Below are positions 1 through 55,240 of a stretch of DNA of 55,240 nt, piece by piece. This DNA is from Melioribacteraceae bacterium (GTDB lineage Bacteria; Bacteroidota; Ignavibacteria; Ignavibacteriales; Melioribacteraceae). Position 1 is the first letter of the stretch, and each line of letters starts with the position of its first letter. The stretch is taken from positions 1 to 55,240 of the forward strand of contig WGCV01000020.1 in the NCBI GenBank assembly GCA_015493615.1. The letters run 5' to 3'. Below the pieces are notes generated by a model that was not told the origin of the DNA, made no database searches, and saw only the letters and a list, made by a program, of their open reading frames with translations. The position numbers and the translations under genes are program-made.

Positions 1-496
1 CGGCAAACACATCGTCCGGGGCGGAAGCCCAAACGCCCATAAGGTAAGGATTTTCATAGTCAACATGCACTGTTTTCCACGTTGAACCGTCATAATGTGC
101 AATTAACGCTTCGCCTATCTGACCGTGCAATGTTTCCCCTACCGCCCAAATGTCATTGGAATCGAGCCCAAACATTCCGTTTAGGTCCGCTTCAAAATAA
201 TCGTAATCTTCCCATTGGTTTCCGTTCCAGTGAACAATGTTTGTTCCCCAATCGCCTCTTGTTATCCAGCCTACCGCCCAAACATTATCCGGCGACGAAC
301 CCCATACGGCGTTAATCCAACTATTCCAATCCCCGAGAGTATCGGCTTCCCAAATTACTTCGTGAGACGTAGAATCCGGAGGATTTGGAGGCGTTGGCGG
401 AGGCGGCGAGGTTACGTGATTTTTGCATCCATAAAAAATCAGAGACAACAAAAACAACGTTATCCAACTTATTGAATTTTTTCTTAAATAAAACAT
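1..496 (-). CDS. Lipoprotein with WAVG-type propeller repeats (partial, runs off window)
   Basis: The frame is open from an ATG at 496 to the window edge (165 codons seen). A GGAG ribosome site lies about 8 bases before the ATG. Residues 1-21 form a signal peptide ending in a lipobox-like FYGC, so the protein is probably lipid-anchored. A proline-rich linker of about 12 residues follows. The rest shows repeated blade-like units: INAVWGSSPDNVWAVGW, then NIVHWNGNQWEDY, GLDSNDIWAVGE and LIAHYDGSTWKTV. The same DxWAVG / HWNGxxW pattern occurs in the proteins at 1647 and 3313, so this is a third family member, but its N-terminus is unrelated to theirs. The gene starts 22 bases after the stop of the gene at 518, so the two may be co-transcribed. 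The function is unknown; a surface-exposed beta-propeller is my inference. Confidence 0.8.
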   Translation of the reverse strand, partial: MFYLRKNSISWITLFLLSLIFYGCKNHVTSPPPPTPPNPPDSTSHEVIWEADTLGDWNSWINAVWGSSPDNVWAVGWITRGDWGTNIVHWNGNQWEDYDYFEADLNGMFGLDSNDIWAVGETLHGQIGEALIAHYDGSTWKTVHVDYENPYLMGVWASAPDDVFA

Positions 497-517
497 TATA
501 TTCTCCATATTTATTAT

Positions 518-1456
518 TTAATGATTTATTACGGCAGCGGGACTTTCCCAACTATAAGAAGGCAAAACAAACTTATTATAATAAAAAGTTTCGTTTGTTT
601 CAAAAAGCGCATATACGATATAACTACCTTGTAGGGAGAAGTAACTTGTGGAGGCTTGCGCAAAATAATTGAAATTATAATCCGGATTATTTGTCATTTG
701 AATATTTAAATTATCGTTATAATACAATTGTCTTCCGAGTGATGTATAAAAAGTAACTCGTCTTATTTTACATTTTATGTTAGAACCGAATTTAATGAGA
801 TGGTTAGATTGATCAACATAGCAAAAGAATTCGGTGTCCCCGTAGGTGATTTCAACAAGTACTTTCAAAACAAGTTTATTTTCAACAAAAGCAAGACTTA
901 TTCCGAAATCAGAAATACTAAACGCCCTTTGTTGAATAAAATTATCGGAATTAAGTTCGTTTAATGCGGCATTGTATAATTCCCCAACATATATTTCCGG
1001 CTTATATTCTGCATAAAGACCCTTTAATAAGATACGCACTGATTCTGGGACATCCACCCATTTGTCTATTTCTTCATCAAGATTCTCAATTTCAGCCACT
1101 ACCTCGCTTACCATAATATCTTGTCTTTTTACAATTATCGAAGGTGTCGCATCAATAGCGTAAGCAATTCCCAAAGAAGGCAAAGAAACATTAAATAAAA
1201 GATTAATGCCTATCCAATCATTCCTTATTTCTATCGTTGGTCTATTTAATTGAATGTCATAAAGAACGGCGCCTAATGTGTCAAACTCAAATTCACCGGT
1301 TAGATGCCGAAATACAAAATTTGGATCGTTAAATTGTGAAACCAGTGCTCTGTTAACGGCGGTTTCGCTTAATTCGAAATCTAAGGATATTGTTTTTGTA
1401 CTTGAATATAAATAACAATTAATCAATAAGATGAACATAATAATTTTGTTTAACAT
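518..1456 (-). CDS. Secreted protein of unknown function
   Basis: This codes for 312 residues with a typical signal peptide (hydrophobic residues 4-17). The AAGGAG ribosome site sits 5-6 bases before the ATG, which makes the start secure. I do not recognise the family. The mature part is rich in alternating hydrophobic residues suggesting beta-strands, with one acidic helical stretch near residues 135-175. An early segment reading ETAVNRAL followed by long amphipathic strands is faintly like lipid-binding tubular (TULIP) periplasmic proteins, but this is only an impression. It is the first gene of a likely pair with the partial lipoprotein that begins 22 bases downstream. Confidence 0.75.
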   Translation of the reverse strand: MLNKIIMFILLINCYLYSSTKTISLDFELSETAVNRALVSQFNDPNFVFRHLTGEFEFDTLGAVLYDIQLNRPTIEIRNDWIGINLLFNVSLPSLGIAYAIDATPSIIVKRQDIMVSEVVAEIENLDEEIDKWVDVPESVRILLKGLYAEYKPEIYVGELYNAALNELNSDNFIQQRAFSISDFGISLAFVENKLVLKVLVEITYGDTEFFCYVDQSNHLIKFGSNIKCKIRRVTFYTSLGRQLYYNDNLNIQMTNNPDYNFNYFAQASTSYFSLQGSYIVYALFETNETFYYNKFVLPSYSWESPAAVINH

Positions 1457-1646
1457 TTTTTCTCCTTCAAGTCGTTAATAATAGATTATCTTTTTTATAA
1501 GCAGCAAAAGAGTGATTGTCTTAATATTGTAAAAAATATATTCAAAACGCTTTGTTTGTTCAATTATTAAAGCGCCGCAAACGCTTCCGTTTCTTTTTAC
1601 CTTTGACGGCGGAGAGTGACTGTTTGGCAATATGTGAAACATTTTG

Positions 1647-2993
1647 TTATCTTCTTCCAATAATTAATCTTGCAAGATACGAATCCAACCCTACGGCTAC
1701 CATTATATTGCCTTTGGCTTGGCACTTCCCATACCAACCGTTAAACGATACCGGACAACCGTAATCTTTCCAAGTTACTCCGTTGTAATGGACTACTCTT
1801 CCATAATTTCCTACGAGAAATACGTCGTTGAAATTAGTACCGCATGCATCCGAATAAAACGGAGGAGAAAAATTTATTTCTTCCCAGTCTTTCGGTGCGT
1901 TAGCTGCGGTTAATGTCCGCGACCCGGCAAAATAATATCTTCGTCCCGAGATAAACCATGAATGCCCGGAAGGCGGGAACTGGTAATCGGGGTCTATCTC
2001 TGTTAATCTTCCGTTGTTTAAATGGTAATATTTTATTACACGGTTAGGTTCACTCATCGGAGTAAACGCGTTAACGATAATTTCGTATTCACCTTTTTCT
2101 TCGTTGTAATCTCCGTATATTGTTCCGAACGGTAACTCCGTTCCGCTCTCTATCTTCTCCCAACCGCTGCGGTCGTAATGCGCTATTGAGCCGCCACGCC
2201 CAACAAAGTACATGTTATCCGAACTGCTTCCCCAAGCATTAGACAAAGACAAATTGCTATTTGTAATTTCTCTCACATCGTATATTTGCCAGTTTACGCC
2301 ATCTCCATGAATTGGTAAGCTTCCAACCAACCAAATATCAGTTGAAGAAAAAGCAAATATACCCTCCAACGGAATTAATACTTCATTTCCTCTAAAGTTC
2401 ACGATTATTCTCTTCAACTCCCACTCTTGCCCGTTCCAATGAACGGCGTTGTAAGGTTGTACCCACACGCCGTTGCTGTCCCATTGGTCGGTCCAAGAGG
2501 TGTGTATTTCTCCCACCGCCCAAATGTCGTTCTCGTTTATTATTGCCACGTCACGCAAGTCACTGCTTCCGTTTGCTCCGCCGAATGTAAACGTTTCCCA
2601 AGTAAAATTGTGGCTTGTCGTATCCAACGTGGCAGCGGTTACGGTTTGGCTTTTAACCGTCGGCTTCTGCGGTTTTATTAACTCCGCGCGGTAAGCGTAT
2701 GCGCGGTTCGGCAACAGCCCTTCGTCGTAAATAAGCGTGTCGGCGGTAGTAAGCTCAAGCGTTTGTTTAAGCGAATCGTTTGCGTAAAGTTTTACGCTTG
2801 CCGGTAACTCCACATTTGTTTCGTTCAGCTTAATCCACGCTTCGGTGCAGCTTGCGTCTTCTACGGTAAGAGTAAGCGAGCCGCCGTTTCCGCCTTCCGG
2901 CTCGTTAAACATATTGCAAGAGGTTGCTGTAATAATTAAAATCGTCGTTAATAAAAATAACGGTAAAAGTATCGGGCGCTTTCTATTTGGCAT
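1647..2993 (-). CDS. Tandem paralogue A: lipoprotein with FN3-like and WAVGE-repeat propeller domains
   Basis: I place the start at the ATG at 2993. An ATG 12 bases upstream, at 3005, overlaps the AGGA that serves as the ribosome site for 2993. The 448-residue product begins with a basic signal peptide ending in the lipobox ATSC at about residue 26. Residues 40-130 look like a fibronectin-III-like sandwich (EAWIKLNE ... VKLYANDSLKQ ... YAYRAELI). After residue 145 come blade-like repeats (NDIWAVGE, TDIWLVGS, DNMYFVGRGG, NDVFLVGNYGRVVHYNG). The first 165 residues match the next gene upstream with only about nine differences, after which the two diverge strongly. Function unknown; the architecture suggests a surface-anchored binding protein. 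Confidence 0.82.
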   Translation of the reverse strand: MPNRKRPILLPLFLLTTILIITATSCNMFNEPEGGNGGSLTLTVEDASCTEAWIKLNETNVELPASVKLYANDSLKQTLELTTADTLIYDEGLLPNRAYAYRAELIKPQKPTVKSQTVTAATLDTTSHNFTWETFTFGGANGSSDLRDVAIINENDIWAVGEIHTSWTDQWDSNGVWVQPYNAVHWNGQEWELKRIIVNFRGNEVLIPLEGIFAFSSTDIWLVGSLPIHGDGVNWQIYDVREITNSNLSLSNAWGSSSDNMYFVGRGGSIAHYDRSGWEKIESGTELPFGTIYGDYNEEKGEYEIIVNAFTPMSEPNRVIKYYHLNNGRLTEIDPDYQFPPSGHSWFISGRRYYFAGSRTLTAANAPKDWEEINFSPPFYSDACGTNFNDVFLVGNYGRVVHYNGVTWKDYGCPVSFNGWYGKCQAKGNIMVAVGLDSYLARLIIGRR

Positions 2994-3257
2994 AGTTATC
3001 CTCATAGTTTAATAATTAAGGTTTTACTCGGGGAGTTGTATTTGCTATTCCCTCTCGGTAAATTAGGTTTATACGCGCGGCGCATCGGTAAATCCCTCGG
3101 GCTGCGTAATCTTTTCTTTAACTTTTTTCTTCAAAACCATTTTTCTTAAAACCCCCTTTACTTTTTAAGTAAATTTGTTCTTTTACGAATCTATTAAAAA
3201 ATGAATAATAAAGTCAAGAATATTATGTCAGTTCAAAACCTTCGAGGTTTTGAAAAC
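2409..3257 (-). repeat. Segmental duplication, copy A (leader plus N-terminal half)
   Basis: This stretch is nearly identical to 4119-4962. It covers the first 195 or so codons of the lipoprotein gene and about 260 bases upstream of it, including an untranslated leader with the shared block CGGCGCATCGGTAA. Both copies end at the same hairpin (arms TTCAAAACC and GGTTTTGAA). A second short conserved island inside the variable part lies at 2136-2187, matching 3859-3910. Confidence 0.9.
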
Positions 3258-3312
3258 GGTGTCACCAGCACCGGGGTGTTTTTTGTTATTTAGCTTAAAA
3301 CCTCCTTCCCTA
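3006..3312. other. Intergenic leader between the two lipoprotein paralogues
   Basis: There is no gene here. It holds the duplicated leader of paralogue A up to about 3257. A hairpin with 9-bp arms lies at 3232-3254 (TTCAAAACC, loop TTCGA, GGTTTTGAA). On the minus strand a short stem around 3259-3275 (CGGTG/CACCG) is followed by TTTT and could weakly terminate the upstream paralogue. Confidence 0.6.
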
Positions 3313-4698
3313 TTATCTTTTTAACATCATAATTGTGCTTTTTGCATTGGCGTATCCAACAACGACGATAAGATTGTTTGTCATTCCTACTGAAAGCCAT
3401 GTATATTCACTGTTAGTATCATAAGGCATTCCAAGTTGTTTCCAGTTAACTCCGTTAAAATATCTTATAGTATTTCGCTCGCCTACTACTATGATTTGAT
3501 TTTCGGCAATTCCTCTGATTTTTGATATAAAACCAAAATATTGCCCATTCGTGTTTCCACCCCAATAATTTCCCGATAAATGTTTCTCAAAACCGGTTTT
3601 CCCATTTATTAATTTATATAACCAGCTGCCGGCAAAAAATATTGTACCGGTTTTACTTACCCATAATGTTTTTGCAACACCGTCAAAATATGGATTAAAT
3701 AATTCAGTCGAACTTCCAAGAGATTTTCCTTCTTCGATGGTTTCAAATCCACTTGTATTTCCTTTTAACAATATTCCTCCGGTATCATACAATAAATCAC
3801 CACCGGCTATATAAACATCTGTTCCATTCCCTGAATAAATATCATAACAATCATATTCCGTTCCGCTCTCTATCTTCTCCCAACCGCTACCGTCGTAATG
3901 CGCTATTTTCCCTTCATTTCCAACTATATATAGATCAGAACTTGATCTCCCCCAAATTGCATTTACTGTTTTGTCGGCAAAATCATTTAACACTGGATTC
4001 CAGTTTTTAACAAATTCTTCTCCGTTCCAGTGAATTAAATTTGTTACCCCAAACCATACATCATCGCTCGAAAAAGCAAAAACGCACGTTAATCGAGAAA
4101 CGCTATTATCCCACATCACTCTCTTCAACTCCCACTCTTGCCCGTTCCAGTGAACCGCGTTGTAAGGGCCTACATAATTGCCGGAACTATCGTAATCGTC
4201 TTCCGTGTGTATCTCCCCCACAGCCCAAATGTCGTTTTCGTTTATTATTGCAACATCACGCAAGTCACTGCTTCCGTTTGCTCCGCCGAATGTAAACGTT
4301 TCCCAAGTGAAATCGTGGCTGGTCGTATCCAACGTGGTTGCGGTTACGGTTTGGCTTTTTACAGTCGGCTTCTGCGGTTTTATCAGCTCCGCACGGTAAG
4401 CGTAAGTGCGGTTCGGCAAAAGTCCTTCGTCGTAAATTAGAGTGTCGGCGGAGGTAAGCTCAAACGTTTGTTTAAGCGTGTCGTTCGCGTAAAGTTTTAC
4501 GCTTGCCGGCAGTTCCGCATTTGTTTCGTTCAGCTTAATCCACGCTTCGGTGCAGCTTGCGTCCTCTACGGTAAGAGTAAGCGAGCCGCCGTTTCCGCCT
4601 TCCGGCTCGTTAAACATATTGCAAGAGGTTGCTGTAATAATTAAAATTGTCGTTAATAAAAAAAACGGCAAAAGTATCCGGCGCTTTCTATTTGGCAT
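3313..4698 (-). CDS. Tandem paralogue B: lipoprotein with FN3-like and WAVGE-repeat propeller domains
   Basis: The start is at 4698 by the same logic as paralogue A: the upstream ATG at 4710 is followed by AGGATAACT, which acts as ribosome site for the second ATG. The 461-residue product has a signal peptide with lipobox ATSC, an FN3-like domain, then DIWAVGE, DDVWFGVTNLIHWNG, SDLYIVGNEGKIAHYDG and TDVYIAGG repeats. The N-terminal third is about 95% identical to paralogue A at protein level, while the last 270 residues share only scattered motifs. The C-terminal blades carry the variation, as expected if that part contacts a changing partner. That partner is unknown. Confidence 0.82.
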   Translation of the reverse strand: MPNRKRRILLPFFLLTTILIITATSCNMFNEPEGGNGGSLTLTVEDASCTEAWIKLNETNAELPASVKLYANDTLKQTFELTSADTLIYDEGLLPNRTYAYRAELIKPQKPTVKSQTVTATTLDTTSHDFTWETFTFGGANGSSDLRDVAIINENDIWAVGEIHTEDDYDSSGNYVGPYNAVHWNGQEWELKRVMWDNSVSRLTCVFAFSSDDVWFGVTNLIHWNGEEFVKNWNPVLNDFADKTVNAIWGRSSSDLYIVGNEGKIAHYDGSGWEKIESGTEYDCYDIYSGNGTDVYIAGGDLLYDTGGILLKGNTSGFETIEEGKSLGSSTELFNPYFDGVAKTLWVSKTGTIFFAGSWLYKLINGKTGFEKHLSGNYWGGNTNGQYFGFISKIRGIAENQIIVVGERNTIRYFNGVNWKQLGMPYDTNSEYTWLSVGMTNNLIVVVGYANAKSTIMMLKR

Positions 4699-4962
4699 AG
4701 TTATCCTCATAGTTTAATTATTAAGGTTTTACTCGGGGAGTTGTATTTGCTATTCCCTCTCGGTAAATTAGGTTTATACGCGCGGCGCATCGGTAAGTCC
4801 CTCGGGCTGCGTAATCTTTTCTTTATCTTTTTTCTTCAAAACCATTTTTCTTAAAACCCCCTTTCCTTTTTAAGTAAATTTGTTCTTTTACGAATCTATT
4901 AAAAAATGAAGGATAAAGTCAAGAATATTATGGCGGTTCAAAACCTTCGAGGTTTTGAAAAC
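4119..4962 (-). repeat. Segmental duplication, copy B
   Basis: Partner of 2409-3257, differing by scattered substitutions only. The copy ends at the same TTCAAAACC/GGTTTTGAA hairpin. Here the hairpin extends into a much longer palindrome (4941-4973). Confidence 0.9.
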
Positions 4963-4973
4963 CTCGAAGGTTT
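4941..4973. repeat. Perfect 16-bp-arm inverted repeat
   Basis: The arms are AAACCTTCGAGGTTTT and AAAACCTCGAAGGTTT, separated by a single G. It sits exactly at the outer end of duplication copy B and extends the shorter hairpin present in copy A. Related CCTT(C/G)(A/G)AGG words recur in the kdsC tail repeat. Confidence 0.9.
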
Positions 4974-5127
4974 ATGAGAACGCGGCAAAAGAAAAAGCGC
5001 AACAACTCCGTAAGAACAGTTAAAAGATTTTATGTAGCGCGGTCAGCCTAAGGCGGAGATTAGCGACTCCCGAAGAATGAGGAAAGAGCGGTCAATCTGC
5101 GAGTGGCTATGTTAAAGAACAAACGCA

Positions 5128-5463
5128 GATTGCCCGCTCCGCTAAGCAATCCGCTCTACAAAGGCGCTGCTTTTAAGTTTTTTTATGTTGTTAAAAACGG
5201 TTTAACGGCTGAGGTTGAATACCGGTGAGATTGCCACGCCAATCCGCTATCACGGATTGTCTCGCAATGACAACGTGTTTTTTAGCGGGAGAGACGGTCA
5301 ACATGCGAGAGGTGATGTGGACAAAAACAAAAGCAGATTGCCCGTCCCCCCGCAAAAGTGCGGGGGGACTAAGCAATCCACTCTACAAAGGCGCTGCCTT
5401 TAAGTTTTTTATAATGTTAAAACTGGTTTAACTGCTGAATCTGAGCATTGGTGAGATTGCCAC
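5128..5463. repeat. Two direct copies of a ~110-bp intergenic repeat
   Basis: Copy one spans 5128-5236 and copy two 5333-5463. They share CTCTACAAAGGCGCTGC and GGTGAGATTGCCAC at matching spacing. Copy two also carries a C-run hairpin insert (CCCCCCGC ... GCGGGGGG, about 5345-5370) that copy one lacks. Confidence 0.75.
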
Positions 5464-5595
5464 AGTCCGCTCCTGGCGGATTAAACACTTTTATCATTAT
5501 ACTTATCCGCCTCGGCGGACTTAATTCTCATTTAAATTGCGGCTTGTGGCAATATGTACATCTCAATAAAAAACCGGAATAAGTTATATCCCGAA

Positions 5596-7989
5596 TTATT
5601 TATCATCCATTGTTTGTCTCATCCGGTAAATAATCGAGAGAATAAATCCCAAGCCCATAATCAAAACGCCAATCCAAATTAAGCTGACAAAGGGTTTAAT
5701 GCTGATGTCCGCCGAAAGAACTTCTGCAGGCGCGGCGTCTGAAGCTCCTTTGGGAATTAACTTCAGCTTAACATTTCCGGTTGCATTCAAAGAAACAATT
5801 TTAATCGAGTATCCGTTGGAAAGTTTTGCCGGGAAATCGGTTTTAGCGCCGTTGCTTATTCTTTGTTTCGGATCCGCGGAGAATTTCTTTCCGTCAATAT
5901 TAACCGTAAGATTAACGCCGAGAGTCATTTCCTCGCCGTTCATCATCTTCTCGACAAAGTTATCGGGCAAATCGAAATCGTTAAATTTAATTTCGATTCC
6001 GTCAACGGTTTTAGTCTCGCCTTTCGATAGTTCAACAATTTTCCCCGCTTCAGCTTTCTTGCTACCGTCGTCGTAGCTTATCGGAGAGATGTAAATATCC
6101 TTATCCCAGAAATTAATAACGCTCGGTTCTCGCATCAAACCGCCGTCCATTTCAGAGAAAAACATAACGGGAGAAATTACATCGACCTTATTTCCTTCAT
6201 CAACAAGAACGTGAAATCTAAAGCGCTTGCCGTTGTAAAACGGCTCTACTCCCGTAAACTTAAAGTCTGCGCCGAATACGGAAACAGATTGGTTTTTAGG
6301 CAATTTAACATGCCGGGTTTGAGAATAGCCGCCGTTAAAAATTACTCCGAGAGCAAAAATTCCAATACCGATATGCGCTACATAAGCTCCGGTTTTTGAA
6401 AAATTCTTTTTAACAACGCGAATGAAGAATTCGGCGTTAATTTCCAACGCAAGAAATGTTGAGAAAACCAAGAACAAATAACTTATGTTATAAACTTTTC
6501 CGAAAATTATTACGCCCGCTGTTGCAATAATTGAGAATCCTGCAGGAAATTTTAATCGGTTTAGAAAATCTTTAACTTCAGTGTTTTCCCACTTAAGTTT
6601 AAGACTTACCCCGTTAAGAAACATAATAATAATTGCAAGCGGCAATGTCAGCAAGTTGTAAAATGCCAAGTCAACCGTGTTGCCGAAAATGGGAAGCGAA
6701 GTGCCGAAGATAATAATAATAGCCGCGGCAATCAAAGCGACGGAGCCGGTAAAAAGAGCAAGCTCGCGCGACCAGAAATTATCTTTATATGTAAAATGTT
6801 TTTCAAGATAATTCCACCTGTAAAGAATTGCCCCGATTCCGAGAAAAAGGAAAAAGAGCAAAAAAATCAAAAGAAGTAAAAATACGATTCTCCCCGGAGC
6901 GATAAACGAATGCACAGAGGCATCGCTGAGAACGCCGCTCCTTGTTAAGAAAGTACTGTAAATTACCAGAACATAGGTGAGAACGCTGAGAAGCAGATTC
7001 GTCTTAACAAATCTTCCAACTCCTCCGAAACGCTTCTGCGTTTTTTTCTGAACAAGCATTGTGTGAATTCCGGCAACTGCGACAATCCACGGAACGAGAC
7101 TCGAGTTCTCCACCGGGTCCCAGCCCCACCATCCGCCCCAGCCGAGAACGCCGTAAGCCCAATAGCCTCCGAGCATAATCGCGATGCCGAGGACGAGGGC
7201 AACCGCAAGAAGCCACGGAAGCGATTGCCTTACCCAGTTGGCGTAATCGTTTTTCATCAAGGACGCTATTGCAAATGAGAAGGGAACCGCCGACATTGCA
7301 AATCCGATAAATAAAAACGGGGGATGAATCTGCATCCAGAAGTTTTGTAAAAGCGGATTCATTCCGTTCCCGTCAACAATAAACTGATTCACGGTTATTC
7401 CGTTTTCAAGCAGCTTGGCAACAAGGTCGTGCGAAATCTTCACAAAAAATGTTGACGACTGTTGATCCTGAAAAATAAATTTATCGATAAAAGGCAATCC
7501 GAGATAAGCGCTGTTTAGTTTACTTACCGGGATGTAACGCGCATGATCCCAAATATAGGTAAAGGGATTGGACATCAGAGGATTATTCAATACAAGAAGG
7601 AAAAATAGAGTAAGGGAAAAAATCATCATTACTCTCGGTTCCAAATCTCCCCGCTTACCGGTATAATCCATCAGAACCTGTCCAACGAGAACGGCAAAAA
7701 GCGACCATAAAAGGATGCTTCCCGCCTGTCCGGCAAAAAATGACGAAATCAGCATACCAAGCGGAAGAGTATTATCGCTGTAGCTGTAAACGTACTTGAA
7801 CTCGTACTGGTGAGTAAGAATTGCATGAAGCAAAAAAGCAGAGGCGCCAATTACCGAAATAGTAGTAACATGAAAACCGATACGACCGAGTTTAAGCCCT
7901 TCCGGATTACCTTTGTATGCAAAATAATATGCAAAGATTGTAAAAATACTCGCGACAAGCGCGAGCATCAAAAATATATTTCCAATCAT
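5596..7989 (-). CDS. ccmF: Cytochrome c haem lyase subunit CcmF
   Basis: This 797-residue, many-helix membrane protein is the CcmF component of cytochrome c maturation System I. CcmF takes haem from holo-CcmE and attaches it to apocytochrome c outside the inner membrane. The diagnostic tryptophan-rich WWD loop is WGGWWGWDPVEN at residues 284-295. Conserved His ligand candidates include MQIHPPFLF (His222), and the DASVHSF stretch lies further on. The periplasmic C-terminal domain (about 560-760) is followed by a last helix, as in other CcmF proteins, though it is longer than E. coli CcmF (about 650). It lies 16 bases after ccmE and ends the operon. No ccmG or ccmH follows. Confidence 0.95.
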   Translation of the reverse strand: MIGNIFLMLALVASIFTIFAYYFAYKGNPEGLKLGRIGFHVTTISVIGASAFLLHAILTHQYEFKYVYSYSDNTLPLGMLISSFFAGQAGSILLWSLFAVLVGQVLMDYTGKRGDLEPRVMMIFSLTLFFLLVLNNPLMSNPFTYIWDHARYIPVSKLNSAYLGLPFIDKFIFQDQQSSTFFVKISHDLVAKLLENGITVNQFIVDGNGMNPLLQNFWMQIHPPFLFIGFAMSAVPFSFAIASLMKNDYANWVRQSLPWLLAVALVLGIAIMLGGYWAYGVLGWGGWWGWDPVENSSLVPWIVAVAGIHTMLVQKKTQKRFGGVGRFVKTNLLLSVLTYVLVIYSTFLTRSGVLSDASVHSFIAPGRIVFLLLLIFLLFFLFLGIGAILYRWNYLEKHFTYKDNFWSRELALFTGSVALIAAAIIIIFGTSLPIFGNTVDLAFYNLLTLPLAIIIMFLNGVSLKLKWENTEVKDFLNRLKFPAGFSIIATAGVIIFGKVYNISYLFLVFSTFLALEINAEFFIRVVKKNFSKTGAYVAHIGIGIFALGVIFNGGYSQTRHVKLPKNQSVSVFGADFKFTGVEPFYNGKRFRFHVLVDEGNKVDVISPVMFFSEMDGGLMREPSVINFWDKDIYISPISYDDGSKKAEAGKIVELSKGETKTVDGIEIKFNDFDLPDNFVEKMMNGEEMTLGVNLTVNIDGKKFSADPKQRISNGAKTDFPAKLSNGYSIKIVSLNATGNVKLKLIPKGASDAAPAEVLSADISIKPFVSLIWIGVLIMGLGFILSIIYRMRQTMDDK

Positions 7990-8005
7990 AGAATTATCTT
8001 TCTAA

Positions 8006-8398
8006 TTATGAGTTTTTCCGTTCGCTGTTTTCCGCATCCTGATATTTGGACGGGCATTTCGTCAGGATTTCTTTCGCATGAAACACGCCGTTTTTATATT
8101 TCCCCGTAACCACAACGCTTGTTGCGTGCTCGAAGTTATTCGGGATTGTACCGTTGTAAACGACTTTCATTTCCTCTCCCCTGTCGTTTTGAAGAAAGAA
8201 AATAAACTTGTTATGATCGCTGTCCAATTTGTAATTTTTATCCTTATCCCAACTTCCGGTTACTTTTACGACGCGTCCGCTCTGTTGAATTTTCTGGAAA
8301 TTGTCCTCGTATTTAACGTTTGTCTGAGTAAACAAATACCCTAAAACGCCAAAAAATATTACGATTATTAATCCGCCGATTATATATTTATTCTTCAT
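8006..8398 (-). CDS. ccmE: Haem chaperone CcmE, CxxxY variant
   Basis: This 130-residue protein has one N-terminal membrane helix (residues 4-24) and an OB-fold core (GRVVKVTGSW ... VVYNGTIPNNF ... VVVTGKYKNGVFHAKEILTKCPSKY). In classical CcmE a His in an HxxxY motif binds haem covalently. Here the position is Cys115 in CPSKY, so the motif is CxxxY, and the DNA reads TGC without ambiguity. CxxxY CcmE is known from archaea and some sulfate reducers, where a variant System I has been described. The gene start overlaps the ccmD stop by 11 bases and ccmF follows by 16, so it is within an operon. Confidence 0.95.
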   Translation of the reverse strand: MKNKYIIGGLIIVIFFGVLGYLFTQTNVKYEDNFQKIQQSGRVVKVTGSWDKDKNYKLDSDHNKFIFFLQNDRGEEMKVVYNGTIPNNFEHATSVVVTGKYKNGVFHAKEILTKCPSKYQDAENSERKNS

Positions 8399-8537
8399 CT
8401 TTAATCTCCTCCACTTCCTTTTTTATTTCTTTAAGTCTTTTATCCATACTGTTCATAAAAAGGAAAATTCCAAGCCAAATTACAAGGATAATAAGAAACA
8501 CTATATAGATTGAATTCTCTGATAAAAACTCTTTCAA
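8388..8537 (-). CDS. ccmD: CcmD-like small membrane protein, TTG start
   Basis: This short gene codes for 49 residues and begins with TTG. The TTG overlaps the ccmC stop in the four-base sequence TTGA, an arrangement typical of translational coupling. A strong ribosome site AAAGAGG ends five bases before it. The product has one membrane helix (about residues 10-27, IYIVFLIILVIWLGIFLF) followed by a charged helix (DKRLKEIKKEVEEIKDEE). That is the CcmD plan: a single-span adaptor helping release holo-CcmE from CcmC and the CcmAB transporter. Sequence conservation in CcmD is low, so the call rests on size, topology and position between ccmC and ccmE. Confidence 0.82.
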   Translation of the reverse strand: MKEFLSENSIYIVFLIILVIWLGIFLFMNSMDKRLKEIKKEVEEIKDEE

Positions 8538-9244
8538 GATAACCTCTTTCTGTTAATCATTTTTTCTTTAATGATAATAGATTCATAATTGATTTTCCAC
8601 ATCCAATAATATAATATACTGAAAGCAATTAAGGATAGGAAAAATATCTCAAGCATATTGCCGTTCATCTTAAAATCAACTACGGGACCGGCGTTTGTGT
8701 CGTCCGCAGAGCCGGGATGCAAACCGCTCATGATTCTCGGCATTACAAAAACCAAAAAGGGAACGGTTAAAAAAGAGAAGATTGAATAAACCGCTGAAAG
8801 TCGCGCTCTTTTTTCTTCCGATTCAATAGAGGAGCGCAATGCAAAAAGAGAGCCGTAAATCAGGAGCAAAACGAATATGCTTGTTTCGCGCGGATCCCAA
8901 TTCCAAAAGGACCCCCAAGTAAACTTAGCCCAAATCGAACCGGTTAGAGTAGCAAGGACTGCAAATACCATTCCGATTTGAAGCGCCGAAAGGGACTTTG
9001 CGTCGTCGTCCAAATCCTTTCTGTAAAGATAGCGTATTCCGTAAATCGTAGCGGTAAGAAAAGCAATCGATGCCAGCCATGCAGTCGGAACATGGAAGAA
9101 AATTATTCTGGCAAGCTGCCCCAATCCGGGTATGTCCGGAAACTGATTCCAGCCAACCGGATGACGCACAATCGGAAATGTTAATCCTCCCCAGAAGACA
9201 AAAATCATCAAAAGAAACAGGAGTATTTTCAAATATTTATTCAC
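8534..9244 (-). CDS. ccmC: Haem delivery protein CcmC
   Basis: This 236-residue protein with six predicted membrane helices belongs to the CcmC/CcsA haem-handling family. The WWD motif is WGSFWNWDPRETS at residues 110-122. The two flanking histidines expected to bind haem are His51 (in FHVPTAW) and His176 (in SGLHPGS). CcmC loads haem onto CcmE at the outer face of the inner membrane. It is first in the visible operon. The ABC genes ccmA and ccmB are not adjacent, so they must lie elsewhere if present. A FeS or cytochrome gene is not nearby. Confidence 0.95.
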   Translation of the reverse strand: MNKYLKILLFLLMIFVFWGGLTFPIVRHPVGWNQFPDIPGLGQLARIIFFHVPTAWLASIAFLTATIYGIRYLYRKDLDDDAKSLSALQIGMVFAVLATLTGSIWAKFTWGSFWNWDPRETSIFVLLLIYGSLFALRSSIESEEKRARLSAVYSIFSFLTVPFLVFVMPRIMSGLHPGSADDTNAGPVVDFKMNGNMLEIFFLSLIAFSILYYWMWKINYESIIIKEKMINRKRLS

Positions 9245-9332
9245 AAATTTCCTCTCATTAAAGACAAAATATACTATTTATATAATTAAGATAAAAATGA
9301 ATATTTTTTCATCAAGCCGAAGTTGTCAGTAA

Positions 9333-9346
9333 TCCGCCAAGGCGGA
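9333..9346. repeat. Stand-alone CCGCC/GGCGG palindrome
   Basis: TCCGCCAAGGCGGA interrupts a GTCAGT...TTATGAGTAATGAG string that occurs without it at about 21666-21700. This is the cleanest example of the small palindrome looking like an insertion. Confidence 0.7.
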
Positions 9347-9427
9347 GTTATGAGTAATGAGTAATGAGAAAACAGATTCTCAGCTCTTACATCTTACCTC
9401 TAATCTCTTACTTTTTGTTCCGGTTTT

Positions 9428-10663
9428 CTATCTCAAAATAAAATCAATTCTTTCGATTTTCCCATCGATATTACTCCGCGGCGAAATATTAAATATTTTA
9501 CAAAGAAGCGGATAGACATCAATGTTCCATATCGTCCCCGTTCTAAAGCCGGACTTGAACGCCGGTCCTTCGGCGATAAAAATTCCGTGCATATCGAGCG
9601 CGTCCTTATCATAACCGTGATTTCCTTTCATCGCATCTTTCCCGACAAAACTTTTTATCGAACGATTATCAACAAGCGACCAGCCCAAATCGGCTACAAG
9701 AATAATATCGGAAATAAAGGGATTGGAATCGAAGAAATAGTAATCGGGCATTTCACTTTTTTTATAAACTTTAAAATGAGTCTCGTTTTTCTTGAGAACA
9801 TTATAAACAACGTCGTCTTCGCTATGAGTTGAAATCATCATTACCGGACCGGAAGACTGATATTTAACTTTATACCCTTTCAATATGTTTTCGATATTAA
9901 TCACTCGTTCCGGCGAAATATCCGTCATACCATGATCAGATACGATAATAATATTAAGACTATCGAACATGTTAATCTCTTTCAGCCTTTTAATCAAGTA
10001 GCCGGTTACAGTATCCAGACGTGCGATTGCATAATTAACCTCTTTTGATTCAGGTCCGTAGCGGTGTCCGTAAGTATCGGTAAGAGAATAATACAAAGTG
10101 TAAAAATGGGGTCTGTCTTTATGAGGCATTTGCAGCCAAGCGGCTATTGTGTCAACTCGCGATTCGTAGTTTACGCTTTTATCATACCGCTTAAAAATAT
10201 CGGGATGATGCCATTTCCCTTTCATAGAGGAAGCGGGCCAGAAGAAACTGGCGGTTTTGATTCCGTTCCGGTCAGCCGTTGTCCAAAAGGGTTCGCCGAG
10301 ATACCATTCCGGATTTGAGACTTCCTTTCTGTCGCTCAACCGATAAACCTCACCCGTGTAAGGGTTTTCAAACTTATTCAAAATGATTCCGTGATTTTCC
10401 GGATACATTCCGCTTATAATTGAAAGATGATTCGGAAAAGTTTTTGAGGGGAAAGCCGGACGAAAGCTTTCGGCGCGAACGCCTTTTTTAATCAGCTTAT
10501 CCAAATTTGGTGTTATGCCTCTGTCGAGATAATCCCACCTGAAGCCGTCAAAAGAAATAAGCAAAACGTAAGCGTCCGATTTAGGCTGAGACTGAGAAAC
10601 AATCTTCAACGGGTTTGCGACAAATGCAATAAACAGCAGTAACAGAAAAAATTTGTTTTTCAT
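9428..10663 (-). CDS. Secreted ectonucleotide pyrophosphatase/phosphodiesterase-type enzyme
   Basis: This 411-residue protein has a signal peptide (residues 1-24) and an alkaline-phosphatase-superfamily type I phosphodiesterase domain. Motifs visible in order are: metal-binding Asp39 in SFDGFRWDY, catalytic Thr75 in FPSKTFPNH, YSLTDTYGHRYGP with the next Asp/His ligands, VSDHGMTDI, and GNHGYD. This matches the two-zinc site of NPP/ENPP enzymes, which cleave nucleotide or phospholipid phosphodiester bonds. The length fits the bacterial single-domain version without nuclease-like extension. It is probably periplasmic. It is separated from ccmC by about 180 bases and is not an obvious part of that operon. 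Substrate cannot be told from sequence. Confidence 0.9.
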   Translation of the reverse strand: MKNKFFLLLLFIAFVANPLKIVSQSQPKSDAYVLLISFDGFRWDYLDRGITPNLDKLIKKGVRAESFRPAFPSKTFPNHLSIISGMYPENHGIILNKFENPYTGEVYRLSDRKEVSNPEWYLGEPFWTTADRNGIKTASFFWPASSMKGKWHHPDIFKRYDKSVNYESRVDTIAAWLQMPHKDRPHFYTLYYSLTDTYGHRYGPESKEVNYAIARLDTVTGYLIKRLKEINMFDSLNIIIVSDHGMTDISPERVINIENILKGYKVKYQSSGPVMMISTHSEDDVVYNVLKKNETHFKVYKKSEMPDYYFFDSNPFISDIILVADLGWSLVDNRSIKSFVGKDAMKGNHGYDKDALDMHGIFIAEGPAFKSGFRTGTIWNIDVYPLLCKIFNISPRSNIDGKIERIDFILR

Positions 10664-10722
10664 TTTTATTCCGGGAATTTATTTAAAAATATTATCAGTG
10701 AACTTACTTAAAAAACTAATAA

Positions 10723-10825
10723 AAACCGTTAAAACGGTTTAAGCCTTTACAATAGTTTCATTAACCCACGACTTAAGTCGTGGGTTAATAATAACTTAAT
10801 AATTTTTATAACCGTTTTAACGGTT
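10723..10825. repeat. Three-hairpin palindromic element, copy 1
   Basis: An AAACCGTT/AACGGTTT hairpin (10723-10740) comes first. A perfect 28-bp palindrome built on ACCCACGACTTAAGTCGTGGGT follows at 10761-10788. The third hairpin is AACCGTT/AACGGTT at 10810-10825. A second copy with the same order and spacing lies at 18166-18268. It resembles REP-like intergenic elements, possibly mobilised by a transposase elsewhere in the genome. Confidence 0.88.
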
Positions 10826-10959
10826 TTTTAAGCGGACTTATTAGTTCAAACAAGAGCAGAAATTTTAGCGATAATTTTCTCTATTTTTTTTAATCCTTAT
10901 TTATCAATGCGGAAAGATTCCGTATCAAAAAATAAGAAAAAAGAGTAAGCTGTAAAATA

Positions 10960-10986
10960 AAAAAGCCCCTAACTTAGGGGCTTTTT
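10960..10986 (-). terminator. Rho-independent terminator of the TonB receptor gene
   Basis: A perfect 13-bp stem (AAAAAGCCCCTAA / TTAGGGGCTTTTT) with a one-base centre lies 23 bases past the stop at 11009. The T-run belongs to the stem on the minus strand, and the sequence is symmetric, so it could work in either direction. Confidence 0.88.
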
Positions 10987-11008
10987 GAAAATAATGTTTA
11001 AGTATTTA

Positions 11009-13711
11009 TTAGAGACGAATACCAAAACCTACATTGTAAGTTCTTTCCAATCCCATAAATACTTCAGCTCTCTGTGCGGAGTGTTTTTTAACGCCCGGAA
11101 CACTTGTGCTGATTGCATTGTAACGACTTTCGTCGGTTGCATCAGAGATATATTCCGCGTCTGTCAAGTTGAAGATATGAGCGAATACATTCATGCTTAC
11201 GCCAGCAACTTTGAAAGGAATAATATATCTGAAGTGGAAATCGAACAATGAATAGTTCGGTACTTGCCATACTTGAGATCTATCTGTTTCATCGGTTCTG
11301 CTGAACGGATCCCAGTCTGCATAATAGTTTGCATTGTAGCGCGCTACCAATTGTGCCGTCATACCTTTAACAGGATAAACAGAAGCGGAAAGGGCTACCT
11401 GAGTTTGAGGAGCGTCCCCAACCTTCAAATCTTTTACATAGTATTTGTATTCTACGTTAGGATCTGCCGGGTTGTCATAGTTTTTGTATGTACCGGTAAC
11501 GTCGTTATCATAGTACCAATTTCCGAAGGAAGCCGCCATGTCCAATCTGAACATTCTAACCGGCTGCCAAGCGCCTTCAAATTCAATACCCATATGAACA
11601 GAGTTCATACCTGTCAAGAAAACCAAAGCTCCGTTTCCTGAAGTATCAACCTGTACATATTTTGTTTGTGCGCGGTCTTTCCAGAAAGTATAGTATCCGT
11701 TTAATTTTAATGTTAAAGCGTCTTTTGTATAATTAACGCCGGCTTCCACGCTATAGAATTTTTCGTTAGTCGGATGATCTGCAAATGTACCGGATCTGTC
11801 GTCAATAACCTGATCGAAAATCGGCACTTTGGAAACATAACCGAAGTTAGTAAATGCGGAAAGATCGGTTGAGAATCTGTAGCTGAATCCGGTTTTGAAC
11901 TGATAACCGTTGAAGTATGAGGATTCAAGTGAGAATTCGTTTCCGTTATCGTCCGCGCGGAAGTGGTTGGTATATTTGTATTTAATCGTTGACCATGCCA
12001 ATGTAGCATAAGTAGTAAATACAGGAGTAGCATACTCTGTCTGCCAGTAAGCGCCTAACCAGTTAATGTTATTTGTATTGTTGTAAGCGATTTTGTCGCC
12101 GAGTTTTTTCATATACTGAGCTGGTGTATCAAAAGCGTTTCCTGTATAAGTGTAATAGTCGCCGCCTAAAAGGTCTCTGACTTCACGATAGTGGTCAACC
12201 TGAGCAAGTCTGGCGTCGATACCGACTGTAGTTTTAATTTCGTCGTTAACTTTGTAGATTGCTTTTGATAATAATCCGTATGTCCACTGTGTGTTAACGC
12301 TGTTTCTCAAAATACCTTTCGATTCTTTCAAACCGTTGGAATCAACATTTGCAACGTTCTGTGCGATTGTAGCATTCCAGTCTGCGACTCTGGAAGGACC
12401 GGTATAATCCCATTTTAAGTGACCATAAGTACCGGTACCGCCGCCAACGCCGCCTGAATAATAAACGGTAGTATAAGCGCTTAATTTTTTGCTTAAGTTT
12501 GAATACCAGTTCAAGTTAACTTGAGGTTTGTGATAATAGTTTTCTCTTTCATTAATGAATCCGGAATTATATCTGTCTGCGGTTGAGCCGTCCCAATATT
12601 GTTTTCCGGTATAACTCGGGTCAACAGTATTCCAGTTTTCATTGTAGAGTCTTCCTCTCGGAGATTGCGGTTTAGCTTGAACTTGCTCGGAAGTATATCC
12701 GAGAACGTCTTTTGCGTATGTTGAATCATAAGCTGCTGCATTCTGTTTGTACAAGTTCTGCCCGTGTCTCTGAGGAGAGCCAACGGCGTATAATTCGATT
12801 CTGTTGTTAGCGTTAAGATTATAGGAAGCGCCTAAGTAATATGCCCAAGCGTCAGTCCAAGTTTTATCAATAACGCCGTCGCCTGTTTTTCTAACGATAC
12901 CGAGAGTAACAGCCCATTTTTTATCAACCAAACCTGTGTTTCCGTACAAGCTGGTTTTCATAAAGGAGCCTGAACCGAATTCTTGTTTAAAACTGAATCC
13001 CAAGTTGTGAGCCGTAGGATCGGTAATGATATTCATTGTACCGCCGATTGCGGGGGTTGCCAAGTTAACTGCGGTTAGACCTCTTTGAACCTGAATTGAA
13101 GAAGTAGCGTCTCCAAGTCCGTCCCAGTTTGACCAATAAACCCAGCCGTTTTCCATATCGTTTACAGGAACACCGTTAATCATAACGGCAACGTTTCTCT
13201 GGTTAAAACCGCGAACGTTAATTCTGGCATCGCCTGCGCCGCCGCCCTGCTGTGTTGCATAAACGGAAGGAGTTGTGTTAAGAACCATAGGAATATCTTG
13301 CGAGCCAAGTTTTAATTCCATATCCTTTTTCTCAACATCAGTAAATGCAACCGGAGTTTCCTGTTCTTTAGCGCGATCGGCTAAGACGGTTACATTCAAT
13401 GAAAATTGTTTGTCGCGTAACGAGAAATTAACTTCAACGTTGTTGTTAACGTTAACATTAACTTCTTTGGTTTCAAAACCAATATAACTACATACGATTG
13501 TGTAGTTTCCTTTGTCTAACTTAAATGCGTAGTGTCCGTTTTCATCGGTTGCGGCGCCTGTGTAGGTGCCTTTTACCACTACATTTGCACCGATAAGTTT
13601 TTCGCCGTTTTCAGCGTTTGTTACTGTGCCTTGAACGGTGTACTTCTGTGCAAACATTGCTGATGTTACGAATAACATCGCAAACACAAGGAGTTTGTAA
13701 GCTTTTCTCAT
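11009..13711 (-). CDS. TonB-dependent receptor with carboxypeptidase-regulatory-like domain
   Basis: This 900-residue outer-membrane protein begins with a signal peptide ending near FAQ (residue 22). Residues 24-105 form the carboxypeptidase-regulatory-like domain (VQGTVTNAENGEKLIGANVVVKGT ... TDENGHYAFKL split here for length). The plug follows at about 120-235 (INVRGFNQRNVAVMINGVP, VQRGLTAVNLATPAIGGTMNI). The rest is beta-barrel with many aromatic strand ends. It imports a bulky ligand using TonB energy. No SusD-like partner lies beside it, so it is not a classical polysaccharide locus, and the substrate is open. It is a single-gene unit with its own terminator. The gene is divergent from kdsC over a 259-base gap that should hold both promoters. 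Confidence 0.93.
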   Translation of the reverse strand: MRKAYKLLVFAMLFVTSAMFAQKYTVQGTVTNAENGEKLIGANVVVKGTYTGAATDENGHYAFKLDKGNYTIVCSYIGFETKEVNVNVNNNVEVNFSLRDKQFSLNVTVLADRAKEQETPVAFTDVEKKDMELKLGSQDIPMVLNTTPSVYATQQGGGAGDARINVRGFNQRNVAVMINGVPVNDMENGWVYWSNWDGLGDATSSIQVQRGLTAVNLATPAIGGTMNIITDPTAHNLGFSFKQEFGSGSFMKTSLYGNTGLVDKKWAVTLGIVRKTGDGVIDKTWTDAWAYYLGASYNLNANNRIELYAVGSPQRHGQNLYKQNAAAYDSTYAKDVLGYTSEQVQAKPQSPRGRLYNENWNTVDPSYTGKQYWDGSTADRYNSGFINERENYYHKPQVNLNWYSNLSKKLSAYTTVYYSGGVGGGTGTYGHLKWDYTGPSRVADWNATIAQNVANVDSNGLKESKGILRNSVNTQWTYGLLSKAIYKVNDEIKTTVGIDARLAQVDHYREVRDLLGGDYYTYTGNAFDTPAQYMKKLGDKIAYNNTNNINWLGAYWQTEYATPVFTTYATLAWSTIKYKYTNHFRADDNGNEFSLESSYFNGYQFKTGFSYRFSTDLSAFTNFGYVSKVPIFDQVIDDRSGTFADHPTNEKFYSVEAGVNYTKDALTLKLNGYYTFWKDRAQTKYVQVDTSGNGALVFLTGMNSVHMGIEFEGAWQPVRMFRLDMAASFGNWYYDNDVTGTYKNYDNPADPNVEYKYYVKDLKVGDAPQTQVALSASVYPVKGMTAQLVARYNANYYADWDPFSRTDETDRSQVWQVPNYSLFDFHFRYIIPFKVAGVSMNVFAHIFNLTDAEYISDATDESRYNAISTSVPGVKKHSAQRAEVFMGLERTYNVGFGIRL

Positions 13712-13970
13712 TGAACAGCCCTTTGTTTGTTATTGATTAGTTTAGTTATTAGTTTATTTTTCATATTGAATAATAAATAAGCGTAGTTACAAAATTATTA
13801 CAATTAAAAAATGGATATGAATTTATGGGATTTTGTGAATGTAAAAAATTTAGTTGATGCAAAATGAAATTCCGTTTCATTATCATTATTATCATTCTTA
13901 TTTTTGATAGGCTAAAAGTTAAGAAAAATTTTAAAAACAAAAAATTTTTTTATTAAAAAATTGGACAATT

Positions 13971-14486
13971 ATGAATGAAATTTTATTAAGCAAAATTCAG
14001 AAAATCAAGCTGGTTGTTTCGGATGTTGACGGTGTTCTGACCGACGGCAGCCTTTATTTTAGCGAAAACGGACTTGAACTTAAAAAATTTAACGTTAAAG
14101 ATGGGCTCGGATTTGTGCTTCTGCAAAATGCGGGAATTAAAACCGGAATTATTACAACTGACAATTCACCAATAATCAACGCCCGCGCCAAAAGATTTAA
14201 ACCTACGTTTCTTGTTTCCGGCACATGGGAAAAACCGGAGGCGCTCCATAAACAACTTGTGGAATTAAATATTACGATTGATGAGACCGCATATATCGGC
14301 GATGATGTTAACGATTCTGAAATATTGGGCGAGGTCGGATTTTCAGCCGCTCCATCAGATGCAGTTGAAAAAATTAAAAATAGAGTTGATTACATATGTA
14401 AAGCAAAAGGTGGGGAAGGAGCTTTCCGTGAACTTGCCGATCTGATTCTCGCACACTCAACAAATGCAATTAAGAATGAGAGATAA
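13971..14486 (+). CDS. kdsC: 3-deoxy-D-manno-octulosonate 8-phosphate phosphatase
   Basis: This 171-residue HAD-family phosphatase removes phosphate from KDO-8-phosphate in lipopolysaccharide core synthesis. Motif I is DVDGVLTDG (Asp18 nucleophile, Asp20 acid/base). Motif II is the Thr in GIITTDN. The later GDDVNDSEIL supplies the magnesium ligands. The length is normal for KdsC (about 170-190), and the compact cap-less fold fits a tetrameric C0 HAD. The last 34 codons and the following 140 or so bases are repeated twice more directly downstream, but the gene itself appears intact. No kdsA or kdsD is next to it. Confidence 0.93.
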   Translation: MNEILLSKIQKIKLVVSDVDGVLTDGSLYFSENGLELKKFNVKDGLGFVLLQNAGIKTGIITTDNSPIINARAKRFKPTFLVSGTWEKPEALHKQLVELNITIDETAYIGDDVNDSEILGEVGFSAAPSDAVEKIKNRVDYICKAKGGEGAFRELADLILAHSTNAIKNER

Positions 14487-15094
14487 ACCCATTTTTATAA
14501 TTCTAAATCCGCTTTTCGGAAAAACCTTCAAGATTTTCAAGATTAAACAAATATTGAAAATTCAATTATTGTATTTTTGATAGCGAATTTCTGAATGAAT
14601 CACGTAACCTTGAAGGTTGATTACATATGTAAAGCAAAAAGGGGGGGAAAGGAGCTTTCCGCGAACTTGCCGATCTGATTCTCGCACACTCAACAAATGC
14701 AATTAAGAATCAAGAATGAGAGATAAACCCATTTTCATAATTCTAAGTCCCCTTTTCGGAAAAACCTTCAAGGTTTTTAAGATTAAACAAATATTGAAAA
14801 TTCAATTATTGTATTTTTGATAGCGAATTTCTGAATGAATCACGTAACCTTGAAGGTTGATTACATATGTAAAGCAAAAGGGGGGGAAGGAGCTTTCCGC
14901 GAACTTGCCGCTCTGATTCTCGCACACTCAACAAATGCAATTAAGAATGAAGAATGAGAGATAAATCCATTTTTATAATTCTAAGTCTCCTTTTCGGAAA
15001 AACCTTCAAGGTTTTTAAGATTAAACAAATATTGAAAATTCGATTATTGCTTTTTTGATAGCGAATTTCTGAATGAATCACGTAACCTTGAAGG
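14385..15094 (+). repeat. Three tandem copies of a 231-240 bp unit carrying the kdsC 3' end
   Basis: Unit 1 begins at 14385 inside kdsC (codons for DYICKAKGGEGAFRELADLI). Unit 2 begins at 14616 and unit 3 at 14856, and the array ends at about 15094. Each unit carries the last 34 codons of kdsC followed by about 130 non-coding bases, and units 1 and 2 finish at an ACCTTGAAGGT palindrome that leads directly into the next copy. Units 2 and 3 have no start and differ by small indels in the G-run (GGTGGGG versus GGGGGGG), so they are kdsC tail remnants. Confidence 0.93.
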
Positions 15095-15133
15095 TTAATC
15101 TATTACTGAATTTATAATTACACAAACCTGCGT
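14487..15133. other. Intergenic region made mainly of kdsC tail repeats
   Basis: It contains no new gene. Nearly the whole stretch is the tandem array described at 14385-15094, with about 40 unique bases before the glgC stop. Confidence 0.8.
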
Positions 15134-16372
15134 TTATTCAAAAACATAATTTTTCGGAATAACCACAATTCCGGTCTCGGTAACTTTAAATTTTTCAGCG
15201 TCCTTTTCAGGGTCAAAACCAATTTCCGTACCCGGAGGAACGACAACATTCTTATCTATAATAGCACGGCGTATTCTTGAATGCCTTCCGATGTTGCAGT
15301 TATCAAAAATAATCGAGTCTGTAATATAGGAATAGGAATTCACTCTGACATTCGGTCCAATGATCGAACGCTCTATCAGCCCGCCCGATATAATCGTACC
15401 ATCCGTAATTAGGGAGTTCAGCGCTCGCCCGATTCTTTCCCCTTCGTGGGAAATAGTTTTGGCGGGCGGAAACATAACCCGCTTAGCTCGAATCGGCCAA
15501 TGCTCGTCGTATAAATTGAAGAACGGCGCAACGCTGATCAAATCCATGCTGGCGGCGTAATAGCTGTCTATCGTTCCTACGTCCACCCAGTAAGGTTCTT
15601 CCTTCTGATTTTCATCAACAAAACGATAGGAGCGAACATTGTAGCCGGCTTGAATCATAAAAGGAATTACATGTTTCCCGAAATCATCATGGGGTAAATT
15701 TTTCTTCTCCATCTTTTCAAAAACTTCCTTCAAAATAGCGGAATCGAAAATATAAATTCCCATATTCACAAACGAGTAACCCGGTCGGTCGGGAGCTTCC
15801 GGCGGATTGGTCGGCTTCTCTACAAAGTTAACAACGCGGTAATCTTTATCGATATTCAACACGCCGAATCTATCGGCTTGGTCAACGGGAACATAAAGCG
15901 AAGCAATTGAAAGATCGGCTTTTTTCTCCATGTGATATTCAACCATCTTCAGATAATCCATCTTGTAAATATGGTCGCCGGAAAGAATCAGTACGTTCTT
16001 GGCTTTCTTCGGAGAAATCAAATTCATATTTTGAAGAATGGCATTCGCCGTTCCGGTGTACCAGTTGTTCCCGATTTTCTGCTGAGGAGGAACAGTGTAA
16101 ATGAACTCCCCAAGTTCATGATTAAAAATATGCCAAGCCTCGTGAAGATGCTCGTTTAGCGAATCGGACTTGTACTGCGTTAGAACATATATCTTTCTCA
16201 GTCCGGAGTTCAAACAATTGGAAAGCGCGAAATCAATAATTCTGTACTTTCCTCCGAAAGGGACGGAAGGTTTTGTGCGGTATTTTGTAAGAGGACTTAA
16301 ACGTTCTCCTTGTCCGCCGGCAAGAATCATGGTAACGGTTTTGCGTATCAAAGACGAACCTTTGAAAGCCAT
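15134..16372 (-). CDS. glgC: Glucose-1-phosphate adenylyltransferase
   Basis: This enzyme makes ADP-glucose from ATP and glucose-1-phosphate, the committed step of bacterial glycogen synthesis. I choose the ATG at 16372 (412 residues) because GAGG lies a few bases upstream. A longer reading from 16420 has no ribosome site and adds 16 atypical residues. The nucleotidyl-transfer motif is LAGGQGERLSPLT, followed by KPSVPFGGKYRIIDF. FVEKPTNPPEAPDRP and the SFVNMGIYIF sugar-binding strand follow. The last third is the left-handed beta-helix (IERSIIGPNVRVNSYSYITDSII). The size is usual for bacterial GlgC. No glgA or glgB neighbours. Confidence 0.93.
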   Translation of the reverse strand: MAFKGSSLIRKTVTMILAGGQGERLSPLTKYRTKPSVPFGGKYRIIDFALSNCLNSGLRKIYVLTQYKSDSLNEHLHEAWHIFNHELGEFIYTVPPQQKIGNNWYTGTANAILQNMNLISPKKAKNVLILSGDHIYKMDYLKMVEYHMEKKADLSIASLYVPVDQADRFGVLNIDKDYRVVNFVEKPTNPPEAPDRPGYSFVNMGIYIFDSAILKEVFEKMEKKNLPHDDFGKHVIPFMIQAGYNVRSYRFVDENQKEEPYWVDVGTIDSYYAASMDLISVAPFFNLYDEHWPIRAKRVMFPPAKTISHEGERIGRALNSLITDGTIISGGLIERSIIGPNVRVNSYSYITDSIIFDNCNIGRHSRIRRAIIDKNVVVPPGTEIGFDPEKDAEKFKVTETGIVVIPKNYVFE

Positions 16373-16502
16373 ATTAACCTCGAATTTTTGTTTATTAAAA
16401 ATATTGAATTTACATTTCAACTACAATTTATTATTTGTAAGAATCTGCTTGAAATAAAAAATTAGCGCCTAATAAACTATTGTTGTCATTTTTATATTTC
16501 TT

Positions 16503-18143
16503 ATGAAAAAAATTATTTTAACCATCTTTACTATTATCCTTTTCTTTCTGATTTATTATAGTTCGGAGATTAGCGAACTGTTCCTATATTTCGACTCCCA
16601 AAACGTAACATCGTTAAATAACTTTTTTGTTACAAAAGATGAAATAAAATCGCACCTCGATAAATCACATTATTATATCGACATTAAGTCAATATCGCTT
16701 AAACTTTCGGTTGACATGAATAACAGAAAGATTGTCGGAACGGAAATCGTAACGTTCAGATTAAACAGGAAAATAAAGCCCGTATTTAATTTTGACGACG
16801 AAATGAAAATTAAAGAATTAAAACTGAACTCGTACAATATAAAATTCGAGCGCAAAAATAATTTTCTTTCCATTGACTCGGCATTGCAGACCGAAAGATT
16901 GCAGACCTTGAAAATTCAATACTCCGGCAAACCTGAGAACGGACTTTATTTTTACGATAAAGACTACGCGAAATATCTTTACTCCGTTAACGAACCGATT
17001 TTCGCTTCCGGCTGGTTCGCATGCAACGATACACCCGCCGATAAATTTATGTTCTCTTTACAAGTTACCGTCGATTCCGGATATACCGCAATTTCAAACG
17101 GACAAAAAATTCTTGATTCGCTCTCCGGCGGCAAACGCAATCTTCTCTGGAAAAGCTCTTATCCCGTCGCCTCTTATCTGACGGCGTTGTATGTCGGAAA
17201 ATATTCTAGAACATCAAAAACGCTTATAATCGACAATGATACTCTAAGCATGGAAATATATTCTTATCCGGAGGATCTAAGATCCGCGCGGGAAACTCTT
17301 TCGATTGCTCAAGACGCTATCAAACGGCTTTGCGATTTTTACGGGCAATACCCATTCATTAAAGATAAGTACGCCGTTGTCGAAATCCCTTGGAATTACG
17401 GCGGAATAGAAAACCAAACCGCAATCGGGATTGGAGAAAATTATTTCCTCTCGCCGGATATGTTCAGCGAGCTGTTCATACACGAGACCGCGCACGAGTG
17501 GTGGGGCAACTCGGTTGGAATAAAAAGCTGGGATGACATTTGGATTGACGAGGGAATGGCAAACTATTCGCAAGCGCTTTACTGGAAAGGCGAAGTGGGG
17601 GAAGCGGCTTTCAAAACAACGATGCTCTCGATGTTAAACAATGCGCTGCGGAAAGGGAAAATCCGAGGCAGAGGAAAAAATCTTTTCGGAAAAATTGTTT
17701 ATGACAAAAGCGCGTGGATTTTCCGTATGCTAAACTACGAATTGGGCGATTCCGTTTTTATCAAATCGTTAAAAGATTACCAAGCTCTTTACAAATACGA
17801 AACCGGTAACGCCCAAAAATTAAAAAACGTTTTTGAGAAAATCTCGGGGAAAAATTTAGACAGCTTTTTCAGCCAATGGATTTGGGACGAATCGGGATAT
17901 ATTGATTTGGATTGCAACTTTAAAATGAACAGTAATTCAAGAAAGATAATTTTAACTATTCGACAAAAGAGCGAAAAAACATACAGCTTTATTTTGCCGG
18001 TCGGCTTTTACAATAACGGAGAAAAAATCGGCGAAAAAGATTTCCGCATTAACTCAAAAGACACTTCGATTGCTGTCGGAAACTTCAGCAGCGATTCCGT
18101 TGCCTTTGATCCGGATTATACATTGTTAAGAAAACGGGAATGA
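16503..18143 (+). CDS. M1-family metallo-aminopeptidase, short form
   Basis: This 546-residue protein has an N-terminal membrane helix (residues 3-20) acting as anchor or signal. The exopeptidase motif GGIENQTAIGI replaces the usual GAMEN. The zinc site is HETAH at 327-331, with the third ligand Glu350 in WIDEGMANY, giving HExxH-18-E. Family members of about 850 residues have a large helical C-terminal domain that is missing here, so this is the shorter gluzincin aminopeptidase form found in many Bacteroidota. It likely trims peptides outside the cytoplasmic membrane. It is divergent from glgC with an 80-130 base gap and seems monocistronic. Confidence 0.9.
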   Translation: MKKIILTIFTIILFFLIYYSSEISELFLYFDSQNVTSLNNFFVTKDEIKSHLDKSHYYIDIKSISLKLSVDMNNRKIVGTEIVTFRLNRKIKPVFNFDDEMKIKELKLNSYNIKFERKNNFLSIDSALQTERLQTLKIQYSGKPENGLYFYDKDYAKYLYSVNEPIFASGWFACNDTPADKFMFSLQVTVDSGYTAISNGQKILDSLSGGKRNLLWKSSYPVASYLTALYVGKYSRTSKTLIIDNDTLSMEIYSYPEDLRSARETLSIAQDAIKRLCDFYGQYPFIKDKYAVVEIPWNYGGIENQTAIGIGENYFLSPDMFSELFIHETAHEWWGNSVGIKSWDDIWIDEGMANYSQALYWKGEVGEAAFKTTMLSMLNNALRKGKIRGRGKNLFGKIVYDKSAWIFRMLNYELGDSVFIKSLKDYQALYKYETGNAQKLKNVFEKISGKNLDSFFSQWIWDESGYIDLDCNFKMNSNSRKIILTIRQKSEKTYSFILPVGFYNNGEKIGEKDFRINSKDTSIAVGNFSSDSVAFDPDYTLLRKRE

Positions 18144-18870
18144 GTTCACCATATAAATGTCTAAAAACCGTTGAAACGGTTGCAATGTACAATAAGCATT
18201 ATATTAACCTACGACTTAAGTCGTGGGTTAGCAATAACATAGAGAAATTAGTAACCGCTTCAGCGGTTTATAAATTTTTGAATTTGCATATCATCAACTT
18301 TTTTAAGTGGACTCAGGAAAGTTTTTCCGGCAAAATTATAGTGGATGGCGATTCTCCACGGCGAAGTAAATTTTGAATCGTGAGTTTGAATTAATTTTAT
18401 AGGATTCTGATTCACCTTTGTTTGATTTTATTTTGGAGAAGCTCATATCAGCATGGTCGATGTTTTTCATTTTCTTTTTTTCTTTGTGTGTGATTTCTTT
18501 CCTACCCCGTCTCCGCCAAGGCGGAGCCACCCCTTCCTAAGGAAGGGGAATTTTAAAATTCCCCTCTTAATTCGCCAAGGCGAAAGTCGGGGTGTTGAAA
18601 AAACACAAATATTCAACGAAACAAAATCCACTTGCTCATCGCCTCCAACTCCTCTCTTGCATACCTTCAAGGAACAAGTACCTTGAAGGAAAGTAGTCTG
18701 AAATATTTCATCAACGTCTGTCATCGCGAGGAACTTGCGACGACGAACTTGCCCCGACCGTTTTTGGGTTGGGGACAATCACAATAACGAACACGGCATT
18801 TCTGATTATTTAAATGCGGTTTAATCGGCTTTGCACAAGGCGCGACATGATAAAAATAAAAACTCCCGCC
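18144..18870. other. Intergenic region with palindromic elements
   Basis: I find no credible gene in these 727 bases. It holds the second three-hairpin element (18166-18268) and a cluster of palindromes at 18511-18584: CTCCGCCAAGGCGGAG, CCCCTTCCTAAGGAAGGGG, a GAATTTTAAAATTC centre and TTCGCCAAGGCGAA. A CTTCAAGG...CCTTGAAGG inverted repeat lies at about 18664-18688. The rest is unremarkable. Confidence 0.6.
18166..18268. repeat. Three-hairpin palindromic element, copy 2
   Basis: The hairpins are AACCGTTgaAACGGTT (18166-18181), a 26-base near-palindrome around ACGACTTAAGTCGT (18205-18230) and AACCGCTtcAGCGGTT (18253-18268). The last hairpin differs from copy 1 by a paired T-to-C and A-to-G change that keeps the stem. 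Confidence 0.88.
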
Positions 18871-19326
18871 TCAATTTTTGTTTTTTAATTTATCGCATGT
18901 ATGAGGTTCCAAACATTTGGCATAAATATTAAAAACATATCCGGAAGGTTCCATGTTAAATTTCTTAGCGACTTTGTCCACAATCTTTTGAATATCCGGA
19001 TCGGAGAATTCCCAAATTTTCCCGCATCCCTCGCAGATTATATGGTCGTGCTGCCGTCTGTCAAAATTAACTTCGTAACGAGTGGTTGACTGGTTAAAAA
19101 TTCTTTGGGAAAGCAGATCGCATTTAACAAGAAGTTCCAAAGTATTGTAAACCGTAGCCCGCGAAACTTTTGAGCCGGCATTTTTCATCATTAAAAACAA
19201 ATCATCCGCCGTGAAATGATTTTTCATGTCAAGCGCGGTATCAAGCACTTCAAACCTTTGCGGAGTAATTCTGTACCCCTTTTTAAGGAATGTCAGAAAA
19301 ACTTCGTGAGCTTTATTTTTATCCAT
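18871..19326 (-). CDS. fur: Fur-family metal-responsive repressor
   Basis: This 151-residue Fur/PerR-type regulator has an N-terminal winged helix (RITPQRFEVLDTAL ... KVSRATVYNTLELLVKCDLL) and a metal-binding dimerisation half. Metal-site residues visible are HDH followed by CEGCGKIWEF (a CxxC pair) and the C-terminal KCLEPHTC. The last pair is CX5C rather than the usual CxxC. It lies divergent from feoAB with only 106 bases between, so it most likely controls ferrous iron uptake and perhaps itself. Whether it senses iron or peroxide cannot be read from sequence, so the gene symbol is at family level. Confidence 0.88.
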   Translation of the reverse strand: MDKNKAHEVFLTFLKKGYRITPQRFEVLDTALDMKNHFTADDLFLMMKNAGSKVSRATVYNTLELLVKCDLLSQRIFNQSTTRYEVNFDRRQHDHIICEGCGKIWEFSDPDIQKIVDKVAKKFNMEPSGYVFNIYAKCLEPHTCDKLKNKN

Positions 19327-19382
19327 TTTTAACTTTTCGATTGTGATATACTAACATAAAAATTTTTTTGGAATATTTCACT

Positions 19383-19401
19383 ATTTAGATTAAATTTAGA
19401 T
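19383..19401 (+). promoter_or_regulatory. Possible operator upstream of feoA: ATTTAGAT direct repeat
   Basis: Two ATTTAGAT words are spaced 11 bases start to start, one DNA turn, in the fur-feoA gap about 30 bases before the GTG at 19433. This position suits a repressor site. It does not match a textbook Fur box, so the assignment is tentative. Confidence 0.3.
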
Positions 19402-19432
19402 AAGCAAATTTTGAGATTAAGTTTTTAACTTC

Positions 19433-19681
19433 GTGAAAGCGAAAAAGTATGGGATGAAAATGAGAACAGCAAGTCAGTTAAACAACGGAGAGACTTCCGA
19501 AATAGTCGGAGTGGATTTGAATCATCCTTCCGCAAAAAGATTAATTGAATTAGGATTCACGCCGGGGCAAAACATAGAGTTAATCGGGAAATCGATTTTT
19601 AACGATCCCGTAGCTTTTTCAATAAGGGGAACAGTTGTAGCGGTTCGTAAAAGCGAAGCTTCCTGCATTAAGGTACGGTAG
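19433..19681 (+). CDS. feoA: Ferrous iron transport accessory protein FeoA
   Basis: This small SH3-like protein (82 residues from a GTG start) has the family core: a SQLNNGE...SEIVGVD strand, RLIELGFTPGQNIELIGKS and the last strand FSIRGTVVAVRKSEASCIKV. FeoA binds and supports FeoB at the cytoplasmic face. The start is uncertain. In-frame ATGs at 19454 and 19460 would give 75 and 73 residues, closer to the usual FeoA length, but no clear ribosome site favours one. The stop is six bases before feoB, so the two are co-translated. Confidence 0.92.
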   Translation: MKAKKYGMKMRTASQLNNGETSEIVGVDLNHPSAKRLIELGFTPGQNIELIGKSIFNDPVAFSIRGTVVAVRKSEASCIKVR

Positions 19682-19687
19682 TTTTTC

Positions 19688-21652
19688 ATGAACGTTATTT
19701 CTCTTGTAGGTCCTCCCAACGCCGGGAAGACCACTCTCTTCAATTATTTAAGCGGACAAAACTTAAAAACCGTGAACTATCCCGGCGCAACCGTCGAATA
19801 TAATTCCGCCAAGCTGCAGAAAAAATTCGGCATCGACGCGCAGTTAATCGACACCCCCGGAATCGTAAGTTTGATTCCGGCGTCGTTGGACGAAGTCGTA
19901 ACCGTTCAGGGAATTTATAACAATCCAGAGTACGGAGTTCCCGAGCTTATTATCGTAACTGTTGATTCAAGCCAGCTTTCAAGGCATCTCCTTTTGGTGG
20001 AAGAATTATTGGAATCGAAGTTCAGAATAATTGTAGCATTAACAATGGTCGATATTCTCGAACGAAAAGGCTTTTCGGTTGATTGCAAAAAACTCTCGGA
20101 TAAACTCGGCGGAGTTCCCGTAGTAAAAGTTGATCCGAGATCCGGCGAGGGAGTTGATAAACTTCTCGATTACGCAAAAAAGCTGTTATCCGAACCTTTT
20201 GACGCAAGCCAAATCGTACCGGTAAATGAGGATAGCAAGCATCTTATAGACCTTTACAAAGGGATAGGGAAAATTGAGAAAGAAGTTATCCTTTCGAAAG
20301 ACAAAACAGTTAAACCCTCCTCAATCCAAACTTCACTTCACGCGCCGGATGAATTAACTCTAAAAATAGATAAATTTCTTCTGAGTAAAGGCGTAGGATT
20401 TTTGGTTTTCATTTTGATTATGGTAGTAATGTTCGCATCAATTTTCTGGCTCGCCGCTCCGCTGATGAATTTGGTAGATCAATTTTTCGGACTGCTCGCA
20501 TCATGGACGGTGGAATTGCTGGGCAAAAGTTTTATTACCGATTTTATTGCCGACGGTGTTATCGCCGGACTCGGCGCCGTTTCCGTTTTTGTACCGCAGA
20601 TAATTATTCTCTTTCTGATTCTCGGACTTCTTGAAGACTCCGGCTATTTGGCGCGCGGAGCGATGTTGATTGACAGACCCCTTGCCAGGATTGGGTTAAA
20701 CGGTCGTTCATTTGTCCCGCTGATGTCGGGTTTCGCATGCGCGATTCCGGCGATTATGTCAACGCGAACAATCCCGAACAGACGGGAACGGCTTCTAACA
20801 ATTTTTATTATTCCGCTGATTAGTTGCAGCGCGCGTCTTCCCGTTTACGCTCTGCTGATTGCTTTTCTCGTTCCGGCGGGACACGCGCTTTTAAGCGGCG
20901 CGATTCTTGCGGCAATCTATATTTCCAGCATAACAATTACGATTATCGCCGCAGGAATTATTAATAAGGTTAGAGGAATAATCAAAGCCGAAGATAAATC
21001 ATCCTTCATCCTGGAACTTCCCACATATAAAATGCCGAAGATGAGCGTTGTTTGGAAAAACACTTGGACGAGCACTAAAACTTATGTAAAAAGCGCCGGA
21101 TTAATAATTCTTACTTTTTCGATTATTCTCTGGGTTTTAACTTTTTTTCCTAACTACAATCCGAAAATTGATACGGCTGACTTAACTCCAGCGCAGGTTG
21201 AAGCGCAAACCCAAGTTGCCCGTATTAACGGTTCCTATGCAGCAGAGTTAGGGAAAATTATCGAACCGGCAATGGTTCCGTTAGGACTTGATTGGCGTGT
21301 TGGCGTTGCCGTTCTCACTACATTTGCCGCCCGCGAAGTATTTGTGAGTTCGCTCGCGCTTATGTTTAAAATCACCGAAAGCAAAGACGATTACTCAATT
21401 CAAAGGTCTATACTTAAATCGATGAAAAACGCAGTCGCCGAAGACGGAAAGCCTTTATTTACAACCTCAACCGTCATCGGATTGATTATATTTTTTATCA
21501 TCGCTCTGCAATGTATTTCGACGATGGCGATCTCCCGAAAAGAAACCGGAAGCTGGAGAATTCCCCTTTTTCAGTTCGCCATTTATTCCGGCGGCGCTTA
21601 TATTCTTGCCGTTATTGCGGTTAATCTTCTGAGAGCTGTTGGAGTAAGTTAA
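19688..21652 (+). CDS. feoB: Ferrous iron transporter FeoB
   Basis: This 654-residue protein has a cytosolic GTPase domain (G1 GPPNAGKTT at residues 7-15, G3 DTPG) and a membrane core with two Cys-bearing gate motifs (SGFACAIPAIMSTRTI and SCSARLPVYAL). It takes up Fe(II). It is shorter than E. coli FeoB (773), mainly by lacking C-terminal sequence, which is common in this phylum. One oddity is the G4 motif: ALTMVD has Thr where the guanine-contacting Asn of the NMxD/NKxD motif normally sits (codon ACA). It forms an operon with feoA and faces fur. Confidence 0.95.
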   Translation: MNVISLVGPPNAGKTTLFNYLSGQNLKTVNYPGATVEYNSAKLQKKFGIDAQLIDTPGIVSLIPASLDEVVTVQGIYNNPEYGVPELIIVTVDSSQLSRHLLLVEELLESKFRIIVALTMVDILERKGFSVDCKKLSDKLGGVPVVKVDPRSGEGVDKLLDYAKKLLSEPFDASQIVPVNEDSKHLIDLYKGIGKIEKEVILSKDKTVKPSSIQTSLHAPDELTLKIDKFLLSKGVGFLVFILIMVVMFASIFWLAAPLMNLVDQFFGLLASWTVELLGKSFITDFIADGVIAGLGAVSVFVPQIIILFLILGLLEDSGYLARGAMLIDRPLARIGLNGRSFVPLMSGFACAIPAIMSTRTIPNRRERLLTIFIIPLISCSARLPVYALLIAFLVPAGHALLSGAILAAIYISSITITIIAAGIINKVRGIIKAEDKSSFILELPTYKMPKMSVVWKNTWTSTKTYVKSAGLIILTFSIILWVLTFFPNYNPKIDTADLTPAQVEAQTQVARINGSYAAELGKIIEPAMVPLGLDWRVGVAVLTTFAAREVFVSSLALMFKITESKDDYSIQRSILKSMKNAVAEDGKPLFTTSTVIGLIIFFIIALQCISTMAISRKETGSWRIPLFQFAIYSGGAYILAVIAVNLLRAVGVS

Positions 21653-21670
21653 AGCAGTGAACAGTAGTCA

Positions 21671-21710
21671 GTTATGAGTTATGAGTAATGAGTTATGAGT
21701 AACAAGTAAT
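21671..21710. repeat. Short tandem GTTATGA/GTAATGA microrepeat
   Basis: Several imperfect 7-base units (GTTATGA, GTAATGA) follow one another downstream of feoB. A related string occurs near 9350. Nothing else is seen in the 166-base gap. Confidence 0.6.
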
Positions 21711-21818
21711 GTGACTTTGCCTAAATTAATAGAAATTGTGAACCCGTTCTGAATAACGGGTTACTGCCCACTCTACCCCCAACCAAAACCGGTCGGGAGA
21801 AGATTTGCGGATTACCGA

Positions 21819-22760
21819 TTACTGTTCATTGCTTCCCTCAAACAAATCCTCCATTCCAATCGGCAGCGGAAACTCGGGTAAAATCTTTTTTGCGTTAATA
21901 TAAAAAAGACGCGCTTTTTCTTTTTCGTTAAGGGCGTAATGAACAATCGATAAATGATAAAATAGCAGCCCCAAATCATCAAAATAATTAATCTTTTTTA
22001 TTTCCTCCCAATATTCATAAAAGAGTTCCTTCGCTTCTTCGTATTTCCCCAAAAACAAATACTCATTAGCCGTGGAAATTAGGGAATTAGTTTTGTTCCT
22101 TTCATTGTGCATAAGGAATGAATACTTCCCTTCGGGAAAATCCCGAAACTCAAATCCTTCCGAGAACAGAATAGCCGAGAACAATCTTTCCCCTAAATTA
22201 GCGTCTTCTTTTTCCACACTGTTCTTATAAGGAAGATTAATTTCCTTAAATTTTTGAATAACCTTTTTGTCAAAAACCCCCGACATCCCATGAAGAAACT
22301 TTATAGATTTAACTTCAGCCAACGCCTCTAAACCAAGCTCTGCGGCATATTCATCAAAGCGCGGTCGTTTCTCTCCGTACAATACGTTTCCCCAAACGTC
22401 AACGTCGGGATTCTCCGAAACTAATCTTTGAATTTTCCTGAACCAGTCTTTATCGTTAAACCAATGGTCGTCGTGCAAAATAATAGTGCGCCGGTATAGC
22501 GGAAGCAGGTTGATTGAATAAGAGATGGAGGCGGCGTCATAGCCGAGATTGGGACGAAGAAAAAAGTAGTCAGGTTCAAACTCCTTTATTGCCGAAACTC
22601 CTTCGCAAGAGTATCCGTTCATCGTTACGGCAAGAGCAAATTCGTCTCTGAATTCCTTAAGATTATCCGCTAACTTCCATTTAAATATATTGCCCCAAGT
22701 TTTTTCTGAACTAACTACGAGAACCAGAAAACCCTCTTTAACTTCCAAAACACCCTCCAT
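21819..22760 (-). CDS. Glycosyltransferase-like protein with C-terminal TPR-like helices
   Basis: This 313-residue cytosolic protein has no signal peptide. The first 200 residues resemble a GT-A-type fold: FLVLVVSSEKTWGN, an NLGYDAAS motif like the N-x-G-x-D stretch of rhamnan-synthesis glycosyltransferases, and TIILHDDHWFND, which could be the metal-binding acidic motif. The last 90 residues are helical and TPR-like (NEYLFLGKYEEAKELFYEYWEE, ALNEKEKARLFYINAKKILPEFP split for length). It starts ten bases after the stop of the histidine kinase gene, so the two are one transcript. Assignment to a known family is weak, and no donor or acceptor can be proposed. Confidence 0.6.
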   Translation of the reverse strand: MEGVLEVKEGFLVLVVSSEKTWGNIFKWKLADNLKEFRDEFALAVTMNGYSCEGVSAIKEFEPDYFFLRPNLGYDAASISYSINLLPLYRRTIILHDDHWFNDKDWFRKIQRLVSENPDVDVWGNVLYGEKRPRFDEYAAELGLEALAEVKSIKFLHGMSGVFDKKVIQKFKEINLPYKNSVEKEDANLGERLFSAILFSEGFEFRDFPEGKYSFLMHNERNKTNSLISTANEYLFLGKYEEAKELFYEYWEEIKKINYFDDLGLLFYHLSIVHYALNEKEKARLFYINAKKILPEFPLPIGMEDLFEGSNEQ

Positions 22761-22770
22761 AGTTACCGCT

Positions 22771-24852
22771 TTATTCTTCCGCTATCGGCAGCGTAAAGGA
22801 AAACTCGCTTCCTTCGCCAAGTTTGCTTGTTACGTAAAATTCGCCGTTGTTTTTTGCCACAAAAGTTTTAACCAAGTTTAAACCGAGTCCGGTACCTTTT
22901 TCTTTATTTGTTCCAACGGAGCTTTCATGACTTTCGGTTTTCAAAATTTTCTCTATTTGTTCGGGGGTCATTCCAACACCGGAATCCTTAACCGTTACTT
23001 TTGCTTTTTTATCGTCAACTGATACTGTAATTTTTATCTCTCCCTTTTTAGGACTAAACTTAATCGCGTTCGAAAGCAAGTTGCGAATAATAAGCTCAAC
23101 CGAATTCTTATCTGCCAAAACAAAAATTTCCTTCTCGCATTGAACATCAAGCGTTAAATTTTTCCCTTTTAATAGTGGATCTGTTCTTTCTGCAACCTCG
23201 CTGACAATTTCATACAAATTCTCTCTTTCAATTGTAAATGGAAGTTCGTCATTTGAAACAAGTATCCAATTCAGAAGATTCGTCATTAAAGTATTTGAAG
23301 CATTAGCCGAAAAATTAACTTCGTTTACCATAAATTTAATTTCATCCGGCTCCAAGTCGTAAAGCTCATTTACCAAGAGGGACGAAAAGTTAATTATTGC
23401 CCCAAGCGAATTCTTCAAATCGTGCGAAAAAATCTTTAACATCTGTTCTTTGGTTTCGTTTAATCTCTCCAATTCCTTGTTCTTTGTTCTGATTTTTTTT
23501 GTGTAATAAAGCACAAGCATCAAAATCAAAATAACAAGTCCCCCGCCTACAAACAAAAATACCTGAAGTTCGTTTTTTCTTTTCAGCTCCAGCTGATAAA
23601 TTTTTCTATCCTTTTGCAGCGAATTAACTTCCGCTTCGGCAAGATGAAGCTTCTGCTGCTTTTCAAAATCAATTCTGTTTTTGTCCGCTATTAAAGAATT
23701 CAGAGAATCGCTTAAAGACTTATATTTATTAAAGAAAATAAGAGCGGTTCTATAATCGCCTTCTTTAACAAAAATCCTTTCCAACAATCTTGACGCTTTC
23801 ACAAGCCACGGCAATGTCTTGTCGGTAATCGGGAAACTCAAAACTTTTTTAAGCGACTTCCGCGATTTAACAAACCTGTTTTGCTTAAAATAATTATATG
23901 CCGACAAATAGTTTAATCTTGCGATATAATTCTTTTCAATATTATCAGAGATTAACTTGCGAAGCCCGTTTAATAATCTCTCGGATTCCTTATACTTCTG
24001 TTCTTTTTGAAGAATCTCCGCTTTAACCAATGTCTCGCCGAGATAAAAATCCACGCCCAGCTTTTTTCCGGTTTGTTTTATCGATTTATTGATATACTCC
24101 AGAGCCAAATCGTATTTGCCCGATTTGAGATAATTATCGGCAATATTAGTTAGCACATAGCTGTAACCATATAAATCGTCGGCGTTTCTCAACATCTTTT
24201 CGGCTTCAAGGTAGTATTTACCCGCCTTTGAATAATTATGAGCGGAGCTGTAATCTTCTGCAAGATTATTATAAATGTACCCGATCGAAACAGAATCCTT
24301 ATCCTGCTTGGCAAGCTCAAGAGCTTTTAAGAAAAACTCGGTTTCTTTTTCATAATCGTGCACAGAAAAATAAACTCCGGCAAGATTGATATAAGCATTT
24401 ATCAGTCCCGCTTTAAAATTCAATTTTTCAGCATATTCCAACGACTTCTTATAATAAAAAAAGGCTTTGTCATATTCTTTAATATTATCGTAGGTGATAC
24501 CTATTATATTATATAAATTGACTAATTCTTTAGTATTATTATGTCGGATTGCAACTTTTTCGGCAATATCAAAATATTTTTTCGATGAGTCAATCTTACC
24601 CTTTTGTGCAAACGTCCATATTATCCCGTACAATGAATTAACAATTCCGTCGGCGTAGTTGATACTCTCGGCTTTATGAAAAGCTTTTAAACCATAGTAA
24701 GAAGTCGAATCAATATCGGAAGAAAAGAATTTTCCTTCTTTTGTGATAAGACTGTCAACCTCTTTTATCTTGGACGAATCTGTTTGAGCGGATGCAAAAA
24801 CTGAAGATAAAAAGAAAAGTAAAAAAATCGATATTTTAATAAAAAATTTCAT
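22771..24852 (-). CDS. Sensor histidine kinase with periplasmic TPR domain
   Basis: I start at the ATG at 24852 because it begins a clean signal peptide (MKFFIKISIFLLFFLSSVF). An ATG at 24879 would add nine residues. No ribosome site decides between them. Numbering from the longer start, residues 60-400 hold about eight TPR-like helix pairs (YYKKSLEYAEKLN, FFLKALELAKQD, YYLEAEKMLR). A membrane helix lies at 437-460. The dimerisation box is HDLKN (His486), then N box LLSNAIKFSP, G1 DSGVGM and G2 GTGLGLNLV. It lacks a receiver and any adjacent response regulator. TPR sensors of this type are common in Bacteroidota. The signal is unknown. Confidence 0.9.
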   Translation of the reverse strand: MKFFIKISIFLLFFLSSVFASAQTDSSKIKEVDSLITKEGKFFSSDIDSTSYYGLKAFHKAESINYADGIVNSLYGIIWTFAQKGKIDSSKKYFDIAEKVAIRHNNTKELVNLYNIIGITYDNIKEYDKAFFYYKKSLEYAEKLNFKAGLINAYINLAGVYFSVHDYEKETEFFLKALELAKQDKDSVSIGYIYNNLAEDYSSAHNYSKAGKYYLEAEKMLRNADDLYGYSYVLTNIADNYLKSGKYDLALEYINKSIKQTGKKLGVDFYLGETLVKAEILQKEQKYKESERLLNGLRKLISDNIEKNYIARLNYLSAYNYFKQNRFVKSRKSLKKVLSFPITDKTLPWLVKASRLLERIFVKEGDYRTALIFFNKYKSLSDSLNSLIADKNRIDFEKQQKLHLAEAEVNSLQKDRKIYQLELKRKNELQVFLFVGGGLVILILMLVLYYTKKIRTKNKELERLNETKEQMLKIFSHDLKNSLGAIINFSSLLVNELYDLEPDEIKFMVNEVNFSANASNTLMTNLLNWILVSNDELPFTIERENLYEIVSEVAERTDPLLKGKNLTLDVQCEKEIFVLADKNSVELIIRNLLSNAIKFSPKKGEIKITVSVDDKKAKVTVKDSGVGMTPEQIEKILKTESHESSVGTNKEKGTGLGLNLVKTFVAKNNGEFYVTSKLGEGSEFSFTLPIAEE

Positions 24853-24991
24853 GGGAGCGCTATCTGCTTTAGCATTCAATTCAATTCAAGCTTATAATAT
24901 AAATAATTTCTCAAAAAAAAATTACTTTTTAATTGAACGAGAATTAAATCAAATTTTAAGTTTCAGAGAACTGATATCTAAAACATAAATT

Positions 24992-25888
24992 CTACTCTTT
25001 CTTCTTCAAACTTCTAATCTGCCGCTCGATATTATCCCACATCTCCGGAGGAATCATTTGCAGAATATTAAATTGCCCGGCTCCCTGCAGCCATTCTCCT
25101 CCGTCGATTGTAATAACTTCACCGTTAATGTAAGCCGAGAAATCGGATACAAGATAAGCCGCAAGATTTGCAAGCTCCTGATGTTCTCCCACTCTCCGGA
25201 GAGGAACTTTCTTTGCAAAATCGAACTTATCCTGATACTCTTTCGGCACCAATCTTTCCCATGCCCCTTTTGTGGGAAACGGACCGGGCGCGATTGCGTT
25301 GGTGCGAATTCCGTACTTTGCCCACTCAACTGCAAGAGAGCGCGTCATTGCCAAAACCCCGGCTTTACTGACTGCCGATGGAACTACAAACGCCGAACCT
25401 GTCCAAGCGTAAGTTGTAACAATGTTCAGTATCGAACCGGAAATTTTTTCAGCGATTTTCTCTTTCCCGAATGCGAGAGTAGCGTTGTATGAACCGCGCA
25501 AAACAATATCGACAATTTTATCAAACGCGCGGTGGCTCAGTCGTTCGGTAGGACTGATAAAATTTCCCGCCGCATTATTTACCAACACATTTGCGCTTCC
25601 TAATTTTTCCTTAACCGTTGCGAACATATTTTCCACATCATCGTAGCTTGTAACGTCACACTGAACCGCGAGAACTTCATTCCCGGTTTTGCCGGATATT
25701 TCCCCCGCTGTTTTTTCAAGCGTTTCGAGCTTTCTGCTCGCTATCGCAACTTTCGCTCCCAACTCGGAAAAATAAGCCGACATAGCTTTTCCCAAGCCTG
25801 TTCCGCCGCCGGTTACAACAATTATTTTATCGGCAAGCGCGTTCTCTCTAAGCATCGGTTGCGTGTAATTTTTGTTTTCTGAGTTCAT
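24992..25888 (-). CDS. 2,4-dienoyl-CoA reductase-type SDR
   Basis: This 298-residue short-chain dehydrogenase has the Rossmann motif VTGGGTGLGKA (residues 25-35) and the NNAAGNFISPTERLS block characteristic of 2,4-dienoyl-CoA reductases. The usual YxxxK is replaced by SAVSK, which is also a hallmark of this subgroup rather than of ordinary SDRs. PGPF then follows. In fatty acid degradation it reduces dienoyl-CoA intermediates from unsaturated substrates with NADPH. It closes the fad block after fadE, separated by about 235 bases that contain a miniature element. Co-transcription with fadE is therefore plausible but not certain. Confidence 0.87.
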   Translation of the reverse strand: MNSENKNYTQPMLRENALADKIIVVTGGGTGLGKAMSAYFSELGAKVAIASRKLETLEKTAGEISGKTGNEVLAVQCDVTSYDDVENMFATVKEKLGSANVLVNNAAGNFISPTERLSHRAFDKIVDIVLRGSYNATLAFGKEKIAEKISGSILNIVTTYAWTGSAFVVPSAVSKAGVLAMTRSLAVEWAKYGIRTNAIAPGPFPTKGAWERLVPKEYQDKFDFAKKVPLRRVGEHQELANLAAYLVSDFSAYINGEVITIDGGEWLQGAGQFNILQMIPPEMWDNIERQIRSLKKKE

Positions 25889-25954
25889 AAGATTTTCCGT
25901 CTTGCTAAAAAACAGCGCTCCGGAACATATTAATCCCGAAGCGCTTAATTATTC

Positions 25955-26110
25955 GACACCTTTGCATAACCTAAATTTATCATATTGAGGACGATGTAAG
26001 CCGTCCGAAATATCTCTAAATTCGATGTAATTACCGGTTTTGAGATTCTTCTCCCGCTCCGCCTTGGCGGAGGATCAGAATGACAAATTACGGGGTTATG
26101 CAAAGTACTC
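25955..26110 (+). mobile_element. Miniature inverted-repeat element, copy 1
   Basis: This 156-bp copy has termini GACACCTTTGCATAACC and (as reverse complement) GAGTACTTTGCATAACC. Flanks are TATTC and TATCC, a 4-of-5 match to a target duplication. It lies between fadE and the SDR gene. Confidence 0.9.
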
Positions 26111-26123
26111 TATCCATTAATTT

Positions 26124-27911
26124 TTAGAAACAATATTTATTTTCTTCAATTAATTTGTCCGCAACTTCACGGCGAAGTTTAACCGTATTAATCGGAGCAA
26201 ATTTTGTAAAGCGTTTCAAACCGAGAAGCAATATCTTCAGCTCGTCTCCTTCGGCAAAAGCCGAAACCGCGTTTTTACCGTAAACGTTTATCTTATCCAT
26301 TGCTTCGCTAACGTAAACGCTTGTCATCTTTGCGTAATATTCGGCTGCGGCTTCTCCTTTTATATTTGCAAGTTTAAGAGTGCGGAGAATAGCGGATTCG
26401 GCAACAAATGTTTCGATAATCATATCGGTAACATTCATAATAATTTCCTGTTCCTCGCCAAGTTTCTGCATAAATTTCTGAACCGCGGAACCGGCAACCA
26501 TTAATATTGCTTTCTTGGATTCGTTAACGGCTTTCATCTCTTTCGCAAGAAGCCCTTCCGGTTCATCGCCGAGTGAAGGAATTCCCATTAGCTCTTTCTG
26601 AATCGCCATTGCGGGCCCGAGTAAATCAATGCGCCCTTTCATCGAGCGTTTTACAAGCATATCGACAATTAACAATCTGTTGATTTCATTCGTTCCTTCA
26701 AAGATTCTGTTGATTCTTGAATCGCGGTAAGCTCGCGCAGCGGGATATTCTTCCGAATATCCGTAACCGCCGTGAACCTGAACAAGCTCGTCCACAACAA
26801 AATCAACTACTTCGGAGCCGAACACTTTCATTATCGACGATTCGATTGCATATTCTTCAGCCGCTTTAATTAAAGCTTTGCTGTATTCTTCGCCTGCGGC
26901 GGTAAGTTCGTCAACCTTCTGAGCAATCAAGCCGCTGGTTCTTAAAGTGGCGGCTTCCCCTACGAATGTACGGATAGCCATTTCGGCAAGTTTGTGTTTA
27001 ATTGCTCCGAACGATGAAATCTCCCGCCCGAATTGTTTTCTTTCGTTTGCATATTGAACGGCAACAGAAATGTAATGTTTTGCGCCTCCAACTGTCATGG
27101 CGCCTAATTTAAACCGTCCGATATTAAGAATGTTAAACGCGATGTAATGACCTTTGCCGATTTCACCGAGAACATTCTCAACCGGAACTTTAACGTTATC
27201 AAGGAAAAGCGCGCGAGTCGAAGAACCTTTAATTCCCATTTTGTTCTCTTCTTCGCCTCTTGTAAATCCTTCCGAATCGGTTGGAATAATAAAGCCGGTA
27301 AATTTATCGCCGTCAACTTTAGCGAATGTAATCAAGATATCGGCAAATCCGCCATTTGTAATCCACATCTTCTGTCCGTTTAGGATGTAGTATTTTCCAT
27401 CTTCGGAAAGCGTTGCGGTTGTTTTGGCTCCGAGAGCGTCGGAACCGGAAGTAGGTTCGGTTAAGCAGTATGCCGATAAAATCTCGCCGGAAGCTAAGCC
27501 GGGTAGATATTTTTTCTTCTGCTCTTCGTTTCCGTAATATAAAATCGGCAGTGTCCCGATTCCGGTATGCGCCGCAAAAGCTACTCCATAGGAGTGACTC
27601 GGTCCCATCGCCATTGAAATCAGCGTGTTTGTGTCAAAATCCTGACCAAGTCCTTCGTATTCTTCAGGGACAAAAGTCCCAAGCAAACCGAGTTCCCCTG
27701 CCTGTTTCAGCAGCTTTTCCATCAAGCCGGGTTCTTGTTTGTCAATAGCGTCAAGCCGCGGCCAAATTTCTTTTTCGACAAAATCATTGACCGTGTCAAT
27801 CATCATTTTTTGTTCTTCGTTAATATCCTCCGGGATATAAACGGATTCGGGCGGAGTTTCTTTTGTTATAAACTCACCACCCATTACTTTTTTGTTTTCT
27901 ACATCTGACAT
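26124..27911 (-). CDS. fadE: Acyl-CoA dehydrogenase (FadE/VLCAD-like)
   Basis: This 595-residue flavoenzyme carries out the first oxidation of fatty acyl-CoA. Motifs are AYCLTEPTSGSDALGAKT (FAD-binding loop), MWITNGG, IGRFKLGAMTVGG, KQFGREISSFGAIKHKLAEMA and QVHGGYGY. The catalytic Glu lies in RIFEGTNEINR. The extra 170 residues after the core dehydrogenase fit the long-chain (VLCAD/FadE of B. subtilis) type rather than the 380-residue short form. The order fadN-fadA-fadE on the minus strand repeats that of the B. subtilis fadNAE operon. Electron transfer flavoprotein genes are not in the window. Confidence 0.92.
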   Translation of the reverse strand: MSDVENKKVMGGEFITKETPPESVYIPEDINEEQKMMIDTVNDFVEKEIWPRLDAIDKQEPGLMEKLLKQAGELGLLGTFVPEEYEGLGQDFDTNTLISMAMGPSHSYGVAFAAHTGIGTLPILYYGNEEQKKKYLPGLASGEILSAYCLTEPTSGSDALGAKTTATLSEDGKYYILNGQKMWITNGGFADILITFAKVDGDKFTGFIIPTDSEGFTRGEEENKMGIKGSSTRALFLDNVKVPVENVLGEIGKGHYIAFNILNIGRFKLGAMTVGGAKHYISVAVQYANERKQFGREISSFGAIKHKLAEMAIRTFVGEAATLRTSGLIAQKVDELTAAGEEYSKALIKAAEEYAIESSIMKVFGSEVVDFVVDELVQVHGGYGYSEEYPAARAYRDSRINRIFEGTNEINRLLIVDMLVKRSMKGRIDLLGPAMAIQKELMGIPSLGDEPEGLLAKEMKAVNESKKAILMVAGSAVQKFMQKLGEEQEIIMNVTDMIIETFVAESAILRTLKLANIKGEAAAEYYAKMTSVYVSEAMDKINVYGKNAVSAFAEGDELKILLLGLKRFTKFAPINTVKLRREVADKLIEENKYCF

Positions 27912-27944
27912 AATTCTGCCTTTATTTTTATTTCTAAATTATTA

Positions 27945-28102
27945 GAGCCTTTTGCATAACCTAAATTTGTCATATTGAGGACGGTGTAAGCCGTCCGAAA
28001 TATCTCTAAATTCAGTATAATTACCGGTTTTGAGATTCTTCTCCCGCTCCGCCGTGGCGGAGGATCAGAATGACATATAAAGTAATATTATACAAAGCCT
28101 TC
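27945..28102 (+). mobile_element. Miniature inverted-repeat element, copy 2
   Basis: This 158-bp copy has 17-base ends GAGCCTTTTGCATAACC and (reverse complement) GAAGGCTTTGTATAATA. A perfect 5-bp duplication TATTA flanks it (27940-27944 and 28103-28107). It sits in the gap between fadA and fadE, ending just before the fadA stop. Confidence 0.92.
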
Positions 28103-28104
28103 TA

Positions 28105-29280
28105 TTATTTCAACAATTCATAAATTCCGGCAACGCCTTGTCCGCCGCCAACGCACGCGGTTACCATTCCGTATTTTTTATCGCGGCGTTTAAGTTCGTT
28201 AAATATCTGCACGCTTAATTTTGCTCCGGTACATCCGAGCGGGTGTCCCATTGCGATTGCTCCGCCGTTAACATTTAATTTTTCCGTATCTAAATCCAAT
28301 GTTCTGATAACGGCAAGGGATTGCGAGGCAAAGGCTTCGTTCAATTCAATAAGATCGATGTCGTCCTGTTTCAGTCCCGCTTTTTTCAAAGCTTTCGGGA
28401 TTGCGGCTATCGGGCCGGTTCCCATGATCCGCGGATCAACTCCGGCTACCGCATAGGAAACCATGCGCGCAATCGGAGTAAGGTTAAGCTCTTTAACCAT
28501 ATCTTCCGACATTACCAAAACAAACGCGGCGCCGTCCGATGTTTGCGACGAGTTGCCGGCAGTTACGCTTCCGCCTTGTGCAAATACGGGTTTCAATCGC
28601 GCAAGCGCTTCCATATTCGTGTCGGCTCGCGGTCCTTCGTCGGTATCGACAACCCAAGTTCTCGTTTTCTTTTTCCCGTTTTCGTAAAAGACATCTTCAA
28701 CTTCAACAGGAACTATCTGGTCTTTGAAATATCCGTTTTTAATTGCGTTGATTGCTTTCATGTGGGAATTGTAGGAAAATTCATCCTGGTCCTCGCGCGA
28801 AATCTTAAAATCCCTTGCGATTTCCTCTGCCGTTAATCCCATTCCCATGTAGTATTCAGGATGAGTCAGCGAAACCTTGTAGTTCGGCGCTAACTTCCAG
28901 CCTGTCATTGGCACTAAGGACATCGACTCAACCCCGCCGGCAATAATGCAATCCATCATTCCGGATTGGATTCTTGCAACGGCAGTTGCAATCGTATCTA
29001 TTCCCGAACCGCAGAACCTGTTCACCGTTGAGCCGGGTGTGTCAATCCCGATTGCTTCAAGCGCAATCATTCTGCCTATTTGCAATCCTTGCTCCGCTTC
29101 CGGAAAAGCGTTTCCCACAATCACATCGTCGATGCGTTTCGGGTCTAATTCCGGTACGGATTTCAGCAGATGCTTAATAACATCCGCGCCTAAATCGTCC
29201 GGGCGCATAAAACGGAATCCGCCTTTTTTGGCTTTTCCTACCGCCGTACGATAACCTGATACTATATATGCTTCTCTCAT
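28105..29280 (-). CDS. fadA: Acetyl-CoA C-acyltransferase (3-ketoacyl-CoA thiolase)
   Basis: This 391-residue thiolase cleaves 3-ketoacyl-CoA to acetyl-CoA and a shortened acyl-CoA. The nucleophile is Cys90 in VNRFCGSG. The His motif is in ELNEAFA and GGAIAMGHPLGCTGAK, and the second Cys lies in TACVGGGQG. The length and motifs are those of FadA/FadI. It is preceded by fadN (35 bases) and followed by fadE with a miniature element between. Its stop at 28105 lies three bases past the element's right end, within the target duplication. Confidence 0.95.
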   Translation of the reverse strand: MREAYIVSGYRTAVGKAKKGGFRFMRPDDLGADVIKHLLKSVPELDPKRIDDVIVGNAFPEAEQGLQIGRMIALEAIGIDTPGSTVNRFCGSGIDTIATAVARIQSGMMDCIIAGGVESMSLVPMTGWKLAPNYKVSLTHPEYYMGMGLTAEEIARDFKISREDQDEFSYNSHMKAINAIKNGYFKDQIVPVEVEDVFYENGKKKTRTWVVDTDEGPRADTNMEALARLKPVFAQGGSVTAGNSSQTSDGAAFVLVMSEDMVKELNLTPIARMVSYAVAGVDPRIMGTGPIAAIPKALKKAGLKQDDIDLIELNEAFASQSLAVIRTLDLDTEKLNVNGGAIAMGHPLGCTGAKLSVQIFNELKRRDKKYGMVTACVGGGQGVAGIYELLK

Positions 29281-29315
29281 AATAATTCTTTTATTTTATT
29301 TTCTAAAATCATTTA

Positions 29316-31721
29316 TTAATTTCTTAACGGTTTACCGGTTGTAAGAATACTCTGCATTCTTTCCAGAGTTTTTCTTTCGCCGATTAAGCTTAAGAATGTT
29401 TCTCTTTCCAAATCGAGCAAGTATTGTTCGCTTACTCTGGTTCCTTCGGTTAAATCGCCTCCGCATATTGTGTACGCAAGTTTATCGGCGATCTTTCTGT
29501 CGTGCTCGGAAATATATCTTCCTCTTTCAAAGGAGTAAGCGCCGAGTATCAACGCCGCCAAACCGGTTCTTCCGAGAACTTTAATATCTTCTCTCATAAT
29601 CGGTTTCCGGTAGCCCCGTTCGGCAAGCTCAATCGCGGCGCGTTTGGCGTCGGCGATTACTCTCTTGGGATTAACCGAGTAAACGTCCAATCCTTTTCTG
29701 AAATAACCTAATCCGTAAGCCTCTTCAGCCGAAGTCGATACTTTTGCCATTGCTATGTTAAGGAATTTCTCTTGCAGCTCGGGCAATTCCACGCCACCTT
29801 TTACGTAAGCGTCGGAAGCGCGCAGAGCCATTTCCTTAGTTCCTCCGCCGGCGGGAATTATTCCGACTCCGACTTCAACCAAACCGATGTAAGTTTCGGC
29901 GGACGCATTAATCTTGTCCGAATGGAGGCAAACCTCGCAACCGCCGCCGATAGCCAATCCGTGAGGCGCCGCAACAACCGGCACATTGGAATACCGAATG
30001 TGCATCGTCGTATTTTGGAACTGGCGAACCGCCATATCAATTTCGTCCCATTCCTGCTCGGTTCCCAACATAAACATCATGGCAAGATTTGCTCCGGCGG
30101 AAAAATGCTGTCCGTCATTGCCGATTACCAATCCGCGGTAATCTTTCTCGGCAATTTCAATCGATTTATTTATCGCCTCAAGTATCTCGCTTCCGATTGA
30201 GTTCATTTTAGTTTGGAACTCAAGATTAAGAATTCCGTCGCCGATGTCGTGAAGCGTTGCGCCGGAGTTTTTCCAAACGGGAGCGTTTGCGCGATAGTTA
30301 TCAAGTATAATAAAATCAGTAGTTCCCGGGATTACCTTGTATGATTTGCTCGGGATGTCGTAATATTTTTTCTTTCCGTTTTCGATGCTGTAAAATGACT
30401 TAAATCCGCCGTCCAGCATTTCCTGTACCCATGGAGCGGGAGTCATTCCCATTTCGTTCATCATCCGAACTGTTTTTTCAACGCCGAGAACGTCCCATTG
30501 CTCAAACGGGCCAAGCTCCCAACCGAATCCGGCTTTCATACCGTCGTCAATCTTGTAGAGTTCGTCTGCAATCTCAGGGATTCTGTTTGATGAATACCGG
30601 AAAACGCTGAAGTTGATTTTCCTCAAGAAATCCGCTGCTGTATCTTTCCCGGCAAAGAGCATTTTAAGTCTCTGACGCAAATCGTCAATCGGCTTGGCTG
30701 CCGCAACCGAAGCAAATTTCGGCTTGGAACTCGGTTTGTACTCGAACGTATTTATGTCAAGTTCAAGGATTTGCTTCTTCCCCTTTTCATCTTTAATCTT
30801 TTTATAAAAGCCCTGTTTGGTTTTGTCGCCGAGCCAATTATTCTCGACCATTTTGTTCACATAATCGGGAATAGCAAAAATGTCCCTTTCCTCATCTTCC
30901 GGACAATCGTTATAGATGTTAGTGGCAACTTTAACAAATGTGTCAATACCAACAACATCAGCCGTTCGGAAGGTTGCGGATTTCGGACGCCCCGTAAGCG
31001 GTCCGGTTAAAGTATCGACTTCCTTCACACTCAGCCCGAGTTCCTTCATATACTTAAACACAGCCATAATGCTGTAAACGCCTATTCTATTGGCGATAAA
31101 CGCAGGCGTATCTTTGCACAGCACTGTTGTTTTGCCGAGATACTTATCTCCGTAACTCATCAGAAAATCAACAACTTCACTGTCGGTATAAGGGGTAGGA
31201 ATTATCTCAAGCAAAGGAAGGTATCTCGGCGGATTGAAAAAGTGAGACCCGCAGAAATTCTTCTTAAAGTCTTCGCTTCTTCCTTCTGTCATCAAATGCA
31301 CCGGAATTCCGGAAGTGTTTGTAGTTACAAGCGTTCCGGGCTTACGGTATTTTTCAACATTACCGAATACAATTTTTTTAATATCGAGATTTTCCACAAC
31401 CGCCTCGATTACCCAATCGGCAGTCGCAATTTTGTCCATATCGTCTTCAAAGTTGCCCGTTGTTATTCTGTGAGCAAACGACGATTTGTAAATCGGGGAT
31501 GGTTTTGCCTTAAGTACGTTCTTAAGGTTTTCATTGGCGATGCGGTTGCGCACCGCTTTGTCTTCAAGGGTTAAACCCTTTTTCTTTTCGGCTTCCGTAA
31601 GTTCTCTCGGCACAATATCAAGCAAAGTTACTTTGCACCCGATATTTGCAAAGTGCGCCGCTATTCTGGAACCCATAACACCGGAACCCAAAACCGCTAC
31701 TTCATTAATTATTCTTTTCAT
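29316..31721 (-). CDS. fadN: 3-hydroxyacyl-CoA dehydrogenase / enoyl-CoA hydratase fusion (FadN type)
   Basis: This 801-residue bifunctional enzyme has the dehydrogenase half first (AVLGSGVMGSRIAAHFANIG, NAD-binding at residues 9-30) and the hydratase half last (GNDGQHFSAGANLAMMF, then GGGCEVCLHSDKINA and EVGVGIIPAGGGTKEMALR). This order, dehydrogenase then hydratase, matches FadN (B. subtilis YusL) and is the reverse of E. coli FadB. It hydrates enoyl-CoA and oxidises the 3-hydroxyacyl-CoA product. It is followed directly by fadA, its functional partner in the beta-oxidation complex. The start ATG is at 31721 after an AT-rich leader. Confidence 0.94.
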   Translation of the reverse strand: MKRIINEVAVLGSGVMGSRIAAHFANIGCKVTLLDIVPRELTEAEKKKGLTLEDKAVRNRIANENLKNVLKAKPSPIYKSSFAHRITTGNFEDDMDKIATADWVIEAVVENLDIKKIVFGNVEKYRKPGTLVTTNTSGIPVHLMTEGRSEDFKKNFCGSHFFNPPRYLPLLEIIPTPYTDSEVVDFLMSYGDKYLGKTTVLCKDTPAFIANRIGVYSIMAVFKYMKELGLSVKEVDTLTGPLTGRPKSATFRTADVVGIDTFVKVATNIYNDCPEDEERDIFAIPDYVNKMVENNWLGDKTKQGFYKKIKDEKGKKQILELDINTFEYKPSSKPKFASVAAAKPIDDLRQRLKMLFAGKDTAADFLRKINFSVFRYSSNRIPEIADELYKIDDGMKAGFGWELGPFEQWDVLGVEKTVRMMNEMGMTPAPWVQEMLDGGFKSFYSIENGKKKYYDIPSKSYKVIPGTTDFIILDNYRANAPVWKNSGATLHDIGDGILNLEFQTKMNSIGSEILEAINKSIEIAEKDYRGLVIGNDGQHFSAGANLAMMFMLGTEQEWDEIDMAVRQFQNTTMHIRYSNVPVVAAPHGLAIGGGCEVCLHSDKINASAETYIGLVEVGVGIIPAGGGTKEMALRASDAYVKGGVELPELQEKFLNIAMAKVSTSAEEAYGLGYFRKGLDVYSVNPKRVIADAKRAAIELAERGYRKPIMREDIKVLGRTGLAALILGAYSFERGRYISEHDRKIADKLAYTICGGDLTEGTRVSEQYLLDLERETFLSLIGERKTLERMQSILTTGKPLRN

Positions 31722-32110
31722 TTGTTTTCCGCTTTGTTTTACAATTTTTACGGTTATTTAATTATTTAATTTCTAATGCCGACTAAAAGAGGGACGGCAT
31801 AAAATTTTTCTTTTTTGATTCCTTTCCATAACATAATATTGTCATTTTAATTTCTCTTCCGCAGAGAAGCAAACTGTCCCAAACCTTCCTAAATACAGCT
31901 TAATTCCCTGCTTCGAGATTCTTCATTTCGCTTTGCTCCATTCAGAATGACAATTTTTTCATTTTGAGCAAAACCATTATTTGTCATTCTGAAGTCGAAC
32001 GAAGTTCGACTGAAGGATCTCCTTACACGCATTGGTTACAACAGTAATTTTGAGATTCTTCGTCCCGCTTAATGCGGGCCTCAGAATGACAAATATGAAC
32101 TTTTTTTTCA
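31722..32110. other. Intergenic region between fadD and fadN with half-element hairpins
   Basis: There is no gene. It contains three stand-alone hairpin arms of the type found inside the miniature elements: GAGATTCTTC...CAGAATGACA at about 31915-31952 and 32051-32091, and TGTCATTCTGA...GGATCTC in the opposite sense at 31982-32021. These may terminate or process the fad transcript, or simply be remnants of elements. Confidence 0.65.
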
Positions 32111-33919
32111 TTAATTATTGAGAAAATAATGCGATTGACTTTCATCTTCATAAAGCCTGTCGATTAAGTCCGCATATTTTTCTAAAATAACTCTGCGTTT
32201 CAATTTAAGCGTCGGAGTAATTTCACCGGTATCCGGGGACCAATTATCCGCTACCAAAACAAACTTTTTAACTTGTTGAACCTTACCGAATCGTTTGTTG
32301 TATTTTTCAACATCCTGCCAAATCCTTTCGTTCAGAACCGGAGATTTAACCATCTCCTCCTTCGAGCTGAGCTTAATGCATTTCTTTTTACACCATTTTT
32401 GAATAAACTCGAAGTCGGGAACAATTATGGCGGCGGGAAACTTTCTTTTGTTTCCTATCACCATAATTTGATCAATGAACAACGACTCTTTCATCTTATT
32501 CTCAATAGGAAGGGGAGCTACATATTTACCGCCGGAAGTTTTAAATATCTCTTTTATTCTATCGGTAATTCTCAAAAACTTTCCGTCGATAATTTCCCCG
32601 ACATCGCCGGTATGGAACCAGCCGTCTTTATCAATTACTTCAGCTGTTGCTTCAGGCTTTTTGTAGTATCCGAGCATTACATTCGGACCTTTTGCAAGAA
32701 TCTCTCCGCTTTCCTCATCAATTTTTATCTTCACTTCCGGAAGAGGAATCCCTACCGTTCCGATAAACCAGTCGCCGTCTGTAAACCTGTTACAGGTAAG
32801 TACCGGACTCGTTTCGGTCAATCCGTAACCGGGGCGTACCGGAATTCCGGCAGCTTCAAAAATTCTGCCTATTCTCGGCTGCAACGCCGCAGCTCCGCTA
32901 ATTATGCCGAGCACATTTCCTCCGAGCGCTTCAACCCATTTATGAAATACAAGTTTACGCGCTATTCCGAGACGGAAGTTATACCAGGCGGAGTTTTTGC
33001 CCTGCGGATGATACTTATTTGCCAGATTAACCGCCCATCCGAATATAGCTTTTTTAATTCCGGTTAAATCTCTTCCGACTCCCATAATCTTATCGAATAT
33101 CTTTTCCATAACGCGAGGAACGGTAGTGAAATAATTCGGCTGTACTTCTCTAATGTTGTCGCCGATTTTATCAATGCTTTCCGCAAAATAAATTGCTCCT
33201 CCGACATAGAAATAAAAATAGATTGCGGTTCTTTCAAAGATGTGGCTAACCGGAAGAAAACTAATCATTCTGTGAGTATTGTTGTGCGGTTCAACTTGGC
33301 GCACCTGAGTAACATCGCTTAGAATATTTTTATGCGTCAGCATTACTCCTTTGGGAACGCCTGTTGTCCCGGAAGTATAAATTATTGTAGCTAAGTCATC
33401 TTCGGTAACTTTTGCTTTCATCTCGTTAAGCCGTGTACGAAGAGATTCGTCAGCGGCGTCTGTAATTTCCGACCAATGTTTTGCTCCTTCAATTTTTTCG
33501 AAAGTGTAAACATCTTTAACGGAGGGAGTTTCATGCAGTATCCGGCGTACCTTGTCGTACAAATCCTTATTTTCAACAAATACCAGTTTTACGCCCGCAT
33601 CGTTAAAAATATAAGTCGAATCTTCATCGCTCATATTCGGATAAATGGGAACGTCCTGCGCGCCGATTTGCAAAATTCCCAGATCAACTAAAGTCCACTC
33701 TGTGCGGTTGTAGGAAATGATTGCTATCTTATCATCCGGACCGAAACCTAACTTCAGCAGTCCGAGACTTACCTTATCGGCAATCTCGATAACTTGCTCG
33801 GTGCTGTACTTTCGCCAAGCGCCGGTTTTCTTGTCGCAGAGCGCGTCCTCCCGAGGATAGTTTTGCAGCTGGTATTGAAGAACATCAAAGATACGGTTTT
33901 GTAATACTTTTTCAACCAT
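32111..33919 (-). CDS. fadD: Long-chain acyl-CoA synthetase (AMP-forming)
   Basis: This 602-residue adenylate-forming enzyme activates fatty acids with ATP and CoA. The AMP-binding P-loop is IIYTSGTTGVPKG. Further motifs are PGYGLTETSPV and the hinge and motor region GWFHTGDVGEI ... ITDRIKEIFKTSGGKYV. The size is that of the FAA1/FadD15 group (about 600 residues), which act on long chains. It is first in the minus-strand fad block and divergent from the ScfR-type regulator at 34083. Co-transcription with fadN is possible across the 389-base gap but this gap is rich in hairpins. Confidence 0.93.
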   Translation of the reverse strand: MVEKVLQNRIFDVLQYQLQNYPREDALCDKKTGAWRKYSTEQVIEIADKVSLGLLKLGFGPDDKIAIISYNRTEWTLVDLGILQIGAQDVPIYPNMSDEDSTYIFNDAGVKLVFVENKDLYDKVRRILHETPSVKDVYTFEKIEGAKHWSEITDAADESLRTRLNEMKAKVTEDDLATIIYTSGTTGVPKGVMLTHKNILSDVTQVRQVEPHNNTHRMISFLPVSHIFERTAIYFYFYVGGAIYFAESIDKIGDNIREVQPNYFTTVPRVMEKIFDKIMGVGRDLTGIKKAIFGWAVNLANKYHPQGKNSAWYNFRLGIARKLVFHKWVEALGGNVLGIISGAAALQPRIGRIFEAAGIPVRPGYGLTETSPVLTCNRFTDGDWFIGTVGIPLPEVKIKIDEESGEILAKGPNVMLGYYKKPEATAEVIDKDGWFHTGDVGEIIDGKFLRITDRIKEIFKTSGGKYVAPLPIENKMKESLFIDQIMVIGNKRKFPAAIIVPDFEFIQKWCKKKCIKLSSKEEMVKSPVLNERIWQDVEKYNKRFGKVQQVKKFVLVADNWSPDTGEITPTLKLKRRVILEKYADLIDRLYEDESQSHYFLNN

Positions 33920-33989
33920 TTGCGCCTTCTATTTATTTAATGAAATTATTGCCGCTGATTAACAAACAAAAATAAGTTTAAGGACTTTA

Positions 33990-34030
33990 AATAGCAAGCG
34001 AAATTTCGCTATAAAAGAATATTTGCTATT
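33990..34030. promoter_or_regulatory. Candidate operator between fadD and the ScfR-type regulator
   Basis: A perfect 14-bp palindrome AGCGAAATTTCGCT lies at 33997-34010. Two inverted half-sites AATAGCAA (33990-33997) and TTGCTATT (34023-34030) flank it. They lie in the 163-base divergent gap where both promoters must be, 52 bases before the regulator start. It is a fitting site for the neighbouring HTH protein. Confidence 0.5.
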
Positions 34031-34082
34031 AGCATTTTTTCAAATATTCCTTATATTTGTTGTTGGAATCAAAAACAAAAAA

Positions 34083-35588
34083 ATGAACAGATTATCCGAC
34101 AACTATATTAAACTTATTCTCGGGCTTAAATTAAAGCAGCTCAGAATTGACAAAGGGCTTTCATTATCTGAACTGGCAAGGGAAAGCGGGCTTTCCGTGT
34201 CGTATCTTAACGAGATTGAGAGCGGTAAAAAATATCCCAAGGCAAATAAAATTGCTTCTCTTTCCAAAGCGCTTGGCATTACATACGACAATCTGGTTTC
34301 GCTGAAGCTGACAAAAAATCTTGCTCCTATCGGTGAATTGCTTGAATCAAATCTTTTGGAACTTCTTCCGCTGGATCATTACGGAATTGATATAAACAAA
34401 CTAATCACTTTAATGTCCGGAGCGTCAATGCAGCTTAGCGCTTTGGTTACTACGATTATTGAAATGGCTCGCGGCTCGGAAATGAGTCAAAACAATTTCA
34501 GTCGAACTGCATTAAAAACTTACAAGGAGTTTCACGAAAACTTCTGTGATGAAATCGAAAAAGATGTTGAAAAATTTATTGCAAAATATAAATTGGAAAT
34601 AAATCCTCCTGTCAGCTATTCTGCGCTGAAACAATTTCTGAAGGAAAACTTTTCCTACAAGATTGATGAAACCGAATTAAAGAACCGCCCTGCTCTTTCC
34701 GGATTACGGGGAATTTTAATTTCCAAGCAGAATAAAACATTGCTTGTAAATCCACAGCTTACGGAAACTCAAAAAGGTTTTGTTCTCGGAAAAGAAATAG
34801 CTTACAACATTTGGGGAACGGTTGAGCGAAGCAATATTCATTCAAATTTTTCTCTGGAGTCATTTGACCATCTTCTGAATAATTTCCGGGCTTCCTATTT
34901 TGCCAATGCAATTTTAATCAACAGATTTTTGCTTGCTTCCGATCTCGAGAAATTTTTCTCATTGGATAAATGGGAACCGAAAGAGCTACTCTCTATTATT
35001 GATAAATATCAAGCAACCCCGGAAATGTTTTTTCAGAGAGTTACGAATTTACTGTCAAAACATTTTGGAATTAAGAAATTTTTCTTTTTAAGATTCAATA
35101 CTCAGTTGGATAACAGACAGTTTTATCTCTCTAAGGAAATTCGCTTAAACATCAACGATAATCCGGGCGGCTACCAAACCGACGAACACTACTGCCGACG
35201 TTGGATTTCCATTAAGTCGCTTAAAAACTTAATGATGAAAATTGATAAAAATGATAAATATCAAAAACTCCAAGTTGATATTCTTCACTCAACATTTGCC
35301 GGAAGCAACGAGGAATATCTCTCTATTTCCATTGCCAAACGGAGAAGATTAAACAGCCGTGAACTTTACAGCGTTACTATCGGTTTTCTTCTTGACGATA
35401 ATCTGAAATCAAAAGTTAGGTTCTGGGACGACCCTTCGATTAAACGCGCTATTGTCAGCGATACATGCGAAATGTGTTCAATCAAAAATTGCAAGGAAAG
35501 AGTCGCTCCGCCGAGTTCATTGGAGAGAAAAATTCAAGTCGAAAAAGTTAAATCTGAACTTGCGCGACTGATTAAGGATTACGAGTAA
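34083..35588 (+). CDS. XRE-type regulator of the ScfR/RamB short-chain fatty acyl family
   Basis: I start at the ATG at 34083 (501 residues), where the HTH begins as expected (LKLKQLRIDKGLSLSELA ... SGLSVSYLNEIESGKKYP split). A longer reading from 34023 would add 20 hydrophobic residues that do not belong to the family. The central region (residues 190-260) matches the IrrE-like metal-dependent domain layout of these regulators without a clear HExxH. A C-terminal Cys cluster CEMCSIKNCKER follows. ScfR/RamB regulators sense acyl-CoA or related metabolites and control acetate or fatty acid use. Placed divergent from fadD, it is the obvious regulator of this block. Confidence 0.85.
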   Translation: MNRLSDNYIKLILGLKLKQLRIDKGLSLSELARESGLSVSYLNEIESGKKYPKANKIASLSKALGITYDNLVSLKLTKNLAPIGELLESNLLELLPLDHYGIDINKLITLMSGASMQLSALVTTIIEMARGSEMSQNNFSRTALKTYKEFHENFCDEIEKDVEKFIAKYKLEINPPVSYSALKQFLKENFSYKIDETELKNRPALSGLRGILISKQNKTLLVNPQLTETQKGFVLGKEIAYNIWGTVERSNIHSNFSLESFDHLLNNFRASYFANAILINRFLLASDLEKFFSLDKWEPKELLSIIDKYQATPEMFFQRVTNLLSKHFGIKKFFFLRFNTQLDNRQFYLSKEIRLNINDNPGGYQTDEHYCRRWISIKSLKNLMMKIDKNDKYQKLQVDILHSTFAGSNEEYLSISIAKRRRLNSRELYSVTIGFLLDDNLKSKVRFWDDPSIKRAIVSDTCEMCSIKNCKERVAPPSSLERKIQVEKVKSELARLIKDYE

Positions 35589-35700
35589 TCCTAACTTTCA
35601 AACATTTTTTGTCCTCCCATTTTCTTCCGTTTTGATAGTACGCAGATAACGCAGATTAATTATGATTTTCTATGATTCAAAAAAAGTTTCTAAACTTCTA

Positions 35701-35860
35701 GAAGCCTTTGCATAACCAAATTTATTTGTCATTCTGATCCCGCCTTGGCGGGAGAAGAATCTCAAAAGCGGTAATAATACAGGATTAGAGATATTTCGGA
35801 CGGCTTACACCTTCGCCGTGGCGAACTTAATATGACAAATTTAGGTTATGCAAAGCCTTC
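35701..35860 (-). mobile_element. Miniature inverted-repeat element, copy 4 (reverse orientation)
   Basis: This 160-bp copy has ends GAAGCCTTTGCATAACC and (reverse complement) GAAGGCTTTGCATAACC, an almost perfect 17-bp TIR. A perfect 5-bp duplication TTCTA flanks it (35696-35700 and 35861-35865). A small extra palindrome TTCGCCGTGGCGAA (35813-35826) is inserted in one arm. Confidence 0.93.
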
Positions 35861-36103
35861 TTCTAAACAAATAAACCCTTTGTCCCAACCAAAAACCGGT
35901 CGGAATAACTTTGACGGAAAGGCTAATAGGAACAGAGGCGCAAAGGGAAGAAAAGACTGGAACCAAGGGAATGCACAACCGAGATCGTGCAAAATCATAG
36001 CACATCATTTAATCAGAAAAATCAAAGTTCAAGACAATTTTTTATACAGAAAAAAATCGGTCATACAAATTGATAATTGTACTAACAAAGCAATTCGGGC
36101 TTT

Positions 36104-36280
36104 GCTCCGTAGGAGCAATATCTTTGTAATAACAAATTAAACATCAAGCATAAACTCCAGAGGAGCGATACAAAACAAATTGAATATCTGATTACTCATT
36201 TGCAGTGCAGTGTCGCTCCTACGGAGCTAATTCTATAATTGAGATCTTCTTCATTACCAAGGTTACACTCCTACGGAGTT
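36104..36280 (+). repeat. Four-palindrome GCTCCGTAGGAGC array, copy a
   Basis: The palindromes start at 36104 (GCTCCGTAGGAGC), 36155 (CTCCAGAGGAG), 36215 (GCTCCTACGGAGC) and 36267 (ACTCCTACGGAGT). The steps are 51, 60 and 52 bases. The first two point one way and the last two are the complement, so the array is itself arranged as an inverted pair. It matches 42379-42550 in reverse. Confidence 0.88.
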
Positions 36281-36485
36281 GTTTGACTTTTATTGAATAT
36301 GACAATTTTAGGTTTTGCAAAGGTCTCTTTTCATTAACATCCCACTCCTCTTTTATTTTCCCAATTAGGGAAACCGCTATGACATATATCACACCCTGCT
36401 ATTTCTTTTGTTGATTATCACAGACTTTAGAGCGTTCGGTTTATATATTAGAATCAAATTTAAGAAACAAACAAAGGAGAGCGCC

Positions 36486-38855
36486 ATGAAACAGATAAGA
36501 ACTACTTATATTTTTTTAATAGCCCTTTGGTTAACTTCCGGTTATCTTTTTGCTCAACTAAGTCCTCCTCAGGTTGAAGACGTTTACGGCGGAAGAATAT
36601 TAGCGATAAACGGATATGCAAAAACGGCGGATTCATCACTCATTTACATTTCGACAGAGAGCGCAAATTCTATTTTTTACACTACGGTTTACTCAAACAG
36701 CACATCCCCGACTTTCAATGCATTTAAAGTAATGCCGGGCGTTGACGCAAACGCAGGCTACGGAGCCGCAATTCGTTATATTGATGTTAACGAATTATCA
36801 GGCAGCGTTTTCTTTGTCGCCAATTCACAATTATTAAGTTCCAATCCGAGTTCTCCTACGGTAAATTCACTCTATTCCGCTGATGTAAACGGTCTTTTAA
36901 TTGAAAGCAATTATCTTTTCTTTACGGAATCGGGAAGAATACATTTTGGTACTGTGGATGCATCGGATAACTTCACGGAAGATTTGTCGTCACCCCTCGC
37001 ACTTCCCGGAGTCGGAGGGATGAACACAATCACTATCGATCCTACGACCAATTATATGTATGTTTTCAGTAAAGATATTACCCCGGTTTTATTGAGAATA
37101 AACTCAACCTACACAACCATTAGCGGAGGTTCTACTGTAACGGATATTTCCCCTTCTACATTATCAACAGCTACGGAATGGACAGCATTTAACGTAGCGC
37201 CCGACGGAACATTCTACATGATGGGACATCAGGGACAGGATAAATATTGCGCTTATTCTACCGACCATGGAGCAACCTGGGTAGAATACGCAATGGGGAT
37301 CGGAGGAATTTCAGGCGATAATATTGCCTTTGCCGGAAATTCAACAGCTTATGTTATTTATACAGCAAATGCGTATAACAACTCCAGCGGCGATCCTACT
37401 GCATGGTATGGCTTCGGCAATTCGGGATTTCAAACTCATCCCAACGACGGCTGGGTGTTTACGGATCCGATAAACGATATGATCGTTTACTTAACAACGG
37501 ATCAGGGAATAGGGGCTTCGGTAAATCAAGGCAGCATTATTTTTGAAATTGACGACGGAGTTGAAGCCGTACAGGTCGAAGATTTCAGTATGACGCCTAC
37601 CAAATTCACAGCATGGACGGCATCGAAGTCGGGAATCAGAAGAGTGGATAATTACCCGACTTCCCCGACTTGGACAAATGCGATTTTTCCCAACGGAGAT
37701 GGTTCCCCCTATCACTGCATTGAAATGGGGCATGCAGATTCAAATGTAGTTTATGCTGGAAACTTAAGAATATACAAATCATTAAATAACGGAAGTACTT
37801 GGAGAAGAATTTTTAGTCCTGAAGATCCGCCTTATAATTTCCCCAGTGTTGAAATTTTTGCTAATGCTGTTAAGGAATGCCCATGGAATCACAAACTCTT
37901 AATGGCGGGTTGGGAAATGCAGGACCCCGCAAGAAAAGGGGGCGTTTTCTTCTCAAACGATTCCGGAGCCACTTGGGAGCAGGTTCTTCTTGAAGCAAGT
38001 TCAATCGGTGAAGATGTTGATGTAACCGATATTGCATTCAATCTTGAAGGGAGCGATACGGTAGCATACGTAAGCGTTAAATATGATTTGGCTTATCCCC
38101 AGGGCTACAGCATTTATCGACTTGTAAGGACCGGTTCAATCTGGGCGCCTTCACAGGATATGAGCCCATCTAATACAAGCGTCGGTTATACGATAGTGGC
38201 TTCATTGCTGGATATTCAAGTCAGCGTTACAGGCGATACGGTTTTCACTGTCGGTACAGACGCGGGGAATAATCATCCTACAGTTTACTATAAAGATTTA
38301 ACCGGAACCGGACTTTGGACGCCTTTGACCGTAAGCGGTTTTCCGTTTGGGAATGAAGAAGCCACTGCGGTAACGATTGGCGGACATACGCTTTATGCCG
38401 CTGTTGACGCCGATGTTTATTACTTGGACTTAACTTCTCCGACAAGCTGGACGCTCGGTTACGCTTATCCGGTTGGTACCAGAATCAATTTCCTCTATTA
38501 TGATGATTTGCTCGTCGGAACTTCACTCGGGCTTTTCGGACATCCCGATGCGAACCCGAACGGAATAGATGATTTGGGAAATAACAATGTAAAGCAATTC
38601 GAGTTGATGCAGAATTACCCCAATCCTTTTAATCCTACGACTGTCATCAATTACGCTATTCCCAAAGCGGCAAATGTAACCTTAAGCGTTTACAATCTGC
38701 TGGGACAAAAAGTCGCTACTTTAGTTAATAAGCAACAAGCAAAAGGAAGATACTCGGTTAATTTTAATGCCAAGAATCTTTCAAGCGGAATTTATATCTA
38801 TAAACTTGAGACGGACAATTATATTCAAAGTAAAAAAATGATGCTGCTGAAATAG
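36486..38855 (+). CDS. Secreted Asp-box propeller protein with T9SS sorting domain
   Basis: The ATG at 36486 follows an AAGGAG site and opens a signal peptide (LIALWLTSGYLFAQ). The 789-residue protein contains repeated Asp-box blades: STDHGATW, SLNNGSTW, SNDSGATW. Such blades form sialidase- or Vps10-like propellers. The last 85 residues are a T9SS C-terminal domain (NYPNPFNPTTVINYAIP, SVYNLLGQKVATLV, SSGIYIYKLE). T9SS moves such cargo across the outer membrane and attaches it to the cell surface. This sorting domain is clearly divergent from those of the minus-strand genes at 39530-46821. A terminator follows at 38884. Substrate or partner unknown. Confidence 0.88.
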   Translation: MKQIRTTYIFLIALWLTSGYLFAQLSPPQVEDVYGGRILAINGYAKTADSSLIYISTESANSIFYTTVYSNSTSPTFNAFKVMPGVDANAGYGAAIRYIDVNELSGSVFFVANSQLLSSNPSSPTVNSLYSADVNGLLIESNYLFFTESGRIHFGTVDASDNFTEDLSSPLALPGVGGMNTITIDPTTNYMYVFSKDITPVLLRINSTYTTISGGSTVTDISPSTLSTATEWTAFNVAPDGTFYMMGHQGQDKYCAYSTDHGATWVEYAMGIGGISGDNIAFAGNSTAYVIYTANAYNNSSGDPTAWYGFGNSGFQTHPNDGWVFTDPINDMIVYLTTDQGIGASVNQGSIIFEIDDGVEAVQVEDFSMTPTKFTAWTASKSGIRRVDNYPTSPTWTNAIFPNGDGSPYHCIEMGHADSNVVYAGNLRIYKSLNNGSTWRRIFSPEDPPYNFPSVEIFANAVKECPWNHKLLMAGWEMQDPARKGGVFFSNDSGATWEQVLLEASSIGEDVDVTDIAFNLEGSDTVAYVSVKYDLAYPQGYSIYRLVRTGSIWAPSQDMSPSNTSVGYTIVASLLDIQVSVTGDTVFTVGTDAGNNHPTVYYKDLTGTGLWTPLTVSGFPFGNEEATAVTIGGHTLYAAVDADVYYLDLTSPTSWTLGYAYPVGTRINFLYYDDLLVGTSLGLFGHPDANPNGIDDLGNNNVKQFELMQNYPNPFNPTTVINYAIPKAANVTLSVYNLLGQKVATLVNKQQAKGRYSVNFNAKNLSSGIYIYKLETDNYIQSKKMMLLK

Positions 38856-38883
38856 TATTTGTCACTCAAAAGCATCTCCTCTC

Positions 38884-38915
38884 CGGGCGCAACGAGTTTT
38901 GCGTCCGTTTTTTTT
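38884..38915 (+). terminator. Rho-independent terminator
   Basis: A CGGGCGCAA / TTGCGTCCG stem with one mismatch is followed by eight T residues, 29 bases after the stop of the Asp-box gene. Confidence 0.85.
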
Positions 38916-38990
38916 ATATTCCGCATACTAAAATTTCCCCCTTCTCGCGAAGCATAATCCCAAAATTGTCTGTAGGAAAAATATTTAATA

Positions 38991-39139
38991 GAAGGCTTTG
39001 CATAATCCCGAAATTTGTCATTCTGATCCCGCCTTGGCGGGAGAAGAATCTCAAAACCGGTAATAGTACCGAATTTAGAGATATTTCGGACGGCTCTCAC
39101 CGTCCTCAATATGACAATTTTAGGTTTTGCAAAGGTCTC
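38991..39139 (-). mobile_element. Miniature inverted-repeat element, copy 5 (reverse orientation)
   Basis: This 149-bp copy has ends GAAGGCTTTGCATAATC and (reverse complement) GAGACCTTTGCAAAACC. A perfect 5-bp duplication TAATA flanks it (38986-38990 and 39140-39144). Confidence 0.92.
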
Positions 39140-39465
39140 TAATAGTAATCCCGAGGTTAAAAAAAATATTTTGAAAAACTGTATAGCGTTACGGATTGCG
39201 AGCCCATTATAAAAACAAACCGTCCGCCTCGGGCGGATTGCGAACGAACGAAGTGAGCGCGGCAATCTCACGAATGTTCAACCTTAGCAGTTAAACCGCT
39301 TTTGAATATTTTGTAATTGTGAATTTTTTAGTGAGATTGTCAAAATACAAGTTCGGAGATTCTTCATTTCATCAGCTATTATTTGTGATATTCTGACGGC
39401 GACCTTCAGAATGACAAGCGTGGAGTTTGAGTCAAATTAGTTTTTGAACGGTTATTCATAAAAAA

Positions 39466-39502
39466 CCTCCGAGAGACGCTTACGCGCCGTCCCGAAGGTT
39501 TA
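39466..39502 (-). terminator. Terminator of the endonuclease I gene
   Basis: On the minus strand, AACCTTCGGGA pairs imperfectly with TCTCGGAGGTT around a GCGCGTAAGCG centre, and then a T-run follows. It lies 28 bases past the stop at 39530 and resembles the terminator at 42834. Confidence 0.65.
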
Positions 39503-39529
39503 ATAATGAGGATGATAAAAAAAAAACTG

Positions 39530-40095
39530 TTACTTCATCAAAATCATCTTTTTGATTGAAGTAAATCCGGCGCTCTGCATTTTGTAAAAATATATTCCCG
39601 ATGTTAAATTACTTCCGTCAAATTTTACTCGGTGTGTTCCGGCTGAAAGCTTTTCATTCAGTAAGTCCGCTACCTTTTGACCGAGAGTATTATAAACGCT
39701 TAATTTTACGGTACTCTCTTTCGGTACGTCGAAACTGATTTCGGTTGTCGGATTAAAAGGATTCGGGTAATTCTGCTTTAACGCAAATTTTGTTACTGGA
39801 CCGAGGTCAACCGAAACAATACCGGAATACTTAAACGCGCCGTCCAAATCAATTTGTTTCAATCGGTAGGAATAGCTTCCCTTTTCAAACGGATTATCAA
39901 TATAGGAATAATATTTTACGGAGTTGCTGTTCCCGTGTCCCTGCACAAAACCAATCTCTTCCCAGCCGCTTTCGCTCTGCATGCTTTTCCTTTCAACTTG
40001 GAAACCGTAATTGTTAACTTCGGTTGCGGTAACCCAGTTAAGTTCCACATTATTACCTTTAATGGTTGCTGTAAAGGATTTTAATTCGACAGGGA
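39530..40095 (-). repeat. T9SS 3' cassette, copy 1
   Basis: This 3' segment encodes the FN3-like LPVELKSFTA domain plus the sorting domain. It is nearly identical to 42912-43476 and 44050-44616. Confidence 0.92.
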
Positions 40096-41788
40096 GAGGA
40101 TCGGATTCCCCGAGACCGGAAATATCATCTGTTGGATAACCGTCCCACTCCGTCGCGGGATCAAAAGCGTCGTTTGGATTTGTGTCTCCGCCTGTAATTC
40201 CGTGTTTGCGGTGAAGAGTATTATCAGCTGTAGAAGTTAATCCAGTCCCCCATTCCGTACCCGGATCAAAACCTATTTGCCCTATTGCGTCAATAATCGA
40301 GACGCCTTTTTTCAGAATTACAGCGTCATCGCCGTTAAATGATAGCGAACCCGTCGTCATATCTGCAACCGCGAGAATCTCCGCCGAAGCGCTTGAATGC
40401 GCAATAACAAAAGTTGAAGCGTTTGCAATTGTTCCCGTAAGACTTATTGTTGAGCCCGCGGTTGTATTTCCGTTAAAGTAAATCTCAATAGTGTAATTAT
40501 CGTTTTGTAAATTTATATCGCTTCCGGTATTATTGTATACCTCCAAAGCTTTATTGCTGGAAGTTCCTTCTATATATTTTGTAAATAAAAGATCTCCGAA
40601 CGAAGATGTGCTTGCAGGAATTGTATGCGCCGAGGGAATTGTACCTTCCAAATTATAGTTTATTTGAGTTCCGGCTCCATTATAAGAATAAACGTAAAAA
40701 TAATAATCAACCGTATCCGATAAGTTTGTAAAAGTATAGCTGTCGGACGCCGAATAATCAATATTAACCACAGCCGCTCCGTCGCTTAAATCAGAATCAT
40801 CGGTATAAACTTCGCCGTCAATCGGAATAAAATAATTATCTCTGTCATAACCCATAAGCAAATATCCTGAAGGAGCTTGTGAACCGGCGGCTGCATCCGT
40901 CCAGGAAAGCGTAACCGAACCGCCGCCAGACGCTGCCGTAAAATTCTGAAGTTGATTTGACGGTTCGGCGGCATAAACCGGAGAAAGTTTGCTTAAATCA
41001 TTAAAATCTATATAATTAACATATTCAGGATGATCAACAAAAGGATTTCTGTTATTTTGCAAAGTTTCAATGTAATCGTTTCGTTCAACTTCCCATTTGT
41101 CGGGAGGATCTTGCTTATTCCACAAAAGTAAAGTGTTTAAGTCCTCAGGCGCTTCGTTTATCGAAGGGAGCCGCGTATTATTCAGCCAGTTAATAGTCCA
41201 GCGATTACCGCCGACGCCGTCATATCTTACCAACATATAAAGTATGGCTCTTGCCGCATCGCCTTTGTGTCTGTCTCGAGGTTCATAAACGGTAGCGCCG
41301 TTTACATCTGTTCCTACTTTTGCTCCGAGATACTGACTTGTTACATTTTGTACAATTCCGAGGGGATGGTTACTCCGAACGACATTTGCCTTATTCTGGT
41401 TAACCGGAAAAAGATGATGCCGGTCGGAATATTCATCCGTGCTTTTGCTTCCGTGTGTCGGCATCCAACTGTAAGCAAATGTATGTTCTCTGCTCATTTC
41501 TGTTGTTGGCGTCCAGGCAAACGGGGGCGTGTAAACCTGAATAAAACCGGAATAGACTCCTACAACCGAACGTGTCCCGTCGCCGTTGTCGTAAGATTCA
41601 TAATTCGGAATGATATCATTTTTATAATTTGCGTACGTTACCTTATGATAATTATTTCGAATTAACGTTTCGAGGTCGCTTATAAATGAAGTACTTTCCG
41701 GATTAATACCGGAATAATATTGCGCATTTGAAATTGAGTAAAATGCCAATAATGTTAGAAGAATTAATTTTATTTTTACTTTTTTCAT
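39530..41788 (-). CDS. Secreted endonuclease I with lamin-tail and T9SS sorting domains
   Basis: The start at 41788 gives a signal peptide (MKKVKIKLILLTLLAFYSIS); a longer reading to 41857 adds 23 implausible residues. The 752-residue product has an endonuclease I nuclease domain (about residues 25-270) with REHTFAYSWMP, DRHHLFPVNQNKAN and RDRHKGDAARAILYM motifs, probably cutting DNA outside the cell. An FN3-like domain follows, then a lamin-tail domain (FTKYIEGTSSNKALEVYNNTG) and a second FN3-like segment. The C-terminal T9SS signal ends SGIYFYKMQSAGFTSIKKM. The last 565 bases are nearly identical to the 3' ends of the genes at 42912 and 44050. Confidence 0.92.
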   Translation of the reverse strand: MKKVKIKLILLTLLAFYSISNAQYYSGINPESTSFISDLETLIRNNYHKVTYANYKNDIIPNYESYDNGDGTRSVVGVYSGFIQVYTPPFAWTPTTEMSREHTFAYSWMPTHGSKSTDEYSDRHHLFPVNQNKANVVRSNHPLGIVQNVTSQYLGAKVGTDVNGATVYEPRDRHKGDAARAILYMLVRYDGVGGNRWTINWLNNTRLPSINEAPEDLNTLLLWNKQDPPDKWEVERNDYIETLQNNRNPFVDHPEYVNYIDFNDLSKLSPVYAAEPSNQLQNFTAASGGGSVTLSWTDAAAGSQAPSGYLLMGYDRDNYFIPIDGEVYTDDSDLSDGAAVVNIDYSASDSYTFTNLSDTVDYYFYVYSYNGAGTQINYNLEGTIPSAHTIPASTSSFGDLLFTKYIEGTSSNKALEVYNNTGSDINLQNDNYTIEIYFNGNTTAGSTISLTGTIANASTFVIAHSSASAEILAVADMTTGSLSFNGDDAVILKKGVSIIDAIGQIGFDPGTEWGTGLTSTADNTLHRKHGITGGDTNPNDAFDPATEWDGYPTDDISGLGESDPLPVELKSFTATIKGNNVELNWVTATEVNNYGFQVERKSMQSESGWEEIGFVQGHGNSNSVKYYSYIDNPFEKGSYSYRLKQIDLDGAFKYSGIVSVDLGPVTKFALKQNYPNPFNPTTEISFDVPKESTVKLSVYNTLGQKVADLLNEKLSAGTHRVKFDGSNLTSGIYFYKMQSAGFTSIKKMILMK

Positions 41789-41910
41789 TAGTCTGTTATT
41801 CCTAAAGTTTTCCGTTTGCTCACTATTAGTGAACTTTGTATATTTTAAAATTTCCAACTAGGGTACGCCAAGTTTGCCCCAACTGCTTTTTGTTGGGGGC
41901 AGAAGTATGA

Positions 41911-42027
41911 GCAGTACGGAATATCTCTAAATCCGTTATAATTACCGGTTTTGAGATATTTCCGCCAAGGCGGATTCCGCTTCGCTCAATTCAGAATAAC
42001 ATATAAATTAGGTTATGCAAAGCATTC
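41911..42027 (+). mobile_element. Truncated miniature element, copy 6
   Basis: The interior (GGAATATCTCTAAATCC, ACCGGTTTTGAGAT) and right end (GGTTATGCAAAGCATTC) are intact, but the left terminus is missing. No target duplication is expected or seen. Confidence 0.8.
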
Positions 42028-42378
42028 TAATAAATTTCCGCGCATTCTAATCGGCGTAAAAATCTTTTTCTTTCAAATAGACTATCGAAGATATTTTGAT
42101 AATGTTAAATTTTTGTGAGACAAATGGGAATTATTTTTCGCGCAAAAGGAATTATTGATCCCAAACTTGTCATTAATAATTTGTTCAACCGGAAATTTCA
42201 GATTATAAAGAGTTAAACCTGAAGGATACATTCCGCCACGGCGGACTCTGGCTGAAATAATTTAGCGTGATGCTGTTTTTTCGCAGATTGCAAGCAATCC
42301 GCGCTACAAAAAAATTGATATTCGAGTTTTTGAGCGGAAAATTTTTTCTAATGACAATTTCGGGATAAAAGGAAAACA

Positions 42379-42550
42379 ACTCCGTAGGAGTGTAACCTTG
42401 GTAAAAATAGAGACCGCCATTATCTTTTAGCTCCGTAGGAGCTATACTGTTCTGCAGATGAATCAGTTATTCTATTCGTTTTGTATCGCTCCTACGGAGT
42501 TTATGGTTGAAGATTACTTGTTTATTACAGAGGTTTTGCTCCTACGGAGC
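42379..42550 (-). repeat. Four-palindrome GCTCCGTAGGAGC array, copy b
   Basis: The palindromes are at 42379-42391, 42430-42442, 42489-42499 and 42538-42550. Their steps match copy a to within three bases when read in reverse (51, 57, 51). The spacers also match (for example GATACAAAACGAAT and ACCAAGGTTACACTC on the reverse strand). Confidence 0.88.
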
Positions 42551-42833
42551 AATGGAGCAATGTATAAATCATATCGTTTATGTAATTGTTTGAAGGCTTT
42601 GCAGAACCTAACTTGAATAAGCTGAAACCAAAGAAGTCTAGAAGTTAAATGGGAAAAAGAATCTACGAAAACCTTATTACTAAAGGACTTTATAGTTTTA
42701 AAAATAAATTCTGCCAAAAATAACACAAATTTTACCGGTAAGGCGCTAATGACAATTTTGGGTTGAATAACTTCCATTGTATTTGTGGAACATATTGCAG
42801 AAATACATTGGGCTGTAATAGAAATTCCGAAAA

Positions 42834-42870
42834 AACCTTCGGGTAACGCATAAGCGTTATCCCGAAGGTT
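42834..42870 (-). terminator. Rho-independent terminator
   Basis: A perfect 16-bp stem AACCTTCGGGTAACGC / GCGTTATCCCGAAGGTT (one pair mismatch aside) with an ATAA loop is followed on the minus strand by TTTTTT. It lies 42 bases after the stop at 42912. Confidence 0.9.
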
Positions 42871-42911
42871 AAATTGTGTGAAAGAATTTTTCCGTCAGTT
42901 TAGCGGAATTA

Positions 42912-43476
42912 TTACTTCATCAAAATCATCTTTTTGATTGAAGTAAAGCCGGCGCTCTGCATTTTGTAAAAATATATTCCGGATGTTAAAGCGCTTCCGT
43001 CAAACTGTACGCGGTGCGTTCCGGCGGATAGATTTTCGTTCAGCAAATCCGCTACTTTCTGTCCGAGAGCGTTATATACGCTTAATCTTACTCTACTCTC
43101 TTTCGGCACGTCAAAACTGATTTCGGTAGTCGGATTAAAAGGATTCGGGTAATTCTGCTTTAACGCAAATTTTGTTACTGAACCGAGGTCAACCGAAACA
43201 ACATTTGAATACTTGAAAGCTCCGTCCAAATCGATTTGTTTCAGCCGGTAGGAATAGCTTCCTTTTTCAAACGGGTTATCGATATAGGAATAATATTTTG
43301 TCGAGTTGCTGACGCCGTGTCCCTGCACAAAACCAATCTCTTCCCAGCCGCTTTCGCTCTGCATGCTTTTCCTTTCCACTTGGAAACCGTAATTGTTTAC
43401 TTCCGTTGCCGTAGCCCAGTTAAGTTCTACATTATTATCTTTAACTGTTGCAGTGAAGGATTTTAACTCGACGGGG
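42912..43476 (-). repeat. T9SS 3' cassette, copy 2
   Basis: This copy is nearly identical to 39530-40095 and 44050-44616, with mostly silent differences such as NENLSAGTHRVQFDGSAL against NEKLSAGTHRVKFDGSNL. Confidence 0.92.
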
Positions 43477-43949
43477 GTAGAAGTTGCAGATAAATTTACT
43501 AGATCTAAATATGCTGAACCAGTCGACCTTGAGGACATATACCATCTAATATAATACTTCCCAGTTAAATTCAATGTAACAGTAATTTTTGTATAGGTAT
43601 CCGTAATTTCACCACCTGAGCCATTCTCAGTTATTGTTTCTTGATCAGTATAGTTATTATCATCAGTAGAAGTTTGTACTTTAATCGTCCAATTATCAGG
43701 GTCGCTTGAAGTTCTTATATAAAAAGTTAATTCGCCAGGATCTGTTTGTTGATCAGTTCTTAAATAATCTCCTGAACTATTAAATCCAACTTTATGGGTA
43801 CCATCATAAGCAGAGCCAGTATTTAAATATCCTCCACTTATGACCCACCCAGTTGGGGTCCCAGATTCAAAACTTTCATCTGTAATTGTTGCAAATGAAA
43901 TACTTGTTAATAAAACACTAAGCGAAAAAATCATAAATATTTTTTTCAT
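42912..43949 (-). CDS. Small secreted protein with T9SS sorting domain
   Basis: This 345-residue protein starts with a good ribosome site (GGGAGG six bases away) and a signal peptide (MKKIFMIFSLSVLLTSISFA). Residues 22-155 form a jelly-roll-like domain typical of cleaved-adhesin or MAM-type modules (DESFESGTPTGWVISGGY ... YYIRWYMSSRS). Next comes the FN3-like LPVELKSF-type segment (here TPVELKSFTATV) and the T9SS C-terminal domain. It is probably surface-bound and may bind carbohydrate or protein. It lies 100 bases downstream of the larger cargo gene at 44050, with a terminator between them, so each is its own unit. Confidence 0.88.
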   Translation of the reverse strand: MKKIFMIFSLSVLLTSISFATITDESFESGTPTGWVISGGYLNTGSAYDGTHKVGFNSSGDYLRTDQQTDPGELTFYIRTSSDPDNWTIKVQTSTDDNNYTDQETITENGSGGEITDTYTKITVTLNLTGKYYIRWYMSSRSTGSAYLDLVNLSATSTPVELKSFTATVKDNNVELNWATATEVNNYGFQVERKSMQSESGWEEIGFVQGHGVSNSTKYYSYIDNPFEKGSYSYRLKQIDLDGAFKYSNVVSVDLGSVTKFALKQNYPNPFNPTTEISFDVPKESRVRLSVYNALGQKVADLLNENLSAGTHRVQFDGSALTSGIYFYKMQSAGFTSIKKMILMK

Positions 43950-43999
43950 AAAAGCCTCCCAAGCTTGGTTAATTAGTTAATAGTTTACATAAACATTAA

Positions 44000-44028
44000 T
44001 AAAACAACCGTTCCAAATAGGAACGGCT
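44000..44028 (-). terminator. Rho-independent terminator
   Basis: A CCGTTCC/GGAACGG stem with a five-base loop is followed on the minus strand by TTGTTTTATT. It lies about 22 bases after the stop at 44050. Confidence 0.8.
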
Positions 44029-44049
44029 GTCCAATATTTTTATACAAAT

Positions 44050-44616
44050 CTACTTCATCAAAATCATCTTTTTGATTGAAGTAAAGCCGGCGCTCTGCAT
44101 CTTGTAAAAATATATTCCCGACGTTAAATTACTTCCGTCAAATTTTACTCGGTGCGTCCCTGCTGAAAGCTTTTCGTTCAGTAAGTCCGCTACCTTTTGA
44201 CCGAGAGTATTATAAACGCTTAATTTTACGGTACTCTCTTTCGGTACGTCAAAACTGATTTCGGTAGTCGGGTTAAAGGGATTCGGGTAGTTCTGTTTTA
44301 ACGCGAATTTTGTTATTGAACCGAGATCAACCGATACAATATCAGAATACTTAAACGCGCCGTCCAAATCGATTTGTTTCAATCGGTAGGAATAGCTTCC
44401 TTTCCCAAAGGGATTATCGATGTAAGAATAATATTTTGTGGAGTTGCTGTTCCCGTGTCCCTGAACAAAACCAATCTCTTTCCAGCCGCTTTCTCCTTGC
44501 ATCTTTTTCCTTTCAACTTGGAAACCGTAATTGTTAACTTCTGTTGCAGTAACCCAGTTAAGTTCCACATTATTACCTTTAACGCTTGCTGTAAAAGATT
44601 TAAGCTCGACGGGGAG
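44050..44616 (-). repeat. T9SS 3' cassette, copy 3
   Basis: Third near-identical copy of the FN3-like plus sorting-domain segment. Its last 120 residues match copy 1 nearly perfectly (SVYNTLGQKVADLLNEK). Confidence 0.92.
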
Positions 44617-46821
44617 TTGCGAATCATTGCTTGCCAGAACAACTTCGCTAAAACTCGGAATATTAACCCATAATTCATCGTTCCCTGCGTCATAATTCAT
44701 TGTTCCAAAAGAAGTAAAACTTCCGGAGCCTTCTTCGCTTCTTTTATAAAGAACTATTGTTGCGGTTGAAGGGTTGCTTATTCCGTCTAACTCGCTTGCC
44801 TTAAATCTTATTTCGGTTGCGCCTCCAAAGCTAATAGTCCCTCCGTCAATAACCCAACGATACTCGGAGATATTGGATTCCGAAATACCGGAAATATGCG
44901 CGGGGGGGTTATTATATTTTTTTACCGTAACATTGCTGGCTGAAGTAACTCCAATAAAATTAATCCTTACTGATGTATTGGTAAAAGTATAAGAATTATC
45001 CCCTAAAGCAACGCTGGCTGTATAACTTCCCGCAGGAACCGGAATGAAAGTATGGGAGCCAAGGTCGTCAACATTATCCTGATCATATAAATCCCATTCA
45101 GTATCCAAGGTAGTAAAAGCTCCGGATCCTGTTCCGCTCGGATTTGTTCTTACTCCGACTGCGACATTTGACTTGCGACGCAAAGTTTTATTTGCAGTTG
45201 AATAAGAACCGCTTGTCCACGCGCTGCCTGGATCGTCGCCGATAACGCCAAAAATATCGACATATTTATTTGTATTTGTATTATAAATCGCAATTGCATC
45301 GTCCCCGTTGAAATTACAAACGGAACTGTTAATAACCGTTCCCGAGTATATTGTTGCCGATGAATTTGCAAGAACTAAAGTCGAACCATCGGCAAGAGTT
45401 CCGGAAAGATTCTCGGTATTGGACGCGGAAGAAGCTCCATTTGAATAAAGTCTTACTTCATAATTTGTTAAATCTACATCGGCGCCTGTCCCATTATAAA
45501 TTTCAATATATTTGTTATTGGCGCTTCCTTCCACATATTCGGAAATAAATAAATCAGTCGCGCCTTTCGGAGCTGCGCCCGTAGTCGCATTTGCGCTCGG
45601 TACCGTACCGTCTGTTTTGTAATCGATATGAGAACCGGAATTTGTGTAAGGATAAATTTTGAAATAGTAAATAGTTGAAGCCGAAAGCCCTGTCCAAGAA
45701 TAAAAACTTGTTCCGTGCGACACATTTACCGCGCCTGAACCATCGGAAAGATCCGTGTCGTCCGATTCATCCGTTCCGTCTGACGGATCCGTAATGTTAT
45801 CCGCAGTTGAAGCTTTAATTAAATATCCGTCGGGAGCGACCGCGCCGTCGTTTTCCGTCCAGCTTAAATTAATTTGGGAAGAACCGGAAGCCAAAGCGGC
45901 AAATCCCGTAACATGATTCGAAGGCTCTTCTTTTGCAGTTGTAGCGTTTGTTACAACGCCCGAAGAATAATTGCTTGATCCGTCAACGGACCATGCTTTG
46001 TAGTAATATGTTGTGTTAGGTGTTAAACCGGAATGATTATAGGAAACATTCGCTCCGTTGTATATCACCGTTCCGCCGCCCGTAATTGTACTTCCGGCAG
46101 TATAAGTAGAACCGTCTGTCGGAGTACCGAAACTATTTGTCGTGTTATATGCAAGCATTACGTTATCGCCGCTGGAATTTTTATCCCAAGACAAATCAAT
46201 GTTATCGCTACCCCCGGCTGAAGCGGAAAAATTGGAAGGATTAACAATGCCGCCGGAAACTACTCCAGAAATTTTAAAATTATCAAAACCTCCGTAATCA
46301 GAGCCATTCTGTTTAACACTTACTACAATATAAACATTACTTGTGCCATCGGGGACATTAATACTGACCGTTCCGTTTTGATTTAGATTACTCGCTCCAT
46401 CGACTAATAGCACTTCGCCTTGACTTGTACTATTAAAAAATGCTTCATATTTAATATCATCGCCAGTATCATATCCGTTGACTTCATAATCAAAACTTAA
46501 AACCACATCGGAATACGAAGAAATATCCACATTGGAAAATGTAATAGTTCCCCAATCAGCAGTACCATTTGGGGAATTTAAATCCTCTATTCCCCAAAAC
46601 TTTATTCCTTCCGATGGAATAGTTGAGAAATCATGAAATGTACTATCAACAACTGCCCAAACATCTCCATTTGAATTAAAAGTAGCCGGGTTTACAGTAT
46701 AGCTCCAAGTATCATTTGCAGTTCCTTCAAATCCTTGGAATTTAATAGTTGTTTGTCCCTTAATTAAAATCGGAATGGTAAAAACAATCAACAATAACGA
46801 ATAAAAAACATTCTTCCTCAT
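44050..46821 (-). CDS. Large multidomain secreted protein with lamin-tail and T9SS sorting domains
   Basis: This 923-residue protein has a signal peptide (LLLIVFTIPILIKG). The first 180 residues form a jelly-roll module (FQGFEGTANDTWSY ... GGFDNFKISG). Two FN3 domains follow (NPSNFSASAGGSDNIDLSW, then VTGFAALASGSSQINLSW). A lamin-tail domain comes next (LFISEYVEGSANNKYIEIYN ... FNGDDAIAIYN). A further beta-rich stretch precedes the shared FN3-like plus T9SS end. Lamin-tail modules of this kind are common in secreted nucleases and adhesins. No catalytic motif is visible, so a surface binding role is my best guess. Confidence 0.88.
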   Translation of the reverse strand: MRKNVFYSLLLIVFTIPILIKGQTTIKFQGFEGTANDTWSYTVNPATFNSNGDVWAVVDSTFHDFSTIPSEGIKFWGIEDLNSPNGTADWGTITFSNVDISSYSDVVLSFDYEVNGYDTGDDIKYEAFFNSTSQGEVLLVDGASNLNQNGTVSINVPDGTSNVYIVVSVKQNGSDYGGFDNFKISGVVSGGIVNPSNFSASAGGSDNIDLSWDKNSSGDNVMLAYNTTNSFGTPTDGSTYTAGSTITGGGTVIYNGANVSYNHSGLTPNTTYYYKAWSVDGSSNYSSGVVTNATTAKEEPSNHVTGFAALASGSSQINLSWTENDGAVAPDGYLIKASTADNITDPSDGTDESDDTDLSDGSGAVNVSHGTSFYSWTGLSASTIYYFKIYPYTNSGSHIDYKTDGTVPSANATTGAAPKGATDLFISEYVEGSANNKYIEIYNGTGADVDLTNYEVRLYSNGASSASNTENLSGTLADGSTLVLANSSATIYSGTVINSSVCNFNGDDAIAIYNTNTNKYVDIFGVIGDDPGSAWTSGSYSTANKTLRRKSNVAVGVRTNPSGTGSGAFTTLDTEWDLYDQDNVDDLGSHTFIPVPAGSYTASVALGDNSYTFTNTSVRINFIGVTSASNVTVKKYNNPPAHISGISESNISEYRWVIDGGTISFGGATEIRFKASELDGISNPSTATIVLYKRSEEGSGSFTSFGTMNYDAGNDELWVNIPSFSEVVLASNDSQLPVELKSFTASVKGNNVELNWVTATEVNNYGFQVERKKMQGESGWKEIGFVQGHGNSNSTKYYSYIDNPFGKGSYSYRLKQIDLDGAFKYSDIVSVDLGSITKFALKQNYPNPFNPTTEISFDVPKESTVKLSVYNTLGQKVADLLNEKLSAGTHRVKFDGSNLTSGIYFYKMQSAGFTSIKKMILMK

Positions 46822-47684
46822 AGCATTTTCCTCATATTTATTAGCGCTCTGACAGATATTAGTTTTGTGAATTTTTTATTACTCCTTTTAAAGTTTAATA
46901 CTATTTTCAAATAATTGCAAATTAATTTTTTTAAAAAGAAATTCCGGAGCATATATTCTATTTTATCAAGGAAAAACGGGAAGGCATAATTAAATCCAAA
47001 ATTATCATTTGACATTTTTTTCTCCCTCGTTCAATAAATGAACGGCAATTCAAAATTCATAATCCGCAATTTAGGTTCTTATAAGAAAATTCGTATTATC
47101 TTTAGCGGAATATTTTTCAAGTACTCTAAAGCGCTTTAGTAGTAAGGTTTTTAGAGATTCTATTTCCCGTTCAATTTTTCGTCTTTTGGGTTCTACAAAT
47201 ATAAAATAAATTGAACAGCGTTCGTAGTTCTCGTGATTTGGGGATATGCATTATCTGTAGGTTTCACACATAGTTATTGTAGATTAAGGCGCTTCGCGCT
47301 TTTAAAAGGGAATGTTGTATTTCTGAATCTCGCGGTTCGCAAAAACCGAAACCGAACAAACTAACTGCGAAGCAGTTGAATTCACAATAGCCCCGAATTT
47401 AATTCGGGGTAAATGAAAGAAAGGAGAAATGCCAACTGCGAAGCAGTTGAATTGACACAAACACTCTTTCCTTATTATTTATATTGCGTTATCTTTGGCG
47501 AAATATTTTTCAAACACTATAAAGTCATTTATTTGTAGGGCTTTTAGAGATTGTTTTTTTATATTTTTTATTCCGGCTTGCCTAAGTTGGGTATCCAAAC
47601 TCCATTCATCTAAGAATCCAATATTCCGAATGTATTTGGGACGCTCCATTTTCTTGAACTTAACCGAACAGTTGCAAAAGGGAA
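46822..47684. other. Intergenic region with decayed repeat copies
   Basis: No gene is supported in 860 bases. It carries two copies of a coding-like repeat (47088-47205 and 47483-47600), and two occurrences of CTGCGAAGCAGTTGAATT (about 47368 and 47434). Reading frames in the minus strand here are fragments of the repeat. Confidence 0.55.
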
Positions 47685-49127
47685 TTACCGGCTGTCCTCT
47701 TCCCCGCACAACTCATCTTTTATATCAAGAAGATATGCTTTTGCAGCTTCGTAATTGTTTTCTATTTTCCCTTCAAGTATGGCTTCTTCTATTTTAGATT
47801 TGACAATTCCGACTTTTCTGGAGGGTTTAAGACCGCATATTTCCATTATTTCGTCGCCCCGAACAGGCGACTGAAAGGCGCGAAGTTTATCTTTTTCGCG
47901 TACATCCTGAACCTTCTGCATAACAATGTTGTAGTTGTTAAGGTAGCGCGCGACTTTCTTCATGTTTTTGCTTGTTATGTCTGCGCGGCAAAGCGTAATA
48001 AGGTCGTCGAGATCGTCTCCCGCTTTTACTATTAATCTGCGGATTGCAGAATCGGTAACCGTCTCCGAGACGAGCGCAATCGGGCGCAAGTGAAGGCGCA
48101 CAAGATTTTCCACATAAGGCGCATAGGTTAGCGGGAACTTCATCTTCTTAAAAATCGGCTTTACCATACGCGCGCCTAGTTCCTCGTGCCCGTGGAAAGT
48201 CCACCCGGTGCCTTCGACAAATCTTTTTGTCGCCGGTTTTGCAACGTCGTGCAGCAGCGCGGCAATGCGCAGCCAAAGGTTATCGCTCACCCTAGCAACA
48301 TTATCAACTACATCGCAAGTGTGAAAAAAAACATCCTTGTGATGAAAGTCCTTCCGCTGGTCAACTCCCGCAAGGTTAGCAATCTCCGGGAAGACAACCT
48401 CAAGCACTCCCGTTTCAAACATCAGCTTTAGTCCCACCGAAGGCTTCGGAGCCGACATTATTTTAAGAAATTCGTCTGTGATTCGCTCTTGAGTAATAAT
48501 TTCAAGCCGTTTGCGGTTTTCAATTATTCCTTCTTTTGTCTTATCGTCAATTGTAAAACCAAGTTGTGCGGCAAAACGAATAGCCCGCATAATTCTGAGC
48601 GGATCGTCGGAGAAAGTTATCGCCGGATCGAGAGGAGTTTTGATAATTTTCTTATCCAAATCTTCGAGTCCGTTAAAGTAATCTGTTATCTTTCCAAAAT
48701 CTTTACCGCTTACCGACGCCGCGAGAGTGTTGATTGTGAAATCCCTCCGCTTAATATCGTCTTCAAAAGTTCCCTTTTCCACAACCGGATTTCTGCTTTC
48801 GCGGCTGTACGATTCTCTCCTTGCCCCTACAAATTCAAGGTTTAACGAATTGTAGCGGAAATGCGCAGTGCCATAAGTCTTGAAAATATTAATCTGCTCG
48901 ATGCCCAGTTTTTCCGACAGAAGCTTCGCAAATTCGGGTCCGTCGCCGATTACCATAAAATCCATCTCCGTAAAAGGACGCTCGCGCTCAATCAGAACAT
49001 CGCGAATAAATCCGCCGACAAGGTAAACTTCCGTTCCGAGTTCGCCTGAAGTCTCTTTGAACTTGTCCCAAAAAGGATACTCATTTAATTTCGTTATTAA
49101 TTTATTTTCAGCTTCGTTTAATGTCAT
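47685..49127 (-). CDS. cca: tRNA nucleotidyltransferase / poly(A) polymerase with HD domain
   Basis: This 480-residue class II nucleotidyltransferase has the head motif VGGFIRDVLIERERPFTEMDFMV split here: GG near residue 38 and the catalytic DxD-type pair in MDFMV. RRDFTINTLA and DPLRIMRAIRFAAQLGF follow, as in CCA-adding enzymes. The C-terminal half has an HD phosphohydrolase domain (HHKDVFFHTCDVVDNV, LHDVAKPATK). It adds or repairs the 3' CCA of tRNAs. It starts 19 bases after the protease gene, in the same direction. Confidence 0.92.
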   Translation of the reverse strand: MTLNEAENKLITKLNEYPFWDKFKETSGELGTEVYLVGGFIRDVLIERERPFTEMDFMVIGDGPEFAKLLSEKLGIEQINIFKTYGTAHFRYNSLNLEFVGARRESYSRESRNPVVEKGTFEDDIKRRDFTINTLAASVSGKDFGKITDYFNGLEDLDKKIIKTPLDPAITFSDDPLRIMRAIRFAAQLGFTIDDKTKEGIIENRKRLEIITQERITDEFLKIMSAPKPSVGLKLMFETGVLEVVFPEIANLAGVDQRKDFHHKDVFFHTCDVVDNVARVSDNLWLRIAALLHDVAKPATKRFVEGTGWTFHGHEELGARMVKPIFKKMKFPLTYAPYVENLVRLHLRPIALVSETVTDSAIRRLIVKAGDDLDDLITLCRADITSKNMKKVARYLNNYNIVMQKVQDVREKDKLRAFQSPVRGDEIMEICGLKPSRKVGIVKSKIEEAILEGKIENNYEAAKAYLLDIKDELCGEEDSR

Positions 49128-49146
49128 TTTAATTTTTTCCGGTTTC

Positions 49147-51432
49147 CTACCAAATCTTAATTTTGTTCGCTAAATTTCTGTTTTTATAAAACCATTCGAC
49201 TTTGCTTTTAAGATTCAAAACAGCATAAGCTCCTATTGTCGAATCATTTATATTTATTTTATCAGAGTAATATTTTGCATTGTCAAAATCAATTTTTCTT
49301 AAAAAATATTTTGCGAGCAGATAATTCGTTTTAGAATCAAAATTGTTTTTCCCCTTTGCCGACAGAGATTTCAGCCGGTTTTCCTCGGCGTATGGAATTA
49401 GTCCGCGCAGAAAAACTTCATCGTTCGTTTTAAGATAAAGTTTTTTCAGCAGGAAGAATTTTTCCCGCCCGTTCGATTCGAGATACTTTACGGCGTATTT
49501 TCCTCCCTGCCGGATAAGCGCTTTGAAAAGGGCGGAAACTCCCCGATAGTAAAAAAAAGGAGATTCTTGTTCCAATTCGGTTAAAACTTTTTCCGCTTCG
49601 TTATACTTGGCGTTCAGAATATTAACTTGGGCAAAAAGGAGGAGAAAACGAAGTTCAAATGAAGATTTTTCAAACTTAATTTTAACGGAGTCGAGAAGAG
49701 AAAGCGCTTCTTCCTTTTTATTTTCTTCAAGGAGCGTATTTACAAGCCCGAAAAGAGCTTCCGGCGTTTGAAATCGTTCGAGCAAATCATAGTACGTTTT
49801 TTCCGTTACGTTAAATTCTTTATCCTTGAATTTGTTCTCGGCAAAGTTAATACGCGCGGCGACATAATGACGGCATCTTCGCTTAAAAACCGATTTACTC
49901 CCGAACAAAATTCTATAAATCTGCGAAGCAGGTTTTACCCTTACGGAATCGAGACTTTCCTTAAATCCATCTTCTACGCTTTTAAATTTCCTCCCGTAAA
50001 CTTCCGCAAAATTATCCGTAGAGTAATATTTTTTAAATTTAGTGAATCCGTATTCATTAATTAAATACTGAACAAACGCGCCGGCAAAAAGATAGCCGAA
50101 CGCGGGAGAACTATCGAAAAAACTTACTCCGGAAAAGAGTTTCTCCAAATTAATATTCACTCCATGTCGGTAAACTAATGCAGCCGCGCTTTTAATGGGA
50201 AGATTTAAGATATTATCTTCAACGGCAGCCGCAAAACCTTCAATTAAAGCGGGATTAAAATCTGCCGCCAGCTTTGCCGGACCGACTCCGAACTCCGCCG
50301 AAACAGCATGCGCCAGTTCGTGCTTAATTGTCGAGGACGCAGTGTTTCGCTCAATAAAAACAGTATGTTGCCACGGTTTGGAAACATCCGCCGCCGCGCT
50401 TCCGAACAATCTCGCTTTCTGTTTTGAACCGGAATAGATGTACGAATTTATCGGCAATGATATTTTTAACTTTGTGATTTTCTCAATCTCTGTCAGAAGA
50501 TACCGCTCTTCCATAGTTTTGAAAATAACTTCATTTTTATCTGCCGGATAAAAAAAACGTAATATTATTTTTTCTGTTTGAGAAGAGACAACAGTGTTGC
50601 TTTTTACCCTTGTAGCGTTTGTGTCAAAACCGAGAGAAGGTTTCAACAATATGACAAAGATTATAAAAATTCCTCCCCCGTAAATTAAGGACTTAATCCG
50701 GTATGTTTTGTAAGCCAAATAATAAACGACAGAAAAAATTACCAGGATGCTTAATCTGTAAAGAATTATTTTTTCCGTAACCGGAACAAATTCGTCATAA
50801 ATCGTTCCCGGGAAATAACCGAGCAATACGGAGTAGGAATAAATTTGAGGATAGAAATAAATTTCCATCAATGGAATAACGAGCAGAAGAAGAGTTACGG
50901 AAATGAAAAAAAAAGTTTTCCTCTTAATTCCCGCTTTGCCGAGAGCCAAGATAAACAATACCGAGTAAAAAAATGAAAACACCGAATAGAAAAAATAATA
51001 TTTTATCCCGAAAGCAAACGGGCAAGCCCCGCAACAATTAAACGCGAATGATACTATCGCCGGCGTTATCAATAAAAGAGAAAGATAAACCGGCTCGGAG
51101 GAAATAAAGTTATACAAACCGCATTCGTCGCTTCTTTTTCTTCTGCAAAAACTGATTACCGAAAACCCTCCGGCAAACCAAAGTAACAGTGAATTTACAA
51201 GAGCAAATTCATATCCGAACTCCGAAGTAAGGGGAAAAAGTTGAAGCGCTAAATCGGCTACAGCCAAAGCGGACAAAATAATGAGTCCGCTTTCACTTAA
51301 TTTGTAGAGACTTTTGCAAAACCTAAATTTGTTGTACCGAGTTCGCCACGGCGAAGATGCGGAACCGTCTGAAATATCTCTAAATTCGGTATAATTACCC
51401 GTTTTGAGATTCTTCACTTCGCTTCGCTCCAT
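49147..51432 (-). CDS. Membrane gluzincin-like protease with TPR-like tail; start lies in a miniature element
   Basis: This 761-residue protein has about seven membrane helices up to residue 265. A peptidase-like domain follows, with HELAH at 371-375 and Glu398 in LIEGFAAAVED, giving a HExxH-22-E gluzincin pattern. The last 250 residues are TPR-like. Residues 1-42 are translated from the miniature element at 51307-51468; the target duplication encodes Tyr43, and only from there is the sequence native. The ancestral start was probably TTG at 51482, one base after the murA stop, and that frame now meets a stop inside the element. So this gene may rely on the new ATG, or may be damaged. Family unknown beyond this. 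Confidence 0.72.
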   Translation of the reverse strand: MERSEVKNLKTGNYTEFRDISDGSASSPWRTRYNKFRFCKSLYKLSESGLIILSALAVADLALQLFPLTSEFGYEFALVNSLLLWFAGGFSVISFCRRKRSDECGLYNFISSEPVYLSLLLITPAIVSFAFNCCGACPFAFGIKYYFFYSVFSFFYSVLFILALGKAGIKRKTFFFISVTLLLLVIPLMEIYFYPQIYSYSVLLGYFPGTIYDEFVPVTEKIILYRLSILVIFSVVYYLAYKTYRIKSLIYGGGIFIIFVILLKPSLGFDTNATRVKSNTVVSSQTEKIILRFFYPADKNEVIFKTMEERYLLTEIEKITKLKISLPINSYIYSGSKQKARLFGSAAADVSKPWQHTVFIERNTASSTIKHELAHAVSAEFGVGPAKLAADFNPALIEGFAAAVEDNILNLPIKSAAALVYRHGVNINLEKLFSGVSFFDSSPAFGYLFAGAFVQYLINEYGFTKFKKYYSTDNFAEVYGRKFKSVEDGFKESLDSVRVKPASQIYRILFGSKSVFKRRCRHYVAARINFAENKFKDKEFNVTEKTYYDLLERFQTPEALFGLVNTLLEENKKEEALSLLDSVKIKFEKSSFELRFLLLFAQVNILNAKYNEAEKVLTELEQESPFFYYRGVSALFKALIRQGGKYAVKYLESNGREKFFLLKKLYLKTNDEVFLRGLIPYAEENRLKSLSAKGKNNFDSKTNYLLAKYFLRKIDFDNAKYYSDKININDSTIGAYAVLNLKSKVEWFYKNRNLANKIKIW

Positions 51433-51468
51433 TCAGAATGACATATTACGGGGTTTTGCAAAGACTTC
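51307..51468 (+). mobile_element. Miniature inverted-repeat element, copy 7, in the 5' end of the protease gene
   Basis: This 162-bp copy has ends GAGACTTTTGCAAAACC and (reverse complement) GAAGTCTTTGCAAAACC. A perfect 5-bp duplication TTGTA flanks it (51302-51306 and 51469-51473). It carries an extra TTCGCCACGGCGAA palindrome. Confidence 0.95.
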
Positions 51469-51483
51469 TTGTAAATATTCAAA

Positions 51484-52749
51484 TTAATATTCTTCCGTTT
51501 TTACTCTGACTATATCTGCGTTAAGCGCCTGAAGTTTTTCCTCGATTTTTTCATATCCGCGATCAAGATGATAAATGCGGAGAACTTCGGTCTTCCCTTC
51601 GGCAGCCAAACCTCCGAGCACCAATGAAGCCGAAGCGCGTAAATCGGTTGACATAACCTTTGCTCCTTTCAATTTACTAACACCTTGCACCATCGCAGTA
51701 TTTTCGATTAAATTAATCTTTGCGCCGAGCCGCCTTAATTCGGGAACATGTTTGAATCTGTCAAAGTAAATTCTGTCGGTAACTTGCGAATTCCCCTCCG
51801 CGAGCGTCATGTAAGCAAGCCACTGCGCCTGCAAGTCCGTCGGAAATCCGGGATAAACCGCAGTGGCTACATCAACCGGTTTAACGGCGGTCGATTCGGC
51901 GTCAACATAAACCGTGTTTTCGGAGAATGCGATATTTACTCCGCTCTCTTTCAGTTTGTCGTAAAGAATATCAAGGTGATTAATATTCCGGTATTTTACT
52001 TCAATTTTACTTTTAGTCATAGCCGCCGCAATCATTAAAGTACCGGCTTCTATTCTGTCGTCGATATTTTCACATTCGATTGGATGGAGCTCGTCAACGC
52101 CTTCAATTTCAATTGTTTTAGTGCCGATACCGTTTATCTTCGCGCCCATTTTTTTTAACGATTCGGCGAGCAAAGTTACTTCAGGCTCAATTGCGGCGTT
52201 TGAAATAAGCGTGGTTCCCTTTGCGAGAACCGCCGCCATTAATGCGTTCCCGGTCGCTCCCACGGATGAAATATCGAAAATAATTTTTGCGCCGTGCAAC
52301 CTCTTTGATTTTGCGATTATATATCCTTCCTCCAAATCCAATTGAGCGCCGAACTTCTTCATCGCTTCGAGGTGAAGATTTATCGGACGAGGTCCCCACG
52401 CGCATCCGCCGGGCAAGGAAACTTTGGCGTAACCGTATTTTGCCAGAAGAGGTCCGAGCACATATATTGACGCGCGCATCTTTTTTACATGCTCGTACGG
52501 CGCTTCCTGCGACGTAATACGGGAAGTATCGAGAATCAAATTGTTATTTTCAAACTCGGTCTCCGCGCCGATATGAGCAAGCAGTTTTTTCATCGTGAAA
52601 ATATCATTTACTTCAGGTACGTTTGTGAAAGTATTTTTTCCGTTGTTAAGCAATGACGCCGGCATTAAAACTAAAGCGGAGTTTTTTGCTCCGCTGACTT
52701 TTACACTGCCTGATAATTTTTTACCGCCGTGTATTATAAATTTTTCCAT
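51484..52749 (-). CDS. murA: UDP-N-acetylglucosamine 1-carboxyvinyltransferase
   Basis: This 421-residue enzyme adds enolpyruvate to UDP-GlcNAc, the first step of peptidoglycan synthesis. Motifs are VSGAKNSAL (Lys22, Asn23), MRAS near residue 91 and the loop LPGGCAWGPRPINLH. Cys116 is the residue that fosfomycin alkylates, so susceptibility is expected on that basis. The FPTDLQAQW and PELRRLGA stretches also fit. The loop reads CAWGPRP where many enzymes have CxIGxRP. The gene lies nine bases after the kinase gene and just ahead of the protease gene, so the three form one transcript. Confidence 0.95.
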   Translation of the reverse strand: MEKFIIHGGKKLSGSVKVSGAKNSALVLMPASLLNNGKNTFTNVPEVNDIFTMKKLLAHIGAETEFENNNLILDTSRITSQEAPYEHVKKMRASIYVLGPLLAKYGYAKVSLPGGCAWGPRPINLHLEAMKKFGAQLDLEEGYIIAKSKRLHGAKIIFDISSVGATGNALMAAVLAKGTTLISNAAIEPEVTLLAESLKKMGAKINGIGTKTIEIEGVDELHPIECENIDDRIEAGTLMIAAAMTKSKIEVKYRNINHLDILYDKLKESGVNIAFSENTVYVDAESTAVKPVDVATAVYPGFPTDLQAQWLAYMTLAEGNSQVTDRIYFDRFKHVPELRRLGAKINLIENTAMVQGVSKLKGAKVMSTDLRASASLVLGGLAAEGKTEVLRIYHLDRGYEKIEEKLQALNADIVRVKTEEY

Positions 52750-52758
52750 ATTCTCTTT

Positions 52759-54693
52759 TTATTTTGTCTTGGGATTTACCTTTAATATTGTTCCGTTTCC
52801 CCCTGCTATTAATAATTTCCCATCCTTCGTCAAGTCAAAATCGTTCAAAGGATAAAAAAGTTTGGACGAAACCGATTTCCAACTGAGTCCGCTATCCTTT
52901 GAAATTAATATAACGCCTCTTTTCCCTACCGCAATTACGGTAATGTTATCAATAAACTTAACCCGGCTTAAAGCCATTAAATTTTTTGTGGGAGTCGGCT
53001 TCCATGATTTTGCGCCGTCATTTGTAATCCAAATGTTTTCTCCGCCTCCTACGGATATTGCGTAATCGGGATTTTTAAAAGAGACCGACCTCAAGTAAGT
53101 GGATGATTTCAAATCTACTTTATCCCAGCTCTTTCCGGTATCGGTAGTGCGCAATATTGTTCCGTTCCAGCCGACGGCAACGCCGAGATTTTTATCGGGG
53201 AACTCAACATCGTACAAAACATTATCGGAAACATTCTTTATTTGGTACCAGGTTTTCCCGCCGTTTTCGGTTCTGAAAATAGAGCCTTTACTGCCGACAA
53301 TGACGCCGATGTCGCCATCGATAAAAGTAATGTCAAAGAGCGACGAAGATGTCTGGAAAGGAATAACTTCCGCGGTTTGAAACAAATCTCCGGTCTTGAC
53401 AACCAGTCCGTTTTGCCCTACTACAAAACCGCTCCCGTTGTTAAAAATAAAGCTGGAATAAAGGTTGTTCTTCTTAAAAATATTTGTCGAATCGTCGCCG
53501 ATAAGCGAAACCTTTTCCCACGAATCTCCTCCGTCAATTGAGCGTAGGAACAAACCGGAATCGGCTAACGCAAATCCGATATTGTCGTTAACAAATTCAA
53601 TATGATTTAAATTCAGCTTAGTGTGCGCGTCTATTTTTGCGATTGATTCAAAATTAAGCTCGCCTCCCGACTTAAAGAAATTATTAAGATTATATTTTTC
53701 GAGCTTAATTAAATCGGGACTTTTAATTATTCCGTCAACCTGATTAACTATTAACTTTACAACAATTAAAAGCACAATTATTATTGATGAAAAAACCGCA
53801 ATCGGCACAACTTTGTTTTTTTTCTTTTTCTTAAGCGCGTATGCGGCGCCGGCGGGACTGTAGGATTTGAGCTTCTCGAATTTCACAATATCAATATAAA
53901 ATTCTTTGCAGTCGCGGTATCTTTCATCGGGATTTTTAGCGAGAGCTTTAGCCACAATTTCATCCACTACGGGAGGAATATCGGGAAAACGCGTATGAAT
54001 AAGAGGAGGAGCTTTTTTTGTATGAGCTTCCAAAACCTCAAATTCGCTGTCTCCCATAAACGGCGGATCTCCGGTAACCATTTCGTAAAAAGTACAGCCG
54101 AGCGCGTATATATCCGTTTTATGCGTTACGTTGCTTCCTTTAATTTGTTCGGGACTCATATAGAACGGCGTTCCTACTTTCGCTCCGGTACGCGTTACCG
54201 ACGAATCGTCAAATATTGATTTGGAAATACCGAAATCCATTATTTTCGCATTCCCTTCGGGAGTAATAATTATGTTGGAAGGCTTGATGTCGCGATGAAT
54301 AAAGCCTTTAGAGTGCGCATAGCCGACCGCGTCAAGAATTTGTTTCATCAAATAAATTACGTCGTCAATATGCAGACGGCGTTTCGTGTAAATTATTTTA
54401 TCAAGACTTTTCCCCTCGACATACTCCATTACGATTCCGAGCATTCCTTCGTAATCGAGAAAACCGTAAACCGTTACAATGTTCTGGTGATTCATCTTAG
54501 CTTGGTTTTTCGCTTCCCGCTTAAAACGCTCCCGCATATTAGGATTGTCAAACGTCTCCTTTTTCAGAAACTTGATCGCCACATAGCGCTCCAGATTAAT
54601 CTCGTACGCTCTGTAAACAATCCCCATACCGCCTCTTCCGAGGACTTGGATTATCTTGTACCCTTGAATTGTTTTCCCGATTAAATCGCTCAT
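52759..54693 (-). CDS. Membrane Ser/Thr protein kinase with extracytoplasmic Ycf48-like propeller
   Basis: This 644-residue protein has a complete Hanks-type kinase domain: GRGGMG loop at 19-24, Lys41, Glu60, HRD at 133-135, DFG at 153-155 and the SPEQ activation-loop end at 180-183. A Lys-rich stretch leads to one membrane helix at 295-316. Outside the membrane is a propeller of repeated blades with GDSWEKV, GGKTWYQI, TGKSWDKV, GAKSWKP and GLSWKSV, plus GSKGSIFRT and NGTILRT turns, like the photosystem II assembly factor Ycf48. Typical PknB kinases use PASTA repeats here instead. It is first in a kinase-murA-protease unit, which hints at cell-wall control. Confidence 0.93.
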   Translation of the reverse strand: MSDLIGKTIQGYKIIQVLGRGGMGIVYRAYEINLERYVAIKFLKKETFDNPNMRERFKREAKNQAKMNHQNIVTVYGFLDYEGMLGIVMEYVEGKSLDKIIYTKRRLHIDDVIYLMKQILDAVGYAHSKGFIHRDIKPSNIIITPEGNAKIMDFGISKSIFDDSSVTRTGAKVGTPFYMSPEQIKGSNVTHKTDIYALGCTFYEMVTGDPPFMGDSEFEVLEAHTKKAPPLIHTRFPDIPPVVDEIVAKALAKNPDERYRDCKEFYIDIVKFEKLKSYSPAGAAYALKKKKKNKVVPIAVFSSIIIVLLIVVKLIVNQVDGIIKSPDLIKLEKYNLNNFFKSGGELNFESIAKIDAHTKLNLNHIEFVNDNIGFALADSGLFLRSIDGGDSWEKVSLIGDDSTNIFKKNNLYSSFIFNNGSGFVVGQNGLVVKTGDLFQTAEVIPFQTSSSLFDITFIDGDIGVIVGSKGSIFRTENGGKTWYQIKNVSDNVLYDVEFPDKNLGVAVGWNGTILRTTDTGKSWDKVDLKSSTYLRSVSFKNPDYAISVGGGENIWITNDGAKSWKPTPTKNLMALSRVKFIDNITVIAVGKRGVILISKDSGLSWKSVSSKLFYPLNDFDLTKDGKLLIAGGNGTILKVNPKTK

Positions 54694-55240
54694 CGCATTA
54701 TATTTTTTTACAAAAAATTAATATAAATATTATGGAATTAAAATTACAAAAATTCGTTGTGAAAATTCCATTTTAAGAAGCGTTTACTTTTAAAACACTT
54801 TGCATATCCCTGTAAAACATCATTCTGCTCCTCCGCAAAGGAGAAGCGGGATCTAAATGACAATTTTAGCTCTACAATATTTTTGTCATTGTGGACGAGG
54901 CAAAGCGAATTCGCCTTGGCAGAGTAAGTGGTAAACTGCCTTAAAATTATTCTCGTATTTAGTCCCTTATCAGTAAAATTCGTGCTATTTGCGGCAGAAC
55001 ATTTTCCCATATACTCTAAAGTCCCTTGTTGATAAGGGGCTCAGAGATTATTTTTGCCCAACTTTTCCTAATTTTGTTTCCGGATTGTACAGGTTGAGTT
55101 ATGCAAAACTTTCTGATAATTACATAAACAATATGATTTTGTACTTGCTCCGTAGGAGCAAAACCTTTGTAATAAACAATTAATCACAAATCAATAGCTC
55201 CGTAGGAGCGATACAAAAAAGACAATGTTTATCTCGTAAG
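54694..55240. other. Intergenic repeat-rich region at the window edge
   Basis: There is no gene. It holds a degraded miniature-type element (about 54795-54900), a decayed coding-like repeat copy (54960-55070), a miniature-element end (GTTATGCAAAACTTTC near 55098) and array copy c from 55147. Confidence 0.6.
55147..55209 (+). repeat. GCTCCGTAGGAGC array, copy c (partial)
   Basis: Two palindromes (55147-55159 and 55197-55209) with a 50-base step match the start of copies a and b. The remainder runs off the window. Confidence 0.82.

Follow-up and report, generated by a model that had tools for sequence, protein, structure and literature searches.

A short mobile element appears to supply the start of a metalloprotease-like gene located directly downstream of murA in two species of the Melioribacteraceae. 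In the window (the whole stretch of 55,240 nt that was analyzed, contig WGCV01000020.1) a MITE is inserted at codon 5 of the native protease frame. We give a probability of about 0.6 to the whole account, which comprises an ancestral MITE insertion, a leader stop, a restart within the element and an element-derived N-terminal tail on the protease. In both species, the first part of a host protein appears to come from mobile DNA that took the place of the original. The features are listed in Table 1.

Table 1. Features of the murA-protease junction in the window, and further genes with an element at the start.
Feature	Position	Strand	Remarks
murA (EPSP_synthase family), upstream cistron	51484..52749	-	Pfam PF00275, E 4.4e-98; stop TAA 51486-51484
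Native TTG start of the empty site	51480..51482	-	one base past murA stop
Target duplication, murA side	51469..51473	.	TTGTA on +, TACAA on -
MITE copy, 162 bp	51307..51468	-	terminal inverted repeats GAAGTCTTTGCAAAACC ... GGTTTTGCAAAAGTCTC, read on -
Leader frame, truncated native start into element, 22 codons	51414..51482	-	stop TGA 51416-51414
Element ATG, first possible in-frame start, 42 element codons	51430..51432	-	also in sister species
Element GTG, second in-frame start	51415..51417	-	overlaps leader stop (GTGA); preferred as restart codon
761-codon frame with element-derived N-terminus	49147..51432	-	hydrophobic segments, HExxH, C-terminal TPR-like region
Target duplication, protease side	51302..51306	.	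TTGTA on +
Alpha/beta hydrolase gene	contig C9		native start cut off; leader TAA, 7 nt, then in-element ATG
Lipoprotein-like gene with DUF5074 (lipoprotein label by eye)	contig C44		native start cut off; ATGA overlap
Gene with signal-peptide-like start, no Pfam match	contig C43		whole insertion read through in frame

Read on the minus strand, the junction consists of the murA stop, one base, the TTG, AATATT TACAA, the 162-bp element, a second TACAA and ATTAAGTG.... Removal of the element together with one 5-mer restored the frame TTG AAT ATT TAC AAA TTA AGT (LNIYKLSESGL...). The sequence-only reading had placed a miniature element across the start of the gene after murA, and its coordinates, inverted repeats and TTGTA copies were confirmed. 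The native frame that it proposed, from the TTG next to the murA stop, was seen in the empty-site reconstruction. As it had also described, the old TTG frame now ends at a TGA inside the element, and a frame from the in-element ATG passes out of the element and joins the native protein in register.

The element is a MITE: it has terminal inverted repeats and a target-site duplication, is short, contains no transposase and is present in many copies. With up to two mismatches, the terminal pattern GARRNCTTTGCAWAACC gave 473 matches in the genome of the window (239 forward and 234 reverse) versus 18 for the reversed control pattern (8 and 10); from the forward and reverse matches we estimated about 230 copies in 3.15 Mb. 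Both ends were found on the copy in the protease gene, and its own 5-bp target duplication is exact. Exact 5-bp duplications flanked 58 of 92 full-length copies (51 from the same genome, 41 from the sister genome G004), where 6.5 were expected with the flanks re-paired at random. Because of both excesses over the controls, the element and its target duplications cannot be ascribed to chance. Copies are mostly 149-190 bp in size. With the element DNA as query, the own genome gave at least 43 matches, with 40 of 279 candidates scored. Among 79 genomes of the family (10 candidates scored each), near full-length matches were present only in the own genome and G004, and 27 other genomes showed matches to short stretches only, mostly to a core near query positions 100-147.

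DDE_Tnp_1 and DUF772 were the transposase families searched for an autonomous partner. In the incomplete assembly, no transposase bounded by these terminal repeats was found at the six loci with PF01609 matches, and PF05598 was absent. A transposase on contig C11 with terminal repeats nearby was rejected as a partner, as the repeats belong to an ordinary MITE copy beside the transposase gene. A consensus scan, which covers only its own promoter types, revealed no promoter or terminator provided by the element.

In the predicted host protein, hydrophobic segments extend to about residue 267, and the motif HELAH is found at 371-375, with a Glu at 398 (numbering of the 761-codon frame). Residues H371, E372, H375 and E398 were invariant in all 18 aligned family members; by sequence, HExxH and the downstream Glu, features of the Peptidase MA superfamily, are present in this protein. 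Peptidase_MA_2 was matched (E up to 0.01) by 14 of the 18 aligned members and not by the window protein itself, whose Pfam matches were TPR-like and sub-threshold only. Because of the matches of the family members and the conserved residues, "membrane protease" is a fair label.

Outside the two carriers, 30 orthologous loci (L033-L060 plus G001 and G003) were compared for an element-free start, as the sequence-only reading had suggested, and by the element profile none of the 30 contained a copy. The murA gene is located just upstream on the same strand in 26 of them; at L039, L040, L050 and L057 no murA match was found within the fetched stretch. Most of the 26 murA-linked loci have a plausible start close to or overlapping the murA end. 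The genus mates G001 and G003 read TAG AAA ATG, with the ATG one codon after the murA TAG. The element-derived residues were absent from the 16 element-free orthologues that were aligned.

The second carrier, G004, is a Melioribacteraceae MAG of the same genus with the orthologue on contig JALWEC010000160.1. Its element, 219 bp in length, has the identical position and is flanked by TACAA and TGTAA. It contains 57 extra bases before the restart codon, a multiple of 3 that leaves leader frame (41 codons) and main frame (771 codons) in phase. From the restart codon to the element edge the frame is open in both species despite 15 substitutions in 111 aligned bases. The empty-site frame of G004 reads LNIYKLSKSGL and begins, like that of the window, with TTG AAT ATT TAC AAA. 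Independent insertion in the two species was rejected, since the site and the position of the target duplication are the same, save two changes in one duplication copy. Since G004 carries the element at the identical position, the insertion predates the species split. This comparison indicates that it is one insertion, which took place in the common ancestor of the two Melioribacteraceae species and is not recent. Orthologues starting with the same 42 residues, named by the sequence-only reading as evidence against an origin from the element, are nearly found in this one species; they reflect shared descent and so leave that origin intact. The sister-species insertion and the second in-frame start had been absent from that reading. 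Its central claim, according to which the N-terminal frame now comes from a small mobile element, was supported by the empty-site reconstruction, the 30 element-free loci and the same-site sister insertion.

Translational coupling by ATGA or GTGA involves a four-base overlap of the upstream stop and the downstream start. Such an overlap is present here: the leader TGA overlaps an in-frame start by 4 nt, as GTGA in the window and as ATGA in G004. Different from ordinary coupling, the overlap was brought in ready-made by a transposable element inside a former single gene. The motif GGAG is located exactly 9 nt upstream of the GTG, a spacing that was also seen in 36 of the 62 copies that have this codon; in G004 the restart codon is instead preceded, at 4 nt, by GGGGG. 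Because of the overlap with the leader stop in both species and the GGAG, the GTG is a likelier candidate start than the ATG. The proposal that residues 1-42 are element-derived holds in that the element supplies the N-terminal frame, but the likelier start would leave 36 element-derived codons after it, from residue 7. RTGA occurs at this position in 61 of the 87 anchored copies (out of 92 full-length copies). The longer motif RTGAAGAAT was matched in 62 copies, and in 32 of these the lengths allow stop-restart in one host phase. Most anchored copies carry the RTGA core, and a motif common across the family overlaps with it, so that the core need not have evolved for restart.

In the mechanism we favor, a MITE of a high-copy family would have inserted into codon 5 of a metalloprotease-like gene directly after murA in the common ancestor. 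Ribosomes finishing murA would still start at the TTG and translate the short leader (22 codons in the window, 41 in the sister species), which would open the RNA hairpin of the element. They would then stop at the TGA and restart at the overlapping GTG or ATG, and the protease would be made with an element-derived N-terminal tail of 36 residues, or of 42 with initiation at the upstream ATG. The element would act as a stop-restart cassette, so that a gene hit in its first codons could stay expressible, provided that the element has one particular orientation and one phase out of three. The simplest mechanism would be stop-restart at the overlapping codon. The RNA is predicted to form one long hairpin that pairs the two terminal repeats (MFE -49.1 kcal/mol, z -1.7), a stability that was reached by 10 of 200 shuffles. 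Both element starts lie within its stem, and this counts against stop-restart, as does the hydrolase gene on contig C9 with a stop and start that do not overlap.

Between the two carriers, codons 7-42 showed 6 synonymous and 8 nonsynonymous differences (dN/dS 0.32), and dN/dS was 0.18 over 719 codons for the rest of the protease gene, with the frame intact; Fisher p was 0.07. The value of 0.18 indicates that the protease gene is under purifying selection between the two carriers. By codon position, the 15 differences from the restart codon to the element edge were distributed 7, 1 and 7. In a neutral simulation a stop-free frame was likely anyway (0.56-0.60), and a nonsynonymous count as low as this had a P of about 0.2. 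Only the second-position deficit (1 of 15) stood out, with a P of about 0.013, and it was one among several measures tried. First-position changes affected 7 of 37 element codons, a far higher share than in the murA tail (2 of 84). Neither dN/dS nor simulation established strong purifying selection on the peptide encoded by the element, and the data no more than suggest constraint on the new N-terminus. Intergenic copies common to both species provided just two pairs as a neutral yardstick, neither of them a fair one. The pair L009/L102 is unsuitable because its divergence of 2% was found in a region with flanks that are themselves just 3-4% different, and the pair of window 27945 and L150 because the element is apparently flipped. 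The latter pair (window 27945-28102, L150 1070-1231) has the element at the same TAATA site in both species, and the elements match better in opposite orientation relative to the flanks (16.7% versus 33.8% difference), as if the element had flipped in place or two insertions had occurred at one site.

The same data bear on other explanations of the locus. Initiation at the element ATG, independent of the leader or loosely coupled to it, would add 42 element residues. This codon is conserved in G004, where a 30-nt difference in its distance to the second start keeps the frame, and the hydrolase leader stops 7 nt before the equivalent ATG. However, no purine-rich stretch was seen by eye just upstream of it in the window, it sits 16 nt before the leader stop (the sequence-only reading, which had put this stop inside the element, had given the distance as about 20 bases), and in both species the GTGA/ATGA overlap falls at the second start. 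We therefore regard initiation at the ATG as unlikely.

Slightly less likely still is a start downstream of the element, e.g., at a TTG in the first membrane segment, which would make the element a 5' untranslated insertion with an accidental open frame. Most copies have few stops in this frame: of the 87 anchored copies, 58 remain open as far as the right edge, and 38 of these 58 end in phase. In addition, the evidence that selection acts on the element codons is weak. But such a TTG would remove the start of a membrane segment that the aligned orthologues keep, both species hold the frame open across the substitutions and the 57-nt size difference, and similar fusion geometry recurs in other genes. 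That the insertion silenced or reduced the protease gene and the locus is decaying appears very improbable: although the native start is displaced and the stable hairpin is predicted at the ribosome-binding region, the low dN/dS over the 719 codons and the intact frame and HExxH argue against decay.

Among 133 distinct copies (92 of the own genome G000, 41 of G004), 19 have an empty site that falls within a candidate ORF of 120 codons or more. The site is among the first 14 codons in 10 of these and among the last 22 in 7, and the remaining 2 are located elsewhere, in doubtful ORFs. In each of the 10 five-prime cases the element points in the direction of the gene, and the three-prime cases split 3 to 4. 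The gene-start count is biased, as a protein-frame search was the source of L032, L137, L138 and L156; moreover, the copies of the window and of L032 represent one event. In the 46 copies chosen by their terminal repeats alone (the first places listed of the repeat matches plus the whole window), the window copy was the sole five-prime case, next to 4 three-prime cases. The protein-frame search of G000 found 5 of about 106 matches listed (of 150; counted by eye) in frames of at least 200 codons. Five of the 10 five-prime cases were set aside, L010 and L156 with a start codon in the duplicated target and L027, L138 and L152 with a plausible downstream start. Four gene-start events remained with window and G004 counted once, namely the protease gene and the genes on C9, C44 and C43.

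The C44 gene has a dN/dS of 0.15 downstream of the element. In its G004 orthologue (L210) the element occupies the same site, but the frame of the native ATG continues through the element; no element was found at the orthologues of G001, G002 and G003. With apparent restart in one of the two species and read-through in the second, this lipoprotein-like gene amounts to a natural experiment by which the idea could be tested. For the hydrolase gene, no orthologue was found in G004, an 85% complete genome; 6 other genomes gave matches, and all five loci that were inspected lack the element. The events suggest how bacteria may tolerate insertions at gene starts, by in-frame fusion and also by a ready-made stop-restart overlap. 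They include cases with an inferable empty-site sequence and a lower bound on age, in which a gene start appears to have been replaced and the gene is still under selection. More tentatively, the MITE family might carry a portable stop-restart module, which would turn a first-codon insertion into a coupled two-cistron unit with a new N-terminus. It is an equally doubtful thought that such a module ends the host frame in one phase and restarts it with a four-base overlap in the exit phase. Just as speculatively, it could later be swapped for read-through, and may be kept as it makes insertions survivable.

MITE-derived N-termini are already in print (PMC2759123; overview PMC2229807; review PMC10969869). 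The enterobacterial, MITE-like RU-2 repeat was reported at the N-terminus of YPO1552 and YP_0349 (Delihas 2007, PMC2759123). As described in the available part of that paper, it is a direct fusion without a stop-restart overlap and differs in sequence and host; our data add the empty-site start, the target duplication, the insertion in a second species and the recurrence in other genes. Rickettsia palindromic elements (RPE) are about 150 bp in size and have an open frame that adds in-frame peptides to unrelated proteins in more than one species, according to the review (PMC10969869). The element studied here resembles RPE as a short element with an open frame that adds a peptide to a protein in more than one species. 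In contrast to RPE, of which a large share lies within ORFs, most copies here are outside long ORFs (19 of 133 inside, with 17 of the 19 close to an end). In three of the four events at gene starts, one frame is ended and another is started. In Coxiella burnetii, QMITE1 and QMITE2 alter protein ends, and the authors state that no QMITE seems to act on the 5' end of a gene whose function is known (PMC5896051). Their 3'-end cases resemble the seven copies in the last 22 codons of candidate ORFs. A search of open-licence PMC papers revealed no MITE that was described as working by means of a stop-start overlap; the accessible parts of the Haloquadratum genome paper and the Riemerella crpR1 paper (PMC13277301) contain nothing of this kind. 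Relative to known MITE N-termini, we infer that a MITE working as a stop-restart cassette would be new.

The seven three-prime copies (L221, L227, L228, L266, L029, L132 and L133) occur in either orientation and would change C-termini. The window harbors further full-length or near full-length copies at 25955-42027, with abutting copies at 31819-32096. On contig C41 of the own genome (L003, G000:C41:165465-165876), two copies are located about 250 bp apart and have nearly identical left flanks, which suggests a local duplication that took in the element. By eye, the middle of the element is modular: copies differ in hairpin blocks of the type CCCCGAC..GTCGGGG or CCCGCC..GGCGGG, or in a GGAGCGAAGCGAAATGAAG block, as seen at window 51414-51432, in the L032 element and in L012, L018 and L137. 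The type of hairpin block seems, again by eye, to help decide whether a copy is of the restart or the read-through type.
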